From: an uncultured Bacteroidales bacterium
GTDB lineage: Bacteria > Bacteroidota > Bacteroidia > Bacteroidales > Muribaculaceae
Reading direction: 5' to 3'
DNA length: 63,792 bases
NCBI GenBank assembly: GCA_902792895.1
Contig: CADBBK010000029.1
Coordinates: forward strand, 1-63,792
In this document: piece by piece, positions 1-63,792 of the stretch
How the letters are laid out: every line of letters begins with the position of its first letter
Position numbering within the stretch: position 1 is the stretch's first letter
Made by a program: the position numbers and the translations under genes
Notes under the pieces: generated by a model
What the model was told of the DNA's origin: nothing
The model's input: the letters and a program-made list of their open reading frames with translations, nothing else
Database searches by the model: none

Positions 1-26
1 GGAAAAAATTCCCTTTTCAACCCTTT

Positions 27-47
27 AATGCTTGATAATCAAGCATT
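27..47. repeat. 21-bp perfect palindrome in the left terminal repeat
   Basis: Arms AATGCTTGAT and ATCAAGCATT flank a single A. The same palindrome occurs at 63746-63766. A dyad this long close to an element end could be a recombinase or replication-protein site; that role is inference. Confidence 0.7.
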
Positions 48-217
48 TGAATTTTTCAATCCTTTACAAATCGTAAAAAAACGCGAATTTTAACACTTTT
101 TTTTCTGAAAGAACCCCGATGAATACAGGTTTTACGGCCACTTTTGAGACCACCCTCAAATGTTAATTTTTTGGCTATTTTTTGTCACGTACTCACAAAA
201 AGTCGCGACAAAAAACG

Positions 218-253
218 ACCTTCCGCTGCCGTCCGAAAACGCCAGCGGAAGGT
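218..253. terminator. GC-rich hairpin downstream of the left ATPase gene
   Basis: An 11-bp stem (ACCTTCCGCTG with its complement), one C-C mismatch, then CGT/ACG around the loop CCGAAA. The counterpart at 63540-63575 has an unbroken 15-bp stem. There is no good T-tract, so it may be a structural or protein-binding site rather than an intrinsic terminator. Confidence 0.5.
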
Positions 254-365
254 ACAATAACAGCTTCAATGTAAACTATCTCATACCACACCAAATCGCT
301 GACAGTAGTAGAAAAAAGTGCCTATACTGATGTGGCAAGCTGACCAGCGATCTCTCAATGCCCAT

Positions 366-1049
366 TTATCGAAGGCTTTTGCCTTTGAACTCGATAAAAT
401 TGAACATCTCAAGAAACCTGTCGGCGATGTAGTCGCCGTACTTCGGAGCAATCTCTTCCATCGTAAGGTTGGTGGTCACGTGTGTGACGCTAGTGCGTCT
501 GTGATCATAGCGTAACTGGAAGACAAGCTGGAGTATATTTTGCTCCATGCCGTAGTATTTCGCAACTTTGGGTTCTCTTCCCAACTCATCGATGATGAGG
601 TTCCTTTCATCGTCAGTGTACGGCACTAGACCAGGAAGGCCGTCGATAGCATAGATGTTCGCCAACTCACTGGCAGACTTCAACAAGATGCCCTTCATTC
701 GAAAATCGTCATGTGTGCTTTCATATCGGGCATGTACGCTGTTGCGGTATTGGCGCACGGCTTGCAGCGTCATTGATTTGCCAAGGCCCAGTGATCCGTA
801 AAGGTATAGACCTTTTTTGTAGTCCAACTTGAGAGTGTTGTATGCATTGTTCTTCCACACCCAGGCAAATATTGACTTAAGGATGTCCTTGTCTAAGAGC
901 GTTGGGTTGAAACGTGGTTCAACCTTGCGGAAGGCTGCGAGATAGTATTGTACCTCTTTGACCATATCAACCGATTTTTGCGGTGTGAATGGTTGCTCTC
1001 GCAAGCGGGTTACTTGTTGTTGAAGTGTTTGTTGTGTTTTTGGGTCCAT
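366..1049 (-). CDS. DnaC/IstB-like AAA+ ATPase (helicase loader-like)
   Basis: A 227-residue P-loop ATPase of the DnaC/IstB type, proteins that load the replicative helicase at an origin opened by an initiator. Walker A GSLGLGKS is at residues 85-92 and Walker B LIIDELG at 151-157. A late TTNLTMEEIA...IADRF segment carries the probable arginine finger. The start overlaps the 3' end of the upstream initiator gene by 83 bp in another frame, which suggests translational coupling. It matches the right-end ATPase only weakly (about 30% by eye), mostly around TTNLT and IADRF. Because its partner is an HTH_36 protein and not a transposase, a replication role is more likely than an IstB role. Confidence 0.85.
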   Translation of the reverse strand: MDPKTQQTLQQQVTRLREQPFTPQKSVDMVKEVQYYLAAFRKVEPRFNPTLLDKDILKSIFAWVWKNNAYNTLKLDYKKGLYLYGSLGLGKSMTLQAVRQYRNSVHARYESTHDDFRMKGILLKSASELANIYAIDGLPGLVPYTDDERNLIIDELGREPKVAKYYGMEQNILQLVFQLRYDHRRTSVTHVTTNLTMEEIAPKYGDYIADRFLEMFNFIEFKGKSLR

Positions 1050-1662
1050 TGGATTGTTGTTTTAAGTCGTTAACTTTATGGCGTAGAACAGACATGAAGT
1101 GTTTCTTTGTCCACTCACTATCTTCGAGATCTTGAAATTTCCAATCAGCGATGATCTTCTCAGCCAGATGTCTGTATTCTTCTGCAGTTATCCCACAGCT
1201 CTTACATGCAAGCTCAATGTTTAAATCAATCATCACTTCAAGTTCAAGTTTCTTGCGCGTATCGTCGTCGACGTTGTTATTTAATTGTTTTTTCTTATTA
1301 TAATGTGTAGTAGGGTACTCATTTGGTGGGGGTGGTACGGCTATTTTGGTGGGGGTACCATTTGAGCTACCTACTATTTTGGTGGGGGTCTCCTCACACT
1401 TGGGCGTATCTCTTACAGCTTCATACACATTCGTCTGACCTGGCACACTCTTCACGGAAACCAAACCTTTCCTCTCGAGTTTGCATACGCATCGGCACCA
1501 AGTTTTTTCGTTGATATGTAGTGTATCACAGGCCGAACGCACGGTATACCTGTACCCGTTAGGCATAGAAGCGATGAAATTCCACACTGCTTTATCTGAA
1601 ACACTAAGTTCAGATGAACGGATGATAGCGTTCGGAACCATTGTGAAGCCCTTGTCGTTCAT
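967..1662 (-). CDS. HTH_36-type replication initiator-like protein
   Basis: A 231-residue protein. Residues 1-85 form a winged-helix HTH_36-like domain with FTMVPNAIIRS, AVWNFIASM, VRSACDTL and TNVYEAVRD. A proline-rich linker (about 88-125) follows, then a conserved C-terminal block (EVMIDLNIELA, IIADW, EWTKKHF). The right-end homologue shares roughly 55% identity over the HTH and C-terminal blocks. Such proteins pair with DnaC-like loaders in phage and plasmid replication modules, so I infer an initiator. The linker-coding DNA carries three copies of TTTGGTGGGGGT, which may be internal origin repeats. The gene overlaps the ATPase gene by 83 bp. Confidence 0.75.
   Translation of the reverse strand: MNDKGFTMVPNAIIRSSELSVSDKAVWNFIASMPNGYRYTVRSACDTLHINEKTWCRCVCKLERKGLVSVKSVPGQTNVYEAVRDTPKCEETPTKIVGSSNGTPTKIAVPPPPNEYPTTHYNKKKQLNNNVDDDTRKKLELEVMIDLNIELACKSCGITAEEYRHLAEKIIADWKFQDLEDSEWTKKHFMSVLRHKVNDLKQQSNGPKNTTNTSTTSNPLARATIHTAKIG
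1322..1389. repeat. Three 12-bp repeats inside the initiator linker
   Basis: TTTGGTGGGGGT occurs exactly at 1322-1333, 1345-1356 and 1378-1389, inside the proline-rich linker codons of the initiator gene. The right cassette has looser versions at about 62468-62505. This placement recalls phage lambda O, where origin iterons lie inside the initiator gene; the analogy is inference. Confidence 0.7.
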
Positions 1663-1692
1663 AGTTACAATCTCTTTGAAAGTTCGTCGACC

Positions 1693-1727
1693 GGCAACTC
1701 AGCCTCCACAAGGAGGCTGAACTTGCC
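1693..1727 (-). ncRNA. Conserved stem-loop before the initiator gene, left copy
   Basis: On the minus strand, GGCAAGTTCAGCCTCC and GGAGGCTGAGTTGCC pair over 15 bp with one bulged G and a TTGT loop. The right cassette has a different sequence but the same kind of hairpin in the same place (62098-62135). A preserved fold with changed sequence suggests a structured RNA or single-stranded DNA element. It could control initiator expression or act as a replication assembly site. Confidence 0.6.
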
Positions 1728-1757
1728 TTTCGAATACGATGTGTTTTCCATGATAGA

Positions 1758-2075
1758 TTAGATTTTACAGCCGACGAGACGTTCGATGTCGCTTTTGCGG
1801 TAGCGACGCTTGCCGCCGATCTCTACCTTCTTGAGGATGCCGTTCTGGTCCCAACGGTAGAGCGTCATCTTGGAGACGGACAGCAACTCTGACGCCTCAT
1901 CGATGGTTAATAACTGGTCGCTCGTCGCAGCGGCTTCTGCTTCAATCATAGCGACTGACTTTGCGCCGACAAGAATGTCTTGCGCGAACTCTTTCAAGTC
2001 CTTTGCTGAAACCTGAAGGATGACATTGGCATCTGATGCCAGGATGTCTGGTAATGTAAAATTTGTAGGTGTCAT
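1758..2075 (-). CDS. Excisionase-like HTH_17 (MerR-type) DNA-binding protein
   Basis: A 105-residue protein. The C-terminal half is a helix-turn-helix of the HTH_17/excisionase family: LLTIDEASELLSVSKMTLYRW, the wing GGKRRYRKSDIERLV and a short tail. The N-terminal half (FTLPDILASDANVILQVS...) is specific to this element family and is nearly as conserved. The right-end homologue is about 80% identical by eye, the most similar protein pair of the two cassettes. It is probably a small regulator of the cassette or an excision factor. It lies downstream of the conserved leader and iteron-like array. Confidence 0.8.
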   Translation of the reverse strand: MTPTNFTLPDILASDANVILQVSAKDLKEFAQDILVGAKSVAMIEAEAAATSDQLLTIDEASELLSVSKMTLYRWDQNGILKKVEIGGKRRYRKSDIERLVGCKI

Positions 2076-2121
2076 TGTTGAGTTATGAATTAGAGAGCAG
2101 GTTCTCGCTCATGTGTGTTAT

Positions 2122-2185
2122 ATGCCCTCCCGAATCCAGCTCTCGGTCGCAGAACCTTTGCGCCAGTCCATCATCGTTCGGACAT
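2122..2185 (-). ncRNA. Conserved structured leader upstream of the HTH gene, left copy
   Basis: This 64-nt block closely matches the right cassette (61649-61711). Outer arms ATGTCC and GGGCAT pair with one G-U; the right copy has ATGTCC and GGACAT. An inner hairpin, GGCGCA / TGCGACC with a bulged A, is the same in both. The 5' arm lies near the predicted transcription start, so it may be only partly transcribed. Confidence 0.5.
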
Positions 2186-2187
2186 TG

Positions 2188-2195
2188 CAAAGTTA
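2188..2195 (-). promoter_or_regulatory. -7 box of the left HTH/initiator/ATPase operon
   Basis: TAACTTTG on the minus strand matches the Bacteroidota -7 consensus TAnnTTTG. The palindrome GCATTATAATGC lies just upstream, where a bound protein could block the promoter. Confidence 0.7.
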
Positions 2196-2201
2196 CTGCC
2201 A

Positions 2202-2333
2202 GCATTATAATGCCATAATAATGCCGATATAAAAAAAGAGCGATAAAGATATTTCTATAATTTATTGTGTATCATTATGTTGTGCGTGATTTGTAGAAAT
2301 ATTTTCTAATGCCGTTTAATGCCAAATAATGCT
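2202..2333. repeat. Iteron-like TAATGCC array, left cassette
   Basis: Direct copies of TAATGCC(T) lie at 2208, 2219, 2307, 2317 and 2327, and an inverted GCATTA precedes the first to give a 12-bp palindrome. Spacings of 10-11 bp put the copies on one helix face. The array fills the gap between the unknown-protein gene and the operon promoter. It is likely a binding site for the cassette's initiator or HTH protein, or an origin. Confidence 0.65.
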
Positions 2334-2336
2334 ATT

Positions 2337-3203
2337 TTACTTTTTGAGATGTTTTTCTACAATATCGCATAGCATTTCATACCACTCTTTGTGATTGGTG
2401 TTGTTTTTCGAGGCTTGTTTGGGTACAATGTTTATTGATGTGCAGGCATCTCGCAACCATTGCTTCTTTTGCTCTTTTACACACCTTTTGATGTGTGATA
2501 AAGAACTCCAGAATTTATCCTTAAGTAGGGGATGGATTTCGCTAATGTCAGCATTAACAACCGCACTTGCCAGTTCATGGTATGGAAAATCAATATCAAG
2601 AACTCCTGTCGATCTAAGATAATTGAGTATACCTAGGAGTAATGACTCATTTGCAATAGTATATTTTGATTGTTCTTTTTCTTTCTCAGATCGTGTGATT
2701 GGCTGAGTTTCGCTATTTTTATCTGATGGGAACAGCGTCTCAAGGCTATATTTCATGGCAGCTTGATTTTCAGGTGTTGATTTTATACGATCAGCTATCA
2801 GATTTACAGCCCATGCTATCTTATCCTCTTCAAAGTCATTTGGTCGGGAAATGATATCCAAAGCAATAATATCAGATTTGATGGTTTCCATTAAAGAGAA
2901 AAAATCTCCACAGCCTCTCTCAATAAAATCGAATTTTTTTGATTTGTCAAGGTCTGTATTAGTTATAATATATTGATCAACTTCTGGAGACAATATGAAT
3001 TTCTTGATCACTTTTGCAACAATCTCTTTTTCATATTTGATGTTCGTATAGAGCACGCTAAATGCTAGTCGTGACTGAATGAAATATGCTCTCATATCAT
3101 AGGGTAGGGCTACTGCCACTTTATAAATGTCGTCATAGGAAGATATGCGCTTTGCTGCATCCCTAACTATATTGCCGTAATACTTCGCAGTGTCGTAACT
3201 CAT
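2337..3203 (-). CDS. Cassette protein of unknown function (288 aa)
   Basis: I do not recognise this protein. It is 288 residues, soluble-looking and largely helical, with no signal peptide or membrane segment. It is clearly, though distantly (about 25%), related to the 302-residue protein of the right cassette. Shared features are the start (YDxxKxYG), an early ALPYDMRAYFIQSRLAFSVLY-like block, ADISEIHPL late in the chain, and a closing NHKEWYEMLCDIV-like segment. No catalytic motif of tyrosine or serine recombinases is visible. It has its own promoter and lies on the tRNA side of the iteron-like array. Confidence 0.7.
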   Translation of the reverse strand: MSYDTAKYYGNIVRDAAKRISSYDDIYKVAVALPYDMRAYFIQSRLAFSVLYTNIKYEKEIVAKVIKKFILSPEVDQYIITNTDLDKSKKFDFIERGCGDFFSLMETIKSDIIALDIISRPNDFEEDKIAWAVNLIADRIKSTPENQAAMKYSLETLFPSDKNSETQPITRSEKEKEQSKYTIANESLLLGILNYLRSTGVLDIDFPYHELASAVVNADISEIHPLLKDKFWSSLSHIKRCVKEQKKQWLRDACTSINIVPKQASKNNTNHKEWYEMLCDIVEKHLKK

Positions 3204-3241
3204 CGGAATATCAGTTTATGTGTTGTAATGGTTTTACAAGG

Positions 3242-3249
3242 CAAAGTTA
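3242..3249 (-). promoter_or_regulatory. -7 box for the left unknown-protein gene
   Basis: TAACTTTG on the minus strand, about 40 bp before the start codon. The following CATTACAACACA resembles the sequence at the same place in the right cassette. Confidence 0.6.
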
Positions 3250-3425
3250 CAAATTATTCTTCAGAATGTGATATAGTGGGATAGGGAGTAAAGAACTTTT
3301 TTCAAACAAAATATCAACAGATAAAGAAGGCGGTGCAATTTTGGAGATAAGTGTTAATCGGTGCAGAAATCGGGCTGGAAAATTTTTGAACCGGTGCAAT
3401 TTCGGTGCAGTTTTGACCACGAAAA

Positions 3426-3458
3426 AGCGGAAGTCGTTGATTTTCAACGGCTTCCGCT
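3426..3458 (-). terminator. Terminator of the tRNA-Leu/Gly transcript
   Basis: GCGGAAGtCGTTGA pairs with TCAACGgCTTCCGC. On the minus strand the hairpin is followed by CTTTTTC, just after the tRNA-Leu 3' end. Confidence 0.7.
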
Positions 3459-3467
3459 CAAAAAAGG

Positions 3468-3551
3468 TGTCCAAGATGAGAGTCGAACTCACACGCCCAA
3501 TCGGGCACTACCCCCTCAAAGTAGCGCGTCTACCAATTCCGCCACCTGGAC
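3468..3551 (-). tRNA. tRNA-Leu (GAG)
   Basis: An 84-nt class II tRNA. The acceptor GTCCAGG pairs with CTTGGAC, the variable arm is long (TGCCCGATTGGGCG) and the T arm reads GAGTTCGACTC. Anticodon loop TTGAGGG gives GAG for CUC codons. CCA is not encoded. Its 3' end faces the left cassette, the usual arrangement for integration at a tRNA. Confidence 0.93.
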
Positions 3552-3559
3552 AAAAAGAG

Positions 3560-3632
<73 letters not shown>

Positions 3633-3684
3633 ATAATAATGGTACTGTTAACAGTACCGACTCTGGTGAAGTTCAAAGAACGTG

Positions 3685-3757
<73 letters not shown>

Positions 3758-3821
3758 AGTCAATGCTACTTTCGCAGTCAATTCCGACCCCTTTGCAGGG
3801 GTGCTTTCGAGAATTGCGGTG

Positions 3822-3829
3822 CAAAGATA
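3822..3829 (-). promoter_or_regulatory. -7 box of the tRNA-Gly/Gly/Leu operon
   Basis: TATCTTTG on the minus strand with a TTTTG at about the -33 distance upstream. It is the only promoter seen for the three tRNAs. Confidence 0.7.
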
Positions 3830-3885
3830 CAGCGACTTTTTGAACTGACAAAATTTTTTGCCAAAAAAATCGCTTTTTTGTTGAA

Positions 3886-4479
3886 TTATTTTTTTACACC
3901 GAGTAAGGTGAAGAACTCGTTTTGACGGTGAATGTCCTCAAACTCACCACTATACTCAAATGTAATGGTGGTTGAGTCCTGTTTCTCGACACCGCGCATC
4001 TTCATGCACATGTGCTGTGCTTCGGCATAGACAATGACGCCACGGTTGGGGAGCACGCGGGTGAGGAGCTCACAGATGTCGTGCGTCATGCGTTCCTGCA
4101 CCTGCAGGCGGCGGGAGAAGGTGTCGACGATGCGTGCGAGCTTGCTCAGGCCGACGATGCCTCCAGCAGGGATGTAACCGATAGACACCTTGCCGAAGAA
4201 CGGCAGGATGTGGTGCTCACACAGTGAATAGAACTCGATGTCCTTGACGATGACGATCTCACTGCCCTCGTGCTCAAAGATGGCACTGTGGACGATGGCG
4301 TCGGCGTTCTCATGGTAGCCCCGGGTGTTTTCGATCAGGGCCTTGGCAGCGCGCATGGGTGTCTTGGCGAGGCCCTCGCGGTCGGGGTCTTCACCGATGA
4401 GTTCGATGATGGCGCGGTAGTGTTCTGCTATTTTTTCGGCGAGTTTGAGGTCCTCGTCGCTGAAAACCATTTTAATCAT
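3886..4479 (-). CDS. folE: GTP cyclohydrolase I
   Basis: Converts GTP to 7,8-dihydroneopterin triphosphate, the first step of folate (and queuosine precursor) synthesis. The 197-residue length is typical. Zinc-binding Cys and His lie in YSLCEHHILPFFGK and in the later HMCMKMRGV segment. LAKTPMRAAKAL and RLQVQERMTHDI are also family-typical. The ATG at 4479 overlaps the end of the SPOR gene by 8 bp; the ATG three codons later is also possible. It is the last gene of the SPOR-folE unit. Confidence 0.97.
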   Translation of the reverse strand: MIKMVFSDEDLKLAEKIAEHYRAIIELIGEDPDREGLAKTPMRAAKALIENTRGYHENADAIVHSAIFEHEGSEIVIVKDIEFYSLCEHHILPFFGKVSIGYIPAGGIVGLSKLARIVDTFSRRLQVQERMTHDICELLTRVLPNRGVIVYAEAQHMCMKMRGVEKQDSTTITFEYSGEFEDIHRQNEFFTLLGVKK

Positions 4480-5137
4480 TACTCCAGATGTTGATGCGGT
4501 CCTTTACAATGACCATTTCACGTGCGAACTTGGGATAGATGCTCTTGATGCGCTGCAGTGCGGCCTGTGCCTCGCCACGGGTCTTGAAATCGCCGATGCG
4601 GAGTCTCCAGGACGGCGCCTTGTAGGTGATGTAGGAGCGGTACTGGGGGAACTTCATGGCGATGTCGCGGGCGCGCTTTTGTGCAGCGGCCTTGGCGGTC
4701 TTGGGATTATTGTCGGTATAGGCCTGGATGCGGAATCCCACGCTGTGCGACTCGATAGTCTGCTGTGAGGTGCGCTGGAGCTTGGGCTTCTTGGGCGTTG
4801 TTACTTCCTCTTTCTTTTTCTTATCCTTCTCTTCGTCTTTCTTCTTTTCTTCGTCCTTCTTGTTGTCGTTGTCGTCGTCGAGCTCGTTGATCTTCTCTTC
4901 GTCAACTTTCTTTTTCTCCTTGTCTTTCTCTTTGACTTTCTTGTCCTTGGAGTTGGTGGTCTGTTGCTTGCCGAGGTCGGCGTTGTTGCGCTTGACGAGC
5001 TCCTTGGGCGCATCGACGTTCACCTGGCCGTTACGGTTCAGGCGCTCGGTGATCTGTGGACGCTGTGCACTGGCTGCCATGGCGATGATGAACATCAGGC
5101 AGAAGATGAGTGCTCGTATGTGTAATTTTTTCAGCAT
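4472..5137 (-). CDS. Secreted SPOR-domain protein
   Basis: A 221-residue envelope protein from the ATG at 5137. A signal peptide (MLKKLHIRALIFCLMF... ending ASA-Q) is followed by a very charged Lys/Glu/Asp tract at about residues 65-125 and a C-terminal SPOR domain (VGFRIQAYTD... to FAREMVIVKD). SPOR domains bind denuded glycan strands of peptidoglycan. An upstream in-frame ATG is rejected because it would translate the -7 promoter box (YLCG). The gene overlaps folE by 8 bp; tpiA lies upstream. Confidence 0.88.
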   Translation of the reverse strand: MLKKLHIRALIFCLMFIIAMAASAQRPQITERLNRNGQVNVDAPKELVKRNNADLGKQQTTNSKDKKVKEKDKEKKKVDEEKINELDDDNDNKKDEEKKKDEEKDKKKKEEVTTPKKPKLQRTSQQTIESHSVGFRIQAYTDNNPKTAKAAAQKRARDIAMKFPQYRSYITYKAPSWRLRIGDFKTRGEAQAALQRIKSIYPKFAREMVIVKDRINIWSND

Positions 5138-5174
5138 TATATCTAGTATGATGTGTTGTCGTGAAATTTTGCCG

Positions 5175-5182
5175 CAAAGATA
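5175..5182 (-). promoter_or_regulatory. -7 box of the SPOR-folE operon
   Basis: TATCTTTG on the minus strand, about 38 bp before the start at 5137. Confidence 0.65.
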
Positions 5183-5280
5183 GTGCAATTTTCCGTATCA
5201 GGTAGTTTTTTTTAAGAAATTCTGCTTCAAGACACTGCATTGACGGTCTTAACGGGAAATAATGACGGGGCTGGAAAAGA

Positions 5281-5311
5281 AATTGGCCCAACTGGCCGGT
5301 TGTGGCCAATT
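5281..5311 (-). terminator. tpiA terminator hairpin
   Basis: AATTGGCC-CAAC pairs with GTTG-t-GGCCAATT, followed on the minus strand by TCTTTTCC. It lies 39 bp past the tpiA stop. Confidence 0.55.
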
Positions 5312-5349
5312 GGACCAATAGCGTGATGTCGCCAGACTGCTGCTGTGAC

Positions 5350-6108
5350 TTAGAAGGCAGTAACGATGCCCATGAAGTCACCAGCCTTCAACGAGGCGCC
5401 GCCGATGAGGCCGCCGTCGATGTCGGGCTTGGCAAACAGTTCGGGAGCGTTGCTGGGCTTGCAGCTGCCGCCGTACAGGATGGTGGTGTCGTCGGCTGCC
5501 TGTGCACCGAACTTGTCGGCCAGCAGACCACGGATCAGGGCGTGGATTTCCTGAGCCTGGTCGCTCGTGGCGGTCTTGCCGGTACCGATGGCCCAGATGG
5601 GCTCATAGGCGATGACGATGTTCTGGAACTGCTCGGCAGTGAGGTGGAAGAGTGAATCGCGGATTTCGGCTTCGATAACGTCCTTGAACGTGCCGTTCTC
5701 GCGCTCCTCGAGGCTCTCGCCGCAGCAGAAGATCACCTTCAGCCCGTTGGCAAGTGCCAGGTCGACTTTCTCCTTAAGGATCTCGGCCGTCTCGTGGTAG
5801 TAGCCGCGGCGCTCGCTGTGGCCCAGGATGACGTAGTTTGCACCCGTTGAAGCCACCATCGCTGCCGAAACCTCGCCGGTGTAGGCACCGCTGGTGTGGT
5901 CGGCGCAGTTCTGAGCTGCCAGGCCCACCTTGTTGATGTCGATGACCTCACGAACGGCGGTCAGGTGAGTGAAGGGAACGCCCACGATGACGTCGCACTT
6001 CAGCCCCTGGGCTGCCGATACTGCCTCACACACTTCCTTGGCGAGCTGTACGCCCTCGGGCACGGTGGTATTCATCTTCCAGTTGCCCGCAACAATGTTC
6101 TTTCTCAT
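5350..6108 (-). CDS. tpiA: Triosephosphate isomerase
   Basis: Interconverts dihydroxyacetone phosphate and glyceraldehyde 3-phosphate in glycolysis. It has 252 residues from [13 protein letters not shown]. Active-site landmarks are the N-terminal Lys of GNWKMN, the His of ILGHSERR, and the Glu of [11 protein letters not shown] with its flexible loop; YGGSCKPSN binds phosphate. An ATG at 6168 is rejected because the codons after it are the promoter box. The gene lies upstream of SPOR-folE, an order I recall from other Bacteroidales. Confidence 0.97.
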
Positions 6109-6157
6109 TTTTCTCTTTTCTCGGTTAAACAATAAAAAGTGATTTGATTCGATACCG

Positions 6158-6165
6158 CAAAGGTA
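6158..6165 (-). promoter_or_regulatory. -7 box for tpiA
   Basis: TACCTTTG on the minus strand, 50 bp upstream of the chosen tpiA start. Confidence 0.7.
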
Positions 6166-6243
6166 CAACGTTTTCGTGAAACCGTCAAAGAAACTGAGAG
6201 AACTTTATGAACAGCCCATGCACTGCAGTTTTGATGCCCGTGT

Positions 6244-6948
6244 TCAAGAGAGCATCTCGATGATGGCGCTGGGCTGGCCATCGATGGCTAGAGCGACAAT
6301 GTAGCCGCCGTCGGTGGGGTAGAGGGTGGGGGTGAGCAGGTCGCCCTGCTTGGCGGCGATGCGGTACTCCACCCGCATGTCCTTGACCTCGAAACCCTCG
6401 GGCAGCAGTTCCATGGCGATGCGCACATAGTTGGCGTTGTTCATGTGGCGGTTGTAGTCGATGTCGGCGCGCATGACGCGAACGGGTTCCATCACGGTGC
6501 AGTCCTGCTTGGGCAGGATGATGCGGCGCCCGCGGTAGTTCATCTCCTGCTTGGGCTCGAGCGTGAGCGAGGCAATGGTGTCGTCCGAGAGCCGCGCTAG
6601 TTTGCCCGTAGCCAGGTCCACAAAGGCGCCCATGCTCCACGTGCGGTAGCAGGGCTGTCCCTGGGCGTCGCGGATGAACGTGTTGCGGAAGCCGTACATC
6701 GGCATCACCTCGTAGATCGAGGTCGTTACCGTCAGGTCCTCCTTGAAATGCGGGACGCGCACGACTTCGACCTGCCGCGTGGCCAGCAGTTGTGTCATGT
6801 TGTTGTCATGGAAGAACTTGCGGGCGGTGGGCTCGCTGTCAATCCACATTTCGGAGCAGTCTTGCATCATCTGCAAGGCTGAATAGAGTTTCAATTTTCC
6901 ATTGTTGTCACAGGTGCTCGTTGTGACTTTGTAGTTGAGTGTGTACAT
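6244..6948 (-). CDS. Acyl-ACP thioesterase
   Basis: A 234-residue double-hotdog protein of the acyl-ACP thioesterase family (PF01643), which hydrolyses acyl-ACP to free fatty acid. The N-terminal hotdog has the helix SALQMMQDCSEMWID. The second hotdog carries DIDYNRHMNNANYV, where the conserved Asn/His region lies. There is no signal peptide, so it acts in the cytoplasm. It stands alone between tpiA and the large secreted protease gene. Confidence 0.88.
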   Translation of the reverse strand: MYTLNYKVTTSTCDNNGKLKLYSALQMMQDCSEMWIDSEPTARKFFHDNNMTQLLATRQVEVVRVPHFKEDLTVTTSIYEVMPMYGFRNTFIRDAQGQPCYRTWSMGAFVDLATGKLARLSDDTIASLTLEPKQEMNYRGRRIILPKQDCTVMEPVRVMRADIDYNRHMNNANYVRIAMELLPEGFEVKDMRVEYRIAAKQGDLLTPTLYPTDGGYIVALAIDGQPSAIIEMLS

Positions 6949-7005
6949 TGTATTTGATTGATGATAGTTGATGATTCAATGGTCACGGGCTATGATGGCC
7001 ATGCC

Positions 7006-10000
7006 CTAACGATTGTGGGGATGGAGGATCATTTCGATGATTGCATTGATGTCGCTGACAGTAACTTCGCGGTCGCCGTTCACGTCCAGGTCGCTGTCTG
7101 TTTGCCCTGTGATAATGGCATTGACAATCATGTTGATATCGGCAACGGTTGTCTCGTGGTCAAAGTTCACGTCTCCGTTTCTCAGGTAGCTCTCTAGGCT
7201 TTCTAGAGTTGAAAAATGACTCCAACATCCCGAACTCCCGTACTTGGCCATGGATGCCTCAGGAACAATCAGTAGCGCAGAATTATAGGTTTCGTTACTG
7301 AAACAGCTCATATTGGTAGTCAGTGGCGGATTCTCGGCTTTGCAGATGACGCGGCTCAACGACGTACACCTACCGAATGCCTCTCGGTCAATCCAGGACA
7401 CTGTGCTTGGCAATTTGAGGCTCTGGATGTAGGCGCAGTTGTAAAAAGCATAATTGTTGAGGCGCGTCACCCCCTCGGGCAGAACGCAGTTGATGACTTC
7501 TTGCCCGTCGAGATACAAGTGGCTTTGTGTCTGGAACGGCACGGCAGTGTAATTCGCGAAATAGATGGAACACCATGAGGTGAGATCTGAAATAAAGACG
7601 TGGGTTAATTTCTGACAATAATAAAAAGCGTGGGCCCCAATCGTTGATACTGTCTTAGGAATGCTGATGCTGTCCAGCGAGGTGCAGTAGTAGAACGCAG
7701 TGCCTAAAATGGTCTCGACTTGGTCCCCCAGTTCAACCTTGGTGAGATTTCGGCAGCTGGCGAATGCATGTGAGGGTATCATCTTTAAGCCATGACCAAG
7801 TTTCACATGCTTTAAAGCGGCGTTGTCTGCTAATACCCCCATGCCCATGGTCGTGACTGAATTGGGTATCTCGATGCTGGTAAGCCCCGATGACCGGAAT
7901 GCTTCATCGCCGATGGAAACAATGTTATTGGGTATTACAATGGACTTCAAAGATTCACAAAGTCCAAACGCATTAGCGCCAATCCCCGACAAGGAAGGGC
8001 CTAATGCCACGCTGCTGAGAGACTTGCAGTCATAGAACGTATACCTGCCCATGCTGGTCACCGCATCGGGGATGACAATGCTGGAAATGCCGGTGCTCAT
8101 AAAGGCCTCATCGCCTATGGTGGTCACTCTGTCGGGAATCTCGATGGACTCCAAGGCATTGCACGTCTTGAAAGCGCGGGACCCGATTCGAGTCATGGAA
8201 GCGCCAAAAGCCACGCTGGCTAGCGAGCTGCAGTTTTCAAAGGAGGAATTGCCGATGCTTGTGACCGCGTCGGGGAGTGTGATGCTCGTGAGCCCGGTGT
8301 TCATGAATGCCTGTTCTCCAATGGCATGAAGGTTCTCGGGGAGCGCGATCGTGTCCAGGGCGCTGCACCCCTTGAACCCTGAGGTGCCAATCGACTCGAC
8401 AGCCGTTCCCATTATCACGCTGTTCAAGGTTGAACAGCCCTCAAAGGCCGATGTGCCGATGGTGATTACCGTGTTGGGAATCACGACGCTTTTCAGTACC
8501 TTATTGTTCTTGAATGCGTTGTTTCCAATGTCGGTGACAGTATAAATGGCACCGTCGCCCATGACAGTTTCAGGTATGGTGACGTTTTCATTGGTGCCTT
8601 GGCTCTTGATGACCTTGGCCGTGCTGTCACTGGTGCGGTACAGGATCAGGTCATCGACATAAAACGAGCCATCGTCTGTCGTGGTGATCTGCTTGAAGTA
8701 ATTCCACGGCGAGGTCGCTCTGTAATCTGCCTCGGCAAATGTCGGTACCTCTACGACAACGTTGTTATATGCGTTGCTGGAGAAGCTACTCTGTGTTCCC
8801 TTGGGAGGAGTGGGGGTTTCACAATAGATGTTTTTCAGTCCTGCAGAGTGAAATGCGTCGTCACTTATCGTCAACGAAAACGACTTGATGGTGAGTTCAG
8901 TTAGTTTTCGGCAATAATAAAATACTAATTCTCCTAACGAGGTGAGTGATGTGCCTAATGTGACGCTGGTAAGTGACGAGCAGCTGTAGAATGCCTGAGA
9001 ATCGATTTGTCTAACGGAGTTGGGGATGACCACTTGGCTGATGGCCGATCTCATAAAGGCGTCGGCGCCTATCGATTCAAGCCCCTCGGGGAGTGCTATC
9101 GAGGACAGGCTGGAGCAATTATTGAATGCTTTGCTTTGAATTGACTTTAAGGATGCGCTCAATGTCACAGTGGTGAGCGATGTACAGTTCTCAAAGGCCG
9201 AATTGCCGATTGCAGTGACGCTTTCGGGAATCTCTATGGCCTGCAGAGACGTACAGCTCATAAAGACTTTATCACTCATCGCTTCCAATTCGCCGCCAAA
9301 GGTCACATTAATAAGCGCAGAGCAATCTTGAAAAGCCGACTGCCCGATAGTGGAAACAGTGTTGGGAATCACCACACTTTGCAGCACTTCGTTTGACATG
9401 AACGCATGCCAACCGATGGCGTTGACAGTATAGGTTACGCCCTCATCTACAATGGTCGATGGAATGACAAGGTCTGTTTCATGGCCCGTATAGCTCTTGA
9501 CCTCGACAGTGGTGTCGCTCGTCTTTAAATAGGTGAAGTCACCGCTGTTGATGTAACCATTGACATCATAGGGGGAAATGTGGGTGAACGATTGCCAGGG
9601 CTGCGTCTGACGATAGACGGCCTCGGCCGACTGGGGCACCTCAAGCAATGCGTTTTGATATACCGAACTGCTGAAACAGTTGGTGTTTCCTGATGGCGGG
9701 GTGAGGCTTTTACAGATGATGAAATCAATGGGGCTGTCGTCAAAACAGTAATTGCCCATTGTCAATGCCGTCGATGCGATAGTCAACTTGGTAAGCATGG
9801 GGCAATGAGAGAATGCCGATTCGCCGACAGATTCCAAACCCTCACCCAAGGTCACGTTGGAAAGATATGGGCAAGCCTCGAATGCCGAGGTTCCGATGCT
9901 GGAAACCGAGTCGGGAATAACAACGGTGGATAAATGTGTGCCCTTGAAGGCATTGCTGCCTATCGTGGTGATGCTGGCAGGCAGTGTGATATCTACCAGT

Positions 10001-11496
10001 TCGGTGCAAGTCAAGAAAGCGAAGTCACTGATTTTCTTTAATTGATTGCTTAACGTGACACTCCTCAAATTGGTACATTGACGGAATGCCGAGGGCCCCA
10101 TGCTTAATACCTCGTCGGGGATGGTGATGGCAGTGATGCCCGTGGCAAAAAAGGCTTTTTCCCCGATGCTGGTGACGGTCTTGGGGATGGTGACGGATTG
10201 GAGATTAGTGCTGTTCATGAAGGCACAGTCTCCGATAGCCGTAACGGTGTAAGTTGTACCCGAATGATCAACCGTTTCGGGGATGATGACGTTGCCGCTG
10301 TAGGAGTTATAGTTTTGGCTCATGTACGTGACCTCTACCGACTGCTCGTCAAGGATTGTGTAGAAGATGCCATTTTGGACAAAGTCGCAGATGGCATCGT
10401 GCTCTCCCGGATGGATGCCGTGGAGCATCGAGTGGTTGGCGGGCTTGAAACTGCCGGCACTCATGGCATCCAGTTCATAGTAGCCGTTGAATGATCCCGT
10501 CCAACCCCAATTGATGTGGTACATGGAGCCGTCAAAGCCGTCGATGATGAAGTTGTGTGACGTCGTCGCATCATGGCCGGCATAGACAACGGGATAGCCT
10601 GCATACAAGTCCTCCTGTATCAACGCATTCCACTGCTCATCGGAGTAGCCTTCACGGTTCAGCAGGGACGCTGACTTGTCGTAGTAGAATGCCCGGAATG
10701 CCTTGAGCTGCATTGTCGTGGTTGTCCCGCTGCTGGTCGGTCGGTAGTCCATGTTGCTGGCTTGTCCGCAATAGCGCATCAGTTTGGCAACTTCCACGCC
10801 TTGTGCCTGGGTATAATTCCCATCATAGTAGGTGTCCTTCATCAGTTCCCAAGCAACGGGTATCGCCAGCAGCGCCGGGACCTCGAGTTGCTGTGTTTGG
10901 GTGGTATAGGCCGGCAGTGAAGGCAGGATGGCAGGAAACTTCCAGTAGTTCATGACCTGGGCCATGGTTGTCGCTACGCATCCTGTAGCGCAGGGCTTGC
11001 CGTCAATTTCCGGGCACTGGTTATAATAGGGCTTTTGCTGGCCCCACCTGGTCGTGAGCATCTCGGGCACCGTCTGCGCCCGGGTGGGGACGGTCGATGT
11101 TGTGTGCTCATCAGGGTGTGCGAAGAGGTATTCCATCTGCTCGGCATACTGCTGCAACAGCCACTGCAGGTTGCAGGGCACGTCATTCGTGTCAAACTCG
11201 GTCTCGCCGTAGGCGAGGGGCTGCTTAGCGCGGTCATCGCCCGCGATGATGATGTAGCCGGTATTGCCGTCGGTGCTGAACACATAGTAGTCGGCGCTTC
11301 CGCTCTTGACAGCCGATGGCTCGGCATGTGTCAGTCGCAATTCCGAGCGGCTGCAGTGCAGTGCGGCGCCCTTGTCTGATGCCAGAAAGCCCTGTGCCAC
11401 CTGGCGGGCAGCCACCGAGTCGATAGGCTCAGCAACAGCCACCATTGACATGAGTGCCAAGGCCCAAACGAGTAGATGTTTATATAAAGTCTTCAT
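7006..11496 (-). CDS. Giant secreted C10 protease with BspA-like repeats and dockerin-like tail
   Basis: About 1,496 residues from MKTLYKHLLV, with a signal peptide ending near AVAEP. A streptopain (peptidase C10) unit occupies about residues 30-400, with catalytic Cys173 in ATGCVATTMAQ, His314 in SHNFIIDG and the INWGWTG segment. Then come three long blocks of BspA-type LRR_5 repeats (IGxxAFxxCxxLxxVxIPxxV), separated by short linkers. The C-terminus (about 1437-1496) holds two EF-hand-like repeats, NGDVNFDHETTVADINMIV and DVNGDREVTVSDINAII, i.e. a dockerin-like domain. It is probably a cell-surface or secreted protease/adhesin. Upstream in-frame ATGs extend into promoter and repeat DNA and are rejected. 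Confidence 0.9.
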   Translation of the reverse strand: MKTLYKHLLVWALALMSMVAVAEPIDSVAARQVAQGFLASDKGAALHCSRSELRLTHAEPSAVKSGSADYYVFSTDGNTGYIIIAGDDRAKQPLAYGETEFDTNDVPCNLQWLLQQYAEQMEYLFAHPDEHTTSTVPTRAQTVPEMLTTRWGQQKPYYNQCPEIDGKPCATGCVATTMAQVMNYWKFPAILPSLPAYTTQTQQLEVPALLAIPVAWELMKDTYYDGNYTQAQGVEVAKLMRYCGQASNMDYRPTSSGTTTTMQLKAFRAFYYDKSASLLNREGYSDEQWNALIQEDLYAGYPVVYAGHDATTSHNFIIDGFDGSMYHINWGWTGSFNGYYELDAMSAGSFKPANHSMLHGIHPGEHDAICDFVQNGIFYTILDEQSVEVTYMSQNYNSYSGNVIIPETVDHSGTTYTVTAIGDCAFMNSTNLQSVTIPKTVTSIGEKAFFATGITAITIPDEVLSMGPSAFRQCTNLRSVTLSNQLKKISDFAFLTCTELVDITLPASITTIGSNAFKGTHLSTVVIPDSVSSIGTSAFEACPYLSNVTLGEGLESVGESAFSHCPMLTKLTIASTALTMGNYCFDDSPIDFIICKSLTPPSGNTNCFSSSVYQNALLEVPQSAEAVYRQTQPWQSFTHISPYDVNGYINSGDFTYLKTSDTTVEVKSYTGHETDLVIPSTIVDEGVTYTVNAIGWHAFMSNEVLQSVVIPNTVSTIGQSAFQDCSALINVTFGGELEAMSDKVFMSCTSLQAIEIPESVTAIGNSAFENCTSLTTVTLSASLKSIQSKAFNNCSSLSSIALPEGLESIGADAFMRSAISQVVIPNSVRQIDSQAFYSCSSLTSVTLGTSLTSLGELVFYYCRKLTELTIKSFSLTISDDAFHSAGLKNIYCETPTPPKGTQSSFSSNAYNNVVVEVPTFAEADYRATSPWNYFKQITTTDDGSFYVDDLILYRTSDSTAKVIKSQGTNENVTIPETVMGDGAIYTVTDIGNNAFKNNKVLKSVVIPNTVITIGTSAFEGCSTLNSVIMGTAVESIGTSGFKGCSALDTIALPENLHAIGEQAFMNTGLTSITLPDAVTSIGNSSFENCSSLASVAFGASMTRIGSRAFKTCNALESIEIPDRVTTIGDEAFMSTGISSIVIPDAVTSMGRYTFYDCKSLSSVALGPSLSGIGANAFGLCESLKSIVIPNNIVSIGDEAFRSSGLTSIEIPNSVTTMGMGVLADNAALKHVKLGHGLKMIPSHAFASCRNLTKVELGDQVETILGTAFYYCTSLDSISIPKTVSTIGAHAFYYCQKLTHVFISDLTSWCSIYFANYTAVPFQTQSHLYLDGQEVINCVLPEGVTRLNNYAFYNCAYIQSLKLPSTVSWIDREAFGRCTSLSRVICKAENPPLTTNMSCFSNETYNSALLIVPEASMAKYGSSGCWSHFSTLESLESYLRNGDVNFDHETTVADINMIVNAIITGQTDSDLDVNGDREVTVSDINAIIEMILHPHNR

Positions 11497-11529
11497 GATA
11501 GTGATGTCTTGATAGTGTTCTTTAAGGGG

Positions 11530-11537
11530 CAAAGTTA
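11530..11537 (-). promoter_or_regulatory. -7 box for the C10/BspA gene
   Basis: TAACTTTG on the minus strand, 34 bp before the chosen ATG at 11496. Confidence 0.7.
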
Positions 11538-11575
11538 AATATAATATTTCAATTATTGCCATTTTTTTACGAGCG

Positions 11576-11744
11576 GGAGGCTCGCAATACCTCGACATGA
11601 GGGCGCGCGGAGGTTCGCAATACCTCGACAGGAGGGGGGCGTGGAGGCTCGCATTACCTCGACAAAGGGGGGCTCGGAGAGCGGCAATACCTCGATGGGA
11701 GGGGGCGCGCGGAGGCTCGCATTACCTCGACGGGAGGGGGGCTG
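11576..11744. repeat. Five imperfect tandem repeats of about 34 bp
   Basis: Units begin at about 11576, 11609, 11643, 11676 and 11711. Each reads roughly GGAGGCTCGCAATACCTCGA followed by a G-rich stretch. They lie between the divergent C10/BspA and etfB promoters. Short reading frames across them look like by-products of the repeat. The rest of 11538-11835 shows no gene. Confidence 0.85.
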
Positions 11745-11835
11745 TGATCCCATGTATCGCAACAACGTGGCTGATAAAACCACCTTATTACAATACTTTA
11801 AGATAGTGGGGTGGGTGAGTTTGCGAGATTTTTTG

Positions 11836-11843
11836 TACCTTTG
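11836..11843 (+). promoter_or_regulatory. -7 box of the etfB-etfA-acyl-CoA dehydrogenase operon
   Basis: TACCTTTG with a TTTG near the -33 position (about 11819). The leader to the etfB start is about 85 nt. Confidence 0.7.
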
Positions 11844-11927
11844 CGGCGCTTTTTGTGCGTCAAAGCACAAGTAGCTGTAAATAAAAGATATATCAACAAA
11901 ACAACCATATATTGTAAATAAGAAATT

Positions 11928-12803
11928 ATGATGGGTTTAAGAATCATTGTTCTGGCCAAGCAAGTGCCAGATACCCGCAACGTGGGTAAAGATGCGATGA
12001 AAGAGGACGGCACCATCAACCGTGCCGCTCTGCCCGCTATCTTCAACCCCGAGGACCTCAACGCCCTGGAACAGGTGTTGCAGCTCAAGGATGCTCATCC
12101 TGGCTCGACAATCACATTGCTGACGATGGGCCTGCCCCGCAGCGCCGAGATGGTGCGCGAGAGCCTGTATCGCGGTGGCGATGACGGCGTGGTGCTGACC
12201 GACCGCCCCCTGGGTGGTGCCGACACCCTCGCCACGAGCTACTCGCTGGCCCAGGCCATCAGGCACATGGGCGAGTTTGACATCATCGTGGGTGGCCGTC
12301 AGGCCATCGACGGCGACACGGCCCAGGTGGGACCGCAGATTGCCGAGAAATTGGGGCTGCCCCAGGTGACCTATGCCGAGAGCATCCAGGTTGCTGACGG
12401 CCGTGCCACCATCAAGCGCCGCATCGAGCGCGGCTTCGAGACCGTGGAGTGCCCGCTGCCCCTGGTCGTTACCGTCAACGGCAGTGCCGACGCCTGCCGT
12501 CCCCGCAACGCCCGCCTGGTGCAGAAGTTTAAATATGCCGTGACGCCCAGTGAGCGTGCCGCCCTTCCTGCCGACCGTCAGGCGCTCATCGATGCCCGTC
12601 CCTACCTTGCCATCAAGGAGTGGGGCGTGAAGGAGATTGAGGCCGATCCCGAGCAGATCGGTATGGCTGGCTCTCCCACCAAGGTGAAGACCATCGTCAA
12701 CGTCGCTTTCCAGGCTAAGGAAGCCCGCCGCATCGACGCTGCTGCCGATGCCGAACTCGAGGGCCTCGTGAAGGAATTGATTGCTGACCACATCATCGGA
12801 TAA
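11928..12803 (+). CDS. etfB: Electron transfer flavoprotein beta subunit
   Basis: A 291-residue ETF beta/FixA-type subunit. With EtfA it takes electrons from acyl-CoA dehydrogenases. Family features are IIVLAKQVPDTRNV at the N-terminus, FNPEDLNALEQVLQLKD, DIIVGGRQAIDGDTAQVGP and the PLVVTVN segment. A second ATG one codon in is equally possible. It is first in an operon with etfA and an acyl-CoA dehydrogenase, with about 100-bp spacers made partly of heptamer-like repeats. Confidence 0.95.
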   Translation: MMGLRIIVLAKQVPDTRNVGKDAMKEDGTINRAALPAIFNPEDLNALEQVLQLKDAHPGSTITLLTMGLPRSAEMVRESLYRGGDDGVVLTDRPLGGADTLATSYSLAQAIRHMGEFDIIVGGRQAIDGDTAQVGPQIAEKLGLPQVTYAESIQVADGRATIKRRIERGFETVECPLPLVVTVNGSADACRPRNARLVQKFKYAVTPSERAALPADRQALIDARPYLAIKEWGVKEIEADPEQIGMAGSPTKVKTIVNVAFQAKEARRIDAAADAELEGLVKELIADHIIG

Positions 12804-12807
12804 TTTT

Positions 12808-12897
12808 ATTAGGCATTAGGCGTTAGGCATTAGGCGTTAGGAATCATTTCTGGCAGCCGACCCCTAAAGCCTGAAGCCTAAAACCTAAAACCTACAA
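12808..12897. repeat. TTAGGC/CCTAAA heptamer-like repeats between etfB and etfA
   Basis: A run of TTAGGCATTAGGCGTTAGG-type repeats is followed by inverted-sense CCTAAAGCCTGAAGCCTAAAA-type units. Similar tracts occur at 13933-14008, 30143-30172, 52333-52413 and 52483-52517, always between genes. Confidence 0.8.
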
Positions 12898-12901
12898 GAA
12901 A

Positions 12902-13930
12902 ATGGAAGACAAGAATAATCTTATAGTCTATTGCGAGTATGACGAGGGCCGCATTGCCGACGTCAGCCTCGAACTGTTGACCAAGGGCCGCCAGCTGGCA
13001 ACCCGCCTGGGCTGCCGCCTCGAGGCACTGGTGCTGGGCGACAAGCTCGATGGCATCGAGCAGGAGCTGTTCCCCTATGGCGTTGACGTGGTCTACAAGG
13101 TGCAGGACGAGCGCCTGTTCCCCTACACGTCGCTGCCTCACTCGAGCGTGGTGACCACGCTGTTCAAGGAAATCGAGCCGCAGGTGTGCCTCATGGGCGC
13201 TACCACCATCGGCCGTGACCTGGGCCCCCGTGTGTCGTCGTGCCTGCACAGCGGCTTGACCGCCGACTGCACGTCGCTCGAAATCGGTGACCACACCGAT
13301 GCCGCCAAGGGTAAGGAATACAAGGACCTGTTGTACCAGATCCGTCCCGCATTCGGCGGCAACATCGTCGCCACCATCGTCAATCCCGAGTGCCGTCCCC
13401 AGATGGCTACCGTGCGCGAGGGCGTGATGAAGAAGGAAATCTTTGACCCTGCCTACAAGGGCGAGGTCATCAATCTGGACCCCGACAAGTACATTGACCC
13501 TGCCAGCCTGGTGGTGAAGATCATCGACCGTGAGATTGAGCAGAGCAAGGTGAACATCAAGGGTGCCCACATCATCGTGGCTGGCGGCTACGGCGTGGGC
13601 AGCAAGGAGAACTTTGACATGCTGTTTGAGTTGGCTGACGTGCTCGGCGGCGAGGTTGGTGCCTCGCGCGCTGCCGTCGATGCCGGTTTCACCGACCATG
13701 AGCGCCAGATTGGCCAAACGGGCGTCACCGTTCGTCCCAAGCTGTACATTGCCTGCGGTATCTCGGGCCAGATCCAGCACATTGCCGGCATGAACGAGAG
13801 CAGTATCATCATCAGCATCAACACCGACCCCGATGCTCCCATCAACGCGATTGCCGACTACGTGATCACGGGCAGTGTCGAGGACGTGATTCCCCGCCTG
13901 ATTAAGCACTACAAGAAGAATTCAAAATAA
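12902..13930 (+). CDS. etfA: Electron transfer flavoprotein alpha subunit
   Basis: A 342-residue FAD-binding ETF alpha subunit. The C-terminal domain holds the FAD-binding run: VAGGYGVGSKENF, VGASRAAVDAGF, QIGQTGVTVRPKLYIACGISG and IQHIAGM...SIIISINTDPDAPI. It partners EtfB and the adjacent acyl-CoA dehydrogenase. Confidence 0.96.
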   Translation: MEDKNNLIVYCEYDEGRIADVSLELLTKGRQLATRLGCRLEALVLGDKLDGIEQELFPYGVDVVYKVQDERLFPYTSLPHSSVVTTLFKEIEPQVCLMGATTIGRDLGPRVSSCLHSGLTADCTSLEIGDHTDAAKGKEYKDLLYQIRPAFGGNIVATIVNPECRPQMATVREGVMKKEIFDPAYKGEVINLDPDKYIDPASLVVKIIDREIEQSKVNIKGAHIIVAGGYGVGSKENFDMLFELADVLGGEVGASRAAVDAGFTDHERQIGQTGVTVRPKLYIACGISGQIQHIAGMNESSIIISINTDPDAPINAIADYVITGSVEDVIPRLIKHYKKNSK

Positions 13931-13932
13931 TA

Positions 13933-14008
13933 GGTTTTAGGCTTTAGGTTTTAGGCTTTAGGCTTCAGTTGCCCGATAAAACTCCTAATTCCTAACTCCT
14001 AACTTCTA
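13933..14008. repeat. Heptamer-like repeats between etfA and the dehydrogenase gene
   Basis: TTTTAGGCTTTAGG-type units followed by CCTAATTCCTAACTCCTAAC-type units, the same family as the etfB-etfA spacer. Confidence 0.8.
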
Positions 14009-14022
14009 ACTCAAAAAAGAAT

Positions 14023-15729
14023 ATGGCTAACTTTTATACCGACAATAAAGCGCTCCAGTACCACCTGCGTCACCCGTTGATGAAGCAGATCGTCGCACTG
14101 CGTGAGCGTGACTATACCCAGAGCGAGAAATTTGACTACGCGCCTCTCGACTTCGAGGACGCGATGGACTCCTACGAGCGCGTGCTGGACATCATCGGCG
14201 AGGTGTGCGGTGACATCATCGCTCCCAATGCCAAGGATGTGGACCTCGAGGGTCCCCACCACGAGAATGGCCGCGTGCGTTACGCCAAGGGCACCGAGGC
14301 CAATCTCAAGGCGCTGAACCAGGCTGGACTGATGGGCATCACGTTGCCCCGCCAGTACGGTGGCTTGAACATGTCGTCGATTCCTTATATCATGGCTGCC
14401 GACATGGTGAGCCGTGCCGATGCAGGCTTCGTCAACGTGTGGGGTCTGCAGGACTGTGCCGAGACCATCAACGAGTTTGCCAGCGAGGACCAGAAGGAGC
14501 GTTTCCTGCCCCGCACCTGCAAGGGTGAGACGCTGGCCATGGACTTGACCGAGCCTGACGCAGGTAGCGACCTGCAGTCGGTGATGCTCAAGGCCACCCA
14601 GGACGAGGACGGCACTTGGCGCCTCAATGGCGTGAAGCGCTTCATCACCAACGGTGACGGCGACATTTCGCTCGTGCTCGCACGCAGCGAGGAAGGTACC
14701 CGCGACGGTCGCGGCTTGTCGATGTTCATCTACGACAAGCGCGACGGTGGTATGACCGTGCGCCGCATCGAGGACAAGATGGGCATCCACGGCAGCCCCA
14801 CGTGCGAACTCGTGTTCAAGAATGCCAAGGCTGAGTTGTGCGGCGACCGCAAGCTGGGCCTCATCAAGTATGTGATGTCGCTGATGAACGGTGCCCGCCT
14901 GGGTATCGCTGCCCAGAGCGTCGGCGTGAGCGAGGCCGCCTATCAGGAGGCTATCGCCTATGCCCGCAGCCGTGAGCAGTTCGGCAAGGCCATCATCAAT
15001 TTCCCCGCCGTGAGCGAGATGATTGCCAACATCAAGGCCAAGTTGGATGCTTCGCGCACCCTGCTCTACGAGTGCACCCGCTTTGTGGATATGTACAAGT
15101 CGCTGGAGGCCATCAGCCGTGAGCGCACCCTCGCCCCCGAGGAGCGCAAGACCATGAAGGCCTATAACCGCCTAGCCGACGCCTTCACGCCGCTGGCCAA
15201 GGGCATGACGAGCGAGTTCTGCAACCAGAATGCCTACGACTGCGTCCAGATTCACGGCGGTAGCGGCTTCATGCGCGACTACGCCTGTGAGCGTATCTAC
15301 CGTGACGCACGCATCACCAGCATCTACGAGGGTACGACCCAGTTGCAGGTGGTAGCTGCCATCCGCCACGTCACCACTGGCACCTATCTGAACCAGATTA
15401 AGGAGTATGCCGCTCGCGAGTACAGCGAGGCCGTTGCTCCCATGAAGGCCAAGCTCGAGGCGATGACCGCCCTGTACGAGGAAACCTTTGCCAAGGTTCA
15501 GGCTGTGGAGAATCCCGAGTACATCACCTTCCACGCCCGCCGACTGGTCGAGATGCTGGGCCACATCATCATGGGTTATCTGCTCATCGGTGACGCCAGC
15601 AACGAGCCCGACCTGTTCATGGACAGCGCTAAGGTCTATGTCAACATGGGTGAGGCCGAGGTGGCACGCCACGCACGTTTCATCGGCAGCTTCAACCCTG
15701 CCGACCAGGCCGCCTACATGCGCCAATAA
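14023..15729 (+). CDS. Acyl-CoA dehydrogenase
   Basis: A 568-residue FAD-dependent acyl-CoA dehydrogenase, longer than the roughly 380-residue short-chain enzymes because of an extra C-terminal helical region (about 460-568). Motifs are MDLTEPDAGSDLQ, WRLNGVKRFITNGD, QIHGGSGFMRDYACERIYRD and IYEGTTQLQ, whose Glu is the usual catalytic-base position. Linkage to etfBA shows the electron route; the chain-length preference cannot be read from sequence. Confidence 0.94.
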   Translation: MANFYTDNKALQYHLRHPLMKQIVALRERDYTQSEKFDYAPLDFEDAMDSYERVLDIIGEVCGDIIAPNAKDVDLEGPHHENGRVRYAKGTEANLKALNQAGLMGITLPRQYGGLNMSSIPYIMAADMVSRADAGFVNVWGLQDCAETINEFASEDQKERFLPRTCKGETLAMDLTEPDAGSDLQSVMLKATQDEDGTWRLNGVKRFITNGDGDISLVLARSEEGTRDGRGLSMFIYDKRDGGMTVRRIEDKMGIHGSPTCELVFKNAKAELCGDRKLGLIKYVMSLMNGARLGIAAQSVGVSEAAYQEAIAYARSREQFGKAIINFPAVSEMIANIKAKLDASRTLLYECTRFVDMYKSLEAISRERTLAPEERKTMKAYNRLADAFTPLAKGMTSEFCNQNAYDCVQIHGGSGFMRDYACERIYRDARITSIYEGTTQLQVVAAIRHVTTGTYLNQIKEYAAREYSEAVAPMKAKLEAMTALYEETFAKVQAVENPEYITFHARRLVEMLGHIIMGYLLIGDASNEPDLFMDSAKVYVNMGEAEVARHARFIGSFNPADQAAYMRQ

Positions 15730-15740
15730 AGTTAAGGATA

Positions 15741-15776
15741 TCTCGCCCGGAAGGGGCATCGTGTTGCCGGGCGAGA
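15741..15776 (+). terminator. Hairpin after the acyl-CoA dehydrogenase gene
   Basis: TCTCGCCCGG and CCGGGCGAGA form a perfect 10-bp stem 11 bp past the stop. There is no T-tract. Confidence 0.5.
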
Positions 15777-15908
15777 AATCATGAAGTAAAGGGTGACAAA
15801 TTGATGCTTACTTACGATTATTATCCTGTTACTGTCGTTTATAACCGTGTTAAGGATAGTGTCATTGAGAAATATCTGTAAACGGTAGTACTCTTTTAAA
15901 AAAAGCGT

Positions 15909-15946
15909 GTCCCTGTCAATGTGCGTTGGCAGGGACATGTTTTTTT
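15909..15946 (+). terminator. Strong intrinsic terminator before the CDF gene
   Basis: GTCCCTGTCAA pairs with TTGGCAGGGAC, followed by ATGTTTTTTT. Between the dehydrogenase stop and here only a 25-codon open frame (from about 15802) is seen, which I do not call. Confidence 0.8.
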
Positions 15947-15980
15947 AGTTGAGAGCGTTGGTGAGATGGAGAGAATACTA

Positions 15981-15988
15981 TATCTTTG
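15981..15988 (+). promoter_or_regulatory. -7 box for the CDF transporter gene
   Basis: TATCTTTG ends only 7 bp before the ATG at 15996, so the transcript is predicted to be leaderless or nearly so. Confidence 0.65.
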
Positions 15989-15995
15989 CGGGGTT

Positions 15996-16880
15996 ATGAG
16001 TCGCGAGAAAGAAATATATAAGGTGACGCTGGTGGGCAGTGCGGGCAATGTGGCGCTGCTGACCTTCAAGTTCATCGCGGGCGTGATGGGCCACAGCTCG
16101 GCGATGATCGCCGATGCTGTGCACTCGCTCTCGGACTTCATTACCGACGTCATCGTGCTCGCTTTTGTCCATGTGAGTGCCAAGCCACAGGATGTAGACC
16201 ATGACTACGGTCACGGCAAGTATGAGACTTTTGCCACATTCATTATCGGCCTGGCTTTGATGGCTGCGGCTACAGGCATCATTGTCTCGGGCATAGCCAA
16301 ACTCATCGACTGGGCCGGAGGCAAGGAACTGGCAGCACCTGGATGGCTCGCACTGGCGGCCGCACTGATTTCGATTGCTGTCAAGGAGGGCCTTTATCGT
16401 TACACAGTGATGAAGGGAAAACGTCTTGATTCACAGGCCGTCGTTGCCAATGCGTGGCATCATCGCAGCGATGCCCTGTCGTCTATCGGGACTGCTATAG
16501 GCATCGGGGGTGCCATCCTGCTGGGAAACCGCTGGACAGTGCTCGATCCGCTGGCCTCGGTCGTCGTGGGTGGTATGTTGGTCAAGGTTTCTATCGACCT
16601 GTTGCGCTCCAGTGTGGGTGAACTCACCGAACACTCCCTCTCGGGAGAGATAGAGCATGAGATTGAGGACATCATCTGCTCGTTCCCCGATGTGAGTGAG
16701 CCTCACAACCTGCGCACGCGCCGCATCGGCAACCGCTATGCCATCGAGGCCCATGTGCGTATGGACGGCAACACGTCACTCACCGATGCCCACGACCGCG
16801 CTACCGCCATCGAGCAGCGCATCAGGCAGCGCTTTGGCCCCCAGACCCACGTTACTATCCACATGGAGCCAGTCAAGTAG
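15996..16880 (+). CDS. Cation diffusion facilitator family transporter
   Basis: A 294-residue CDF metal exporter from MSREKEIYKV. About six membrane segments occupy residues 12-200, followed by a cytoplasmic C-terminal domain. Metal-site motifs are the HSLSDFITD helix and DHDYGHGKYE; the second metal site is HHRSDALSS. The usual substrates are Zn, Fe or Mn; which one cannot be told here. The longer upstream start would include the promoter box and is rejected. Confidence 0.92.
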   Translation: MSREKEIYKVTLVGSAGNVALLTFKFIAGVMGHSSAMIADAVHSLSDFITDVIVLAFVHVSAKPQDVDHDYGHGKYETFATFIIGLALMAAATGIIVSGIAKLIDWAGGKELAAPGWLALAAALISIAVKEGLYRYTVMKGKRLDSQAVVANAWHHRSDALSSIGTAIGIGGAILLGNRWTVLDPLASVVVGGMLVKVSIDLLRSSVGELTEHSLSGEIEHEIEDIICSFPDVSEPHNLRTRRIGNRYAIEAHVRMDGNTSLTDAHDRATAIEQRIRQRFGPQTHVTIHMEPVK

Positions 16881-16890
16881 TATGAAAAAA

Positions 16891-16918
16891 GTAGAGGCGC
16901 AAAATCTTGCGCCTCTAC
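16891..16918. terminator. Bidirectional terminator between convergent genes
   Basis: GTAGAGGCGCAA and TTGCGCCTCTAC form a 12-bp perfect stem. It is a variant of the GAGACGCAAAA palindromes at 52.3 kb. Confidence 0.65.
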
Positions 16919-16944
16919 TAGTTAGGAAAAATCCTAGGATTGTC

Positions 16945-17457
16945 TTAATTCTCGTAGTCCAGATTGTTGGCACTCGAGTAGATGCCGTCCTTGGTTACCC
17001 TGTAGCCAGTGGACTTGCCGCTGTACTTGTTCAAAGTGCTGACCACCTTGTCACGGTCAACGCCCTTGGATTCAAAGATGGTAACTTCGTTGGTGTAGCT
17101 GGAGCCTTTACTGGTCTTGGCGCTGAATTGCAGTTTGCAGGTGAGGTCGTATTTCTCCTGAGCCAACTCAGCATCGGACTTGGTGCTGAACTTATACATC
17201 ACGCCAAACTCAGCAGGGAACTTGTCGCTGGTGACTGATTTGGTCCACCAGGTGCTGTTGACGGCTTCCATCACGTTGCGTCCGTTCTCGGCCTTGTAAG
17301 TGATGAACACGTTGCAGGCGTTGAGCAGGTCCTGAGAGAAACTCATGTTATAGGTGGCAGTAGCCGTCACCTTATCCTTGGGCTCATCGTCACCGCATGA
17401 GGTGAGCGATAATGCTGCAACAAGCAGCAGCGTGGCCATATAAATACACTTTTTCAT
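16945..17457 (-). CDS. Lipoprotein of unknown function
   Basis: A 170-residue predicted lipoprotein. The signal peptide ends in LSLTSC-GDDEP, with the lipobox Cys at about residue 21. The remainder is a small beta-rich domain without a family I recognise. It is the last gene of a five-gene run of exported proteins (20-45 bp gaps), so a shared surface role is likely. Confidence 0.75.
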   Translation of the reverse strand: MKKCIYMATLLLVAALSLTSCGDDEPKDKVTATATYNMSFSQDLLNACNVFITYKAENGRNVMEAVNSTWWTKSVTSDKFPAEFGVMYKFSTKSDAELAQEKYDLTCKLQFSAKTSKGSSYTNEVTIFESKGVDRDKVVSTLNKYSGKSTGYRVTKDGIYSSANNLDYEN

Positions 17458-17488
17458 AGTTACAAGTGATTGTGTCTCGGCGTGGGCA

Positions 17489-18034
17489 TTAATGTTTCAG
17501 AATGTAATCGATGATAACATTCACGTCGGCAACCGAAACCTCACCGTCCTTGTTCACGTCGGTATTGAGCACGGGAGCCACACCGAACAGGGAGACCTCG
17601 ATGGTCTGGCCCAACATGGCCAGCACGATATCGATGTTGGCATTGAGGGCGCTGTCGGTGAAGCGGGCTGTCAGGTCAATGGGAACTTCGCCCAGCATGG
17701 GGCCTACCCACTCGTCCTCGAGGTGTACACCGTCGTTGCCGGGGGTGATGGCAAGGGGAGAATTGTGGTGGATGGTCGTGTAGCCATACTCGTCAACACC
17801 CTCTACGTTGGTTACTTCGATGTTGCCAACGGGCATGACGGCATCGCCAATGGTGAGGCAGAAGTTCTTCAGGCTCAGGTTGTAACCATTGTCGCCCTTG
17901 GTCACTACGACCTGTACCTGGTCCTGCTCAGCGGATTCGCCGTTGATGACGACCTTGAGGTGCGAACTGTAGGTGGTGGCACTCAGTGCCATAGCGCAGC
18001 ATGCTGCTGCGAGCAGTGCAAATACTTTTTTCAT
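17489..18034 (-). CDS. Secreted calycin-like protein with dockerin-like tail
   Basis: 181 residues. After the signal peptide (MKKVFALLAAACCAMALSA) comes a calycin-like beta-barrel domain (about 20-145; LSLKNFCLTIGDAVMPVGNI is typical). The tail holds a single EF-hand-like repeat, DVNKDGEVSVADVNVIIDYIL. It lies in the five-gene exported operon and shares its N-terminal domain type with the next upstream gene. Confidence 0.8.
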   Translation of the reverse strand: MKKVFALLAAACCAMALSATTYSSHLKVVINGESAEQDQVQVVVTKGDNGYNLSLKNFCLTIGDAVMPVGNIEVTNVEGVDEYGYTTIHHNSPLAITPGNDGVHLEDEWVGPMLGEVPIDLTARFTDSALNANIDIVLAMLGQTIEVSLFGVAPVLNTDVNKDGEVSVADVNVIIDYILKH

Positions 18035-18075
18035 TGTTTCTTGTATAAGTTAGTGATTGTTTTTTTCTGTGATGA

Positions 18076-19551
18076 TTAATCCTTGGTCAACAAGTAGTCG
18101 ATGATCATCGAGACATCCGAGATGCTGATTTCGCCATCCTCGTCGTAGTCGGCATTCATCTCGTTGGTGGCGCTGTAGTCACTCTGCAGCAGGGCATCGA
18201 TAAGGACCGTCACGTCGTTGATAGCCACTTCGCCGTCATCGTCAACGTCACCCTTCAAGCCAGCGGGAGCAGTCACGGTGATGACGTAGCAGGTAGCATT
18301 CTGCAGGTCGGCCGATACAACGCTGATGGCAATGCGGTAGCTGCCGTCGGCGTTCTTCTCCATCGACTTGGTGACTACGGCGCTTGCGCCCTCGATGGTG
18401 GCGGTGAAGTCGTCAAGGTTGGGCTCACCGGCGAGTGTCATGTTGTAAGCCGTCACGGCTGGGTTCCAGCCCTCGATAGTGGCACCCTGGTAGCGCAGGT
18501 CGGTCATGTTGCCGAGGTAAATCAGCTCCATGTCGTCAACATAGACGGCATCATTTTTGCTGCCCGAACCGGGATTACCGTTGGTCGAGAAGGTCACAAA
18601 GATGGCTTCGGTAGCGGCATTGTTGGCTGCATAACTGTCATAATCGAAGTCAAATGTGAAGTGCGTCCAATCGCATACTGCAATCGATCCGCCCACAATG
18701 CTGCCTGACACGTTGGTGTAGGTCTTGTCCACGGGCTCCTGGTAGTAACTGCCGTCAAAGGTCTTCACACTGACGCTGGCCTTGTTGTTGGCATTGGCAG
18801 TGCCTTGGGTATATTTCAGCCATACACTGAACTTATCAGGCTTGGCATACAGCGGCATGTAGAAGTCGTCGGTGCCATTGGCTTGATCCATCTCGGCATG
18901 ATTAGCAGGACTGTTGGCATCATATGATCCGGCCATGAGTTTGCCGTTGGTCATGGTGCCGTTGGCAACGATGGTAAGGAATGAACCGGCAGTAAGGACT
19001 GCACTGTGGCCTGTTGCACCAGGACGCACGTCATCGCTGGAGCCAAGACTGGCGATGTTGGCCGATGTGCCAGCAAACGTGCCGCCTGCACTCTTGAAAC
19101 CGTGCCAGCGGTTGGGCTCGTTGGCATAACTGCTTTCCCAGTCTTCCATGTCGCTGTTGGGCATCTGGAAGTGGTTGCCCACGGTGTTGAACCACATGGT
19201 GGTGTTCTGGGCGGGGATAGCTACGTCGGCAGCCATCATGCCGTTAACGGTGCGGGCAAACAGGGTAGTACGCATGGTGCCGAAGTTGGTGGCCACGTCG
19301 CGCACGGCGCTGTAGACGGTGATGCCGTCAGCATTGGCGGCGGGTACGTCGTTCATCGTCATGGTTCCGAACAAGGGCACTTGCAGCACCATAGTGTTCA
19401 GGCCGTTATCTTGTGCTGTCACGGTCACGGTGACATCAGAGTTGTAGGTCTGTCCGTTTCTAACTAAAACGATGTTGCCGCTGAATGATTCTGCATTGAT
19501 GGTCAGGGCGCCGATCAATGCCAAACAAATAGTAAAAAATGATTTTCTCAT
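18076..19551 (-). CDS. Secreted calycin-like/PCMD protein with dockerin-like tail
   Basis: 491 residues with signal peptide MRKSFFTICLALIGALTINA. An N-terminal calycin-like domain (about 20-125) is followed by a PCMD-type beta-sandwich (about 125-350; NSDMEDWE, EPNRWHGFKS, DAVYVDDMELIYLG), an Ig-like region, and two EF-hand-like repeats, GDVDDDGEVAINDVTVLIDAL and DYDEDGEISISDVSMIIDYL. PCMD is a putative carbohydrate-metabolism domain, so glycan binding is likely but unproven. Confidence 0.82.
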   Translation of the reverse strand: MRKSFFTICLALIGALTINAESFSGNIVLVRNGQTYNSDVTVTVTAQDNGLNTMVLQVPLFGTMTMNDVPAANADGITVYSAVRDVATNFGTMRTTLFARTVNGMMAADVAIPAQNTTMWFNTVGNHFQMPNSDMEDWESSYANEPNRWHGFKSAGGTFAGTSANIASLGSSDDVRPGATGHSAVLTAGSFLTIVANGTMTNGKLMAGSYDANSPANHAEMDQANGTDDFYMPLYAKPDKFSVWLKYTQGTANANNKASVSVKTFDGSYYQEPVDKTYTNVSGSIVGGSIAVCDWTHFTFDFDYDSYAANNAATEAIFVTFSTNGNPGSGSKNDAVYVDDMELIYLGNMTDLRYQGATIEGWNPAVTAYNMTLAGEPNLDDFTATIEGASAVVTKSMEKNADGSYRIAISVVSADLQNATCYVITVTAPAGLKGDVDDDGEVAINDVTVLIDALLQSDYSATNEMNADYDEDGEISISDVSMIIDYLLTKD

Positions 19552-19587
19552 TGCTATGTGTAGTAAATAATAATGTTTTGATTTTCG

Positions 19588-20343
19588 TTACTTGATTCGG
19601 TACATGATGCCCAGCGAGCCGTACATGGGATGCAACGGCTGAACCGAGTGGAAACCGCTCCTGAATAGGCCGTTGAGTCCATAGGTCAGTTCGGCAAACA
19701 CGCCCCAACGCTTGTGGAAATGCCAGTCGACTCCCACGTCGATGCCCCACTGCCAGCGGCGCATGTCTTCGCCGAAATCAAAGTCGCCGCGCTCACCCGG
19801 TTCGATACCCATTTCAATCTTGGGACCCACGGGCGAACCTTCGCGCAGGTAGCCGTCATAGGCCCAGCCCCAGAAACGGCGCTTGGTCAAATATCCCACG
19901 AACAGGCCGCCGCGCAGGGCCACCTTGTCGCTCGGGGCGAATTCGGCCTGCACCGGCAAGGTGAAACGGCGCTGGGCGCTCTTGATGCGCACGTTGCCGT
20001 TAAAGATGCCTTTGAGCGACTGATCACCCCTGACAACCTCGATGTCGTAGTTCTTGACGCGGCTGTCCACGTCCATGCTGCCCAGTTCGTAGCGCAGGCC
20101 TGTGTGTATCGACCAGCGGCCTTTCAATGGCAGCGAAGCCTCAACGGCCAGCGTGTAGTTCAAGCCAGGGTCAAAGTTGTTGATGCCGCGTATCTTGTTG
20201 TCCAGACGCGTAGGCAGTGTTCCGCCCACTTCATAGCCCAGCCTCACGTCAACCTTGACGCTGTCGAGAAGGGGGGCAGCATTCATGCCCGTGGCCATGG
20301 CGGCAGCGAGCACGATGGTGATCATTATATGATGAAAATTCAT
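19588..20343 (-). CDS. Outer-membrane beta-barrel protein
   Basis: A 251-residue PorT/OMP_b-brl-type barrel. It has signal peptide MNFHHIMITIVLAAAMATGMNA, alternating amphipathic strands (YTLAVEASLPL, WSIHTGLRYELGSM, VALRGGLFVGYLT) and a last strand GSLGIMYRIK. It probably anchors or exports the surface proteins encoded around it. Confidence 0.82.
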   Translation of the reverse strand: MNFHHIMITIVLAAAMATGMNAAPLLDSVKVDVRLGYEVGGTLPTRLDNKIRGINNFDPGLNYTLAVEASLPLKGRWSIHTGLRYELGSMDVDSRVKNYDIEVVRGDQSLKGIFNGNVRIKSAQRRFTLPVQAEFAPSDKVALRGGLFVGYLTKRRFWGWAYDGYLREGSPVGPKIEMGIEPGERGDFDFGEDMRRWQWGIDVGVDWHFHKRWGVFAELTYGLNGLFRSGFHSVQPLHPMYGSLGIMYRIK

Positions 20344-20364
20344 TGTTTCGGTCAGTTTCCTTGA

Positions 20365-21537
20365 TTATTGGTCATGAGTGCAGATGAGCCGCACCTTGTC
20401 AATGCATAGACGGCTGCCGATAGCGCCTATAAAGTCACCGCCGGCACAACTCGACGAGAACACGATGGTCAGGCTGTAGCCGTAATTGGCGAGCTGCTCC
20501 TTGTCCACCTCGCTGCGGTACACAAACTTCACGTCCCACGGTGTCCACTGCGTCGTCGGGGTGACATAACCCAGGTCGGCAACAGCCACAATCTGCTCAC
20601 TCGAGAGCACGTTGTCGCCATAGAGGCAGATCTCGTTGCCCGCAGCATCGTGGTTGCGGTAGAACACAGCATAGATGTCGGCCGAGTCAACGCGATTGGC
20701 AATGGGATTGCCGTAGAAGTCTTGTACGGTAGGCCCCGGCTCATAGGTGTAGTAGCCCGAGAAACTCTCAGGGAGGTTGGCGAACGGGATGCCGAAGTGC
20801 GTCGCATGCAGGTGGTCGCTCATCGCAATCTTGATGTCAAACGTGCCCAGGTACATGTTGCCTGCAGCCAGACGTTTGTTGGCCATCTTGCCGAAGGGGC
20901 CCGTGTCGCGCGTGGTCAGGCTCACGGCAGCCCCGTCATAGCCGTTCAGGAGCGGCGTGGTGGGGTAGTCCATGGCCTTGGCGTTGCCCATCGAGATGCG
21001 GAAACCGTCGTTGGCGGTCGCCCAGTCCTTGCCCAGCATGTTGTGCCACTGGTAGAAACGGCCTGCAACAGGCTCGAGCTCATATTCCTCAAAGTCAAAG
21101 CTCAGCGTGTCGGCCACCGAAATCACCGTGGGCACCACGTTCACGCGATAACGGCGATGCCACTTGCCGTCCTGCGAGGTCACGGTGTAGATCACCGGCC
21201 CGTTGCTGAAGTCTTGTGTCGTGCCACTGGCGGGCGACACTGTTGCACCCGACGACAGGGTGAACTCGGGGGCCAACGCGCTCACGTCGGCTTGGCTGCG
21301 CACTGAAAAAGTGATGATGCTGTCGGTTGAGTATACCGTTTGCATCGAGTCGGTGGTCTGGAAGAAGAAATCTCCCGGGCTGGCAACGTGCAGCGTGACG
21401 GTCTCGATGTCGGCTTCGCAGCCATCGGGCTCGTCGCCGAAGCACGATGTGCACGTCAGGGCCATCGTCAAAGCGATAGCCATGACTGCTATTTGTGATG
21501 TTATATGCCTGTATATCAATCGATTCATTGCCTTCAT
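20365..21537 (-). CDS. PCMD-domain lipoprotein
   Basis: A 390-residue predicted lipoprotein (signal sequence to ALTCTSC-FGDEPDG). It has an Ig-like N-terminal region (about 45-135) and a C-terminal PCMD-type beta-sandwich (about 145-390; FDFEEYE, FYQWHNMLGKDWATANDGF, LCIDKVRLIC). First gene of the five-gene exported operon, 21 bp before the barrel gene. An ATG three codons in is an alternative start. Confidence 0.8.
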   Translation of the reverse strand: MKAMNRLIYRHITSQIAVMAIALTMALTCTSCFGDEPDGCEADIETVTLHVASPGDFFFQTTDSMQTVYSTDSIITFSVRSQADVSALAPEFTLSSGATVSPASGTTQDFSNGPVIYTVTSQDGKWHRRYRVNVVPTVISVADTLSFDFEEYELEPVAGRFYQWHNMLGKDWATANDGFRISMGNAKAMDYPTTPLLNGYDGAAVSLTTRDTGPFGKMANKRLAAGNMYLGTFDIKIAMSDHLHATHFGIPFANLPESFSGYYTYEPGPTVQDFYGNPIANRVDSADIYAVFYRNHDAAGNEICLYGDNVLSSEQIVAVADLGYVTPTTQWTPWDVKFVYRSEVDKEQLANYGYSLTIVFSSSCAGGDFIGAIGSRLCIDKVRLICTHDQ

Positions 21538-21735
21538 TTTGATTTTAAACCTACAAAATTAGTCAAAATCTCTATAATGGGTATTCTATTTAGGTTTTTT
21601 TTAGAAAATCTTCACAATTTGAGGCCTGTTCACCAGCCTTTTGGAGCCTTTACTCTTGGTCGATTTACTGGCTTTGAGTTCAGCCTTTTTCCTAGAATTT
21701 TCGGAGCATGTTATTGATTATTAAAATAATTGCAT

Positions 21736-21743
21736 TAACTTTG
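21736..21743 (+). promoter_or_regulatory. -7 box for the CapD-like gene
   Basis: TAACTTTG, giving a leader of about 130 nt before the ATG at 21883. Confidence 0.65.
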
Positions 21744-21746
21744 TGG

Positions 21747-21860
21747 GCATGATAATCGTGGAAAAGGCGTTTTTCACATGGCCAACAGGCCGAACGTTGA
21801 GTTTGTGTCGCTAGATGATGGCTGATGCAAACGGCTGATTTCCAACTGGGATTATCATGC
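21747..21860 (+). promoter_or_regulatory. Long-range inverted repeat in the CapD-like gene leader
   Basis: GCATGATAATC (21747-21757) and its exact complement GATTATCATGC (21850-21860) can close a stem around the leader, with GGCCaacaGGCC and GTTTGT/GCAAAC hairpins inside. A short upstream frame starts at 21749, and another starting within the 3' arm overlaps the real start. Regulation of translation is inference. Confidence 0.45.
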
Positions 21861-21882
21861 ATGAAAAAATGGCACTACAAGA

Positions 21883-23895
21883 ATGGAGAGACTGTTAAAT
21901 AAAATGTTGGACCTGAAATTGTTCAGGGCATTTAAGGTAAGGACCACACCACGATGGATAATTCTGCTCCTTGACATGCTCATCGTCATGCTGAGTTATG
22001 TTGCGACAGTGGTGGCTGGCATCTATTCTATGCATCAGGTGCTCTCGCCGATGAGCATCCTGACCAATGGCTTGATTCTGTTTGCGGTATATTTTGCCGT
22101 GTCATATGTTTCCAAGAGTTACACCTGTGTCATCCGTCTGTCGGTGATCGAGGACCTCTACCGCATCTTCATGCTCATCGTGTTCGCCACGATTGTGCTC
22201 GTGCTCTTCAACGCGCTGCATCTGGCCATCTGGGGCACGATGTTCATGAGTTTCTGGAACATCTTTGTCATTGGTGCGCTCTCGTTCTCGATGATGATGA
22301 TTGAACGCCTGTGCATCAAGTACTTGTACATGCGCATGACCAGTGCTACCGAGGGGCGTAAGCGCGTGCTCGTGCTGGGCACCTCGTTTGCCTCGGTCTT
22401 CCTGGCCAACGCGCTCAAGGGCGAGGTGGGCGGTAAGTTCCTGCCCGTGGGCCTGCTCAGCATCAAGGCCGGTGAGGACAAGAGCGAAATCAACGGCTTC
22501 AAAGTCTATAAGTTCGATCCCACCACGACAGGGTCCGAGTTTGCCGAGGACAACATCGATGCACTCATCTTCGACTCCAAGAGCAACTACTTGATGACCA
22601 GCGGTTTTGCTGACTTCTTCATCAAGAATGACATCGCCCTGATGGCCATGCACAAGGTGTCGGAGTTTGAGCAGGAAAACGACAAGGACAACAACAGCGG
22701 CATCTCGACCTATGTCAAGGAGGTGCAGATCGAGGACCTGTTGGGACGCGATCCCATCGTGTTGAACAACCCGCTGGTGTTCAAGCACATCAAGGGTTCC
22801 TGTGTCCTCATTACGGGAGCTTGCGGCTCCATCGGCAGCGAGATTGTGCGCCAGGTGTCCAATTACGGCGCCAGCAAGATTGTGCTGTTTGACCAGGCCG
22901 AGACACCCATGCACGACATCTCGCTCGAGATGAAAAAGGACCATCCCGGTGCCCACATTGAACTGTTCATGGGTGACGTGCGCAACCGTGAGCGCGTCGA
23001 GGAGGCCTTTGCCAAGTTCAGGCCCCGCTTCGTGTTCCATGCCGCTGCCTACAAGCATGTGCCCATGATGGAGATTAACCCCACCGAGGCCATTCTGGCC
23101 AACGTGATGGGCACGCGCAATGTCGCCGACATTGCCTTGAAGTACAACGTGTACAAGTTTGTGATGATTTCCACCGACAAGGCTGTGAATCCGACCAATG
23201 TGATGGGTTGTACCAAGCGTTTGGCCGAGATTTACTGCCAGTCGCTGTTCTTTGATGCTCAGCAGCAGGGCAAGAAGACGCAGTTCATCACCACACGCTT
23301 CGGCAACGTGCTGGGAAGCAACGGTTCGGTGATTCCGCTTTTCCGCAAACAGATTGCTGCCGGTGGCCCTGTTACGGTCACGCACAAGGAGATTATCCGC
23401 TACTTTATGACCATCCCCGAGGCTTGCTCGCTGGTGCTTGAGGCAGGCTGCATGGGCAGCGGTGGCGAGATTTACATCTTTGACATGGGCGAGCCGGTGA
23501 AAATCTATGACTTGGCACGGCGCATGATCTCGCTGGCCGGCCTCAAGCCTGATGTGGACATCAAGATTGAGGAAATCGGCTTGCGTCCCGGCGAGAAACT
23601 CTACGAGGAGCTGCTCAACGACAAGGAGAAGACTACGGCTACCGTCAACAAGAAAATCATGATTGCCAAGGTCAGGAAATATGACTACAAGGATGTGTGC
23701 GCCGCTATCGGCAACATCATCAGCCTGGCCTCAAAGGGTGACGTCCACGGCATGATTTATGCCATGAAGGAGTTTGTCCCCGAGTACAAGAGTCAACAGA
23801 GCGCGTTTGAATCCATCGACAAGGAAATCGAGCAGAATTCTGCCGAAACCGTGGCCCGGCATAACGCCTCTACAGCCCAACCTACTGCTGAATGA
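21883..23895 (+). CDS. CapD/FlaA1-family nucleoside-diphosphate-sugar dehydratase/epimerase
   Basis: A 670-residue membrane protein of polysaccharide synthesis. Four N-terminal membrane segments (about 25-155) precede a CoA-binding-like Rossmann region (160-290) and an SDR domain with TGACGSIGSE (NAD binding, about 310) and STDKAVNPTNVMGCTKR (active site). It probably acts on UDP-GlcNAc in capsule or O-glycan precursor synthesis. Canonical SDR Tyr is replaced by Met in STDKAVNPTNVMG, as in WbpM/FlaA1-type dehydratases. No glycosyltransferase genes are adjacent. Confidence 0.92.
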   Translation: MERLLNKMLDLKLFRAFKVRTTPRWIILLLDMLIVMLSYVATVVAGIYSMHQVLSPMSILTNGLILFAVYFAVSYVSKSYTCVIRLSVIEDLYRIFMLIVFATIVLVLFNALHLAIWGTMFMSFWNIFVIGALSFSMMMIERLCIKYLYMRMTSATEGRKRVLVLGTSFASVFLANALKGEVGGKFLPVGLLSIKAGEDKSEINGFKVYKFDPTTTGSEFAEDNIDALIFDSKSNYLMTSGFADFFIKNDIALMAMHKVSEFEQENDKDNNSGISTYVKEVQIEDLLGRDPIVLNNPLVFKHIKGSCVLITGACGSIGSEIVRQVSNYGASKIVLFDQAETPMHDISLEMKKDHPGAHIELFMGDVRNRERVEEAFAKFRPRFVFHAAAYKHVPMMEINPTEAILANVMGTRNVADIALKYNVYKFVMISTDKAVNPTNVMGCTKRLAEIYCQSLFFDAQQQGKKTQFITTRFGNVLGSNGSVIPLFRKQIAAGGPVTVTHKEIIRYFMTIPEACSLVLEAGCMGSGGEIYIFDMGEPVKIYDLARRMISLAGLKPDVDIKIEEIGLRPGEKLYEELLNDKEKTTATVNKKIMIAKVRKYDYKDVCAAIGNIISLASKGDVHGMIYAMKEFVPEYKSQQSAFESIDKEIEQNSAETVARHNASTAQPTAE

Positions 23896-23929
23896 CATCC
23901 TTCCCCTGGCATCCTGTGGAGGATGTCAT
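23892..23929 (+). terminator. Hairpin overlapping the CapD-like gene stop
   Basis: ATGACATCCt pairs with aGGATGTCAT over 10 bp, directly at the stop codon. No T-tract. Confidence 0.45.
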
Positions 23930-24019
23930 GTCGGGGAGGTGTGCGCAATGATGAATTAATGTTACCAGAGCGCGGAGGGATGCCGCGCAGAGTTTTAAAG
24001 ATTTATTATTAACGAAGAA

Positions 24020-24553
24020 ATGGAAGATTTTGCTTCAACACTGCTCAATGACCTGCACCGGTACCTGGTTGGCCGCGGCAAGGTTGACGAACGCCTGCCC
24101 GAGTGCCCCGACGTCGAGGGCAAGTGGCCCGCTATTGCCGAGGCCTATCTGCCCGATGGCGTACGGGAGTTCTCGAGTTATCCCGTTGCATCGCTGGGAT
24201 GGATCATGTTCGTCGCCATGGCGGTTGCCCGATTCTGGGACTTGGACTGGGAACGCTATGACAAGGTGGAGAACCTGTACACAATGCTGCGCGACAAGCG
24301 CGGTTATGACAACCTCGATGAGTACATCATGGACGAGGTGCTCGATGTGCACGGTGATGAGGCCGAGGCGTTGCAGGAACTGGTGGGGGACTGTGCCGAG
24401 CGGGTGAAGCACGCCCTGTTTGCCCTCGATGTCGAGGCTGGTACGGTCGAAGCCTTCAAGGCTTATGTGGCCTGCCTGCAGGTCATGTATCAGATGGGCA
24501 TGGCTATCCAACTTAATGCCATGGGCTATCACATGACACGCATCAACGAGTAA
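24020..24553 (+). CDS. Conserved hypothetical protein
   Basis: A 177-residue helical, acidic protein that I do not recognise. It has no signal peptide. Two moderately hydrophobic stretches (VASLGWIMFVAMAVARFW and YVACLQVMYQMGMAIQL) look like buried helices rather than membrane spans. Codon use matches its neighbours. It precedes a flavoprotein-methyltransferase pair but is 90 bp away, so linkage is uncertain. Confidence 0.7.
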   Translation: MEDFASTLLNDLHRYLVGRGKVDERLPECPDVEGKWPAIAEAYLPDGVREFSSYPVASLGWIMFVAMAVARFWDLDWERYDKVENLYTMLRDKRGYDNLDEYIMDEVLDVHGDEAEALQELVGDCAERVKHALFALDVEAGTVEAFKAYVACLQVMYQMGMAIQLNAMGYHMTRINE

Positions 24554-24644
24554 AGGGAAGCGGAGTCCTCCAGATTTTCAAGGCTTCTAGTTTATCGAGA
24601 ATAACTAGACAAACTATGACCAAAAACCAACTGACGAGAGAACT

Positions 24645-25268
24645 ATGAAAAAAGTTTTATTAATTAACGGTTCGCCCCATGAGCGGGGCAACACCTACTT
24701 TGCCCTGAACGAGGCCGCGCAGGCCTTGAACGAGCAGGGCTTCAAGACCGAGATTGTGTGGATTGGCACCAAGCCCGTGCGGGGCTGCATAGCCTGTGGA
24801 GGGTGTGTGCGTGCCGGTGACGGCCATTGTGTGTTCAACGATGACCTGTGCAACGAGGTGATTGACAAGATGAATGAAGCCGACGGACTGATTGTCGGCT
24901 CTCCGGTATATTACGGTACGCCCACGGGCAACATATTGAATCTGCTGCACCGCATGTTCTTTGCGGGAGCACGCGTGGCCGGCAAACCGGCAGCCGCTGT
25001 CACAGTGTGCCGCCGTGGTGGCGCAACGGCAGCCTTCCAGACGCTGCAGTTGCCGTTCCAGATGGTCAACATGCCGCTGGCTACATCGCAGTACTGGAAC
25101 ATCGTTTACGGGCGTGAACCTGGTGAGGCACGCCTCGATGCTGAGGGCATGCAGACGATGCGCACCCTGGCCCTGAACATGGGTTGGATGATACGCCAGT
25201 TCAACACAGGCACCGCCCAGCCGCCAAAATATGAGCCCTGGCAGGGTACACATTTCATCCGTCGATGA
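24645..25268 (+). CDS. Flavodoxin-family NAD(P)H-dependent FMN oxidoreductase
   Basis: A 207-residue flavodoxin-like fold. LLINGSPHERGNTYFAL binds FMN phosphate, and GSPVYYGTPTGNILNLLHR contacts the isoalloxazine. The CIACGGC motif is seen in iron-sulfur-flavoprotein relatives, although only part of that cysteine set is present. Substrate unknown. It overlaps the methyltransferase gene by 4 bp (ATGA). Confidence 0.85.
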   Translation: MKKVLLINGSPHERGNTYFALNEAAQALNEQGFKTEIVWIGTKPVRGCIACGGCVRAGDGHCVFNDDLCNEVIDKMNEADGLIVGSPVYYGTPTGNILNLLHRMFFAGARVAGKPAAAVTVCRRGGATAAFQTLQLPFQMVNMPLATSQYWNIVYGREPGEARLDAEGMQTMRTLALNMGWMIRQFNTGTAQPPKYEPWQGTHFIRR

Positions 25269-26002
25269 AGCAGGAACAGGATCCGATGGGGCTGGCCATT
25301 GCCGATTACCACAAGTCGGGCAAGGCTGCACGACTGCGCGTGTTCTCGCCCATGCTCGAGGATGATGAGATACCGGTAGCAACCCTGTTCCGCTCCCAGG
25401 AGGAGATGCCCTCGATAGAGCAGGCGGCCCTTAAGGCCTGCCGTGGCGCAACCCTCGATGTTGGGGCTGGGGCAGGATGTCACTCGCTGGCCCTGCAGCA
25501 GATGGGGTTACAGGTGACTGCCATCGACATCTCGCCGTTGGCAGTAGCGACAATGCGTGAACGCGGTGTGCTGGATGTGCGTGAGCAGGACTTTTTCACG
25601 CTCGGCGGGCAGTACGATACCATCTTGATGCTGATGAACGGCATCGGCATTGTCGGCACGCTGTCGCGCATGGATGCCTTCTTCATGCAGGTTGACAGGC
25701 TGCTGGCACCCGGTGGCCAGTTGCTGTGCGACTCAAGCGACATCTGTTATCTTTACGAGGACGAGGACGGCTTTATCGACCTCACGGGAGTCGAGGGCTA
25801 TTATGGTGAGATGACCTATCAGATGCAGTACCGCAACACCAAGGGGGAGCCCTTCCCCTGGCTCTTTGTCGATGCCGACACCCTGCGTCAGCAGGCTGCC
25901 TTACATGGCTTCGACACCGATATTGTCATTGTGGGTGACCACTACGATTACCTTGCTCGCATCACTAGGCAGAAAGAAATACAGCCTCAGACCACAAAGT
26001 AA
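25265..26002 (+). CDS. Class I SAM-dependent methyltransferase
   Basis: 245 residues. The SAM-binding motif I is LDVGAGAGCHSLALQQMG (about 60-77), followed by VTAIDISPLAV and the later PGGQLLCDSSD strand. The substrate cannot be inferred. Translation is probably coupled to the flavoprotein gene through the ATGA overlap. Confidence 0.85.
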   Translation: MKQEQDPMGLAIADYHKSGKAARLRVFSPMLEDDEIPVATLFRSQEEMPSIEQAALKACRGATLDVGAGAGCHSLALQQMGLQVTAIDISPLAVATMRERGVLDVREQDFFTLGGQYDTILMLMNGIGIVGTLSRMDAFFMQVDRLLAPGGQLLCDSSDICYLYEDEDGFIDLTGVEGYYGEMTYQMQYRNTKGEPFPWLFVDADTLRQQAALHGFDTDIVIVGDHYDYLARITRQKEIQPQTTK

Positions 26003-26022
26003 CTTTTCAACCAGACAAAAGT

Positions 26023-26084
26023 CACGCTTAGGCGCTAAGGTGTTAAGCTCTATTCAGGCTTAGCATCTTAGCGCCTTTAGCGTG
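26023..26084. terminator. Long convergent terminator between methyltransferase gene and recA
   Basis: Arms of about 26 bases starting CACGCTTAGGCGCTAAG pair with only a few mismatches around the loop TCTATTCAG. Confidence 0.7.
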
Positions 26085-26111
26085 CGGTTTTCATGGTATA
26101 GGATTCAAGGT

Positions 26112-27218
26112 TCATGTGGTGGCCTGCAGCAGGGCGGCGATGGCATCGGCGGTGTCGGGGTTGTCGATCAGGAACTGCTTGGCGGCCTCGCGTCCCTGGC
26201 CCAGCCGCATGTCCTGCCAACTGAACCATGCACCGCTCTTCTTGATGATGCCGGCATCGACACCCATGTCGATGAGCTCGCTCGCACGGCTGATGCCCTG
26301 GCCGTAGATGATGTCAAACTCGGCCTTGCGGAAGGGTGGGGCGACCTTGTTCTTCACCACCTTGACGCGCGTCTGCGCTCCGAGCACACGCTCGCCGTCC
26401 TTGATGTGCGCCAAGCGGCGGATGTCCAGGCGCACGCTGCTGTAGAACTTCAATGCGTTGCCGCCGGTGGTCGTCTCAGGGTTGCCGAACATCACGCCCA
26501 ATTTCTCGCGCAGCTGGTTGATGAAGATGCAGCAGGTGCGTGTCTTGGCGATGGTGGCTGTGAGTTTCCTCAGCGCCTGGCTCATCAGGCGGGCCTGCAG
26601 GCCCATTTTGCTTTCGCCCATCTCGCCCTCGATCTCGGCCTTGGGCGTCAATGCGGCGACACTGTCGATGACGATGACGTCGATAGCGGCCGAACGGATG
26701 AGTTGGTCGGCAATCTCAAGGGCCTGCTCGCCGTTGTCGGGCTGTGAAATCCACAGGTTGCGCGTGTTCACGCCTACGGCTTCGGCATAGGTGCGGTCAA
26801 AGGCGTGCTCAGCGTCGATATAGGCGGCGATGCCGCCCATCTGCTGTGCTTGGGCGATAGCGTGCAGCGCCAGCGTGGTCTTGCCCGAGGCCTCGGGACC
26901 GTAGATCTCGATGATGCGGCCGCGGGGATAGCCGCCCACACCCAGCGCCATGTCCAGACCGATGGAGCCGGTGGGGATGACGTCAACGTCCTCGACGCTC
27001 TCGTCATTCATGCGCATGATGGCACACGAGCCAAAGGCCTTCTCAATCTTGGCAACGGCATTCTGCATCACTTGCAGCTTCATGGGGTCCACCTCGACGG
27101 CGCGCGTCGAGTGGGGGGTAGTCTCGGCAACGTGGTTGCTCACAATGTCGGGAGTGGCGATACTCAGCACCTGCTGCCCGTCAATCATTACTTCTTGCTT
27201 TAAAATCTGCTCAGTCAT
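26112..27218 (-). CDS. recA: Recombinase RecA with long N-terminal extension
   Basis: Strand-exchange and SOS co-protease ATPase. From MTEQIL it has 368 residues. The RecA core begins near [19 protein letters not shown] (about residue 46), so there are about 40 residues more than the usual N-terminus. Walker [10 protein letters not shown], the DNA-binding loop L2 region [16 protein letters not shown] and QLREKLGVM are intact. It ends at LLQATT with no acidic tail. An ATG nine codons upstream and one later at MIDGQQ are alternatives. Confidence 0.97.
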
Positions 27219-27441
27219 AGTCGTTATAAGTTTAGCGTTAATCATCTGTCTGTAACGGGCCAGCGGCTGAATGCCAGCAGCGTTTTGCCCTTTTCACGCT
27301 GCAAAATAAAAACGTCGAAGGGCCACAATGTGGCACTATCCAGGCAAAGAAAGTTAAATCCCGCAAAATTCTAAAAAACGAATCAGCCACGGCAGCGGGC
27401 AGGCTGTCATGGCTGGTGTAGAGTGGAAGACTTGTCGGAAC

Positions 27442-28530
27442 TTATTTCTTGCTGCTGATGACGGGCTTGAGCATGATGCTCAGGCCGAAGGTGATGACTA
27501 GGTAAATCAGTGTCATGGTGTAAAAAGCGCCGGTCTCGTTGGTGCGCGCAATCAAGATATCCCTGACGGCGGGGTGCACCACAAACAGCACACCCGACAA
27601 GGCTCCGAGCCAGCCGAAGATGCTGTCTAACCACCTTACCCGGCCAATGAGTTTGACAATGGTCACGGCTGTCGCCACAACAAAGATGGGCATGAGCAGC
27701 CAGGAGTAGAAATTGAACTTGCTCAATGTCAGTAGGATGAATGCCACGATAAAGCACCCGATGCACTTCCACAGCTTGTCGATGGACAGGAAACGGGAAT
27801 TCAGGTGACGGGCCGCAAGCACGCCCATGCAGAATGGCAAAATTGCCAGGAAGCAGTTGTTGCGCAGGTAGATCAGGAATGAGCCCTCGGGGTCGGGGGC
27901 AAAGGCCATCACGACCAGCGATAGGACGGTCAACGCGATGGCGACGCTATCCTTGCGGCGGTAGATAACTAGGCGGTAGATGACATACATCTCCATGATC
28001 ATCCCGAAGAACCAATAGGGACCGGGCAGTATCTTCTGGAACGGATTGAGATTGCCCACGAGCAATACCTGGAGTGCCATGGTCCAGTCCACAATGCTGT
28101 GCTGGAAAAACAGGAAGTAGCACATCAGATACAGGACCAATCCCTTGAGTTGCAGGATGAAGAGCTTCTTGTAGTGATTAGTGACGAAAACCCGCGTGCG
28201 GGTGCCTTGACCTGAGCCTTTCTCGTACTTCAACGTCAGGCAATAACCGCTCAGGAAGATAAAGAGCATCACGCCATACGGGCAGTAAAACGACAGCAGG
28301 TTAAACGGCAGCAAAGCGTCAGGATGGGACAGGTTGTTCAAGAACCCTTCCACCGAACCCCACAGGTAGCTGAGCTCTGAATCGAAGTAAACACCATTCA
28401 GCACATGAGTGAAGTTGTTGGTGATGATGAGAATGATGGCCAAGCCCCTCATGATGTTACATTCCGAGCGGCTGAGCAGCGACGATTCTTCAGTGTTAGG
28501 TAGTTTATCCTTTGCCATGCAATCAATCAT
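27442..28530 (-). CDS. Acyltransferase 3-family membrane protein
   Basis: 362 residues with about ten membrane segments. It belongs to the acyltransferase 3 (OafA/NodX-like) group: RGLAIILIITNNFTH near the N-terminus holds the usual catalytic region (His of NNFTH), with FIFLSGYCLTLKY next and PGPYWFFGMIMEMY later. Such proteins acylate surface glycans. A second member lies at 32160-33167. The start could also be the ATG at 28518. Confidence 0.82.
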   Translation of the reverse strand: MIDCMAKDKLPNTEESSLLSRSECNIMRGLAIILIITNNFTHVLNGVYFDSELSYLWGSVEGFLNNLSHPDALLPFNLLSFYCPYGVMLFIFLSGYCLTLKYEKGSGQGTRTRVFVTNHYKKLFILQLKGLVLYLMCYFLFFQHSIVDWTMALQVLLVGNLNPFQKILPGPYWFFGMIMEMYVIYRLVIYRRKDSVAIALTVLSLVVMAFAPDPEGSFLIYLRNNCFLAILPFCMGVLAARHLNSRFLSIDKLWKCIGCFIVAFILLTLSKFNFYSWLLMPIFVVATAVTIVKLIGRVRWLDSIFGWLGALSGVLFVVHPAVRDILIARTNETGAFYTMTLIYLVITFGLSIMLKPVISSKK

Positions 28531-28651
28531 GTATTGACAACCTGCGTAATTTAACCTGTCGCCCTAAAGTGGTCATCCACTCCAAAGGCATGAATTGGTC
28601 ACAAAAATAAAAGGAATTATTGACACACGAAAAGAAAAAGGCCAAAAATAA

Positions 28652-28685
28652 CTAGAGGGAGACACGTTTCCGCATCTCCCTCTAG
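28652..28685 (-). terminator. asnS terminator
   Basis: CTAGAGGGAGA and TCTCCCTCTAG form a perfect 11-bp stem 20 bp past the asnS stop. Confidence 0.75.
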
Positions 28686-28704
28686 AAAAATAAATTGAAT
28701 TGAA

Positions 28705-30096
28705 TTAGAATTCGGCGTTGTTCGGCGTGCGCGGGAACGGGATGACGTCGCGGATGTTGGCCATACCGGTCACGAACAGGATCAGGCGCTCGAAGCCCAG
28801 ACCGAAACCACTGTGGGGCACGGTGCCGTAACGACGGGTGTCGAGATACCACCACATGTCCTTCATGGGGATGCCGCGGCGCTCGATTTCGCTCATCAGC
28901 TTGTCGTAGTCGGCCTCACGCTCGCTACCACCGATGATCTCGCCGATCATGGGGAACAGCACGTCCATAGCGCGAACGGTCTTGCCGTCCTCGTTCTGCT
29001 TCATGTAGAAGGCCTTGATCTCACGCGGATAGTCGGTGAGGATAACGGGGCGCTTGAAGTGCTCCTCGACGAGGTAGCGCTCATGCTCGCTCTGCAGGTC
29101 CACACCCCAGTCCACGGGGAATTCAAATTTCTTCTTGGCCGCCTTCAGAATCTCGATGCCCTCGGTGTAGGTCAGGCGCACGAACGGCTCCTTCAGGACG
29201 CTGTGCAGGCGCTCGATGAGCGTGTTGTCGTACATCTTGTTGAGGAACTCGAGGTCGTCCTGGCAGTGCTCCAGTGCATAGTTCACACAGTACTTGATGA
29301 ACTCCTCGGCCAGGTCCATGTTGTCCGTGATGTCATAGAATGCCATCTCGGGCTCAATCATCCAGAACTCGGCCAGGTGGCGCGGCGTGTTGCTGTTCTC
29401 GGCGCGGAAGGTGGGGCCAAAGGTGTAAATCTCACCTAGCGCGGTGGCTCCCAGCTCACCCTCGAGCTGGCCCGATACGGTCAGACTCGTGGATTTGCCG
29501 AAGAAGTCCTTCGAGTAGTCGGTCTTGCCGTCCTCGGTCTTGGGCAGGTCACCCAGGTCGAGAGTGGTCACCTGGAACATGTCACCGGCACCCTCGCAGT
29601 CACTGGCAGTGATCAGCGGCGTGTGCAGGTAGTAGAAACCCTTGTCGTTGAAGAACTTGTGAATGGCAAAGGCCAGGTGGTGACGGATGCGGAACACGGC
29701 ACCGAAGGTGTTGGTGCGCATGCGCAGGTGGGCCTTGGTACGCAGGAACTCCAGCGTGTGGCCTTTCTTCTGCATGGGATAATCATCGGCACAGGTACCG
29801 TAGATTTCTATGCTCTGGGCCTGAATCTCAACGGTCTGGCCCTTGCCCTGTGACTGGACGAGCAGACCCTCGACGTGCAGGCTGGCACCGGTAGTGATGG
29901 GGCGCAGCTCCTCCTCGCTGAACTTCTCGAGGTCAACGACAATCTGCAGGTTGTTGATGGTCGAGCCGTCGTTCAATGCGATGAACTGTACGAATTTGTT
30001 TCCACGGCGGCTGCGAACCCAGCCCTTGACACACACCTGTTGTCCCACCAGAGCGGGATCAAAGATATCAACGATTTTTGTTCGTTTCAAAGCCAT
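28705..30096 (-). CDS. asnS: Asparaginyl-tRNA synthetase
   Basis: Charges tRNA-Asn. 463 residues, a class IIb synthetase. The N-terminal OB-fold anticodon domain is at about 15-120 ([18 protein letters not shown]). The catalytic core has motif 2 around [22 protein letters not shown] and motif 3 [15 protein letters not shown]. The C-terminus ([15 protein letters not shown]) is typical. It is followed by its own terminator. Confidence 0.97.
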
Positions 30097-30142
30097 TATT
30101 ATCTCTTTGTTCTTTTTCTTGTTTTGTTATACTGTTTTGCTA

Positions 30143-30172
30143 ATAGCTAAAGCCTAATAGCTAAAAGCTAAA
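30143..30172. repeat. Short CTAAAGCCTAATAG repeat upstream of asnS
   Basis: Three to four imperfect AGCTAAAGCCTAAT-type units, the same intergenic family as at 12.8, 13.9 and 52.4 kb. Confidence 0.6.
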
Positions 30173-30175
30173 AAA

Positions 30176-31660
30176 TCATTCAAATGAATTTTGTTTCAAG
30201 AAGTTGACCTCTTCCTGTGTCAGGTAGCGCCAGCGGCCGCGGGGCAGGTTCTTCTTGGTGAGGCCAGCGAAATAAACGCGGTCGAGCTTCACCACATGAT
30301 AGCCCAGCGATTCAAAAATGCGGCGCACGATGCGGTTGCGGCCACTGTGAATCTCGATACCGGCCTGCTTGCGGTCGGTGGGCGATACGTAGCTCACTGC
30401 ATCGGCATGGATGGGACCGTCGTCGAGCTCAACGCCGTCGGCGATGTGCTGCATGTCCTCCTCGCTGATGGGCTTGTCGGTCCACACCTGGTAGATTTTC
30501 TTCTTGACATATTGCGGATGGGCGAGTTTGGCAGCCAGGTCACCGTCGTTGGTGAGCAGCAGCACACCAGTGGTGTTGCGGTCCAGACGGCCAACGGGAT
30601 AGATGCGCTCCTCACAGGCTCCCTTCACCAGGTCCATGACGGTCTTGCGGCCGTTGGGGTCGTCACTGGTGGTGACGCAGTCCTTGGGCTTGTTGAGCAG
30701 GATGTAGCACTTCTTCTCGGTGGTGACGATTTCGCCGTTGTATTTCACAACGTCCTTGGGGGTAATCTTCATTCCGAGCTCGGTCACTACTTGATCATTG
30801 ACCATGACGAGGCCTTTCTGGATATACTCGTCAGCCACACGGCGCGAGCAGATGCCAGCATTGGCCAGGAACTTGTTCAGGCGTACCTCCATGTTGGGAT
30901 CGATAGCCGGCTCCTCGTAAATAACGCGTTGGGGCTTGGGCGTGAAACGCATCTGGGGCTTGGGACCTTGGCGCTTGGGGCGCTGTTGGAAACCACCCTG
31001 CTGGCGCTGCTGATAGCCACCCTGCTGGCGCTGCTGGTAGCCACCCTGCTGACGCTGCTGGTAGCCGCCCTGACGCTGCTGATAGCCACCCTGGCGCTGC
31101 TGGTAACCGCCCTGACGCTGCTGATAGCCACCCTGACGCTGCTGGTAACCACCCTGACGGGGCTGGTAACCGCCCTGACGGGGCTGATAACCCTGACGGG
31201 GCTGATAACCCTGACGGGGCTGGTAGCCGCCTTGCTGCTGTTCGGGATTGATGGGGTTGCCTTCGGCATTAGTAGCCTGTTCGGTAGTGCCTTGGGTCTG
31301 CTGATAGCGCTGCTGGTAACCCTGACGGGGCTGGTAACCGCCCTGACGCTGCTGGTAACCACCCTGACGCTGCTGGTAACCGCCTTGACGCTGCTGGTAA
31401 CCACCCTGACGGGGCTGGTAACCCTGGCGCTGCTGATAACCACCTTGACGGGGCTGATAACCCTGGCGCTGGTAACCTTGACGGGGCTGATAACCCTCCT
31501 GCTGATAACCCTCGGCTTGGGGATTGCTTTCTTCGCCTTGATGAGGCTCATGGGCGGTGTATTCTACCTTTTCATAGCGACCGCCTTCGATGTTTTCTTC
31601 CAAAGTGCCATTCGTTTCGCCGATTCTTGGTCTTTTCGGTTTTTTCTGATTCTCGTCCAT
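30176..31660 (-). CDS. RluB-family pseudouridine synthase with long GYQ/RQG low-complexity domain
   Basis: 494 residues. The C-terminal 240 residues are an S4 domain (MEVRLNKFLANAGICSRR, about 257-305) and an RluB/RsuA-type catalytic domain with GRLDRNTTGVLLLTNDGD, whose Asp is the catalytic residue. It probably makes a pseudouridine in 23S rRNA. The N-terminal half is unusual: residues 51-118 and 144-227 are many repeats of GYQQRQG and GYQPRQG. This disordered, Arg/Gly/Gln/Tyr-rich stretch resembles RNA-binding RGG tracts. The DNA beneath is tandem repeats. Confidence 0.9.
   Translation of the reverse strand: MDENQKKPKRPRIGETNGTLEENIEGGRYEKVEYTAHEPHQGEESNPQAEGYQQEGYQPRQGYQRQGYQPRQGGYQQRQGYQPRQGGYQQRQGGYQQRQGGYQQRQGGYQPRQGYQQRYQQTQGTTEQATNAEGNPINPEQQQGGYQPRQGYQPRQGYQPRQGGYQPRQGGYQQRQGGYQQRQGGYQQRQGGYQQRQGGYQQRQQGGYQQRQQGGYQQRQQGGFQQRPKRQGPKPQMRFTPKPQRVIYEEPAIDPNMEVRLNKFLANAGICSRRVADEYIQKGLVMVNDQVVTELGMKITPKDVVKYNGEIVTTEKKCYILLNKPKDCVTTSDDPNGRKTVMDLVKGACEERIYPVGRLDRNTTGVLLLTNDGDLAAKLAHPQYVKKKIYQVWTDKPISEEDMQHIADGVELDDGPIHADAVSYVSPTDRKQAGIEIHSGRNRIVRRIFESLGYHVVKLDRVYFAGLTKKNLPRGRWRYLTQEEVNFLKQNSFE
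30980..31510 (-). repeat. Coding tandem repeats for the GYQ/RQG tract
   Basis: Repeats of 18-24 bp, in phase with codons, encode GYQPRQ/GYQQRQG units in two blocks separated by about 75 bp of unique sequence. Copy number is likely to vary between strains by slippage. Confidence 0.85.
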
Positions 31661-31980
31661 AATTGATTCTAGGTTAGTTGATTGTTTCGAGTTTGTCCTT
31701 ATAATATATCTATAGTCCTCGGCCTCTCGGCCGAGTGCGGTGAATTATACCATTGTTTTTATTTGTTTTTTACACTCTAATAACGAGCGTAGTGGGTATT
31801 TTAGGGTAGTCCCTGACGTGATTTTAATGTTTTTTAGTAAGTCCATGACCTTTTGCCGCTATGGCAATAACACATGTTCACTTTTTAGTACCTCAAGCTA
31901 TTTAAATAATGCTCCACTTCAACGTTCAAGCCCTGGTACGGTTTTCCCGATTCCTGAAACCTGAATTCCCATGATCTTAA
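31661..31980. other. 320-bp intergenic stretch upstream of the rluB-like gene
   Basis: Contains the hairpin CTCGGCC-TCTC-GGCCGAG at about 31714-31731. A 33-codon minus-strand frame (31745-31846) has no supporting features and I do not call it. No clear TAnnTTTG box is seen. Confidence 0.5.
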
Positions 31981-32058
31981 TGGTGGGCAGTGAGGGATTC
32001 GAACCCCCGACCCTCTGCTTGTAAGGCAGATGCTCTGAACCAACTGCGCTAACTGCCC
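31981..32058 (-). tRNA. tRNA-Val (TAC)
   Basis: Acceptor GGGCAGT with ACTGCCC, anticodon loop CTTACAA giving TAC, T arm GGGGGTTCGAATCCCTC. The 3' CCA is encoded, unlike the other tRNAs here. Confidence 0.95.
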
Positions 32059-32159
32059 GTTTACGTTCGTAAATTCTAGTGCAAAAGTACTCATATATTT
32101 TTAATCGGCCAAATTTTGAACGATTTTTTCTATGAATACCATGCTTATTGGCGTGAAAG

Positions 32160-33167
32160 TCACGTAGTTCTCTTGAACTTGAGCAATTTGGGATTGTTCA
32201 ATATTTTATGATGTGCCCAGCTCAAAAGGATTACAACGGCCGAATATGCGATTGTCAACACGAGGACATATTCGGGTTTGAAGCATAAACTATAGAACAG
32301 CATTCTGATGAGCGGATGCAGGGCAAAAATGCTGGGTGAAATGATGCCGATGAAGCATGCCCATTTCCAGGTGACCATCCTCGACAGAGTAACGAAAAAC
32401 ACGATTGTGGCCACCTCGGTTAATGGAACAAGCCATCTGATGACCAGACAAGCGCATAATATCAAGAATGATGCTGCGCAAAGGGCTGAATTCCACGGCT
32501 TTGAAATATTGAGTTGGCTTCTTGCTGCAATCATGCCCAACAGGAAGGGGACGCCCCATCCCACAAAATTGTGTCGCATCCAGTTGGCCATGTCGTAACT
32601 CACACAATAGACGATGCAGTATTGCACGACGAGGAAAACGGCACACAATACCCACAGCCAGCGTGTGCTCAGCTTCCTCAAGAGCAGGAACAGGAGATAG
32701 AATTGAAGAATTGCACCGAAGAACCAATATACACCCGGATCGATATGGAAACTGTTCTTGCCGTAGCTCAGGATATTGATGGTAAAAGTCACATGAGCGA
32801 GAGCCGATTGTATGTTGGTGTGGTATAAACAGAAGTATACCAAAAAAATGGGTAACATCAGTTTCCACAGCTTTACCACGTGATTCTTGATATAGGTGCC
32901 TGCCTTTATGGTATTTGTAGCATTGTATTTCTTCGTTAGCCCATAACCGCTGATGAAGAAAAACAAGGGAACGCCAATCCATCCGGCAAAAGAAAATATA
33001 TACCAGAGTGAATCGGCTGTGAACACATGGGCAAGAAACGCGTCGGTCGCCTTTTGGGAAAAGGACATTTCGTTGCTGGCGATATTTAACAAGATGTCCA
33101 CAAAATTGTGGACCATAATCAGCAGGATGCCTAGTCCCTTAATGAAACTGCTTTGTTCTTTGCTCAT
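32160..33167 (-). CDS. Acyltransferase 3-family membrane protein
   Basis: About 335 residues from MSKEQSSFIKG, with around ten membrane helices. Family signs are IKGLGILLIMVHNFVD (His of VHNF), PLFFFISGYGLTKKY and DPGVYWFFGAILQFYLLF. It is related in plan to the acyltransferase at 27442-28530. The ATG at 33167 is chosen because the mdh terminator covers any earlier start. Confidence 0.82.
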   Translation of the reverse strand: MSKEQSSFIKGLGILLIMVHNFVDILLNIASNEMSFSQKATDAFLAHVFTADSLWYIFSFAGWIGVPLFFFISGYGLTKKYNATNTIKAGTYIKNHVVKLWKLMLPIFLVYFCLYHTNIQSALAHVTFTINILSYGKNSFHIDPGVYWFFGAILQFYLLFLLLRKLSTRWLWVLCAVFLVVQYCIVYCVSYDMANWMRHNFVGWGVPFLLGMIAARSQLNISKPWNSALCAASFLILCACLVIRWLVPLTEVATIVFFVTLSRMVTWKWACFIGIISPSIFALHPLIRMLFYSLCFKPEYVLVLTIAYSAVVILLSWAHHKILNNPKLLKFKRTT

Positions 33168-33181
33168 GTCGCTATAAATAA

Positions 33182-33219
33182 AATTGGGCAAGAGTCCAAA
33201 GTCGAGCCCTTGCCCAATT
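33182..33219 (-). terminator. mdh terminator
   Basis: AATTGGGCAAG and CTTGCCCAATT form a perfect 11-bp stem, followed on the minus strand by TTTATTT. Confidence 0.75.
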
Positions 33220-33238
33220 AATGGTTCTGTTTGATGAT

Positions 33239-34228
33239 TTACAGGTTGGGGTTAATCTTGTTCCACTCGCTGATGGGAGGAACGATGCCCAGGTCAACCA
33301 ACTCGTCACGCATCTTGCACAGGTGCTTGTAGCTGGCATCGAGTCGTGCGTTCTCCGAGGGAATTCCCTGCGGTACCTTGTAGGATGCGCCGTTCTCGTC
33401 GAGCGTGGTGTCCATTGCCATCATGATGTGGTTGTACTTGTCGTTGCTCACGTAGGTGCCAACGGGGTAGTTGAACTTCTCACCGCCCATGGCAGCACGA
33501 ATCATCTCTACCGACAGGTAAGCGGGGCTCTGGAACGAGCTGCGGCCGCGCAGCTTGATGATCTGGGCGCCACCCAGGGTGACGTCACGCTTCATGTGCT
33601 CCCACTCCTCACGGGGGAATTCGTCGGTACCCATGATGTCGATCAACTTGCGTCCTGCAATCTCGACATGGCTGCCGAACACTGCCATCTGCTCGCCGTG
33701 GCCGCCGTAGGTGGCACAGCCGGTGATCTGGCTACGCATCACGTTGAACTTCTTGGCCAGTGCGCTTTGCAGGCGCGTGGTATCGAGGGCGGCAAGGGTG
33801 GTTACCTGGCTGGGCTTCAAGCCGCTGTACAACAAGGTTACCAGACCCGTCAGGTCGGCGGGGTTGAAGATGATGACCACGTGCTTCACGTCAGGGCAGT
33901 ACCTCTTGATGTCCATGCCAAGTTCCTCGGCAATCTTGCAGTTGCCTGCCAGCAGGTCCTCGCGTGTCATACCGTCCTTGCGGGGAGCACCACCGCTCGA
34001 AATGATGTATTTAGCGTCGGTAAAGGCTTCCTTGACGTCGGTGGTGGCAACGATATTTACGTCGCCGAAACCGCTCTGGCGCATTTCCTCGGCCACACCC
34101 TCGGGCGAGAATACGTCATACAGGCAGATATTCGTTGTCAAGCCCATCATCAGGGCGGTTTGTACCATGTTGGAGCCAATCATGCCGGCAGCGCCGACGA
34201 TGACCAATTTGTCGTTAGTTAATGCCAT
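33239..34228 (-). CDS. mdh: Malate dehydrogenase
   Basis: A 329-residue NAD-dependent dehydrogenase that interconverts malate and oxaloacetate, used in the fermentative fumarate branch in Bacteroidales. The dinucleotide motif is IVGAAGMIGSNM. GGAPRKDGMTREDLLAGN is the substrate loop with Arg residues, and CATYGGHGEQMAVF holds the catalytic His. It has an AAAGGAG ribosome-binding site, stronger than usual for this phylum. Confidence 0.95.
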   Translation of the reverse strand: MALTNDKLVIVGAAGMIGSNMVQTALMMGLTTNICLYDVFSPEGVAEEMRQSGFGDVNIVATTDVKEAFTDAKYIISSGGAPRKDGMTREDLLAGNCKIAEELGMDIKRYCPDVKHVVIIFNPADLTGLVTLLYSGLKPSQVTTLAALDTTRLQSALAKKFNVMRSQITGCATYGGHGEQMAVFGSHVEIAGRKLIDIMGTDEFPREEWEHMKRDVTLGGAQIIKLRGRSSFQSPAYLSVEMIRAAMGGEKFNYPVGTYVSNDKYNHIMMAMDTTLDENGASYKVPQGIPSENARLDASYKHLCKMRDELVDLGIVPPISEWNKINPNL

Positions 34229-34280
34229 TTTGTTATCTCCTTTTTAATCTTTATATAATTACGATGAAATTTTACCAGCG

Positions 34281-34288
34281 CAAAGGTA
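34281..34288 (-). promoter_or_regulatory. -7 box for mdh
   Basis: TACCTTTG on the minus strand, 52 bp before the mdh start. The recR promoter lies about 90 bp away on the other strand. Confidence 0.7.
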
Positions 34289-34374
34289 GTCAATTTTGTG
34301 CATCGGCACAAGCAAATTGCAGCATAATAATGATTAAATATTGTGAAATCGGCATCAGTGCGTGACAAAATGAC

Positions 34375-34382
34375 TAACTTTG
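34375..34382 (+). promoter_or_regulatory. -7 box for recR
   Basis: TAACTTTG, 24 bp before the ATG at 34407. It excludes the in-frame ATG at 34380. Confidence 0.7.
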
Positions 34383-34406
34383 CCCTTCCAATCATTTATC
34401 GATAGC

Positions 34407-35036
34407 ATGGAACAGGAATTTGCCTCAAGGTTGTTGGAGTCGGCAGTCAGCGAGTTTGCCAAGCTGCCGGGCATCGGGCGCAAGACTGCGCTGCGACTCG
34501 TGCTGCACTTGCTCAAACAGGACGAGCAGGAGGCTGTCTCCTTCGGTGAGGCTATCATCAAGCTGCGCCGCGAGATACGCTACTGCAGCGTGTGTCACAA
34601 CATCAGCGAGACCGAGGTGTGCCCCATCTGCGGCAACCCGTCGCGGGATGCCTCGACCATCTGTGTGGTCGAGAATGTCAAGGACGTGATGAGCATCGAG
34701 AATACCCACCAGCACAAGGGATTGTATCATGTGCTCGGAGGGCTCATTTCACCCATGGACGGCATCGGGCCTGCCGACATCGAGGTAGATAGCCTCGAGG
34801 AGCGTGTCAAGGCAGGCGGCATCAAGGAGGTCATCCTGGCCCTGAGCGCCACGATGGAGGGCGACACGACCAATTTCTACATTTTCCGCCGCCTGGCGCC
34901 GTATCCCGACGTGAAAATCACCATCCTGGCGCGTGGCGTCAGCGTGGGCAATGAGATTGAGTACACCGACGAGTTGACTTTGGGCCGTTCCATCCTGAAC
35001 CGCACCCTCTTCAGCGACACCTTCCACAAGGAGTAA
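34407..35036 (+). CDS. recR: Recombination mediator RecR
   Basis: Acts with RecO (and RecF) to load RecA at gaps. 209 residues from [11 protein letters not shown]. The helix-hairpin-helix [17 protein letters not shown] is followed by a four-Cys zinc finger ([17 protein letters not shown]) and a Toprim domain ([32 protein letters not shown]). The C-terminal Walker-B-like [20 protein letters not shown] is typical. Confidence 0.96.
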
Positions 35037-35045
35037 TTAACGAAA

Positions 35046-35101
35046 ACAATAAATACAATAATGACAAGTATAAATTACTGATATTCAATTGTATTTATTG
35101 T
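35046..35101 (+). terminator. AT-rich hairpin after recR
   Basis: ACAATAAATACAAT and ATTGTATTTATTGT are perfect 14-base inverted repeats 28 bases apart. Confidence 0.5.
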
Positions 35102-35135
35102 GCTTATTGTCTTCTCTTTATCAGATTGTTTTTAA

Positions 35136-35222
35136 ATGGCCCGCGAACAAGAGCGGCAGCGACGCTTGCGCCGTGCCCGCGAGGAATATATCAAGAAGAA
35201 ACAGAACCCGGAAAACGACTAA
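35136..35222 (+). CDS. Possible 28-residue Arg/Lys-rich peptide
   Basis: An ATG-to-TAA frame encodes MAREQERQRRLRRAREEY and a Lys-rich tail ending NPEND. It would form one charged amphipathic helix. It ends 6 bp before the start of the next gene, which fits coupled translation. No family is recognised, and a chance frame is possible. Confidence 0.35.
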   Translation: MAREQERQRRLRRAREEYIKKKQNPEND

Positions 35223-35228
35223 CCCGTC

Positions 35229-36077
35229 ATGAACATAAGCAAAATACTGGTGCGTGCCTATTGTGTGCTGGAATTTATTGCGGCACTTCTCGTCACAGCA
35301 CTAGTGATCGGCATGCGCGTGGCTGACCCGATTCATGACCGTGCCGAGTACCTCGACTATTGGGGGATGGGGCTGATCGGGTTGGCATGGATGTTCTTCA
35401 TCAGCTTGCCCGTCATCCTTATCTATCTCATCTCGCTGGTGCGTGCCATCCCGTTGCGCACCATCAGGCAGAAGGCCATGCTCGCCATCCACGTGCTCAA
35501 TGTGGCCTTATGGGTGGCTTTCTACCTCGTCCTGCCCAGGGCAGAGCCCTGCACTGCTGCCGAGATGGAACGCCATTACATCTCCCATCAAGACCAGATC
35601 CATGACCTGATTGCCTATACCAAATCGTGCCTGAACGACTCTACTGCCCTCCATTACGAGATCAAGCATGGTGGTGACACAGCACTCAGTGCCGACAACT
35701 TTGGCGGCCAGTGGAATTTCTACCTTGATGACAAGGACTCGGTGCTGCTGATCACCGGCATCACACACGCACAATTTGACACCATCACTGCCATGATGAA
35801 GAAAGCAGGAGTTACGGGCCTTGATATCAACCGGGGCGGCTACAACCGCAAGTCCAGCCTCGTCTACCGTTACTATGGCTCCACAAGCTATGAGTACGTC
35901 ATCAACCACGACCTCTCACAGCAGGTTGACACCACCGGAGGCCCGCTGGGCGACCTGCAGGACATCGCCTATAACGACAGTATCCATTTCCAGAGCCTGG
36001 GCGGTCTCGTGTGGCACGGTTTCCCCGACCACAATCAATACAACAAGAGGAGGCAAAGAGCAGTCAATGCTCAGTGA
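35229..36077 (+). CDS. Membrane protein of unknown function
   Basis: 282 residues. Three membrane segments occupy about 8-28, 45-70 and 84-102. An exported or cytoplasmic domain of about 170 residues follows, beginning AEPCTAAEMERHY. I recognise no catalytic motif. It is convergent with miaA, 20 bp apart. Confidence 0.7.
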   Translation: MNISKILVRAYCVLEFIAALLVTALVIGMRVADPIHDRAEYLDYWGMGLIGLAWMFFISLPVILIYLISLVRAIPLRTIRQKAMLAIHVLNVALWVAFYLVLPRAEPCTAAEMERHYISHQDQIHDLIAYTKSCLNDSTALHYEIKHGGDTALSADNFGGQWNFYLDDKDSVLLITGITHAQFDTITAMMKKAGVTGLDINRGGYNRKSSLVYRYYGSTSYEYVINHDLSQQVDTTGGPLGDLQDIAYNDSIHFQSLGGLVWHGFPDHNQYNKRRQRAVNAQ

Positions 36078-36097
36078 ATCCCTCCATCGTTGACATT

Positions 36098-37042
36098 TTA
36101 ATATTGGTTGTCCTTGTTGTCTGACCGGGCATTGGCGATGGCGAGGACACGGGCGGTGAAGTCGTCGGGCGGGAGGGTGCAGGAGAGCCAGTGGATGGGC
36201 GTGCCGCGCTTCTCCATGCCGCGGAACCAGGTCATCTGCCGCTTGGCAAACTGGTGGATGGCGATCTCCAACTGGCGGAACATCTCCTCCTCGCTCAACT
36301 GCCCGATGACATACTGGGTGACAAACTTATATTCCAGGCCGTAGTAAATCAGGTCCTCGGGGTCGATGCCTTCATTGATGAGGCGCCTCACCTCGTCGAC
36401 CATGCCCTCGTCGAGTCGTGCCCGCAGGCGGCGGCTGATGCGTTCTCGCCGTGTGTCGCGGTCCACTTCGACACCGATGACCAGCGCGTTCTTCATCGGG
36501 TGGGGCTCGGTGAGGGCCTTGAGTTCGGGGTGCTGTTCGTAGTAGCGGCAGATTTCTATGGCGCGTGTGGCGCGCTGCACCGTGTCGATGTCACTGTTGT
36601 TGCGCAGGGTTTTCATCGTCTTGAGCAGGGCTGTGAGTTCCTCGAGCGACTTGCCCGCCAGCTCGGCCCGCAACGCCTCGTCGCGTGGCACTGGCGGCAG
36701 TTTGATGCCTTTGACGACAGTTTCGACATACATGCCCGTGCCGCCGCACATGATGACGGGCTTGCCGCGCCCGCGTATGTCGTCGTAAACCCGCTCAAAA
36801 TCCTCCAGAAACTCATACAGGCTGTAGCGATAGCCCGCAGGGCGGATGTCGATGAGATGATAGGGCACGCCGTCATACTCGGCCAGGTCTTTGCCTGTGC
36901 CGATGTCCATGCCACAGTAGATCTGGCGAGAGTCGGCGCTGATGATCTCACCGCCAATCGCCTTAGCCAGATGCACTGCCCGCGACGTCTTACCCGTCGC
37001 CGTCGGCCCCGTCACCACAAAAAACACATCCCTGTAATCCAT
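36098..37042 (-). CDS. miaA: tRNA dimethylallyltransferase
   Basis: Adds a dimethylallyl group to A37 of tRNAs reading U-starting codons. 314 residues. P-loop VTGPTATGKTSRAV at the N-terminus, SADSRQIYCGMDIGTGK next, GGTGMYVETVVKG and the late FAKRQMTWFRGM are all diagnostic. It follows bcp and the dipeptidyl peptidase gene on the same strand with about 30-bp gaps, so the three may be cotranscribed. Confidence 0.96.
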   Translation of the reverse strand: MDYRDVFFVVTGPTATGKTSRAVHLAKAIGGEIISADSRQIYCGMDIGTGKDLAEYDGVPYHLIDIRPAGYRYSLYEFLEDFERVYDDIRGRGKPVIMCGGTGMYVETVVKGIKLPPVPRDEALRAELAGKSLEELTALLKTMKTLRNNSDIDTVQRATRAIEICRYYEQHPELKALTEPHPMKNALVIGVEVDRDTRRERISRRLRARLDEGMVDEVRRLINEGIDPEDLIYYGLEYKFVTQYVIGQLSEEEMFRQLEIAIHQFAKRQMTWFRGMEKRGTPIHWLSCTLPPDDFTARVLAIANARSDNKDNQY

Positions 37043-37073
37043 CCGTCCTGTTGATAGATTTTGTCCAGTCAGT

Positions 37074-39242
37074 TTACTTCAGGTACTGGTCGTAGAACTC
37101 CAGGGCGCGCTTGTAGACCACATAGCGGGCAGAGCAGTCGCGGATGCTGTGGTTCATGTTGGGGAACACCATCATGTCACACGTGCGGTTCATGTCCACC
37201 AGTTTGGACACGTACTGCATCGAGTTGACGATGTGGACATTGTCGTCGGCGCTGCCGAACATGATGAGCACGCGGCCCTTGAGGTTCTCGGCACGGTTGA
37301 GCGGGAAGTTGCTGTAGCCCTCGGGGTTCTCCTGGGGTGTGCGCATGTAGCGCTCGGTGTAGATGCTGTCATAGAAGCGCCACGTCGTCACGGGGGCGAT
37401 GCTCACGCCGCAGGCATAGTTGCTGCCGGGTTCGCTCATCGCCATCAGCGTCTGGAAACCGCCGTAGCTCCAACCCATGATGCCGATGTGGTCAGCATCC
37501 ACCCAGGGCTGCTGCGCCATGTAGTTGGCGGCAGCAACGGCATCTTCGGTCTCATATTTGCCCAGGTTCAGGTAGGTGATGGACTCAAATTCCTTGCCAC
37601 GGAATCCTGTGCCGCGACTGTCCACCTCACACACGATGTAGCCCTGGGTGGCAAAGTACTGCTCCCAGCCCATGCGCCAACGGTTGACCACCTCCTGTGA
37701 GCCGGGGCCGTTGTAGTGCTCCATGATGACGGGATACTTCTTGTTTGGGTCGAAGTCTACGGGCTTAATCATATAACCATTAAGCAGATAGCCGTTGCAC
37801 TCCACGGTCAAAAATTCCTTCTTGGGAACGTCCACGGCAGAATAGCGCTGGGCATATTCCTCGTTCAACTGCAGGTCGCGCACACGCTTGCCGTTGCGGT
37901 CAAAGATGCGGTACTGGTTAGGCGTCTGAGCATCGCTGTAACAACCCACGTAATAGCTAAAGTCTCCGTTGAAGATTGCCGATGCAGTTCCTTGTCCGTC
38001 AGCGGTTGACGGCGCCAGGCGTTTTACCTTTCCCTTGGCATCTACATACTCGACAACACGGTTGAGCGGGCCGCATGAGGCCTGATAGTAGAAACGCTTG
38101 GTCGCCTTGTCGTAGCCGTAGAATTGTGAGATGATGCGGTTGTTGTCGTTGGTGAGTTGGCGCATCAGGTTGCCCTCCAGGTCATACTGGTAGAGCTGCA
38201 TGTAGCCAGAGCGCTCGCTGGGAATGACAAAGAAGTTGTCCTCGTACTGCACCTGCTGTGACGTCTCGGCGTCCACCCAGGTGTCCGACGTCTCGTGATA
38301 AACCTCCTTGGCAGCACCCGTCACGGGATTGACTGCATAGATGCGCAGGTCGTTCTGGTGGCGGTTCAAGCGCTGCACCATCAGTCGCTGCGGGTCGGGG
38401 CTGAAGGTGATGTGGCACACGTAGTCTTCCTCGTCCAGCGGCACATTGAGCTGCTTGAGCGTTCCGTCAATCACGTCATAGCAGTGGACGGTGACGATGG
38501 AGTTCTTCTCGCCGGCAACGGGGTACTTGAAGTCATAGCGGCCGGGGTAGAGGGCATACTCGTCCTTGGGATTGCAGGTGCCCTGGTAGATGACCATCGA
38601 AGCCATTTTCACCTGGCTCTCGTCCCAGCGCAGGAAGGCCAGCGAGCGGCTGTCGCTCGACCAGTTCAGGGTGTTGAGCATACCCAGTTCCTCCTGATAG
38701 ACCCAGTCGGGAACGCCATAGATGATGTTGTTCTTCTTGCCGTCGCGGGTCACCTGCACGGTGGTGCCGTCAGCCAGGTTGCGCACAAACACGTTGTTGT
38801 CCTTGACATAGGCCACGCGCTTGCCGTCGGGCGAGAGGGTGGCGATTTCCTCACCGCCGCCATCGCTCAGGGCCTTCATGGTCTTGTTCTTCAGGTCATA
38901 CACATAGTAGTCGGCGCTGAAACTGTAGCGGTAGATCTCCTGCGAATTGTTCCACAGCAGCACATAGGCACCGTCGGCGGTCACCTCAAAGTCGTCCCAG
39001 CCCGTTACCATCTCGTTGCTGGTATCCACCAACACGCTCTCGTCGCCCTTGGCATAGCTGATGCGGTTGATGGCGTTGCCGTTGTCGCTCAGACGATAGA
39101 AGTAACGGCCGTCGCTCTTGGAGGGCTGCATGGCCCCGATGCCGCGGGGCGAGCTGCCGCGCAACACACATTCCTCAAGCGTCAGTGCGCCGGCGCTCAT
39201 GGCAAGCACCAGCATTGCGAGTGTAAAAACTATCTTTTTCAT
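37074..39242 (-). CDS. Dipeptidyl peptidase IV (S9B)
   Basis: A 722-residue secreted serine peptidase that removes X-Pro dipeptides. Signal peptide MKKIVFTLAMLVLAMSAGA; beta-propeller at about 35-465; alpha/beta hydrolase domain at about 470-722. Catalytic Ser is in GIMGWSYGGFQ and His in FPNMNHSIRD; the Asp is expected in GSADDNVH. Probably periplasmic and used in peptide scavenging. Confidence 0.95.
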   Translation of the reverse strand: MKKIVFTLAMLVLAMSAGALTLEECVLRGSSPRGIGAMQPSKSDGRYFYRLSDNGNAINRISYAKGDESVLVDTSNEMVTGWDDFEVTADGAYVLLWNNSQEIYRYSFSADYYVYDLKNKTMKALSDGGGEEIATLSPDGKRVAYVKDNNVFVRNLADGTTVQVTRDGKKNNIIYGVPDWVYQEELGMLNTLNWSSDSRSLAFLRWDESQVKMASMVIYQGTCNPKDEYALYPGRYDFKYPVAGEKNSIVTVHCYDVIDGTLKQLNVPLDEEDYVCHITFSPDPQRLMVQRLNRHQNDLRIYAVNPVTGAAKEVYHETSDTWVDAETSQQVQYEDNFFVIPSERSGYMQLYQYDLEGNLMRQLTNDNNRIISQFYGYDKATKRFYYQASCGPLNRVVEYVDAKGKVKRLAPSTADGQGTASAIFNGDFSYYVGCYSDAQTPNQYRIFDRNGKRVRDLQLNEEYAQRYSAVDVPKKEFLTVECNGYLLNGYMIKPVDFDPNKKYPVIMEHYNGPGSQEVVNRWRMGWEQYFATQGYIVCEVDSRGTGFRGKEFESITYLNLGKYETEDAVAAANYMAQQPWVDADHIGIMGWSYGGFQTLMAMSEPGSNYACGVSIAPVTTWRFYDSIYTERYMRTPQENPEGYSNFPLNRAENLKGRVLIMFGSADDNVHIVNSMQYVSKLVDMNRTCDMMVFPNMNHSIRDCSARYVVYKRALEFYDQYLK

Positions 39243-39272
39243 ATCGTGTCCTGTCTGGTTTTGTCTAATATC

Positions 39273-39731
39273 CTACAGCTCCAATGCTAGAATCTGATTG
39301 GCGCTGTCCTTGGTGTTCACTTTCTCGATGATGTGCTTGACGATGCCCTGCTCGTCGATGATGAAGGTGGTGCGCACGGTGCCCATGTAGGTGCGGCCGG
39401 CCATCTTCTTCTCGCGCCACACGCCGAAGGCTTGGTTCAGGCTCGTGTCCACGTCGGCAATGAGCGGGAAGGGGAGGCTGTATTTCTCGGCAAACTTCTG
39501 GTGGCTCTTGGCGCTGTCCTTGCTCACGCCCAGCAGCGCATAGCCTGCGCGTTTCAGCGCGCCATAGCCGTCAGACAGGCTGCAGGCCTCGGCGGTGCAG
39601 CCCGGGGTATTGTCCTTCGGGTAAAAGTAAATGATGAGTTTCTTGCCTGCAAAGTCGCTGGCTTTCACCTCGTTGCCGTTCATGTCAAGGCCCAGGTTCT
39701 CGGGAATCTTATCTCCAATCTTCATGTCCAA
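39273..39731 (-). CDS. bcp: Thiol peroxidase Bcp (peroxiredoxin)
   Basis: 152 residues of the AhpC/TSA-like Bcp subgroup, reducing peroxides with electrons from thioredoxin. The peroxidatic Cys lies in YPKDNTPGCTAEACSLSD, with the resolving Cys five residues on. Arg in GRTYMGTVRTTFIID completes the site. First of the likely bcp-peptidase-miaA unit. Confidence 0.93.
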   Translation of the reverse strand: MDMKIGDKIPENLGLDMNGNEVKASDFAGKKLIIYFYPKDNTPGCTAEACSLSDGYGALKRAGYALLGVSKDSAKSHQKFAEKYSLPFPLIADVDTSLNQAFGVWREKKMAGRTYMGTVRTTFIIDEQGIVKHIIEKVNTKDSANQILALEL

Positions 39732-39950
39732 TTGTTTTATTGAGTGATTAATCCCACAAATTTACAACTTTTTCTTGAACCCTTGTCTTTCATCCCCATT
39801 TTTCCGCACAAATCCTCGTCTTGCCACTGCCGTTTCTGCCACCGTTCGTGGCTGGTCCCATTAGTTCGGCTCCTCCTGTCTTTTCCGTTAATTTTTATAA
39901 AATAAATCAGTTAATTGCCCTTGATGCTTGCACACCTTATAAAAAAGAAG

Positions 39951-39958
39951 TAATTTTG
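39951..39958 (+). promoter_or_regulatory. -7 box for bamD-rpoZ
   Basis: TAATTTTG, 9 bp before the ATG at 39967 and 30 bp before the preferred start at 39988. Confidence 0.65.
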
Positions 39959-39987
39959 CGGGCTAAATGCGCAAAATCGACTGTTTG

Positions 39988-40794
39988 ATGATTAAAAGAT
40001 TGACGATACTAGTAGCGGCCGCTTGTGTATTGGTGGGCTGTGGCGAGTACAACAAGGTCATGAAGAGCAATGACCTTGAATACAAGTACGCCTATGCCAA
40101 GAAGGCGTTTGAGAACAAGCGCTATGCCCAGGCCTATACCATCCTGACCGACCTCGTGCCGGTATTCAGGGGAACACCCTACGCCGAGGAGTCGCTCTAC
40201 TTGCTGGGACTGAGTTACTACGAGAACAAGGACTACGTCAACTCAGGCGCCTATTTCAAGCAGTACTACCAGCGTTATCCCCGTGGACAGTATGCCGAGC
40301 TGGCCCGTTTCTATGCCGGCTACGGTTTCTACCTGGATTCTCCCGATGCTCAGCTGGACCAGACCGAGACCATCCGCGCCATGGAGGAATTGCAGGCTTT
40401 CCTGGACTACTTCCCCAAGAGCGACAAGGTGTCGATTGCCCAGAGTGCCGTGTTTGAGCTGCAGGATAAGTTGGTGCTCAAGGAGTTGCAGAACGCCACC
40501 CTCTACTACAACCTGGGTAACTACATGGGCAACAACTATGAGAGTGCCGTGATCACCGCCCAGAACGCCATCAAGTCCTATCCCTACAGCAAGTACAAGG
40601 AAGAACTTGAGATGCTCGTGCTCAGGGCCCGCTACCGCGAGGCTGTCGAGAGTGTCGTGGAGAAGAAGATGGACCGTTTCCGCACCGTCATCGACGAGTA
40701 CTACTCGTTTATCAACGACTACCCCGATAGCAAGATGCGCAAGGAAGCCGACAACATTTTCAAGATTGCCAACAAGTACGTCAACGGCAATTAA
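39988..40794 (+). CDS. bamD: Outer-membrane assembly lipoprotein BamD
   Basis: Part of the BAM complex that folds outer-membrane barrels. 268 residues from MIKRLTILVAAACVLVGC; the lipobox is LVGC. The rest is TPR-like helices: AKKAFENKRYAQAYTILTDLV, YLLGLSYYENKDYVNSGAYFKQYYQRYP and later repeats. Start chosen at 39988 because the ATG at 39967 would sit at the predicted transcription start. It is followed by rpoZ, a usual Bacteroidales order. Confidence 0.94.
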   Translation: MIKRLTILVAAACVLVGCGEYNKVMKSNDLEYKYAYAKKAFENKRYAQAYTILTDLVPVFRGTPYAEESLYLLGLSYYENKDYVNSGAYFKQYYQRYPRGQYAELARFYAGYGFYLDSPDAQLDQTETIRAMEELQAFLDYFPKSDKVSIAQSAVFELQDKLVLKELQNATLYYNLGNYMGNNYESAVITAQNAIKSYPYSKYKEELEMLVLRARYREAVESVVEKKMDRFRTVIDEYYSFINDYPDSKMRKEADNIFKIANKYVNGN

Positions 40795-40842
40795 TGCAGA
40801 CAACAATCAACACATTACATTATAATATACTTCAAGTAAGAC

Positions 40843-41175
40843 ATGGATTACAAGAAAACCAACGCGCCACTTACCACTACTGTGCATGACATCATCGAGA
40901 TGGCTGAGCCCACGGGCAACATCTACGAGACCGTTTGCATCATCAGCAAGCGCGCCAACCAGATTGCCGCCCAGATGAAGGAAGACCTTGAGGATAAACT
41001 TAATGAGTTTGCTACTCTTAACGACAACCTTGAGGAGATCAGCGAGAACCGCGAGCAGATTGAGATCTCGAAGTATTACGAGAAGCTGCCCAAGCCCACG
41101 TTGATCGCGACCCAGGAATACCTGGATGACAAACTGGCTTACCGCAACCTGGCTAAGGAAAAGGAAGATTTCTAA
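40843..41175 (+). CDS. rpoZ: RNA polymerase omega subunit (Bacteroidota type)
   Basis: 110 residues. The core YETVCIISKRANQIA is the omega signature. The phylum-specific C-terminal extension continues through EQIEISKYYEKLPKPTLIATQEYL. It assists RNA polymerase assembly around the beta-prime subunit. It lies 48 bp after bamD and ends at a strong terminator. Confidence 0.9.
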   Translation: MDYKKTNAPLTTTVHDIIEMAEPTGNIYETVCIISKRANQIAAQMKEDLEDKLNEFATLNDNLEEISENREQIEISKYYEKLPKPTLIATQEYLDDKLAYRNLAKEKEDF

Positions 41176-41200
41176 TGTAAAGAAGAATCCCGATGTAAAT

Positions 41201-41235
41201 CAACCGCGCCCATCCGTACAAGATGGGCGCGGTTG
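41201..41235 (+). terminator. bamD-rpoZ terminator
   Basis: CAACCGCGCCCATC and GATGGGCGCGGTTG form a perfect 14-bp stem, followed by TTTGTGT. The rest of 41236-41414 holds nothing I can support. Confidence 0.8.
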
Positions 41236-41414
41236 TTTGTGTAAGGTGAACAGTGATGGTGATAATAGGTCTTCTCGGCGCTAGAAAAATAGGAGCAACT
41301 GTCACTTTGATGATTGTTGCAAGTATAAACAACTTGATGAATATCAAAGGGAAAGCCAATAAAGCCTCCAAAACCGTGTAAAAATATAAAGAAGCCTCAA
41401 TGTCGTGAAAGGCG

Positions 41415-42125
41415 TCAGTCGAGACGGGCAGCAGCGAGGGTGAACAGGGAGACGGTGGTGCCAGGAATTTGTTTTAATAGCGTGGCGCACACGGTGAGTG
41501 TCGAGCCTGTGGTGACCACGTCATCAACCAGCAGGATGTGTTTGCCTGCCAGTCGGCTGGCATGTTTTGTGTTCAAGACATAGTTGCCCTGGATGTTTTG
41601 CCAGCGTTCGAGGGCGCCTTTTCGGGTTTGGGTGGAGTGGGGGCGAACGGCCTTCAGCGCCTCGATGTAGGGTGTGCCGAGGGCATCGGCGATGCCGCGG
41701 GCCAGGTACTCGCTCTGGTTGTAGCCGCGGTGGGCCAGCTTGCTGCGGTGTAGTGGCACGGCAGTGACCACGTCGACGCCGTCAAAGAAGCGGCTCCCTT
41801 CCATGTCACGCACGGCGCGGGCGGTGAGCCATTTCCCCATTTTGGGCATTGAGTGGTACTTGATATCGTGCAGGATGCTGGCATAGGGCGAACCTTTCTC
41901 ATAGAAGAAATAGGCCGTTGCGCGTTCGATGGGCACCTTGCCGGCAAAGTGTTGCTCCATGGTGTTGAAATCCACCTCTTCATATCGGGTGCGTGGCAGG
42001 GCCGCAAGACATGCGCGGCACAACCATCGCTCGTCCCCGTCGAGGGCGTTGCCGCACACGGGACACAGGCGTGGCATCACCACGTCGGCCGTAGCGCCCA
42101 ACCATTGTTTAATCGTCTTCCACAT
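41415..42125 (-). CDS. ComF-family phosphoribosyltransferase-like protein
   Basis: 236 residues. An N-terminal Cys pair/zinc-like segment CPVCGNAL...CRACLAAL precedes a PRTase domain with the PRPP motif ILLVDDVVTTGSTL and the conserved RGYNQSEYLARGIA. ComF proteins are linked to DNA uptake in some bacteria; the role in Bacteroidota is not settled. It overlaps recX by 17 bp. Confidence 0.9.
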   Translation of the reverse strand: MWKTIKQWLGATADVVMPRLCPVCGNALDGDERWLCRACLAALPRTRYEEVDFNTMEQHFAGKVPIERATAYFFYEKGSPYASILHDIKYHSMPKMGKWLTARAVRDMEGSRFFDGVDVVTAVPLHRSKLAHRGYNQSEYLARGIADALGTPYIEALKAVRPHSTQTRKGALERWQNIQGNYVLNTKHASRLAGKHILLVDDVVTTGSTLTVCATLLKQIPGTTVSLFTLAAARLD

Positions 42126-42600
42126 CGAGCCGGGTCACTATTTTGACACATTCGCTGGCCAGTGCTGTCTCAAAACCCCTTGATGCGGCGAAGCGCATCA
42201 TCGCTGCCCATGCGGCACGAGGCTCACGGTCCTTGACGGTGCGCCACTTGGCTTGCAGCAGTTCGATAAGGCGTTGTCGGTACTGGCCGTCGTCAATGGC
42301 GGTCATGGCGGCATCGATGGCTGGTACAGGGATGCCTTTCTGCCGCAGTTGGTAAGCGATTTTGATTCTTCCCCAGCCGTTGAAGGCGAAGCGGTCCTTG
42401 ACAAATGCCCTGGCAAAGCGTTCCTCGTTGAGGAAACCCTGTTCGATGAGCTGGCGCACCACCTGGTCAGTATTGCTGGCGCTCAGCCCCCATTTGACCA
42501 ACTTGTCGCGGATGTCACCGGGTGCCTGCTCGCTGCGGGCGCACAGGGCGGCGGCACGGTTCAGGGCTTGGGCGGCGGTGAGTGGGCGACGGTTATTCAT
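42109..42600 (-). CDS. recX: Regulatory protein RecX
   Basis: 163 residues built from three-helix repeats: ALNRAAALCARSEQAPGDIRDKL, VVRQLIEQGFLNEERFARAFV and GRIKIAYQLRQKGI. RecX restrains RecA filaments. It is not next to recA (26 kb) but sits between a patatin gene and comF, overlapping both (8 and 17 bp), so translation is probably coupled. Confidence 0.88.
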   Translation of the reverse strand: MNNRRPLTAAQALNRAAALCARSEQAPGDIRDKLVKWGLSASNTDQVVRQLIEQGFLNEERFARAFVKDRFAFNGWGRIKIAYQLRQKGIPVPAIDAAMTAIDDGQYRQRLIELLQAKWRTVKDREPRAAWAAMMRFAASRGFETALASECVKIVTRLDVEDD

Positions 42601-43489
42601 CGGGGGTGGGAGCGTCGGCTGGCTGTTCGTCGTGGGCCAGGAATTTCTTGAGGTCGTCGAGCCGTTGCAGTGCCTCGTCGCGGCCCTGCTGATAGACGCG
42701 GTTCATCTCGGCTGCATCATGTGTCGTGCGGCTCACGTTCAGCGGCTTGAGGGGGCGGAACACAAATGCGTTGCCCTCGCGCTCCTGTTCGCGCACCAGT
42801 TGCAGCTGCTGGTTATACAAGGCGGGGCGGTGTTTCAGTGCCTCGATGACTTTGGGCCACTTGCGCAGCAGCGGCTTCATCAGCCACATGCCGTGCTCGG
42901 CGGTCTTGCGGTAACCCTCCTCGCGGGTGAGAATGACCACGTTGCGCTGATATCCCTTGTCTATCATGAACTGCAGGGGGATGGAGTCGGCCAGGCCGCC
43001 ATCCAGCAGTAGGTGTCCGCCCACCTCGACGGGCTGGGCCACAACAGGCATCGACGCCGACGCACGTATCCATTCAAAGAAGTCTTCATCCACATGCGTC
43101 AGCCGTTGGTACACGCCCTGTCCCGTGTTCACGTCAAAGCACACCGCATAGCACTCCATGGGTGAGTCCTCGAACACGTTGTAGTCAAACACGTCGTAGT
43201 GTTTCGGCACCAGTTTGTAAGCAAAGTGGGCATTATAGTAGTTGCCGGTCTTGAGCAGTGACATGAGGCCGCTGTAGCGCTTGTCCTTGGAAAACCGCAC
43301 GTTGTAGCGCAGGGCACGGCCTGCCTGGTGCGACTTGTAGTTGCAGCCGAAGGCGATACCCGCCGACACGCCTACCATGCCGTCGAGATAGATATGATTC
43401 TCCATGAGCACGTCGAGGATGCCGCAGGTGTACATGCCGCGCATGCCCCCGCCTTCCAGAACGATGCCCGTTTTAGTATTGTCCATCAT
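42593..43489 (-). CDS. Patatin-like phospholipase
   Basis: A 298-residue lipid acyl hydrolase. The oxyanion hole GGGMRGMY, nucleophile Ser in VGVSAG and the catalytic Asp in DGGLADS form the Ser-Asp dyad. There is no signal peptide or beta-barrel, so it is cytoplasmic or membrane-associated. The ATG at 43489 (or 43486) is chosen because the promoter TATATTTG lies just upstream; an in-frame ATG at 43519 would lie in the untranscribed or immediate start region. Confidence 0.9.
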   Translation of the reverse strand: MMDNTKTGIVLEGGGMRGMYTCGILDVLMENHIYLDGMVGVSAGIAFGCNYKSHQAGRALRYNVRFSKDKRYSGLMSLLKTGNYYNAHFAYKLVPKHYDVFDYNVFEDSPMECYAVCFDVNTGQGVYQRLTHVDEDFFEWIRASASMPVVAQPVEVGGHLLLDGGLADSIPLQFMIDKGYQRNVVILTREEGYRKTAEHGMWLMKPLLRKWPKVIEALKHRPALYNQQLQLVREQEREGNAFVFRPLKPLNVSRTTHDAAEMNRVYQQGRDEALQRLDDLKKFLAHDEQPADAPTPDE

Positions 43490-43516
43490 CTTGTTGTAGC
43501 GTTTGATTTTGTGTTG

Positions 43517-43524
43517 CAAATATA
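43517..43524 (-). promoter_or_regulatory. -7 box for the patatin-recX-comF operon
   Basis: TATATTTG on the minus strand, 28 bp before the ATG at 43489. Confidence 0.65.
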
Positions 43525-43676
43525 ATGTTTTTTCTTGATTTCCTCCCTATTTTGGCAGGATAAATACCTGTTAGAGGGTATGTTTACAAGTTTTTTTGAA
43601 TTTTCTTGTCGCGTTTTATCGGTCAACCGCAGGATTTTTGCTAATTTCGCCCATCTTTTCAACCTCTAATAGTGTT

Positions 43677-44333
43677 ATGACAAAAAAAATTGATACCTTA
43701 CTTGCCGAAAAGTTGATGCGAATCAATGCCATCAAGTTACAGCCCGATAGCCCGTTTACCTGGGCAACCGGTTGGCAATCACCGATATATACTGACCTGC
43801 GCATGACGCTGTCCTACCCCGAGGTGCGCAACCTCATCAAGGTGGAGATGGCCCGCATGATCATGGAAAACTATGGCAGTGCCGAGGTTATCGCCGGCAT
43901 CGCCACGGGTGCAATCGCCCATGGTGCGCTGGTAGCCGACTCGCTGGCCATGCCGTTTGTCTATGTCCGCTCCACCCCCAAGGACCACGGCCTTGAGAAC
44001 CTCATCGAGGGCGATATCAAGCCCGGCCAGCAGGTTGTCCTCATCGAGGACCAACTCTCGACCGGCAACAATTGCATGAAGTGCCTCAACACCGTGCGCG
44101 AGGCGGGTGGTATCGTGCTGGGAGCAGTGGTCATCTTCGACTACCAGTTCTCGCAGGCTGCCAAAGCCCTCCACCGCGCCAAGCTGCCCTACATCACGCT
44201 CAGCAACTTTGACAGGATGCTCGATGTGGCCATCGACAGCGGACGCCTCTCGCAGGCCGATGCCGACGTGCTGCAGCAGTGGCACAATGACCCCGAAAAC
44301 TGGACACCTGCCGGATTTGGCGCAGTCGATTAA
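43677..44333 (+). CDS. pyrE: Orotate phosphoribosyltransferase
   Basis: Makes orotidine 5'-phosphate from orotate and PRPP in pyrimidine synthesis. 218 residues from MTKKIDTLLAEKL. FTWATGWQSPIYTDLR is the orotate region; YVRSTPKDHG is the catalytic loop; VVLIEDQLSTGNNC is the PRPP motif. The start at 43596 is rejected because the added residues are untypical and cross the probable promoter. A small SRPBCC gene follows 24 bp later. Confidence 0.95.
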   Translation: MTKKIDTLLAEKLMRINAIKLQPDSPFTWATGWQSPIYTDLRMTLSYPEVRNLIKVEMARMIMENYGSAEVIAGIATGAIAHGALVADSLAMPFVYVRSTPKDHGLENLIEGDIKPGQQVVLIEDQLSTGNNCMKCLNTVREAGGIVLGAVVIFDYQFSQAAKALHRAKLPYITLSNFDRMLDVAIDSGRLSQADADVLQQWHNDPENWTPAGFGAVD

Positions 44334-44357
44334 CAACCGAAATAACAGACAATAGAT

Positions 44358-44801
44358 ATGGATTCATTCAAAAGCACTCCGCATAGCATCGCCTGTGATG
44401 CCGACACCATCTATAGCAAACTCACCAATCCCTCCATCATCCAGCAGCAGCTCGAGGCCCATGCCGACAAACTCAACGACGAGGCCCGCGCCCAGCTCGA
44501 TGCCGTGAAGTTCACCCAGGACTCCATCTCCATCCAGTCACCGATGGGTGAGGTGACGCTGGCTCTGGACCCCGATAACTGCATCCCTGGCCAGCGCGTG
44601 GTCTATACGGCCTCGCAGTCACCTGTGCCCATCAACATGGTCGTGAATCTGGAGCAGCAGCCCGACGCCACGACGATGAGCACCGCCGAGTTGCAGCTGC
44701 AGCTGCCCTTCTTCGTGCGCAAGATGGTAGAGGGACAACTACGCGAGGGCGCCGACAAGTTCGGTGAACTGTTGGCCCACATCCCCTTCGATCGCCTGTG
44801 A
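44358..44801 (+). CDS. SRPBCC/START-like small protein
   Basis: 147 residues, without signal peptide. The pattern of N-terminal helix, beta-strands (ISIQSPMGEVTLAL, VVYTASQSPVPINMVVNL, TAELQLQLPFFV) and a long C-terminal helix fits the SRPBCC fold, which binds hydrophobic ligands. Pairing with pyrE is something I recall from related genomes. Function unknown. Confidence 0.7.
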   Translation: MDSFKSTPHSIACDADTIYSKLTNPSIIQQQLEAHADKLNDEARAQLDAVKFTQDSISIQSPMGEVTLALDPDNCIPGQRVVYTASQSPVPINMVVNLEQQPDATTMSTAELQLQLPFFVRKMVEGQLREGADKFGELLAHIPFDRL

Positions 44802-44858
44802 TACACTGCGGTGCGTCGCGAGGTTTTATACGACAGTAATCGTTAAATAACTATAAGG

Positions 44859-44888
44859 AAAAGTGCAATCGTTTGTGGTTGCACTTTT
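44859..44888 (+). terminator. pyrE operon terminator
   Basis: AAAAGTGCAA pairs with TTGCACTTTT, with T residues following. The next promoter begins 6 bp later. Confidence 0.8.
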
Positions 44889-44894
44889 TTGTGC

Positions 44895-44902
44895 TACCTT
44901 TG
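44895..44902 (+). promoter_or_regulatory. -7 box for the GHL10 gene
   Basis: TACCTTTG, 44 bp before the ATG at 44947. Confidence 0.7.
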
Positions 44903-44946
44903 TGGTGATAAATATATTTTAAGGATTAACCACAATTATTTAGGAT

Positions 44947-47505
44947 ATGAAACGTTTTCTCTCAACCGTTTTTGCGGCCTTGCTGGTCTCGGCTGTGTGT
45001 GTCCAGGCCTGGGCCTATGGCATGCCGAAGTACGAGTTCCGCTCGGCCTGGATTGCTACCGTGTGGTGTCTGGACTGGCCCTCTCAGGGTGCCGGCGCCG
45101 CTAAGCAGAAGGCCCAGATGGACCGCTTGCTCGACTCGTTGCAGGTCAACAACTTCAACGCGGTCAACTTCCAGGTGCGCTCGATGTGTGACGCTATGTA
45201 TCAGTCCAGCCTGGAGCCGTGGTCGAGTTATCTGACGGGCACCCGTGGCCAGGACCCGGGCTTTGACCCGTTGCAGTATGTCGTCGAGGGCTGCCACAAG
45301 CGTGGCATGGAGTGCCATGCCTGGGTGAATCCCTACCGCTGGAGCACGGGCACCGACTGGAATACGCCCCAGGACCAGGAACTCAAGAACGACGGTTGGC
45401 TGTTGACCTACGGCTCCACCGTCATCCTCGACCCGGGTCAGCAGCGCACCATCGACCGCATTGTGGCCGTGTGCCAGGAAATCATCACCAACTATGATGT
45501 GGACGGCATCCTCTATGACGACTACTTCTATCCGAGCGGCATTCCCGCCGATGCCAGCGCCCAGGACTATGGCGAGTGGCAGGCTTCGGGCACTTCGCTC
45601 TCGTTTGGCGACTGGCGCCGCGACAACGTCAACCGCATGGTGCAGGCTGTGTACGACATGATTCAGGAGACGCGCCCCGAGGTGCGTTACGGCATCTCGC
45701 CGGCAGGCGTTGCCGCCTCGAGTTCGGCAGTGGCCGGCATGCATGGCGTGGATCCGTGTCCCACAGGCAGCGACTGGCAGTACAATGGCATTTTCAGCGA
45801 CCCGCTGGCATGGCTCGAGGCGCAGAGCATCGACTACATCTCGCCGCAGGTCTATTGGCCCTTCGGCCACAGTTCCAACGACTATGGACTGATTACTGGA
45901 TGGTGGGGCCAAATCGCTGACCACTTTGGCCGTCAGGTCTATATTTCATCATCGATTTCGGGCTTGACAGGTTCTTCGACCGAGGTGCAGTACAAGGAAT
46001 ATGCCAACGAGGTGGAATTTAACCGCACGTCATCGGTCGACGGCTATCCCGGCGCCATTTTCTACTCGTGCAAGTACCTGTATGCCCTCAATAGCAACAC
46101 CCTGGCCCATTACCTCAAGAACACCGTCTTTACCAAGCCCGCCCTGCCGCCTCCCATGACGTGGAAGCACGGCTATGACCCGGGCACGGTGCAGAACCTC
46201 GACCGTGCCGGCAACAGTCTGGTGTGGGAGGGCTACGACAATGTGCGTTACTCGGTCTATGCCTTCCCCATCACGATGAATACCAGCACCTTCACGGGAC
46301 AGATAGACTACTTGCTGGGCATGACCTATGATCAGCAGTACGACATTCCCGCCGAGTACCAGCAGGGCTACCAATATGCCGTGTGCGTCCTCGACCGCAT
46401 GGGCAACGAGTGGGACCCCGCATTCCTGAGCGTGGAACTTGACCAGCTCGACAATCCCGTGCTCATCGCTCCTGACAACGAAGCTGCAGTCGATGCCCCG
46501 TTTGCCTTCACCTGGCATCAGGTGGAAGGCGCGACCAGCTATCTTGTCGAGTTGGCCACGAGTCCCGAATTCAGCAACGTGCTGGAGCGTGTCGCCGTGA
46601 CCGACACCCTGGCCAGCGTGCTGCTGTTCAGCAAGCTCACCCACGGCGAGGCCCATTATTGGCGTGTGCAGTCCTGTGCCGACAGCTGCTACAGCGGTGT
46701 GAGCGAGGTGCGTTCCTTCACGCCCATGCTGCTCACCATCACGTCGCCTGCCGACGGCAGCGAGGACCTGGAGGTACCCCTCACGGTCGAGTGGTACACC
46801 TGTGGCAGCAGTGAGCCCGCCACGCTCGAGCTGGCCTCCGACGACACGTTCACCAAGCCCATTTTCTCGGAAACCTCCACCAGTGGAACCTTGGAGATTC
46901 CCTATGATATCCTGGAGCCCGGTAACACCTATTTCCTGCGCGTGACCCTCACGGTCGATGGCCAGACGATGACCAGCAACACTGTGCGCTTCTCGGTGGC
47001 CCATGCCGCAGCGCGCTTTGACGTGCCTGTTGACGGCGGCACGCTCTATGCGGGACAGCACATTACTCTGAAGCCGCAGACCTGGGCGACGTCCTATGTC
47101 ATCGAAGTCTCCAGCAAGGAGACAACTTGGGGGCGCTCGCGTTTCATCGAGACGTTGAAGAACGGCCAGTATGAGACCACGTTGCCCGCCGAGCAGATGA
47201 AGGTGGATAGCAAGCTCATGATTGACGGTAACACCTATTATGCCCGTTGCAAGACGACCTATCTCGACTTTGATGGCAACAGCCACACCACGCCCTACGG
47301 ACCCGTCATCTCGTTTGTATACAAAGCGTCGGCTCCCATGCCTGCCGACGTCAACGGTGATGGCGAGATTACCATTGCCGACGTCAACGTCATCATCGAC
47401 ATTATCTTGCGAGGCATCAGCAATCCGGCTGGTGATGTCAACGGTGATAATGAGATCACCATTGCCGACATCAATGTCGTTATCAACATCATCCTCGGCC
47501 AATAA
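44947..47505 (+). CDS. Secreted GHL10-family hydrolase with dockerin-like tail
   Basis: 852 residues with signal peptide MKRFLSTVFAALLVSAVCVQAWA. The glycosyl-hydrolase-like 10 (DUF187/YngK-type) barrel is at about 28-390: EFRSAWIATVWCLDWPS, NNFNAVNFQVR, GMECHAWVNPYRW and DVDGILYDDYFYPSG, where catalytic acids are expected. FN3/Ig-like modules follow at about 400-790. The tail has two EF-hand-like repeats, DVNGDGEITIADVNVIIDI and a near copy. Relatives are suspected to cleave peptidoglycan or other glycans. Confidence 0.88.
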   Translation: MKRFLSTVFAALLVSAVCVQAWAYGMPKYEFRSAWIATVWCLDWPSQGAGAAKQKAQMDRLLDSLQVNNFNAVNFQVRSMCDAMYQSSLEPWSSYLTGTRGQDPGFDPLQYVVEGCHKRGMECHAWVNPYRWSTGTDWNTPQDQELKNDGWLLTYGSTVILDPGQQRTIDRIVAVCQEIITNYDVDGILYDDYFYPSGIPADASAQDYGEWQASGTSLSFGDWRRDNVNRMVQAVYDMIQETRPEVRYGISPAGVAASSSAVAGMHGVDPCPTGSDWQYNGIFSDPLAWLEAQSIDYISPQVYWPFGHSSNDYGLITGWWGQIADHFGRQVYISSSISGLTGSSTEVQYKEYANEVEFNRTSSVDGYPGAIFYSCKYLYALNSNTLAHYLKNTVFTKPALPPPMTWKHGYDPGTVQNLDRAGNSLVWEGYDNVRYSVYAFPITMNTSTFTGQIDYLLGMTYDQQYDIPAEYQQGYQYAVCVLDRMGNEWDPAFLSVELDQLDNPVLIAPDNEAAVDAPFAFTWHQVEGATSYLVELATSPEFSNVLERVAVTDTLASVLLFSKLTHGEAHYWRVQSCADSCYSGVSEVRSFTPMLLTITSPADGSEDLEVPLTVEWYTCGSSEPATLELASDDTFTKPIFSETSTSGTLEIPYDILEPGNTYFLRVTLTVDGQTMTSNTVRFSVAHAAARFDVPVDGGTLYAGQHITLKPQTWATSYVIEVSSKETTWGRSRFIETLKNGQYETTLPAEQMKVDSKLMIDGNTYYARCKTTYLDFDGNSHTTPYGPVISFVYKASAPMPADVNGDGEITIADVNVIIDIILRGISNPAGDVNGDNEITIADINVVINIILGQ

Positions 47506-47536
47506 TACCGGTTCTTGAAACGACGATACACCATGG

Positions 47537-47569
47537 CTGGAAGGGCGGCAGCAATGCTTGTCCTTCCAG
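47537..47569. terminator. Convergent terminator after the GHL10 gene
   Basis: CTGGAAGG and CCTTCCAG form an 8-bp stem between the convergent GHL10 and symporter genes. Confidence 0.5.
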
Positions 47570-47574
47570 TTGGT

Positions 47575-49074
47575 TTATGGGTGTTTGGGAGTGCGGCCCG
47601 TGAGGATTACCGCAAGGGAAATGCCTAGGCCGTAGTAGACGGCATCACCGGGCAGTGAGGCGACGTTGGCCAGCAGCATGGCGGCAACGCCGGCGGGCAT
47701 CGACAGCAGGACACGGCTGGGCTTGAACCGGCCAGGGCACCACAGCGCAAAGCACAACGGGAACAGGATGGCCACTGCACGCAGTCCCAGTGACAGGAAA
47801 CCCAGGTCGTTGATGAAGCTGCTGTGGAACAGCAATGTGGCAATGACGGCTGCCACCAGGATGCCCACAATGGACAGCCGCGTCTGGGCCAGTTGCGACA
47901 GGGGCGATGCGTTCAGCCCCATGCGGCGCTTGAAGTTGCCGTACACGTCGCGCACCAGAATCGTGGCAGCACCCAACGACAGGCCACTGCCGCACCCCAG
48001 GATGTTGATGAGCATGGTCCCCAGCATCAGTCCGCCCAGCCATGCGGGCAGGTGACGCAGGATGAAGGCAGGAAACGCCTGGGCCGAGTTCTCGATGACG
48101 CCGAGCCCTTGCGGCAATGTCTCGCCGGCAGCCTGCAGGGCTGTGAGCTCGTCGTGGGTGACATAGTGGCCGCGCATGTAGATGCCCACGAGGGTGCACG
48201 CGGCGCCGATGATGGGCATGAACAAGGCGCACAGCAGGGCCCCTCGGCGTGCCTTAGGCGTAGTCGCCGCCGACCAGATGCACTGGGCATAGCTCTGGGT
48301 GCACACCACGCCCAGGATGAGCGACAGGCAACCGCCCATGTCCTTGAAGAATCCGCGGGCAAACGGGCTGCCATAGCGGTGATGGATGCTCTCGATATCG
48401 CTCAGGCCGTTGTACTGGGCCAGGGCAGGGGAGTGATAGACGGTGTCCACCCCGTTGCCGAGTCCCGTCAGCCCACCGGCGATGTGCCACACCACGATAC
48501 CGGCCGCCAGTGAGCACAGGTAAAGCAGAATCAGCTTGACGATGCCGCCGGCTCCCGCACTGCGGATGCCGCCAAACAGCACCAGCAGCATGATGAGCAC
48601 TGCGCCCGCCACCGATGCCCAGGTCGTGGACATGCCGAACAGGCTGCCGATCATCGCCGATGACGACAGCACCTGGGACATGATGCTGATGAAAATGCCG
48701 ATGAGGAAAAGTATCGAGCCGACGGTTTCGGCCTTGTGACCATACTCGCGGCTCACCACCTCGAGCAGCGTGGTGCACCCGCTGCGTCGCAACGGCCCGG
48801 CGTAGAACAGCCCCAGGACCAGCGCGCCCAGGCCGGCTCCGATGGTGAACCACCATGCCGACAGACCATAGCAGAAGGCCAGCTGTGCCGTGCCGATGGT
48901 GGATTGGCCGCCTGCCAGCGTGCCCAGCAACGCACCGCACACCATCCAACTGCCGCTGTTGCCGCCTGTGGTGAAACTGTGCGCATCCTTGACCTTGCGC
49001 CCCGAGTACCAACTCACCGCCAGCAGCAGTGCCACGGTGAGCAATACCCCCAAGATATGGACTGTTGATACCAT
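47575..49074 (-). CDS. Sodium:solute symporter family protein
   Basis: About 499 residues from MVSTVHILGVLLTVALLLAVSW with 12-13 membrane segments. It is an SSS (LeuT-fold) family member: TTGGNSGSWMVCGALLGTLAGGQSTIGTAQ is the TM1-TM2 region with the broken helix. Substrate not predictable. The start at 49152 would add 26 soluble residues before the first helix and is less likely. Confidence 0.85.
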   Translation of the reverse strand: MVSTVHILGVLLTVALLLAVSWYSGRKVKDAHSFTTGGNSGSWMVCGALLGTLAGGQSTIGTAQLAFCYGLSAWWFTIGAGLGALVLGLFYAGPLRRSGCTTLLEVVSREYGHKAETVGSILFLIGIFISIMSQVLSSSAMIGSLFGMSTTWASVAGAVLIMLLVLFGGIRSAGAGGIVKLILLYLCSLAAGIVVWHIAGGLTGLGNGVDTVYHSPALAQYNGLSDIESIHHRYGSPFARGFFKDMGGCLSLILGVVCTQSYAQCIWSAATTPKARRGALLCALFMPIIGAACTLVGIYMRGHYVTHDELTALQAAGETLPQGLGVIENSAQAFPAFILRHLPAWLGGLMLGTMLINILGCGSGLSLGAATILVRDVYGNFKRRMGLNASPLSQLAQTRLSIVGILVAAVIATLLFHSSFINDLGFLSLGLRAVAILFPLCFALWCPGRFKPSRVLLSMPAGVAAMLLANVASLPGDAVYYGLGISLAVILTGRTPKHP

Positions 49075-49267
49075 GTTGATTCCTGTATAATCGTGTGTTG
49101 TGTCGTGATGCCGACCTGCATAATTAGACAACATCGGGCGGTATTTCGGCACTGGAGTTGCTCGTTTTTGATGATTTCGGGCGCAAAGATACTGAATATC
49201 TTGCCAATTCGGGCAACTTGTTAATAACTATTGCCAAGAAAGATTTGTTTTTTGCGTTAATTAGCAG

Positions 49268-49275
49268 TAATTTTG
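49268..49275 (+). promoter_or_regulatory. -7 box for the FGE-sulfatase-like gene
   Basis: TAATTTTG with an 88-nt leader to the ATG at 49363. Otherwise 49075-49362 holds nothing I can support. Confidence 0.6.
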
Positions 49276-49362
49276 TAGGTTGATTAATGTGCGGAGATTC
49301 ATGGCTTCAGGTTGTGAATCCAAATATGGAAAATTATTGAATTAACAAATTAATACAAGGAC

Positions 49363-51339
49363 ATGAGATTAACTACTTTTTTATCGTTGATTTTTCTATC
49401 AACTATGTTGGCGCTGGCTGGCCCGCGCCACATCACGAGTAACATCGAGGGTGATGTGAACGTCGATGGCGAGGTGACCATTGCCGACATCAATGTCGTG
49501 ATCGATGCTATCCTCCATGGCGGCGGTGACCCCAGGTGTGATGTCAATGGTGACAAGGAAATCACCATTGCCGACATCAACGCGCTCATCGACATCATCC
49601 TGTACGGACCGGCAATGCCTCTGGCCGATACCGGCATGTACATGGGCATCATCGGCTACAACCAGATGCTGACCACCAAGGAGATGTCTTATCTCGACTC
49701 GACCACGGTGAGCGAATTCAATGACTTCGTGTCGAACTTGACCACCCAGTCTGGACGATTGCTCTACTACTCGGTGGACAATGCACTGGATGCACTCAAC
49801 ACTGCCCAGCGTCCCGAGAATCTGCAGAATGTCGCTGTCGTGACCTTCACCGAGGGCCTGGACCAAGGCTCCCTGATGATGACCGACAAGTATGACACTG
49901 AGGCCGAATATGCCCAGGCACTGCATTCACGCATCATCAACGAGCACGTTTACGGACGTCCCATCAAGGCCTACACCGTGGGCTTGATCAACGAGAACGT
50001 GAGGGACACCACCCAGTTCCGCAACAACCTGTATGCCCTGGCCAGTGATTCGGCCAAGGCCATGGAGGTCGGCACGATTGCCGAGGCCAACACCCGCTTC
50101 CAGGCTATCGCCGACGAGCTGGTGAGCCGCAACATGTCTGAGAAGCTCACCCTCGTCTTCCCCGGCGTGGGTACCGGTACCCGCATCCGCTTCACCTTTG
50201 ATGAGGTGGACGCCAACAGTGTTGACGACTCCCAGGTTTATATCGAGGGCACCTTCTCGTTGAAGAGCCGCAGCCTCACCAACCTGGTTTACAAGGGCAT
50301 GACCTGCACCGCCGGTGACAGCGTTGCTGCCAGCAGCGTCGACGGCATGTTCGTTTCGCTGGTCTTCGGTGGCATCCAGCTCGACAGCGAGGAGCGCATC
50401 GAGAAGGACAACATCCAGGAGTGGTACTGGGTTGAGGACCAGAACGAGTGGGAGATCAGCACCGAGTTCTCGACCAGCCGCTTGCCCGATGTCGAGAGCA
50501 CCTACTCAAGTGCCCTGGTAATGCTGCTGATGGACTGCAGTTCGGTAATGAATGAAAACTTCGGTGAACTGAAGATTGCTGCCAACTCGTTCATTGAGCG
50601 CATGCTCAACTACAACACCATCCCCGGCATGTTCACCGTCAATGGCGTTTCGTTCCAGATGATTCCCGTCGAGGGTGGCACGTTCACCATGGGTGTGGAC
50701 AGCACCATGGTCGAGGCCGGTATCGCCGACGCTGAAGAGCTGCCCGCTCACGAGGTGACTCTTGAACCCTACAGCATCGGTCAGACCGAGGTAACCCAGG
50801 AACTGTGGCAGGCCGTGATGGGCAGCAATCCCAGTGGTTTCACGGGTGATCCCAAGCGTCCCGTCGAGCAGGTGAGCTGGACCGATTGCCAGGAGTTCAT
50901 TGCACGCCTGAATGCCATCACGGGTAAGAACTTCCGTCTGCCCACCGAGGCCGAGTGGGAATATGCTGCCCGTGGCGGTAACAAGGGTCATGGCACCCTG
51001 TATGCCGGCAGTGACAACATTGACGAGGTGGCTTGGTACTACAACAACAGTTATGTTGTCGGCACCGACAGCGAGGACTATGGAACACACGCCGTTGGCA
51101 CCAAGCACAGCAACGAGCTGGGCTTGTATGACATGAGCGGTAACGTCCACGAGTGGTGCAGTAACGTCTATCTGCCCTATGACGTGGAAGAGCAGCCTGA
51201 GGGCGGTGAAGCCAACTCACGTTATGTGATTCGTGGTGGTTGCTGGTTCAGCATCCCCAAGGATTGCCGCACCACCAGTCGTGACTATGAGTCGGGCGGT
51301 ATGCGCTTCTACACCACTGGCTTGCGCTTGGCGTTGTAA
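49363..51339 (+). CDS. Secreted protein: N-terminal dockerin-like, central domain, FGE-sulfatase domain
   Basis: 658 residues. After the signal peptide (to about 19), two EF-hand-like repeats lie at the N-terminus (about 29-80: DVNVDGEVTIADINVVIDAIL, DVNGDKEITIADINALIDIIL), the reverse of the C-terminal placing elsewhere. The middle (about 90-425) looks like a divergent von Willebrand-A-type region (ALVMLLMDCSSVMNENF). The C-terminus (about 430-658) is an FGE-sulfatase/SUMF1 fold (FQMIPVEGGTFTMGVD, QTEVTQELWQAVMG, RLPTEAEWEYAARGG, GNVHEWCSNVY). A formylglycine-generating activity is not implied; many relatives are binding domains. Confidence 0.87.
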   Translation: MRLTTFLSLIFLSTMLALAGPRHITSNIEGDVNVDGEVTIADINVVIDAILHGGGDPRCDVNGDKEITIADINALIDIILYGPAMPLADTGMYMGIIGYNQMLTTKEMSYLDSTTVSEFNDFVSNLTTQSGRLLYYSVDNALDALNTAQRPENLQNVAVVTFTEGLDQGSLMMTDKYDTEAEYAQALHSRIINEHVYGRPIKAYTVGLINENVRDTTQFRNNLYALASDSAKAMEVGTIAEANTRFQAIADELVSRNMSEKLTLVFPGVGTGTRIRFTFDEVDANSVDDSQVYIEGTFSLKSRSLTNLVYKGMTCTAGDSVAASSVDGMFVSLVFGGIQLDSEERIEKDNIQEWYWVEDQNEWEISTEFSTSRLPDVESTYSSALVMLLMDCSSVMNENFGELKIAANSFIERMLNYNTIPGMFTVNGVSFQMIPVEGGTFTMGVDSTMVEAGIADAEELPAHEVTLEPYSIGQTEVTQELWQAVMGSNPSGFTGDPKRPVEQVSWTDCQEFIARLNAITGKNFRLPTEAEWEYAARGGNKGHGTLYAGSDNIDEVAWYYNNSYVVGTDSEDYGTHAVGTKHSNELGLYDMSGNVHEWCSNVYLPYDVEEQPEGGEANSRYVIRGGCWFSIPKDCRTTSRDYESGGMRFYTTGLRLAL

Positions 51340-51370
51340 GATTCCCGGTAGACAAGTCAAGATGAACATG

Positions 51371-51404
51371 AAATGCACCCGATGTAGCGGCATCGGGTGC
51401 ATTT
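51371..51404 (+). terminator. Terminator of the FGE-sulfatase-like gene
   Basis: AAATGCACCCGATG and CATCGGGTGCATTT form a perfect 14-bp stem with the loop TAGCGG. Confidence 0.75.
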
Positions 51405-51438
51405 TGAATAATACATCACTTAACACTGCGAACTTCCC

Positions 51439-52227
51439 ATGATACTTGTCATTATCACAGCATTGATACCCGCCGTGATTCTCGGTTGGTGGATTTATAC
51501 CAAGGACTCGATACGTCCCGAGCCCCTGCCCATGTTGTTCAAGGCTTTCCTCTATGGTGTCGGCTCAGCATTCATCACGATTGTCGTTGGCCAGCTTCTG
51601 AGCCAGATAGGTTTGATGGTCTTTGATTTGAACTCATTTTCTGGAGCCGTGTCCACCGCATTGTTTGCCGCTGCGCTGCCCGAGGAGATTTTCAAACTGC
51701 TCATGTTGTGGCTCTTCCTGCGCAACAATCCATACTACGATGAGTACTTCGACGGCATCGTCTATGGTGCATGCGTCGGCTTGGGCTTTGCTGGTGCCGA
51801 GAATATCATCTATCTGGTACAGAGCGAGAACTGGATTGGAACCGGCATCATACGTGGATTGACGGCGGTGCCCGCCCACTTTGCCATCGCGTGCGCCATG
51901 GGCTACTTCTACAGCAAGCGCCACTTCGGTGACCGTTCTACCCTGACTGCCGTGTGCGTGCTGGCTGTGCCGGTGCTCATTCACTGGGTGTATGACGCAC
52001 TTGCCTTCAGCGAGGGCATCTATCCCGCCTTGTCGGTGGTGATCAATGTGCTCCTTGTCTTGCTCATCTATCGCATGTACACAAGCACCATGAAGCGCAT
52101 AGCCGAACTGCATCAGCGCGACTATGCCCGCATGACACCGCCTCCACTGCCCGGCAACGGCCCATCGACACCTCCACCTCTACCAGGCAGCAACAACGAT
52201 GACAATCTCCCCACTACCACCAGCTGA
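51439..52227 (+). CDS. PrsW-family intramembrane metalloprotease
   Basis: 262 residues, about eight membrane helices. The PrsW/CAAX-like Glu pair is in AAALPEEIFKLLML (EExxK), with a later Glu/His set in GFAGAENIIY, AVPAHFAIACAMG and VLIHWVYDAL. The C-terminal 45 residues are a Pro-rich soluble tail (PPPLPG repeats). Relatives cleave anti-sigma factors and other membrane proteins. Confidence 0.87.
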   Translation: MILVIITALIPAVILGWWIYTKDSIRPEPLPMLFKAFLYGVGSAFITIVVGQLLSQIGLMVFDLNSFSGAVSTALFAAALPEEIFKLLMLWLFLRNNPYYDEYFDGIVYGACVGLGFAGAENIIYLVQSENWIGTGIIRGLTAVPAHFAIACAMGYFYSKRHFGDRSTLTAVCVLAVPVLIHWVYDALAFSEGIYPALSVVINVLLVLLIYRMYTSTMKRIAELHQRDYARMTPPPLPGNGPSTPPPLPGSNNDDNLPTTTS

Positions 52228-52256
52228 TAGGTCATCTCTGAAGTGGACACATTGTA

Positions 52257-52284
52257 GAGACGCAAAATTTGCGTCTCCTTTTTT
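52257..52284 (+). terminator. PrsW gene terminator (GAGACGCAAA palindrome)
   Basis: GAGACGCAAA-a-TTTGCGTCTC followed by CTTTTTTT. Confidence 0.8.
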
Positions 52285-52308
52285 TGACCTTACCCAATTG
52301 CTGCCCTG

Positions 52309-52330
52309 GAGACGCAAAATTTTGCGTCTC
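52309..52330. repeat. 22-bp GAGACGCAAAA palindrome
   Basis: GAGACGCAAAA with its exact reverse complement, 31 bp beyond a near-identical hairpin. A third variant is at 16891-16918. Confidence 0.85.
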
Positions 52331-52332
52331 TA

Positions 52333-52413
52333 CAAGCCTTCTGTAGCCCTAACTCCTAACCCCTAACTCCTAACACCTCACTCCTAACCCCTAACTCCTA
52401 ACTCCTAACTCGT
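52333..52413. repeat. CCTAACT heptamer tract
   Basis: About eleven units of CCTAACT/CCTAACC in near-perfect 7-bp phase. A second short CTAAAGC run is at 52483-52517. Confidence 0.85.
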
Positions 52414-52429
52414 AAACCTTTTTGGCCTA

Positions 52430-52470
52430 AAATAAATCGGGCGACCCGCAGTGGGCCGCCCGACTTATTT
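52430..52470. terminator. Bidirectional terminator of the 654-residue secreted protein gene
   Basis: TCGGGCG...CGCCCGA with flanking AAATAA/TTATTT pairs. Confidence 0.7.
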
Positions 52471-52519
52471 CAAATCTTGCTAAAAGCTAAAGCCTAATGG
52501 CTCAAGCCTAGAGCCTAAA

Positions 52520-54484
52520 TTACTTCATCACCTTAACAGCGCTGGTGGTGCCGTCGGTGTAGGTGGTAACAACGATGGTCATACCGTTGGCCTCCTGCAT
52601 CTCCTGACCTACCATGTTGAAGTAGCGTACGCCGGCAACAGTCTTCTGGCTGTTAACCTCGTCAACACCGGTCATCTTGGAAACAGCAGCGTATACATAG
52701 TAGCCGCCATCCTTCAGGGCAACACCCAGGGTGTAAGAGAAGCCCACGGGAACGCAGTAGAAGCCCTCGGCATTCTCCTCCAGAGGATTCTCCATTGCAT
52801 AACCCAGAACGGTCTCACGCATAGCCTCGTCAGCACCGTAGCGAACGTTGTTGATCAGGAAGTAGAAGGGAACGTTGGGACGGTTAGCCTCGTTCTGCTC
52901 GTCGGTCAGAGCGGGATCCCAAACAAATGCACCCCAAGGATTGTACTCGAAGGTGTAAGTGGTGGTGTAGTCGCCATCGGCACCCTTAGCCAGCTCAACG
53001 GGAACCTCGTTACCCTCCTGGTCAACGAGTACCAGGATGATGGAGGGATCCTCTACGGGAGGCTCGGGAGTGTCACCAGCCTCGAGGGTGGTGAAGACAA
53101 CGGTCTCAGTCCAGTCGCTGGTGCGGCCGTCCTCGCTTACAGACTGTACCTCAACCTCATAGGTGGTCTCGGGGGTCAGGCCCTCGATGGTGAAGTTGGT
53201 AGCGGGCAGATCGTTAACATAGATCCACTCCTCGGGCTGAATAGCATCGTTAGGATCGCCAACACAGATGTCATCGAGATAGAGCATCCACTGGTCATAA
53301 GTGCCATAGTTGCGGAAGACGATGCAACCCATCTCACCATTGAACTGGCTCAGGTCAACAGTGTACTCAACAGGATCCACGGTTGAGAGAATATCAGCGT
53401 CAAACAGGGGAACCAGGTTGTCGAGATTGAACTCCTCACCAAGCATAGCATAAACCATGAGGTTCTCAGGATAGTAGTCCGAGCGGCCCCACAAGGTGAA
53501 CTTGAGCTGACCCTTCAAGGCTACAGTGGGAGTACCAAGATAGTTGTCGGGAGTGAGGACACCATAGCCACTGATGTACGAGCCAGAGTACCAGCAAACA
53601 TCGGTCTGAGCGTCATCGGAATAAGCCAGACCCCAGTCAACGCCGTCACCGTCTGCATCATATACCCAGAAGCCCTCATTAATCTCAGCCTCGTAGGTGT
53701 CAATGCCGAAGTGCCACTCCTTAGGACCACCGGACATGTCAGTCCAGGGCCTGTAGCGCAGGTTGAAGGCCATGTCATGATCGTTCTCCCAAGCTACGTC
53801 AGCAGTGGTAGCGGCGGGATCAACGGTCAAGTTGGTGGGCATAACGGGAGCGGTGGGATCAACGATCTCCAGGTCAACGCGGTCGTTGCTGCCACCCAGG
53901 CTTACGGTGAAGATGTAGGTTGCACCGGCTGCGAACTCGAAGTCATCGTAACGGCCGGGAATGCTACCATTAGCGCTAGCGATCCAGATTCTGTCACCAG
54001 GAGTCGGGTTGGTGATGCACCAGTCATAGATACCAGCGGGAATGAAGATGGTCACTGCATCGTTAAGTACAATGTTGGTAGTGGCCATGTCACCATCGGC
54101 ATTCTCGGGGATCTTGTACTCAAACTCTGCGTAGGTAGCAGCATCGGCATTGCCATAAGAGGTCAGACCACCGGTCTCGGGGATGACCGTGCCATAGGTG
54201 TTAAAATCGGCATCGAGCAGCATCTGGTAGCCAGAACCGTCCTGCCATACATCACCGGCAGCAAGGGTAACACTGCAGTAACCCTCGGGAATGTCATCAC
54301 GCAGCGAGTTGATAGCTACGGTGTAGGGAGTGGATACCGTACCGGGAGCAGCCTTGCGAACAACCTGCTCAGTCTTGGTTGTGTTGCCGTCGAACTTTAC
54401 GACCTTCGTTTGGGCGTTCTTAACGCCAGCCGAAGCAGAAACTGCAACAGCAACGCTTACCATTAAGAATAAAAATTTCTTCAT
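52520..54484 (-). CDS. Secreted adhesin-like protein with Por/T9SS-like C-terminal domain
   Basis: 654 residues with signal peptide MKKFLFLMVSVAVAVSASA. Two beta-sandwich modules of the cleaved-adhesin/choice-of-anchor type (about 40-215 and 230-410; VCWYSGSYISG, WMLYLDDICVGDPND) are followed by an FN3-like domain (about 410-480) and a C-terminal domain. The last 45 residues (VAGVRYFNMVGQEM...TIVVTTYTDGTTSAVKVMK) match the usual type A sorting tail of Bacteroidota. Probable surface protein; ligand unknown. Confidence 0.85.
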   Translation of the reverse strand: MKKFLFLMVSVAVAVSASAGVKNAQTKVVKFDGNTTKTEQVVRKAAPGTVSTPYTVAINSLRDDIPEGYCSVTLAAGDVWQDGSGYQMLLDADFNTYGTVIPETGGLTSYGNADAATYAEFEYKIPENADGDMATTNIVLNDAVTIFIPAGIYDWCITNPTPGDRIWIASANGSIPGRYDDFEFAAGATYIFTVSLGGSNDRVDLEIVDPTAPVMPTNLTVDPAATTADVAWENDHDMAFNLRYRPWTDMSGGPKEWHFGIDTYEAEINEGFWVYDADGDGVDWGLAYSDDAQTDVCWYSGSYISGYGVLTPDNYLGTPTVALKGQLKFTLWGRSDYYPENLMVYAMLGEEFNLDNLVPLFDADILSTVDPVEYTVDLSQFNGEMGCIVFRNYGTYDQWMLYLDDICVGDPNDAIQPEEWIYVNDLPATNFTIEGLTPETTYEVEVQSVSEDGRTSDWTETVVFTTLEAGDTPEPPVEDPSIILVLVDQEGNEVPVELAKGADGDYTTTYTFEYNPWGAFVWDPALTDEQNEANRPNVPFYFLINNVRYGADEAMRETVLGYAMENPLEENAEGFYCVPVGFSYTLGVALKDGGYYVYAAVSKMTGVDEVNSQKTVAGVRYFNMVGQEMQEANGMTIVVTTYTDGTTSAVKVMK

Positions 54485-54542
54485 AAGCTGAAAAATTAAA
54501 AGATTAATAAATATGAATTAAAAAAAAGGTTTTTCTGATGCG

Positions 54543-54572
54543 CAAAAATACTAAAAAAAATTGAGAGACAAA
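54543..54572 (-). promoter_or_regulatory. Promoter of the 654-residue secreted protein gene
   Basis: -7 box TATTTTTG (54543-54550) with a -33 TTTG (54569-54572) at close to ideal spacing. Confidence 0.75.
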
Positions 54573-54656
54573 AGAAATTGCCGAAAAAAGGAATAGTATT
54601 GGCAAAAAAAGTTTGTTTTTGGCCAGTATGTATAAATTGATTATACAAACTAAAAC

Positions 54657-54697
54657 GAGAAATGATATGTTGTATAATCAACAGCATATCATTTCTC
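54657..54697 (-). terminator. ctpA operon terminator
   Basis: GAGAAATGATATGTTG and CAGCATATCATTTCTC form a 16-bp stem (one G-T). A smaller TGTATAA/TTATACA hairpin lies at 54630-54648. Confidence 0.65.
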
Positions 54698-54724
54698 AAG
54701 TTGTAGGGTCAGGATTGTGCTTCG

Positions 54725-56356
54725 CTAGTCCTTCTTCACCAGGCGTTCATACTCGGGGTTGCCCTCACGCAGCAGTCGGTCAAAGCGCTCGCGGTCATTT
54801 AGCACCTCATAGGCCGCTTGCACGTCGCGGTTGCGGTGGTTGATGATGACGCTGTAAGCGCTCTGGTCGCCATACACGCCGCGCGCAATCAGTCCCTTGA
54901 TGATGTCCTTGAGCAGTTGCTCGCTGGTGCGGTACTTCTCTTCGTCATACTTCACACTGTCCTTCTCGCCCATGGCGATGAAGTCGCGCATCATCTCGTC
55001 GGTCACGATAAATCGGTCATCAAAGTCCTTGAGCGTCTTGTACTGCTTGGCTAGCGCCTTGCGGTGCTCGTCGACGTAGCCGATGGAGTATTGGTTGATG
55101 ATGCCCTTGGCCGACAGGTCTCGGTAGTAGGTGGAGTACTCGGTCGTGTCGATGGGCACAAACACGTCGGGCATCACGCCACCGCCGCCGTAGATGGTGC
55201 GGCCGTTCAGCCTGGTTGTGTAGCGCAGCGTGTCGTTGAACTGGATGCTGTCCAGGCTGTAGTACTCGCCCTCGTTGGCGCGGTCCACCAGCTCGTGCTC
55301 GTAGGCCTTCTTGTCGCCGCGGGAATAGGGTTTCTGGATGCAGCGGCCACTGGGCGTGTAGTAGCGGGCAACAGTCAGGCGCATCATCGAGCCGTCCTCA
55401 AACTTGAACGGGCGTTGTACCAATCCCTTGCCGAAGGTGCGTCGGCCCACAACCACGGCACGGTCCCAGTCCTGCATGGCGCCGGCAAAGATTTCGGCTG
55501 CCGAGGCCGAGAACTGGTTGACCATGACCACCATGTGCAGGTCCTTGTAGTCACCCCAGCCGTTGGCGTTGGCCTCGTTGCGGGGTGAGTTGTCGCCCTC
55601 GGTATAGACCATCAGCTGGCCACGTTCCAGGAACTCGTTGCACATGTCGATGGCTGCATTCAGGTAGCCGCCGCCGTTGTCGCTCAGGTCCATGATGAGT
55701 TGCGTCATGCCCTGTTTTTTCAGTTGCTTGAGGGCATCCATCATCTCCTCGTGAGTCTTGGCTCCGAAACGGGAAATGCGCAGGTAGGCGGTCTTCTCGT
55801 CGAGCATGTAGCTGGCGTCGATGCTGTGCAGGGGGATGTTGTCGCGCGTGATGCGGAAGGTGATGAGCTCTTTCACGCCTGGGCGCTTCACCTGGATGGT
55901 GACTCGCGTGCCCTTCTTGCCGCGCAGACGTTTCTGGATGTCGCTGTTGCGCATCTTCACGCCGGCGATAACCGTGTCGTTGACAGTGATGATGCGGTCA
56001 CCGGCCAGCACGCCCACGCGTTCGCTGGGGCCGCCGGGAACGGTCTGGATCACGTACAGCGTGTCCTGGTTCATGTTGAACTGGATGCCCACGCCGCTGA
56101 ATTCACCCTGCAGGGGCTCTTCAAGCTCCTTGGTCTCCTTGGCGTCGGTATAGGACGAGTGGGGATCGAGATTCTCGAGCATGCCCTTGATGGCATCCTC
56201 TACCAGTTTCTCCTCGTTGACCGAGTCGACGTACAACGTCGAGATGGCATACTCGGCGTTTAGCAGCTTCTGCATCGCCTGGGGCATGTTGCGCTGGGCA
56301 GCAACGGTCAGTGACAGTGCCAGGCACAGGGGCACTGCAAGTAGTATCTTCTTCAT
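54725..56356 (-). CDS. C-terminal processing peptidase (S41)
   Basis: A 543-residue exported CtpA/Prc-type protease. Signal peptide to VAAQ; N-terminal helical region; PDZ domain at about 85-165 (FSGVGIQFNM...RVGVLAGDRIITVND); catalytic core with Ser in NQFSASAAEIFAGAMQD and Lys in RRTFGKGLVQ. It probably trims envelope proteins. Downstream of parE and coaD in a recurrent Bacteroidales cluster. Confidence 0.93.
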   Translation of the reverse strand: MKKILLAVPLCLALSLTVAAQRNMPQAMQKLLNAEYAISTLYVDSVNEEKLVEDAIKGMLENLDPHSSYTDAKETKELEEPLQGEFSGVGIQFNMNQDTLYVIQTVPGGPSERVGVLAGDRIITVNDTVIAGVKMRNSDIQKRLRGKKGTRVTIQVKRPGVKELITFRITRDNIPLHSIDASYMLDEKTAYLRISRFGAKTHEEMMDALKQLKKQGMTQLIMDLSDNGGGYLNAAIDMCNEFLERGQLMVYTEGDNSPRNEANANGWGDYKDLHMVVMVNQFSASAAEIFAGAMQDWDRAVVVGRRTFGKGLVQRPFKFEDGSMMRLTVARYYTPSGRCIQKPYSRGDKKAYEHELVDRANEGEYYSLDSIQFNDTLRYTTRLNGRTIYGGGGVMPDVFVPIDTTEYSTYYRDLSAKGIINQYSIGYVDEHRKALAKQYKTLKDFDDRFIVTDEMMRDFIAMGEKDSVKYDEEKYRTSEQLLKDIIKGLIARGVYGDQSAYSVIINHRNRDVQAAYEVLNDRERFDRLLREGNPEYERLVKKD

Positions 56357-56398
56357 TATTATAATATGTGTCCTGTGAATGGGAGTTATTGGGTGTGT

Positions 56399-56905
56399 CT
56401 ATTGCTCGGGGAGCTGTGATAGGTCGGCATCGACTGGCAAGTAGGGGCTGATGTCCTGGCCGTAGCGGAACAGTTCGCGCACGATGCTGCTGCTGATGTG
56501 GCTGTACTCGGGTAGGGTATACAGCAGGATGGTCTCGATGCCCGTCAGGTCACGGTTCACCTCGGCCAGGTGCTTCTCGTTCTCAAAGTCCTGGATGAGG
56601 CGGACACCGCGCACGATGAACTGTGCGCCCACCTCACGCGCCACGTCCACGGTCATGCTCGTGTAGGTGATGACCTCCACCTGCGGGGAGTCCTTGAAGA
56701 TGCTCTCGATCCATGCCTTGCGTTGCTCCATGGTCATGAACGACCGCTTGTCGGCATTCACGCCGATGGCGATGACAAACTTGTCGAACAACGGCAGCGC
56801 GCGCCTCACGATAGACTCATGACCGCGGGTGAACGGGTCAAACGAACCGGGAAACAGCGCCACGCGGCAATTTTGGTTATTCTCAATGCACTGTGATGTC
56901 TTCAT
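56399..56905 (-). CDS. coaD: Phosphopantetheine adenylyltransferase
   Basis: Makes dephospho-CoA from 4'-phosphopantetheine and ATP. 168 residues. The nucleotidyltransferase motif [18 protein letters not shown] and the later [15 protein letters not shown] are diagnostic. The first 12 residues are longer than usual. The start overlaps parE by 23 bp. Confidence 0.96.
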
Positions 56906-58877
56906 CGTCTTCGTTCACTAGATTATCGATAATGAAACTCTGGCGCTCCATGGTGTTCTTGCCCATGAAGAAGGCCAGCATCTGCTTCACCGAGTCCTCC
57001 TTGCGCAGCTGCACGCGGTCCAGGCGCATCTCGGGGCCGATGAAGTCCTTGAACTCGTCGGGTGAGATTTCACCGAGACCTTTGAATCGTGTGATTTCGG
57101 CATTCTCGCCCAGCTTGTTGAGGGCGGTCAGTCGCTCCTCGTCACTGTAGCAGTAGTAGGTCTCGACCTTCTGCGGCTTGGCCTCGCGCTTGTTGGTGCG
57201 CGACTTGCGCTTGGCGTCCTTCTTGTTGAGCACGCGGAACAGCGGCGTCTGCAGGATGTACAGGTGTCCCGTCTTGATCAGCTCGGGGCAGAACTGCAGG
57301 AAGTAGGTCAACAGCAGCAGGCGGATGTGCATGCCGTCGACATCGGCATCGGTGGCGATGATGACCTTGTTGTAACGCAGGCCGTCGATGCCGTCCTCGA
57401 TGTTGAGAGCTGCCTGCAGCAGGGCAAACTCGGTGTTGGTGATGACCTTCTTGGGGTCCAGGCCATAGGTGTTCAGCGGCTTACCGCGCAACGAGAACAC
57501 GGCTTGCGTCTCCACGTCGCGTATCTTGGTAATGGAGCCGCTTGCGCTCAGACCCTCGGTGATGAATATCGAACTCTGGTCGCGGCGGTCGTTGTCCTTC
57601 GGGGCGCGGGCGTCATTGAAGTGGACGCGGCAGTCACGCAGCTTGTCGTTGTGAAGGGCGGCCTTCTTGACGTTCTCGCGCACCTGCTTGCTCACGCCGG
57701 CGATGGCCTTGCGCTCGCGCTCGTTGTCCTGGATTTTCTTCAGCAGCACCTCGGCCGTCTCGGGAGCCTTGTGCAGGTAGTTGTCCAGCTCACGCTTGAT
57801 GAAGTCGTTGATGTACTTGTAGATGGTGGGGCCGTCTTTCCACATGATGCTGCTGCCCAGCTTGATCTTGGTCTGGGACTCGAACACGGGCTCCTCGACC
57901 TTGATGCTGATGGCGGCGACGATGCCGTTGCGGATGTCGCTGTATTCGAAGTTCTTGTTGTAGAACTCCTTGATGGTCCTGGACAATGCCTCGCGGAATG
58001 CACTCTGGTGCGTGCCGCCCTGGGTGGTGTGCTGGCCGTTGACAAACGAGTAGAACTCCTCGCCCAGCTGCGCCGCATGGGTGATGACGACCTCAATGTC
58101 GTCGCCCGTGAAGTGCATCAGCGGGTACAGCGGGTCGTTGGTCATCTTCTCCTTCACCAGGTCGCTCAAGCCGTTGCGGGAGTGGTACTTCTTGCCGTTG
58201 AGCGTCAGCGTCAGGCCTGTGTTCAGGTAGGAGTAGTTCTTGACCATCGACTCGATGGTCTCGTCGCGGAACTCGTAGTTCTTGAAGATGCTGTTGTCGG
58301 GCTTGAAGCGCACCAGCGTGCCGTTGTCCTCACCCTCGTCGGCGGCAATGATGCCGCTCTCTTCCTGCACCAGACCCTCGTGATAAAGTACCCACGAGCA
58401 TTGGCCGTCGCGCACACTGCGGATGTAGAACTCGGTGGACAGGGCGTTCACCGCCTTGATGCCCACACCGTTCAGACCCACCGACCGTTTGTAGGTCTGC
58501 GTGTCATACTTCGCTCCGGTGTTCATCTTCGAGGATGCGTCCTTCACCTGGTCCAGCGGGATGCCGCGTCCGTAGTCGCGGATGGTCACCATGCCGTCCT
58601 CGACACTGATGTCAATCACGGGCTTGGCATAACCGGTGTTGAACTCGTCGATGCTGTTGTCGATCACCTCCTTGATGAGCACATAGATGCCATCGTCCTC
58701 CTGCGATCCGTCGCCCAGCTTGCCGATGTACATGCCAGGGCGCTGACGGATGTGCTCGCGCGGCGACAACGTCACCAACTTCTCATATCCGCCAAAGTCG
58801 CTGCCGGGTTGCCCTTGGGGCAGACCTGCATCAACACTCGTGTCCTCTATATTATGTTGCTGTTTGTCTTGTGACAT
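56883..58877 (-). CDS. parE: DNA topoisomerase IV subunit B
   Basis: 664-residue ATPase subunit of the decatenating type II topoisomerase. GHKL ATPase: [20 protein letters not shown] and [15 protein letters not shown]. The TOPRIM domain has [18 protein letters not shown] and [12 protein letters not shown] (metal-binding DxD). In gyrase the first motif usually reads EGDSA; here the Asp is Leu. The C-terminal [15 protein letters not shown] fits ParE of this phylum. parC is not in the window. Confidence 0.94.
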
Positions 58878-58908
58878 TCTTTTAAATGAAAATCTGCATT
58901 TTAACTTG

Positions 58909-58916
58909 CAAAGATA
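58909..58916 (-). promoter_or_regulatory. -7 box for parE-coaD-ctpA
   Basis: TATCTTTG on the minus strand, 32 bp before the parE start. Confidence 0.7.
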
Positions 58917-59010
58917 CTTAAAATTCCCGACTTATCGGCCTTTCTGGGCGAAAAAACTGGTGCCGTGGGCCAAAATGCCCCTCTTGATGATCAACCATGA
59001 CGACAAAAAA

Positions 59011-59039
59011 CCGCCGCAACCTCGTTGCGACGGCTTTTT
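59011..59039 (-). terminator. rpsO terminator
   Basis: CCGCCGCAAC / GTTGCGACGG hairpin (one C-A mismatch) with A and T runs on either side. Confidence 0.75.
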
Positions 59040-59073
59040 CGTTACGCTTTCCCGTGCGGGACGGATGTCGGAA

Positions 59074-59301
59074 TTACTTGCGGATACCGAGCTCCTTCTT
59101 GGCGATGAGGGCGCGGTAGCGGCTGATGTCCTTACGCATCAGGTAATCGAGCAATTTGCGACGCTTACCTACCAACATCTTCAGTGCACGCTGAGTCGTA
59201 TGATCCTTCTTGTTGACCTTCAAGTGCTCGGTCAAGTGGGCAATACGGTATGAGAATAATGCTATCTGGGCCTCGGGAGAATTCTCTGAATCTAAGTACA
59301 T
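59074..59301 (-). CDS. rpsO: Ribosomal protein S15 with shortened N-terminus
   Basis: A primary 16S rRNA-binding protein of the small subunit. It has 75 residues instead of the usual 88-90. MYLDS is joined directly to [22 protein letters not shown], so about 16 residues of the first helix (normally KKxEIFxKYGKSxxDTGS) are missing. The rest, including [25 protein letters not shown], is normal. The frame is open and has a good promoter and terminator. An in-frame deletion, real or from assembly, is likely. Confidence 0.9.
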
Positions 59302-59339
59302 TACAATAAAATTTTATAAAAGTGTTTCAAAAAGCGGTG

Positions 59340-59347
59340 CAAAGATA
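59340..59347 (-). promoter_or_regulatory. -7 box for rpsO
   Basis: TATCTTTG on the minus strand, 38 bp before the start codon. Confidence 0.7.
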
Positions 59348-59420
59348 CAACCATTTTTTGAACTGGCAACACTTTTGATAGACTTTTTTCTGCCTTTTTT
59401 CAATTTGGATTCCCGCGTGG

Positions 59421-60092
59421 TCACCATTGGATGGGTGTCAGGCCGTGCTGCACGAGGTAGTCGTTGGCCAGCGAGAAGTGATGGCATCCGAAGAAACCGC
59501 CCCTGTTGGCCGACAGCGGCGACGGGTGCGCTGCCGTCAGCACCAGGTGACGGCCACGGTCGATGTAGGCCCCCTTGCGCTTGGCGTACGAGCCCCACAG
59601 CATGAACACCAAGTGTTCGCGTTCCTGCGCCAGATGGGCGATGACATGATCGGTGAACACCTCCCAGCCGCGGCCTTGGTGCGACAGTGGCTGGTGGGCC
59701 TGCACCGTGAGCGTCGCGTTTAGCAACAGTACTCCCTGGCGGGCCCAGCGTGACAAGTCGCCGTTAGCAGGAATCGGAGCACCCACATCGTCATGCACCT
59801 CCTTGAAGATGTTCACCAGCGACGGCGGCATCGGCACACCCTCGTTCACGCTGAAGCACAAGCCATTGGCCTGGCCGACACCATGATACGGGTCCTGGCC
59901 GAGGATCACAACCTTCACTTGGTCGAACGGCGCCGCGTCAAACGCCGCAAATATCTGCCTACCAGGCGGAAACACCTGTCGCGTGCGGTATTCCTGCCGC
60001 ACAAAGTCGGTCAACTCCTTGAAGTAGGGTGCTTCCCATTCGCCGGCAAGCACACGGTTCCACGATGGATCGATGCGTACATTCATTTTCAC
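59421..60092 (-). CDS. ung: Uracil-DNA glycosylase (family 1)
   Basis: Removes uracil from DNA in base-excision repair. 223 residues. The catalytic Asp is in VVILGQDPYHGVGQANGL, and the His/Ser loop is AAHPSPLSANRGGFFG. The WARQGVLLLNATLTV segment is typical. The start may be the ATG at 60092 or the one two codons in. Confidence 0.97.
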   Translation of the reverse strand: MKMNVRIDPSWNRVLAGEWEAPYFKELTDFVRQEYRTRQVFPPGRQIFAAFDAAPFDQVKVVILGQDPYHGVGQANGLCFSVNEGVPMPPSLVNIFKEVHDDVGAPIPANGDLSRWARQGVLLLNATLTVQAHQPLSHQGRGWEVFTDHVIAHLAQEREHLVFMLWGSYAKRKGAYIDRGRHLVLTAAHPSPLSANRGGFFGCHHFSLANDYLVQHGLTPIQW

Positions 60093-60163
60093 GTCAAGAA
60101 TTTAGCGTTGATATCCACAGGCAGGCCCGGCATCAAATTGCCCATTTAGCACTGCAGATGTTG

Positions 60164-60171
60164 CAAAGTTA
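60164..60171 (-). promoter_or_regulatory. -7 box for ung
   Basis: TAACTTTG on the minus strand, 72 bp before the start; back to back with the tRNA-Arg promoter. Confidence 0.65.
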
Positions 60172-60183
60172 CAAAAATTGCCG

Positions 60184-60191
60184 TAATTTTG
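60184..60191 (+). promoter_or_regulatory. -7 box for tRNA-Arg
   Basis: TAATTTTG, about 32 bp before the tRNA. Confidence 0.65.
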
Positions 60192-60222
60192 CACCCGCAT
60201 TTCCACAAAATGCACTCCTCAT

Positions 60223-60294
60223 GGACCCGTAGTTCAATGGATAGAATAAAGGATTCCGGTTCCTTCGATTGGGGTTCGACTCCCCACGGGTTCA
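60223..60294 (+). tRNA. tRNA-Arg (CCG)
   Basis: A 72-nt tRNA: acceptor GGACCCG with CGGGTTC, anticodon arm AAGGA-TTCCGGT-TCCTT (anticodon CCG, codon CGG), T arm TGGGGTTCGACTCCCCA. CCA is not encoded. Its 3' end faces the right cassette. Confidence 0.94.
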
Positions 60295-60303
60295 CCTTAA
60301 TTG

Positions 60304-60336
60304 TCGCTAAATAGTTGATAAACAACTATTTGGCGA
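60304..60336 (+). terminator. tRNA-Arg terminator
   Basis: TCGCTAAATAGTTG pairs with CAACTATTTGGCGA over 14 bp (one G-T), followed by TTTTTATTTT. Confidence 0.8.
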
Positions 60337-60526
60337 TTTTTATTTTCTCTCATCTCCATATCCATCCCCATATAAATGGATATTATTCATCTGATTCTTG
60401 ATGTTATCTTATCTCAATGAACTGTTAGTCTATTGATGTTATGAACAAAGGCACTAAGTTATAAGCAAAGATACGAAAGTTTTTTACACATTGAAACAGG
60501 TTATATCAAATTGAAGAAAAATGTTG

Positions 60527-60534
60527 TATTTTTG
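60527..60534 (+). promoter_or_regulatory. -7 box for the right unknown-protein gene
   Basis: TATTTTTG, 39 bp before the ATG; the following CATAACAACACA resembles the left cassette. 60337-60526 is AT-rich and shows no gene. Confidence 0.6.
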
Positions 60535-60573
60535 TGGCGACAAACCATAACAACACAATAATACCTGTTTTTT

Positions 60574-61482
60574 ATGAATTACGATTTCACAAAAGATTAT
60601 GGCAAACTGGTAAAAATGATGGCTGCTGAGTTTAACAAAGGTCGCGATATATATGAAGCAGCTTCAGTCCTGCCGAAATATTCAGACTATCATTTTGTGT
60701 TTTCGCGCCTTGCTTATAAAGAATTATATGAAAAATTCTATCCAGACAATCAAGATGAGGTTACGTTTGTCATTGATAATTATGTGATGTCTAATTCCGT
60801 AGCAACCGCCTTTTTAGAGCATCTTTATGCCGATTCTGGTGTTGCGATTGAATTCATCAAACGTGAGATTGGTGATGCTTACTCCATGCTTCGCCAAATC
60901 CAACAGCTTTTGCAGGGAATGGCTATAACGTCTCATCCTGAAGATGGAACGCAAGAACTATATGAATTTACAATTAATAACATTATAAAGCCTGTTGTTG
61001 AAGAAGCAAACGCGAATGAAGAGTATATTAAGGCGGCCCTAGCTTCATATATCGCCCAAGGTTCAAAAAGAATTGATGTTATAGATGATGACTTCTCCGA
61101 ACAGGAAAAGTTACCAGAAACGAAGGTAGCAACTGGTCATATTAATAAAGATAAAGATTCGATACTTTACCAAATTAAGGACTATAAACAATGTGTTAGA
61201 CTCTACGAGTACTTGCAAGAGACAAAAGTATTGGATGACAGCACTTCGTTACAAGTTTTTCTAGATGCGATTGTTCATGCTGATATGAGTATGATCACCC
61301 CAATACACTTAACCCGCTTTCGTTGTGCAGTACAAAGAACCAAATGGACTGTTTATGGAGATGCTGATTTGTGGGCAAGAGTCGCTTGTGGCTCAATTGG
61401 AAAGACTCCAAGTCAAGCCTTATCGGGTGCGTCAAATAATGCTGCTTGGTTTGAAGGCCTGTGTGAAATAGTGCCAGAATAG
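60574..61482 (+). CDS. Cassette protein of unknown function (302 aa)
   Basis: Not recognised. A 302-residue helical, soluble-looking protein, distantly related to the left-cassette 288-residue protein. Shared segments are MNYDFTKDYG, VLPKYSDYHFVFSRLAYKELY, LQVFLDAIVHADMSMI and NNAAWFEGLCEIV. A variable acidic region (about 165-195) separates two halves. AT-rich codon use differs from the interior chromosomal genes, suggesting transfer. No recombinase or nuclease motif is visible. Confidence 0.72.
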   Translation: MNYDFTKDYGKLVKMMAAEFNKGRDIYEAASVLPKYSDYHFVFSRLAYKELYEKFYPDNQDEVTFVIDNYVMSNSVATAFLEHLYADSGVAIEFIKREIGDAYSMLRQIQQLLQGMAITSHPEDGTQELYEFTINNIIKPVVEEANANEEYIKAALASYIAQGSKRIDVIDDDFSEQEKLPETKVATGHINKDKDSILYQIKDYKQCVRLYEYLQETKVLDDSTSLQVFLDAIVHADMSMITPIHLTRFRCAVQRTKWTVYGDADLWARVACGSIGKTPSQALSGASNNAAWFEGLCEIVPE

Positions 61483-61495
61483 CCTATCAAAAAAT

Positions 61496-61626
61496 GATTG
61501 TGCAAGCTTGTACAATCGAGTGCAATCTAAAAAAATAACTTGATTGTTTCGTAATGTGCTGATAGATAATAAAATGCGGTTTTGTGAGAAATCTCATTTT
61601 GTCACAGATACAATCTGATTGCAATC
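61496..61626. repeat. Iteron-like TRCAATC array, right cassette
   Basis: TACAATC/TGCAATC occur at 61511, 61521, 61609 and 61620 (10- and 11-bp spacing in two pairs about 98 bp apart), with inverted GATTGT copies at 61496 and 61542. The last unit makes the palindrome GATTGCAATC just upstream of the promoter, as in the left cassette. Confidence 0.62.
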
Positions 61627-61638
61627 TATTCCCGGCTG

Positions 61639-61646
61639 TAACTTTG
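61639..61646 (+). promoter_or_regulatory. -7 box of the right HTH/initiator/ATPase operon
   Basis: TAACTTTG followed by CAATGTCCGA, identical to the left cassette at this point. Confidence 0.7.
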
Positions 61647-61648
61647 CA

Positions 61649-61711
61649 ATGTCCGAGTAATGAGGACTGGCGCAAAGACTCTGCGACCGAGAGCTGTATT
61701 TACGAGGACAT
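61649..61711 (+). ncRNA. Conserved structured leader upstream of the HTH gene, right copy
   Basis: ATGTCC and GGACAT close the block. The inner hairpin GGCGCA-N7-TGCGACC (61669-61688) matches the left copy. Just downstream TTTACGAG can pair with CTCGTAAA and ACGAGT with ACTCGT, giving alternative folds before the start codon. Confidence 0.5.
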
Positions 61712-61749
61712 CCACGAGTGAGAGTCAACTCGTAAATGCATTAAACAAA

Positions 61750-62064
61750 ATGAACACAAAATTTAATTTATCTGACATATTGGCCTCTGAAGCCAATGTC
61801 ATTCTTCAAGTTTCCTCTGACGACTTGAAAATGTTTGCCCAGGATATCTTGATTGGGGCGAAGAGTGTAGCGATGCTTGAGGCAGAGACTGCTGCATCAG
61901 GTGACCAACTGTTGACCATCGATGAAGCTTCAAAGCTTCTCGCTGTGTCAAAGATGACGCTCTATCGATGGGATCAGAGCGGTGTCCTCAAGAAGCTGGA
62001 GATCGGCGGCAAACGCCGGTATCGTAAGAGTGATATCGATCGTCTCGTCGGTGGTAAAATGTGA
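61750..62064 (+). CDS. Excisionase-like HTH_17 (MerR-type) DNA-binding protein
   Basis: 104 residues from MNTKFNLSDILASEANVI. The HTH is LLTIDEASKLLAVSKMTLYRW with wing GGKRRYRKSDIDRLV. About 80% identical to the left copy. The start at 61750 is chosen because the left homologue begins at the same place; the longer frame from 61660 would translate the conserved leader. Confidence 0.82.
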   Translation: MNTKFNLSDILASEANVILQVSSDDLKMFAQDILIGAKSVAMLEAETAASGDQLLTIDEASKLLAVSKMTLYRWDQSGVLKKLEIGGKRRYRKSDIDRLVGGKM

Positions 62065-62097
62065 TACGCTTTGAGACGCATGCTAAATCATCCTGTG

Positions 62098-62135
62098 CTG
62101 TAAGTTCTGCCTCTGTAAGGAGGTTGAACTTACAG
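62098..62135 (+). ncRNA. Conserved stem-loop before the initiator gene, right copy
   Basis: CTGTAAGTTC pairs perfectly with GAACTTACAG; after a T-T mismatch and a G-T pair, CCTC pairs with GAGG around the loop TGTAAG. Compared with the left hairpin, both arms changed together while the fold stayed. Confidence 0.6.
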
Positions 62136-62163
62136 ACGATGATATCAGAAAAAGGTTTTAGCC

Positions 62164-62895
62164 ATGATCAGTAAAAACTTCACGAAAGTTCCAAACGACC
62201 TCATCCGCTCACGAATACTTTCCCCTGTCGAGAAGATTGTATGGTCCTACATTGCTTCTATGCGTGATGGGCACACGTATGCAGTGCGCTCAGCATGTGA
62301 GATCCTGGGCATCAATGTAAAGACTTGGCGAAAGTGTGTGGCAGAGTTAGAAAGGCGAGGAATGGTCTTCGTGAAGACGATTCCTGGAAAGGTGAATGTG
62401 TATTCAGCGGTGAGAGATCCTTCTGTATGGAACCTGCCCCTTGCCAATGGAGTAGGGTGCTCAAACGGTACCCCTACCCAAAAGGACTCACCACCTCTAC
62501 CAAATGAGTACCTGGGTACACATTCTTATAAAGAAGATATAAATAAGACTATCAACGATGATGAGCGCGAAAGGCTTAAAAATGAAATAATGATTGATGC
62601 CAATATTGAACTTGCTTGCATGGGCTGTGGGATAACCATTGAACAATACAAGCAGCTTGCGGCAATGATTATCGCTGATTGGACATTTAAGGATCTTCCC
62701 GAAGGAGAGTGGACAAAGAAACACTTCCTGAATGTGTTGCATTACAAAGTTGACAATTTAAAAAACAATCAATATGGAAAAACAAATAATAAATCAAATC
62801 TCGGAGGAAACTCCCAAACCGAAGATAGATATGCAAGTCGTAGAGGAACTGACGCAAAAGATCATACAGCGAAAGATTATGGTCGATCGTTTTAG
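62164..62895 (+). CDS. HTH_36-type replication initiator-like protein
   Basis: 243 residues. HTH_36 domain at about 3-88 (FTKVPNDLIRS, IVWSYIASM, VRSACEILGINVKTWRKCV, VNVYSAVRD). A Pro-rich linker (GCSNGTPTQKDSPPLPNEY) follows, then the conserved EIMIDANIELA...IIADWTF...EWTKKHFLNVLHYKV block. The gene overlaps the ATPase gene by 122 bp in another frame, more than the 83 bp of the left pair. Probable origin-binding initiator. Confidence 0.77.
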   Translation: MISKNFTKVPNDLIRSRILSPVEKIVWSYIASMRDGHTYAVRSACEILGINVKTWRKCVAELERRGMVFVKTIPGKVNVYSAVRDPSVWNLPLANGVGCSNGTPTQKDSPPLPNEYLGTHSYKEDINKTINDDERERLKNEIMIDANIELACMGCGITIEQYKQLAAMIIADWTFKDLPEGEWTKKHFLNVLHYKVDNLKNNQYGKTNNKSNLGGNSQTEDRYASRRGTDAKDHTAKDYGRSF

Positions 62896-63487
62896 GTTTA
62901 ACCTAACGCCACAGAATGCTTTGAATTTGCTTGCGGCCCATTATGCAGCTGCTGTGAGAATGCGCCACGGGTTCCCTCAGTTCGACGAGAATACCAATGA
63001 GAATCTACTTCAGCTGGCCAACTATTTGACCCAGAAGGAGCCAAAGTTTGGCGTGATGATGTGCGGCACCTGTGGCAATGGAAAAACCACGCTGCTCTAT
63101 GCCTTGCAGAGTGCCTTAAACCAACTTAACCAAATGGGGCATTTCACGTTCCTGAGCGAATATTTCCAGGTCGGCATGGAGATAGTTGACGCCAAGGATG
63201 TCGTTATCATGGCCAAAGATTTGAAGGCTATAAGCAATCTGCGGTCACGCTCGATGCTGGCCATAGATGACCTGGGTAAAGAAGCCGCCGAGGTATTGGA
63301 CTTTGGCAACGCTCTCAGCCCCGTTATTGATTTGCTCGAATATCGCTACCAGCACCAGCTGTTCACTGCTATCACTACCAATCTCACCAACGAAGAGATT
63401 GCAAAGAAGTACGGAAAACGAATTGCCGACCGCTTTAACGAGATGCTTGAAGTCATCATCTTTCAAGACATCACTTACAGGCACTAA
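62774..63487 (+). CDS. DnaC/IstB-like AAA+ ATPase (helicase loader-like)
   Basis: 237 residues. Walker A GTCGNGKT at 98-105, Walker B MLAIDDLG at 161-168, TTNLTNEEIAKKYG and IADRF near the end. More DnaC-like than the left ATPase, with which it shares about 30%. Its stop codon is 2 bp from the start of the 303-bp terminal repeat. Confidence 0.86.
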   Translation: MEKQIINQISEETPKPKIDMQVVEELTQKIIQRKIMVDRFRFNLTPQNALNLLAAHYAAAVRMRHGFPQFDENTNENLLQLANYLTQKEPKFGVMMCGTCGNGKTTLLYALQSALNQLNQMGHFTFLSEYFQVGMEIVDAKDVVIMAKDLKAISNLRSRSMLAIDDLGKEAAEVLDFGNALSPVIDLLEYRYQHQLFTAITTNLTNEEIAKKYGKRIADRFNEMLEVIIFQDITYRH

Positions 63488-63539
63488 TTGTCAGCGATTT
63501 GGTGTGGTATGAGATAGTTTACATTGAAGCTGTTATTGT

Positions 63540-63575
63540 ACCTTCCGCTGACGTTTTCGGACGTCAGCGGAAGGT
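63540..63575. terminator. 15-bp hairpin in the right terminal repeat
   Basis: ACCTTCCGCTGACGT and its exact complement around the loop TTTCGG, 53 bp past the ATPase stop. No T-tract; it may act as a terminator or as a recognition hairpin. Confidence 0.55.
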
Positions 63576-63745
63576 CGTTTCGGGTTGAGACTTCTTGTGA
63601 GTACGTGACAAATAATAGCCAGAAAATTAACATTTGAGGGTGGTTTCAAAAGAGGCCGTAAAACCTGTATTCATCGGGGTTCTTTCAGAAAATAAAGTGT
63701 TAAAATTCGCGTTTTTTTACGATTTGTAAAGGATTGAAAAATTCA

Positions 63746-63766
63746 AATGCTTGATTATCAAGCATT
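63746..63766. repeat. 21-bp perfect palindrome in the right terminal repeat
   Basis: Mirror of the palindrome at 27-47, with arms AATGCTTGAT and ATCAAGCATT. Confidence 0.7.
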
Positions 63767-63792
63767 AAAGGGTTGAAAAGGGAATTTTTTCC

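Follow-up and report, generated by a model that had tools for sequence, protein, structure and literature searches.

Replication modules appear to have been exchanged between tRNA-anchored genomic islands of Muribaculaceae

The two ends of a contig from an uncultured Bacteroidales bacterium (Muribaculaceae), whose close relatives inhabit the ruminant gut, raise the question of how a largely non-coding segment can be far better conserved than the genes next to it. The window, i.e., the whole stretch of 63,792 nucleotides that was analysed (GenBank assembly GCA_902792895.1, contig CADBBK010000029.1), begins and ends with inverted copies of a 304-bp repeat, which differ at 13 positions (95.7% identity) and each adjoin a small gene cassette (Table 1). 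When the left and right cassettes were compared, amino acid identity amounted to 79-80% for the HTH protein, 52-53% for the initiator, 27-31% for the ATPase and 27-29% for the slot-1 protein, and the uneven divergence that a first-pass annotation had estimated by eye was thus borne out. Third codon positions of the HTH pair are only 45% identical, and the repeat can therefore not have diverged for equally long at the rate of the genes. Its conservation is also far above that of host synonymous sites, as judged by folE, for which third positions in seven related genomes are 67-75% identical to those of the window.

The explanation that we consider probable, with good confidence, is that two distinct integrative genomic islands are inserted here, in tRNA-Leu(gag) on the left and in tRNA-Arg(ccg) on the right, and that each cassette represents the attL end of its island, next to the tRNA gene. 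Replication modules would have been exchanged between islands, and the contig would stop where both enter a common internal repeat. The uneven divergence would then be the sum of such exchanges and of a repeat that is either strongly conserved or has spread recently. The island order, which is a composite assembled from several relatives, would lead from the tRNA 3' end with the att core and arm-type repeats via the variable slot-1 gene, the gene for the excisionase-like HTH protein and a hairpin to the replication module, to cargo in some islands and to the operon terminator with the repeat, and from there via more cargo (anti-phage defence in the islands examined) to the tyrosine integrase, arm repeats and the attR core.

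Table 1. Features of the two cassettes at the ends of the window
Feature	Position	Strand	Basis or remark
Conserved repeat, left copy	1..304	.	bases 1-99 same at both contig ends (assembly break)
Terminator-like hairpin and T run, operon end, inside left repeat	211..252	-	by eye
Right scar: last 15 codons and stop of displaced PriCT-2 primase	281..328	-
DnaC-like helicase loader ATPase	366..1049	-	profile matches
Phage-type (O-like) replication initiator	967..1662	-	profile matches
Left scar: relict of DUF3987 gene 5' end, strong hairpin; mini-ORF 1665-1751	1663..1757	-
Excisionase-like HTH_17 protein	1758..2075	-	present in 24/25 cassettes compared; the exception, L093, is a 1.2-kb contig ending before that gene
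Slot-1 protein, left island, 288 aa; predicted to be all-helical, without a known family	2337..3203	-	family and fold searches
attL arm-type direct repeat	3392..3409	-	exact copy at integrase-side site in G173, G300, G164
tRNA-Leu(gag), target gene of left island	3466..3551	-	core also found next to integrases in 6 relatives
14-bp att core within tRNA-Leu(gag)	3467-3480	-	sequence comparison with relatives
tRNA-Arg(ccg), target gene of right island	60223..60296	+	same tRNA in L036, L040
Slot-1 protein, 302 aa, right island	60574..61482	+
Excisionase-like HTH_17 protein, right island	61756..62064	+
Left scar of right island: DUF3987 frame decayed, hairpin kept	62065..62163	+
Replication initiator (HTH_36; O/DnaD-like), right island	62164..62895	+
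DnaC-like helicase loader ATPase, right island	62774..63487	+	different lineage from left one
Right scar of right island: last 7 codons and stop of primase	63489..63512	+
Conserved repeat, right copy	63489..63792	.	repeat comparison

Where the islands end was approached through relatives. Nineteen genomes have the 14-bp core in the tRNA gene, 16 of them with cassette genes at that site. In six, the core is repeated next to a tyrosine integrase (6/19 of the genomes with the core, 6/16 of the cassette-bearing tRNA-Leu genomes), and attR was unseen in the other 13 of the 19. All six attR sites have the integrase, all six genomes are cassette-bearing, and the arm repeats at attL and attR correspond exactly in four of them (G173, G300, G260 and G217) and loosely in G276 and G156. 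In G237, the second core copy sits inside an ordinary gene. Judged by these sequence comparisons, the real island ends are the tRNA 3' end with its arm-type repeats (attL) and the second 14-bp core next to the integrase (attR). Within single loci, no exact repeat of 13 bp or more was found for the tRNA 3' region, since attR is mostly situated at a great distance or on a different contig, and a 19-base tRNA pattern missed attR because the duplicated core comprises only 14 bases. G173 provides the only gap-free island (41 kb); the integrase reading frame falls into two parts there, and no slot-1 gene was recognised in it.

Helper-dependent islands devoid of an integrase were dropped as a candidate when tyrosine integrases were found at attR in relatives; the integrases of L069 and L101 had escaped a motif-based test of the loci. 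Likewise, ends fixed by a recombinase acting in trans, as proposed in the first-pass annotation, are not needed, given that the tyrosine integrase of relatives is encoded in cis, adjacent to attR. The window contig has no integrase, and its own genome (58 contigs, with the assembly breaking at both window ends) yielded neither a second exact copy of the att core nor anything closely related to the G300 integrase. With no attR copy found there, a recombinase working in trans, or decay of the island, is still conceivable for this particular genome.

These absences would also fit the view of small elements without an integrase that are bounded by the 304-bp repeats, with a recombinase acting in trans that keeps the repeats alike and with free exchange of the genes between them. 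We regard this as unlikely. The left repeat is 91-96% identical to seven of eight full-length or nearly full-length copies in other genomes (77% in G272), and in L085 and L086 (= L161) cargo is placed between primase and repeat, as expected of an end, but six relatives have their integrase in cis at attR, and the repeat, in its 3' part, encodes the C-terminal end of the PriCT-2 primase. The homologous stretch in the 41-kb G173 island occupies an internal position, which argues against a terminus; it covers repeat bases 1-73 only (78% identity), so that the reading of the repeat as internal rests on a partial homologue, and the incompleteness of the repeat in this gap-free island counts in favour of the terminus. 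In G207, the DNA extends past the repeat through seemingly non-coding sequence and reaches a transporter gene, which speaks against the repeat as an outer boundary, but G207, like G237, also counts against the island reading. Finally, the left and right copies are identical over their first 99 bases (chance 0.005 given 13 mismatches), and the contig ends bear the signature of an assembly break. The "shared ends" are thus probably not element ends, and this part of the initial proposal of module exchange between shared ends was not upheld.

The repeat was matched in 28 of the 297 genomes of the family searched, the window's own genome included. A third copy is located on contig G000:C37 of that genome together with a different replication module, and its three copies are 95-96% identical, as would be the case if gene conversion within the genome homogenised them while the genes diverged. 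Copies from G260, G207 and G187 are just as close to the left repeat (95.1-95.7%), however, and without a within-genome excess we consider this explanation very improbable. Searches of the window, L004, L034 and L048 against Rfam at gathering thresholds yielded nothing on the repeat; matches elsewhere in these sequences were to tRNAs, a cobalamin riboswitch and the Bacteroidales-1 RNA. The exact repeat and arm motifs had no match in viral contigs. We infer that the repeat functions as a terminator and perhaps also as an origin or other cis site.

Exchange of modules between the islands, the other part of the initial proposal, is strongly supported by sequence features of several kinds. Relicts of a displaced gene pair flank the initiator-ATPase pair on both sides. 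In both window islands, a phage-type initiator and DnaC-like loader would have replaced a DUF3987 helicase and a PriCT-2 primase, with a relict of the first ~25 codons of the DUF3987 gene and the last 7-15 codons of the primase gene left behind. The left relict scored above all 60 shuffles in 20/20 initiator-type cassettes (by a margin of one point in L036 and L077) and the right relict exceeded the shuffles in 18/20 (the misses being L077 and L096), several of these cassettes being near-identical and hence not 20 independent events. Reverse relicts were found in none of the 11 DUF3987-type cassettes tested.

Separate protein trees conflict, and the congruence that the first-pass annotation had named as speaking against exchange is absent: the grouping of one protein was rejected in the tree of another in all six AU tests yielding a p value, with groups picked after the identities had been seen and an HTH tree that is poorly resolved. 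L078 combines L035-like with winL-like DNA in a mosaic with visible breakpoints. Slot-1 genes can be unrelated although their neighbours are near-identical; L036 and winR, both in tRNA-Arg, share 24% identity in slot 1 compared with 91% for the HTH protein, 75% for the initiator and 95% for the ATPase. Conversely, L035, L038 and L078 have slot-1 proteins of 100% identity (rounded), but pairwise identities of 61-83% for the initiator and 69-97% for the ATPase. Slot 1 would accordingly be exchanged independently of the replication module; its product gave no PDB or viral fold match at E <= 0.001. Plain descent at very unequal rates, with a constrained non-coding region, fast-evolving proteins and no exchange, is hardly credible. 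Constraint is plausible for the repeat given its excess over host synonymous sites, but unrelated gene pairs occupy the same place, slot-1 proteins of 100% identity (rounded) adjoin divergent replication genes, groupings are rejected by the AU tests, and the scars, in which codons of another module survive on either side, already contradict it. Islands would swap modules by recombination within conserved stretches, presumably performed by general homologous recombination.

The incoming pair, initiator followed by DnaC-like loader, has the make-up of a phage O/P-type module, with PHROGs profile matches of 2e-15 and 2e-25 for the loaders and 3e-7 and 6e-8 for the initiators, and in 4/11 viral contigs (L125-L128) the loader match adjoins an initiator match. 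Against phage records, the HTH protein had no match and DUF3987 had five (20-26% identity); the loader ATPase had three partial matches in plasmid records. Phage satellites (P4-like, PICI) also combine a regulator with a phage-type replication module, as the islands do. No capsid-hijacking or packaging gene was recognised among the eight cassette proteins scanned with PHROGs.

The tRNA-island family is new and strongly modular, while the kind of element is already known; no description of the family was found in the open-licence literature, judged by title or abstract start. Bacteroidota elements with tyrosine integrases reside in tRNA-Leu (NBU1, MTnPi4) or tRNA-Ser (NBU2) genes (PMC5704250), and the islands resemble them in the integrase, in insertion at a tRNA-Leu 3' end and in the small excisionase-like HTH protein. 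Unlike NBU-type elements, they have the integrase at the far end, and a variable slot-1 gene separates attL from the HTH gene. No relaxase was recognised among the proteins examined (10 from the G173 island were compared with Pfam), nor was any transfer or packaging gene recognised in the island proteins examined. Insertion in tRNA genes and defence cargo, here represented by CBASS, type I R-M, AbiEi and PDC-M33, PDC-M36 and PDC-M55 models in the islands examined, are shared with P4-like satellites of E. coli (PMC10121019). Common target sites and varied defence cargo likewise characterise defence islands of E. coli and Pseudomonas that are modular or linked to tRNA genes (PMC10121019, PMC12629846); here, exchange extends to the replication module, which is flanked by relicts of the displaced one. 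The displaced module belongs to the same protein families as the primase-helicase modules of mobile elements (BT4734-like, PriCT-2, DUF3987; PMC5862659), from which the islands differ by substitution of the O/DnaC-type pair in the 20 cassettes examined.

The hairpin behind the HTH gene may regulate the replication module. More tentatively, this hairpin and the block of primase tail, terminator and repeat could form a docking bay through which both modules are controlled and exchanged, slot 1 being swappable as well. If so, an island would retain integrase, excisionase and cargo when it switches to another replication machinery, and slot 1 would hold a further, rapidly diverging factor (for helper or immunity specificity). 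Module exchange in mobile elements is usually deduced from conflicting trees; here, the first and last codons of the displaced module were left in place, so that the direction of a swap can be read from single sequences. The case also warns that a repeat common to both contig ends need not delimit an element and can instead mark a point where the assembly broke off, and it links a family of tRNA-anchored elements to anti-phage cargo.

The window is one entire contig (C29) among the 58 of its genome assembly and carries a cassette at each end, in which genes for a slot-1 protein, an excisionase-like HTH protein, an initiator and a DnaC-like ATPase are oriented from a tRNA gene, Leu(gag) on the left and Arg(ccg) on the right, toward the contig end. 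Between the two cassettes, identity is 95.7% for the terminal 304-bp repeat, 79% for the HTH protein, 52% for the initiator and 27% each for the ATPase and the slot-1 protein, and the values estimated by eye in the first-pass annotation are thus borne out for all five. A third repeat copy lies on contig C37 of the same genome, near tRNA-Arg(acg). In the C37 cassette, an IS1595-like gene occupies slot 1, and a DUF3987 gene and a primase gene stand where initiator and ATPase would. The C37 primase is probably inactive, because it has nothing that matches residues 43–85 of its relative and is divided into two parts with different reading frames.

A search with the HTH protein yielded 46 loci, mostly from uncultured Bacteroidales, Muribaculaceae or Prevotellaceae, several of them from the guts of goat, deer, yak and buffalo. 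A tRNA gene is located directly upstream of the cassette in 31 of 44 loci (L181 and L182 were left out), and the remaining 13 include short contigs and loci with an integrase beside or upstream of the HTH gene. The repeat was found, mostly as partial matches, in 28 of 297 family genomes (own genome counted). All 20 places fetched, several of which are on contigs identical to HTH-found ones, have it 3' of a tRNA-Leu, tRNA-Arg, tRNA-Lys or tRNA-Ala gene. Cassette proteins were unmatched at five of these places (L047, L049–L052), and at L049 the tRNA side is joined directly to repeat bases 76–9.

Pairwise identity shifts abruptly from gene to gene among 25 cassettes. Loci L035, L038 and L078 have the slot-1 protein in common (100%, rounded) and do not share replication genes; L091 and L096 agree at 84% in slot 1 and have different replication modules. 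Within tRNA-Arg(ccg), the cassette of L036 is 91% identical to the right one of the window in the HTH protein, 95% in the ATPase and 24% in slot 1. Sliding identity resolves L078 into a mosaic of L035-like and left-cassette-like sequence with switches within HTH and initiator. The conflict between separate protein trees that the first-pass annotation had linked to module exchange was indeed found for 11 cassettes with an unknown-family slot-1 protein and the initiator pair (10 in the HTH tree, the partial L038 being dropped). Imposing the grouping of one protein on another was rejected in six of six AU tests (p 0.006 to 5e-57), for groups picked after the identities had been seen and with a poorly resolved HTH tree; a seventh test concerned a group that existed already.

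The direction of exchange can be read from the module borders. In DUF3987-type cassettes, DUF3987 starts no more than about 10 bases from the HTH stop or overlaps it. Initiator-type cassettes have a gap of 89–109 bases here, in which the DUF3987 start survives as a relict of ~25 codons; 3' of the ATPase stop, the final primase codons likewise persist as a relict. In a set of 20 cassettes that includes near-identical members, the left relict outscores all 60 shuffles in every case (with a margin of a single point in L036 and L077) and the right one in 18, failing in L077 and L096. Relicts of the opposite kind occurred in none of 11 DUF3987-type cassettes (L039 left out). Judged from these sequences, the initiator and ATPase pair has replaced the DUF3987 and primase pair. 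Fifteen primase codons are kept in the left window cassette and seven in the right, and the right-hand borders therefore differ.

The left relict can fold into a hairpin, with z values of -4.5 and -4.4 in the left and right window cassettes, -6.3 in L077 and -4.3 in L149, and its coding counterpart in C37 reaches -6.0; among the seven sequences tested, excess stability was absent in L041 and L096. A scan without shuffle control placed a local hairpin below -15 kcal/mol at the left border of 35 of 39 cassettes of both types. Pairing in the inner stem amounts to 85% over 27 distinct sequences, and 13 additional pair types occur, five of them altered on both sides; stems slid by 1–3 bases gave 31–53%, 6–9 and 1–4, respectively. 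As this control is lower in pairing and nearer in the both-sides count, pairing of the inner stem is clear, and the both-sides changes lend it weak support. Two cassettes, L036 and the right one of the window, have kept the hairpin while their relict reading frame decayed. We infer that the hairpin is regulatory and common to both replication modules.

Within the repeat lie the terminator-like hairpin of the operon and the tail of the primase. Over exactly 99 bases the contig ends agree fully, and 13 differences follow in the next 205, a pattern that random placement of the differences would yield with a probability of 0.005; the identical bases are probably an assembler's overlap, with a word length of 99 bases. 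The left copy is 91–96% identical to those of seven of eight other genomes compared (77% for G272), whereas folE third positions are 67–75% identical (seven genomes compared). Gene conversion within the genome, which would keep its copies alike, is not needed, since these resemble each other no more than they resemble the copies of G260, G207 and G187. The high identity may reflect constraint or recent spread. A GC-rich family outside the repeat (table) was matched in 11 of 11 genomes searched (short matches only in G280), and its neighbours include, by eye, a toxin-antitoxin-like pair (L049) and phage-like genes (L103, L108).

Coordinates of features in the window and in fetched loci (L numbers)
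Sequence	Positions	Feature
Window	1–304; 63489–63792	inverted repeat
Window	2337–3203; 60574–61482	slot-1 proteins; most pairs 20–45% identical; predicted all-helical family
Window	31015–31483	direct-repeat family, 9 copies, spacing mostly 21 bp, over long ORF
L004 (C37)	804–1560	primase in two parts
L004; L034	518–821 and 1–41; 7715–7755	degenerate second copy of repeat start, ~500 bp further out
L102 (G217, tRNA-Ala)	10626–12044	several such repeat-start units in tandem
L034	7230–9150	GC-rich, apparently non-coding ~1.3 kb outside repeat; dispersed multi-copy family
L104	155–3324	row of tyrosine recombinases beside GC-rich family; integrase motif fits 2 of 3 ORFs
L039	8260–8741	fragment of second, initiator-type cassette with own repeat piece, after complete DUF3987-type cassette
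L135 (C10)	6784–16001	further integrase-HTH locus of own genome with BrxP (BREX) gene
L165	2895–12846	single contig: integrase, AbiE-resembling gene pair (by eye), IS1595-like gene, HTH, DUF3987, primase

Judged from relatives, the element probably ends not at the repeat but at attachment sites, attL on the tRNA side and attR beside an integrase. Behind the tRNA there is a hairpin, together with short direct repeats in pairs. The complete genome G173 has the same paired repeat again at a distance of 41 kb; 14 bases from the tRNA 3' end and a hairpin come after it, and the adjacent tyrosine integrase has a reading frame broken into two parts. The integrase that adjoins the second site of G300 is intact and has 465 aa. 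The G173 island matches repeat bases 1–73 only (78%), ~3.7 kb inside attL, and no slot-1 gene was recognised in it. The tRNA copy of the 14-base core was present in 19 of 20 genomes searched, 16 of them with cassette genes there (not G332, G264 and G212). A second copy beside an integrase occurred in six genomes, all cassette-bearing (G173, G300, G260, G276, G156 and G217); that of G237 sits within an ordinary gene, and G164 has the integrase-side copy only. Arm repeats of attR equal those of attL exactly in G173, G300, G260 and G217; in both G276 and G156 the agreement comes down to a single similar motif. G217 is the sole island with a different arm repeat, and its integrase is also of a different type. 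The window's own genome yielded no second core copy. Its five Phage_integrase matches all lie on other contigs; among three examined, one (C10) adjoins an HTH paralogue and lies near a BrxP gene, and the G300 integrase has no close relative among the three (25–30% identity or no match).

The initiator has its matches among phage replication initiators and the ATPase among DnaC-like loaders; of 11 viral contigs that carry a relative of the loader, 4 show an initiator match next to it. For the left slot-1 protein, NCBIfam, PHROGs, PDB and viral folds gave no match, and Pfam gave none that exceeded its cut-off. PADLOC models matched 9 of 10 proteins submitted from the G173 island (CBASS cyclase and effector, type I R-M, AbiEi, PDC-M36) and 9 of 10 in a set with L086 and G300 proteins, including PDC-M55 between primase and repeat (L086) and PDC-M33 adjoining the integrase (G300). 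The G173 island also has ArdA. The island and cassette ORFs searched, a subset of all, contained no recognisable relaxase or packaging gene.

Tyrosine integrases inserting at tRNA-Leu are already known in Bacteroidota (NBU1, MTnPi4; PMC5704250), and E. coli likewise has known defence islands and satellites that are linked to tRNAs (PMC10121019). Titles and abstract openings revealed no published description of this tRNA-island cassette family, whose distinguishing feature is an interchangeable replication module with relicts at both borders.
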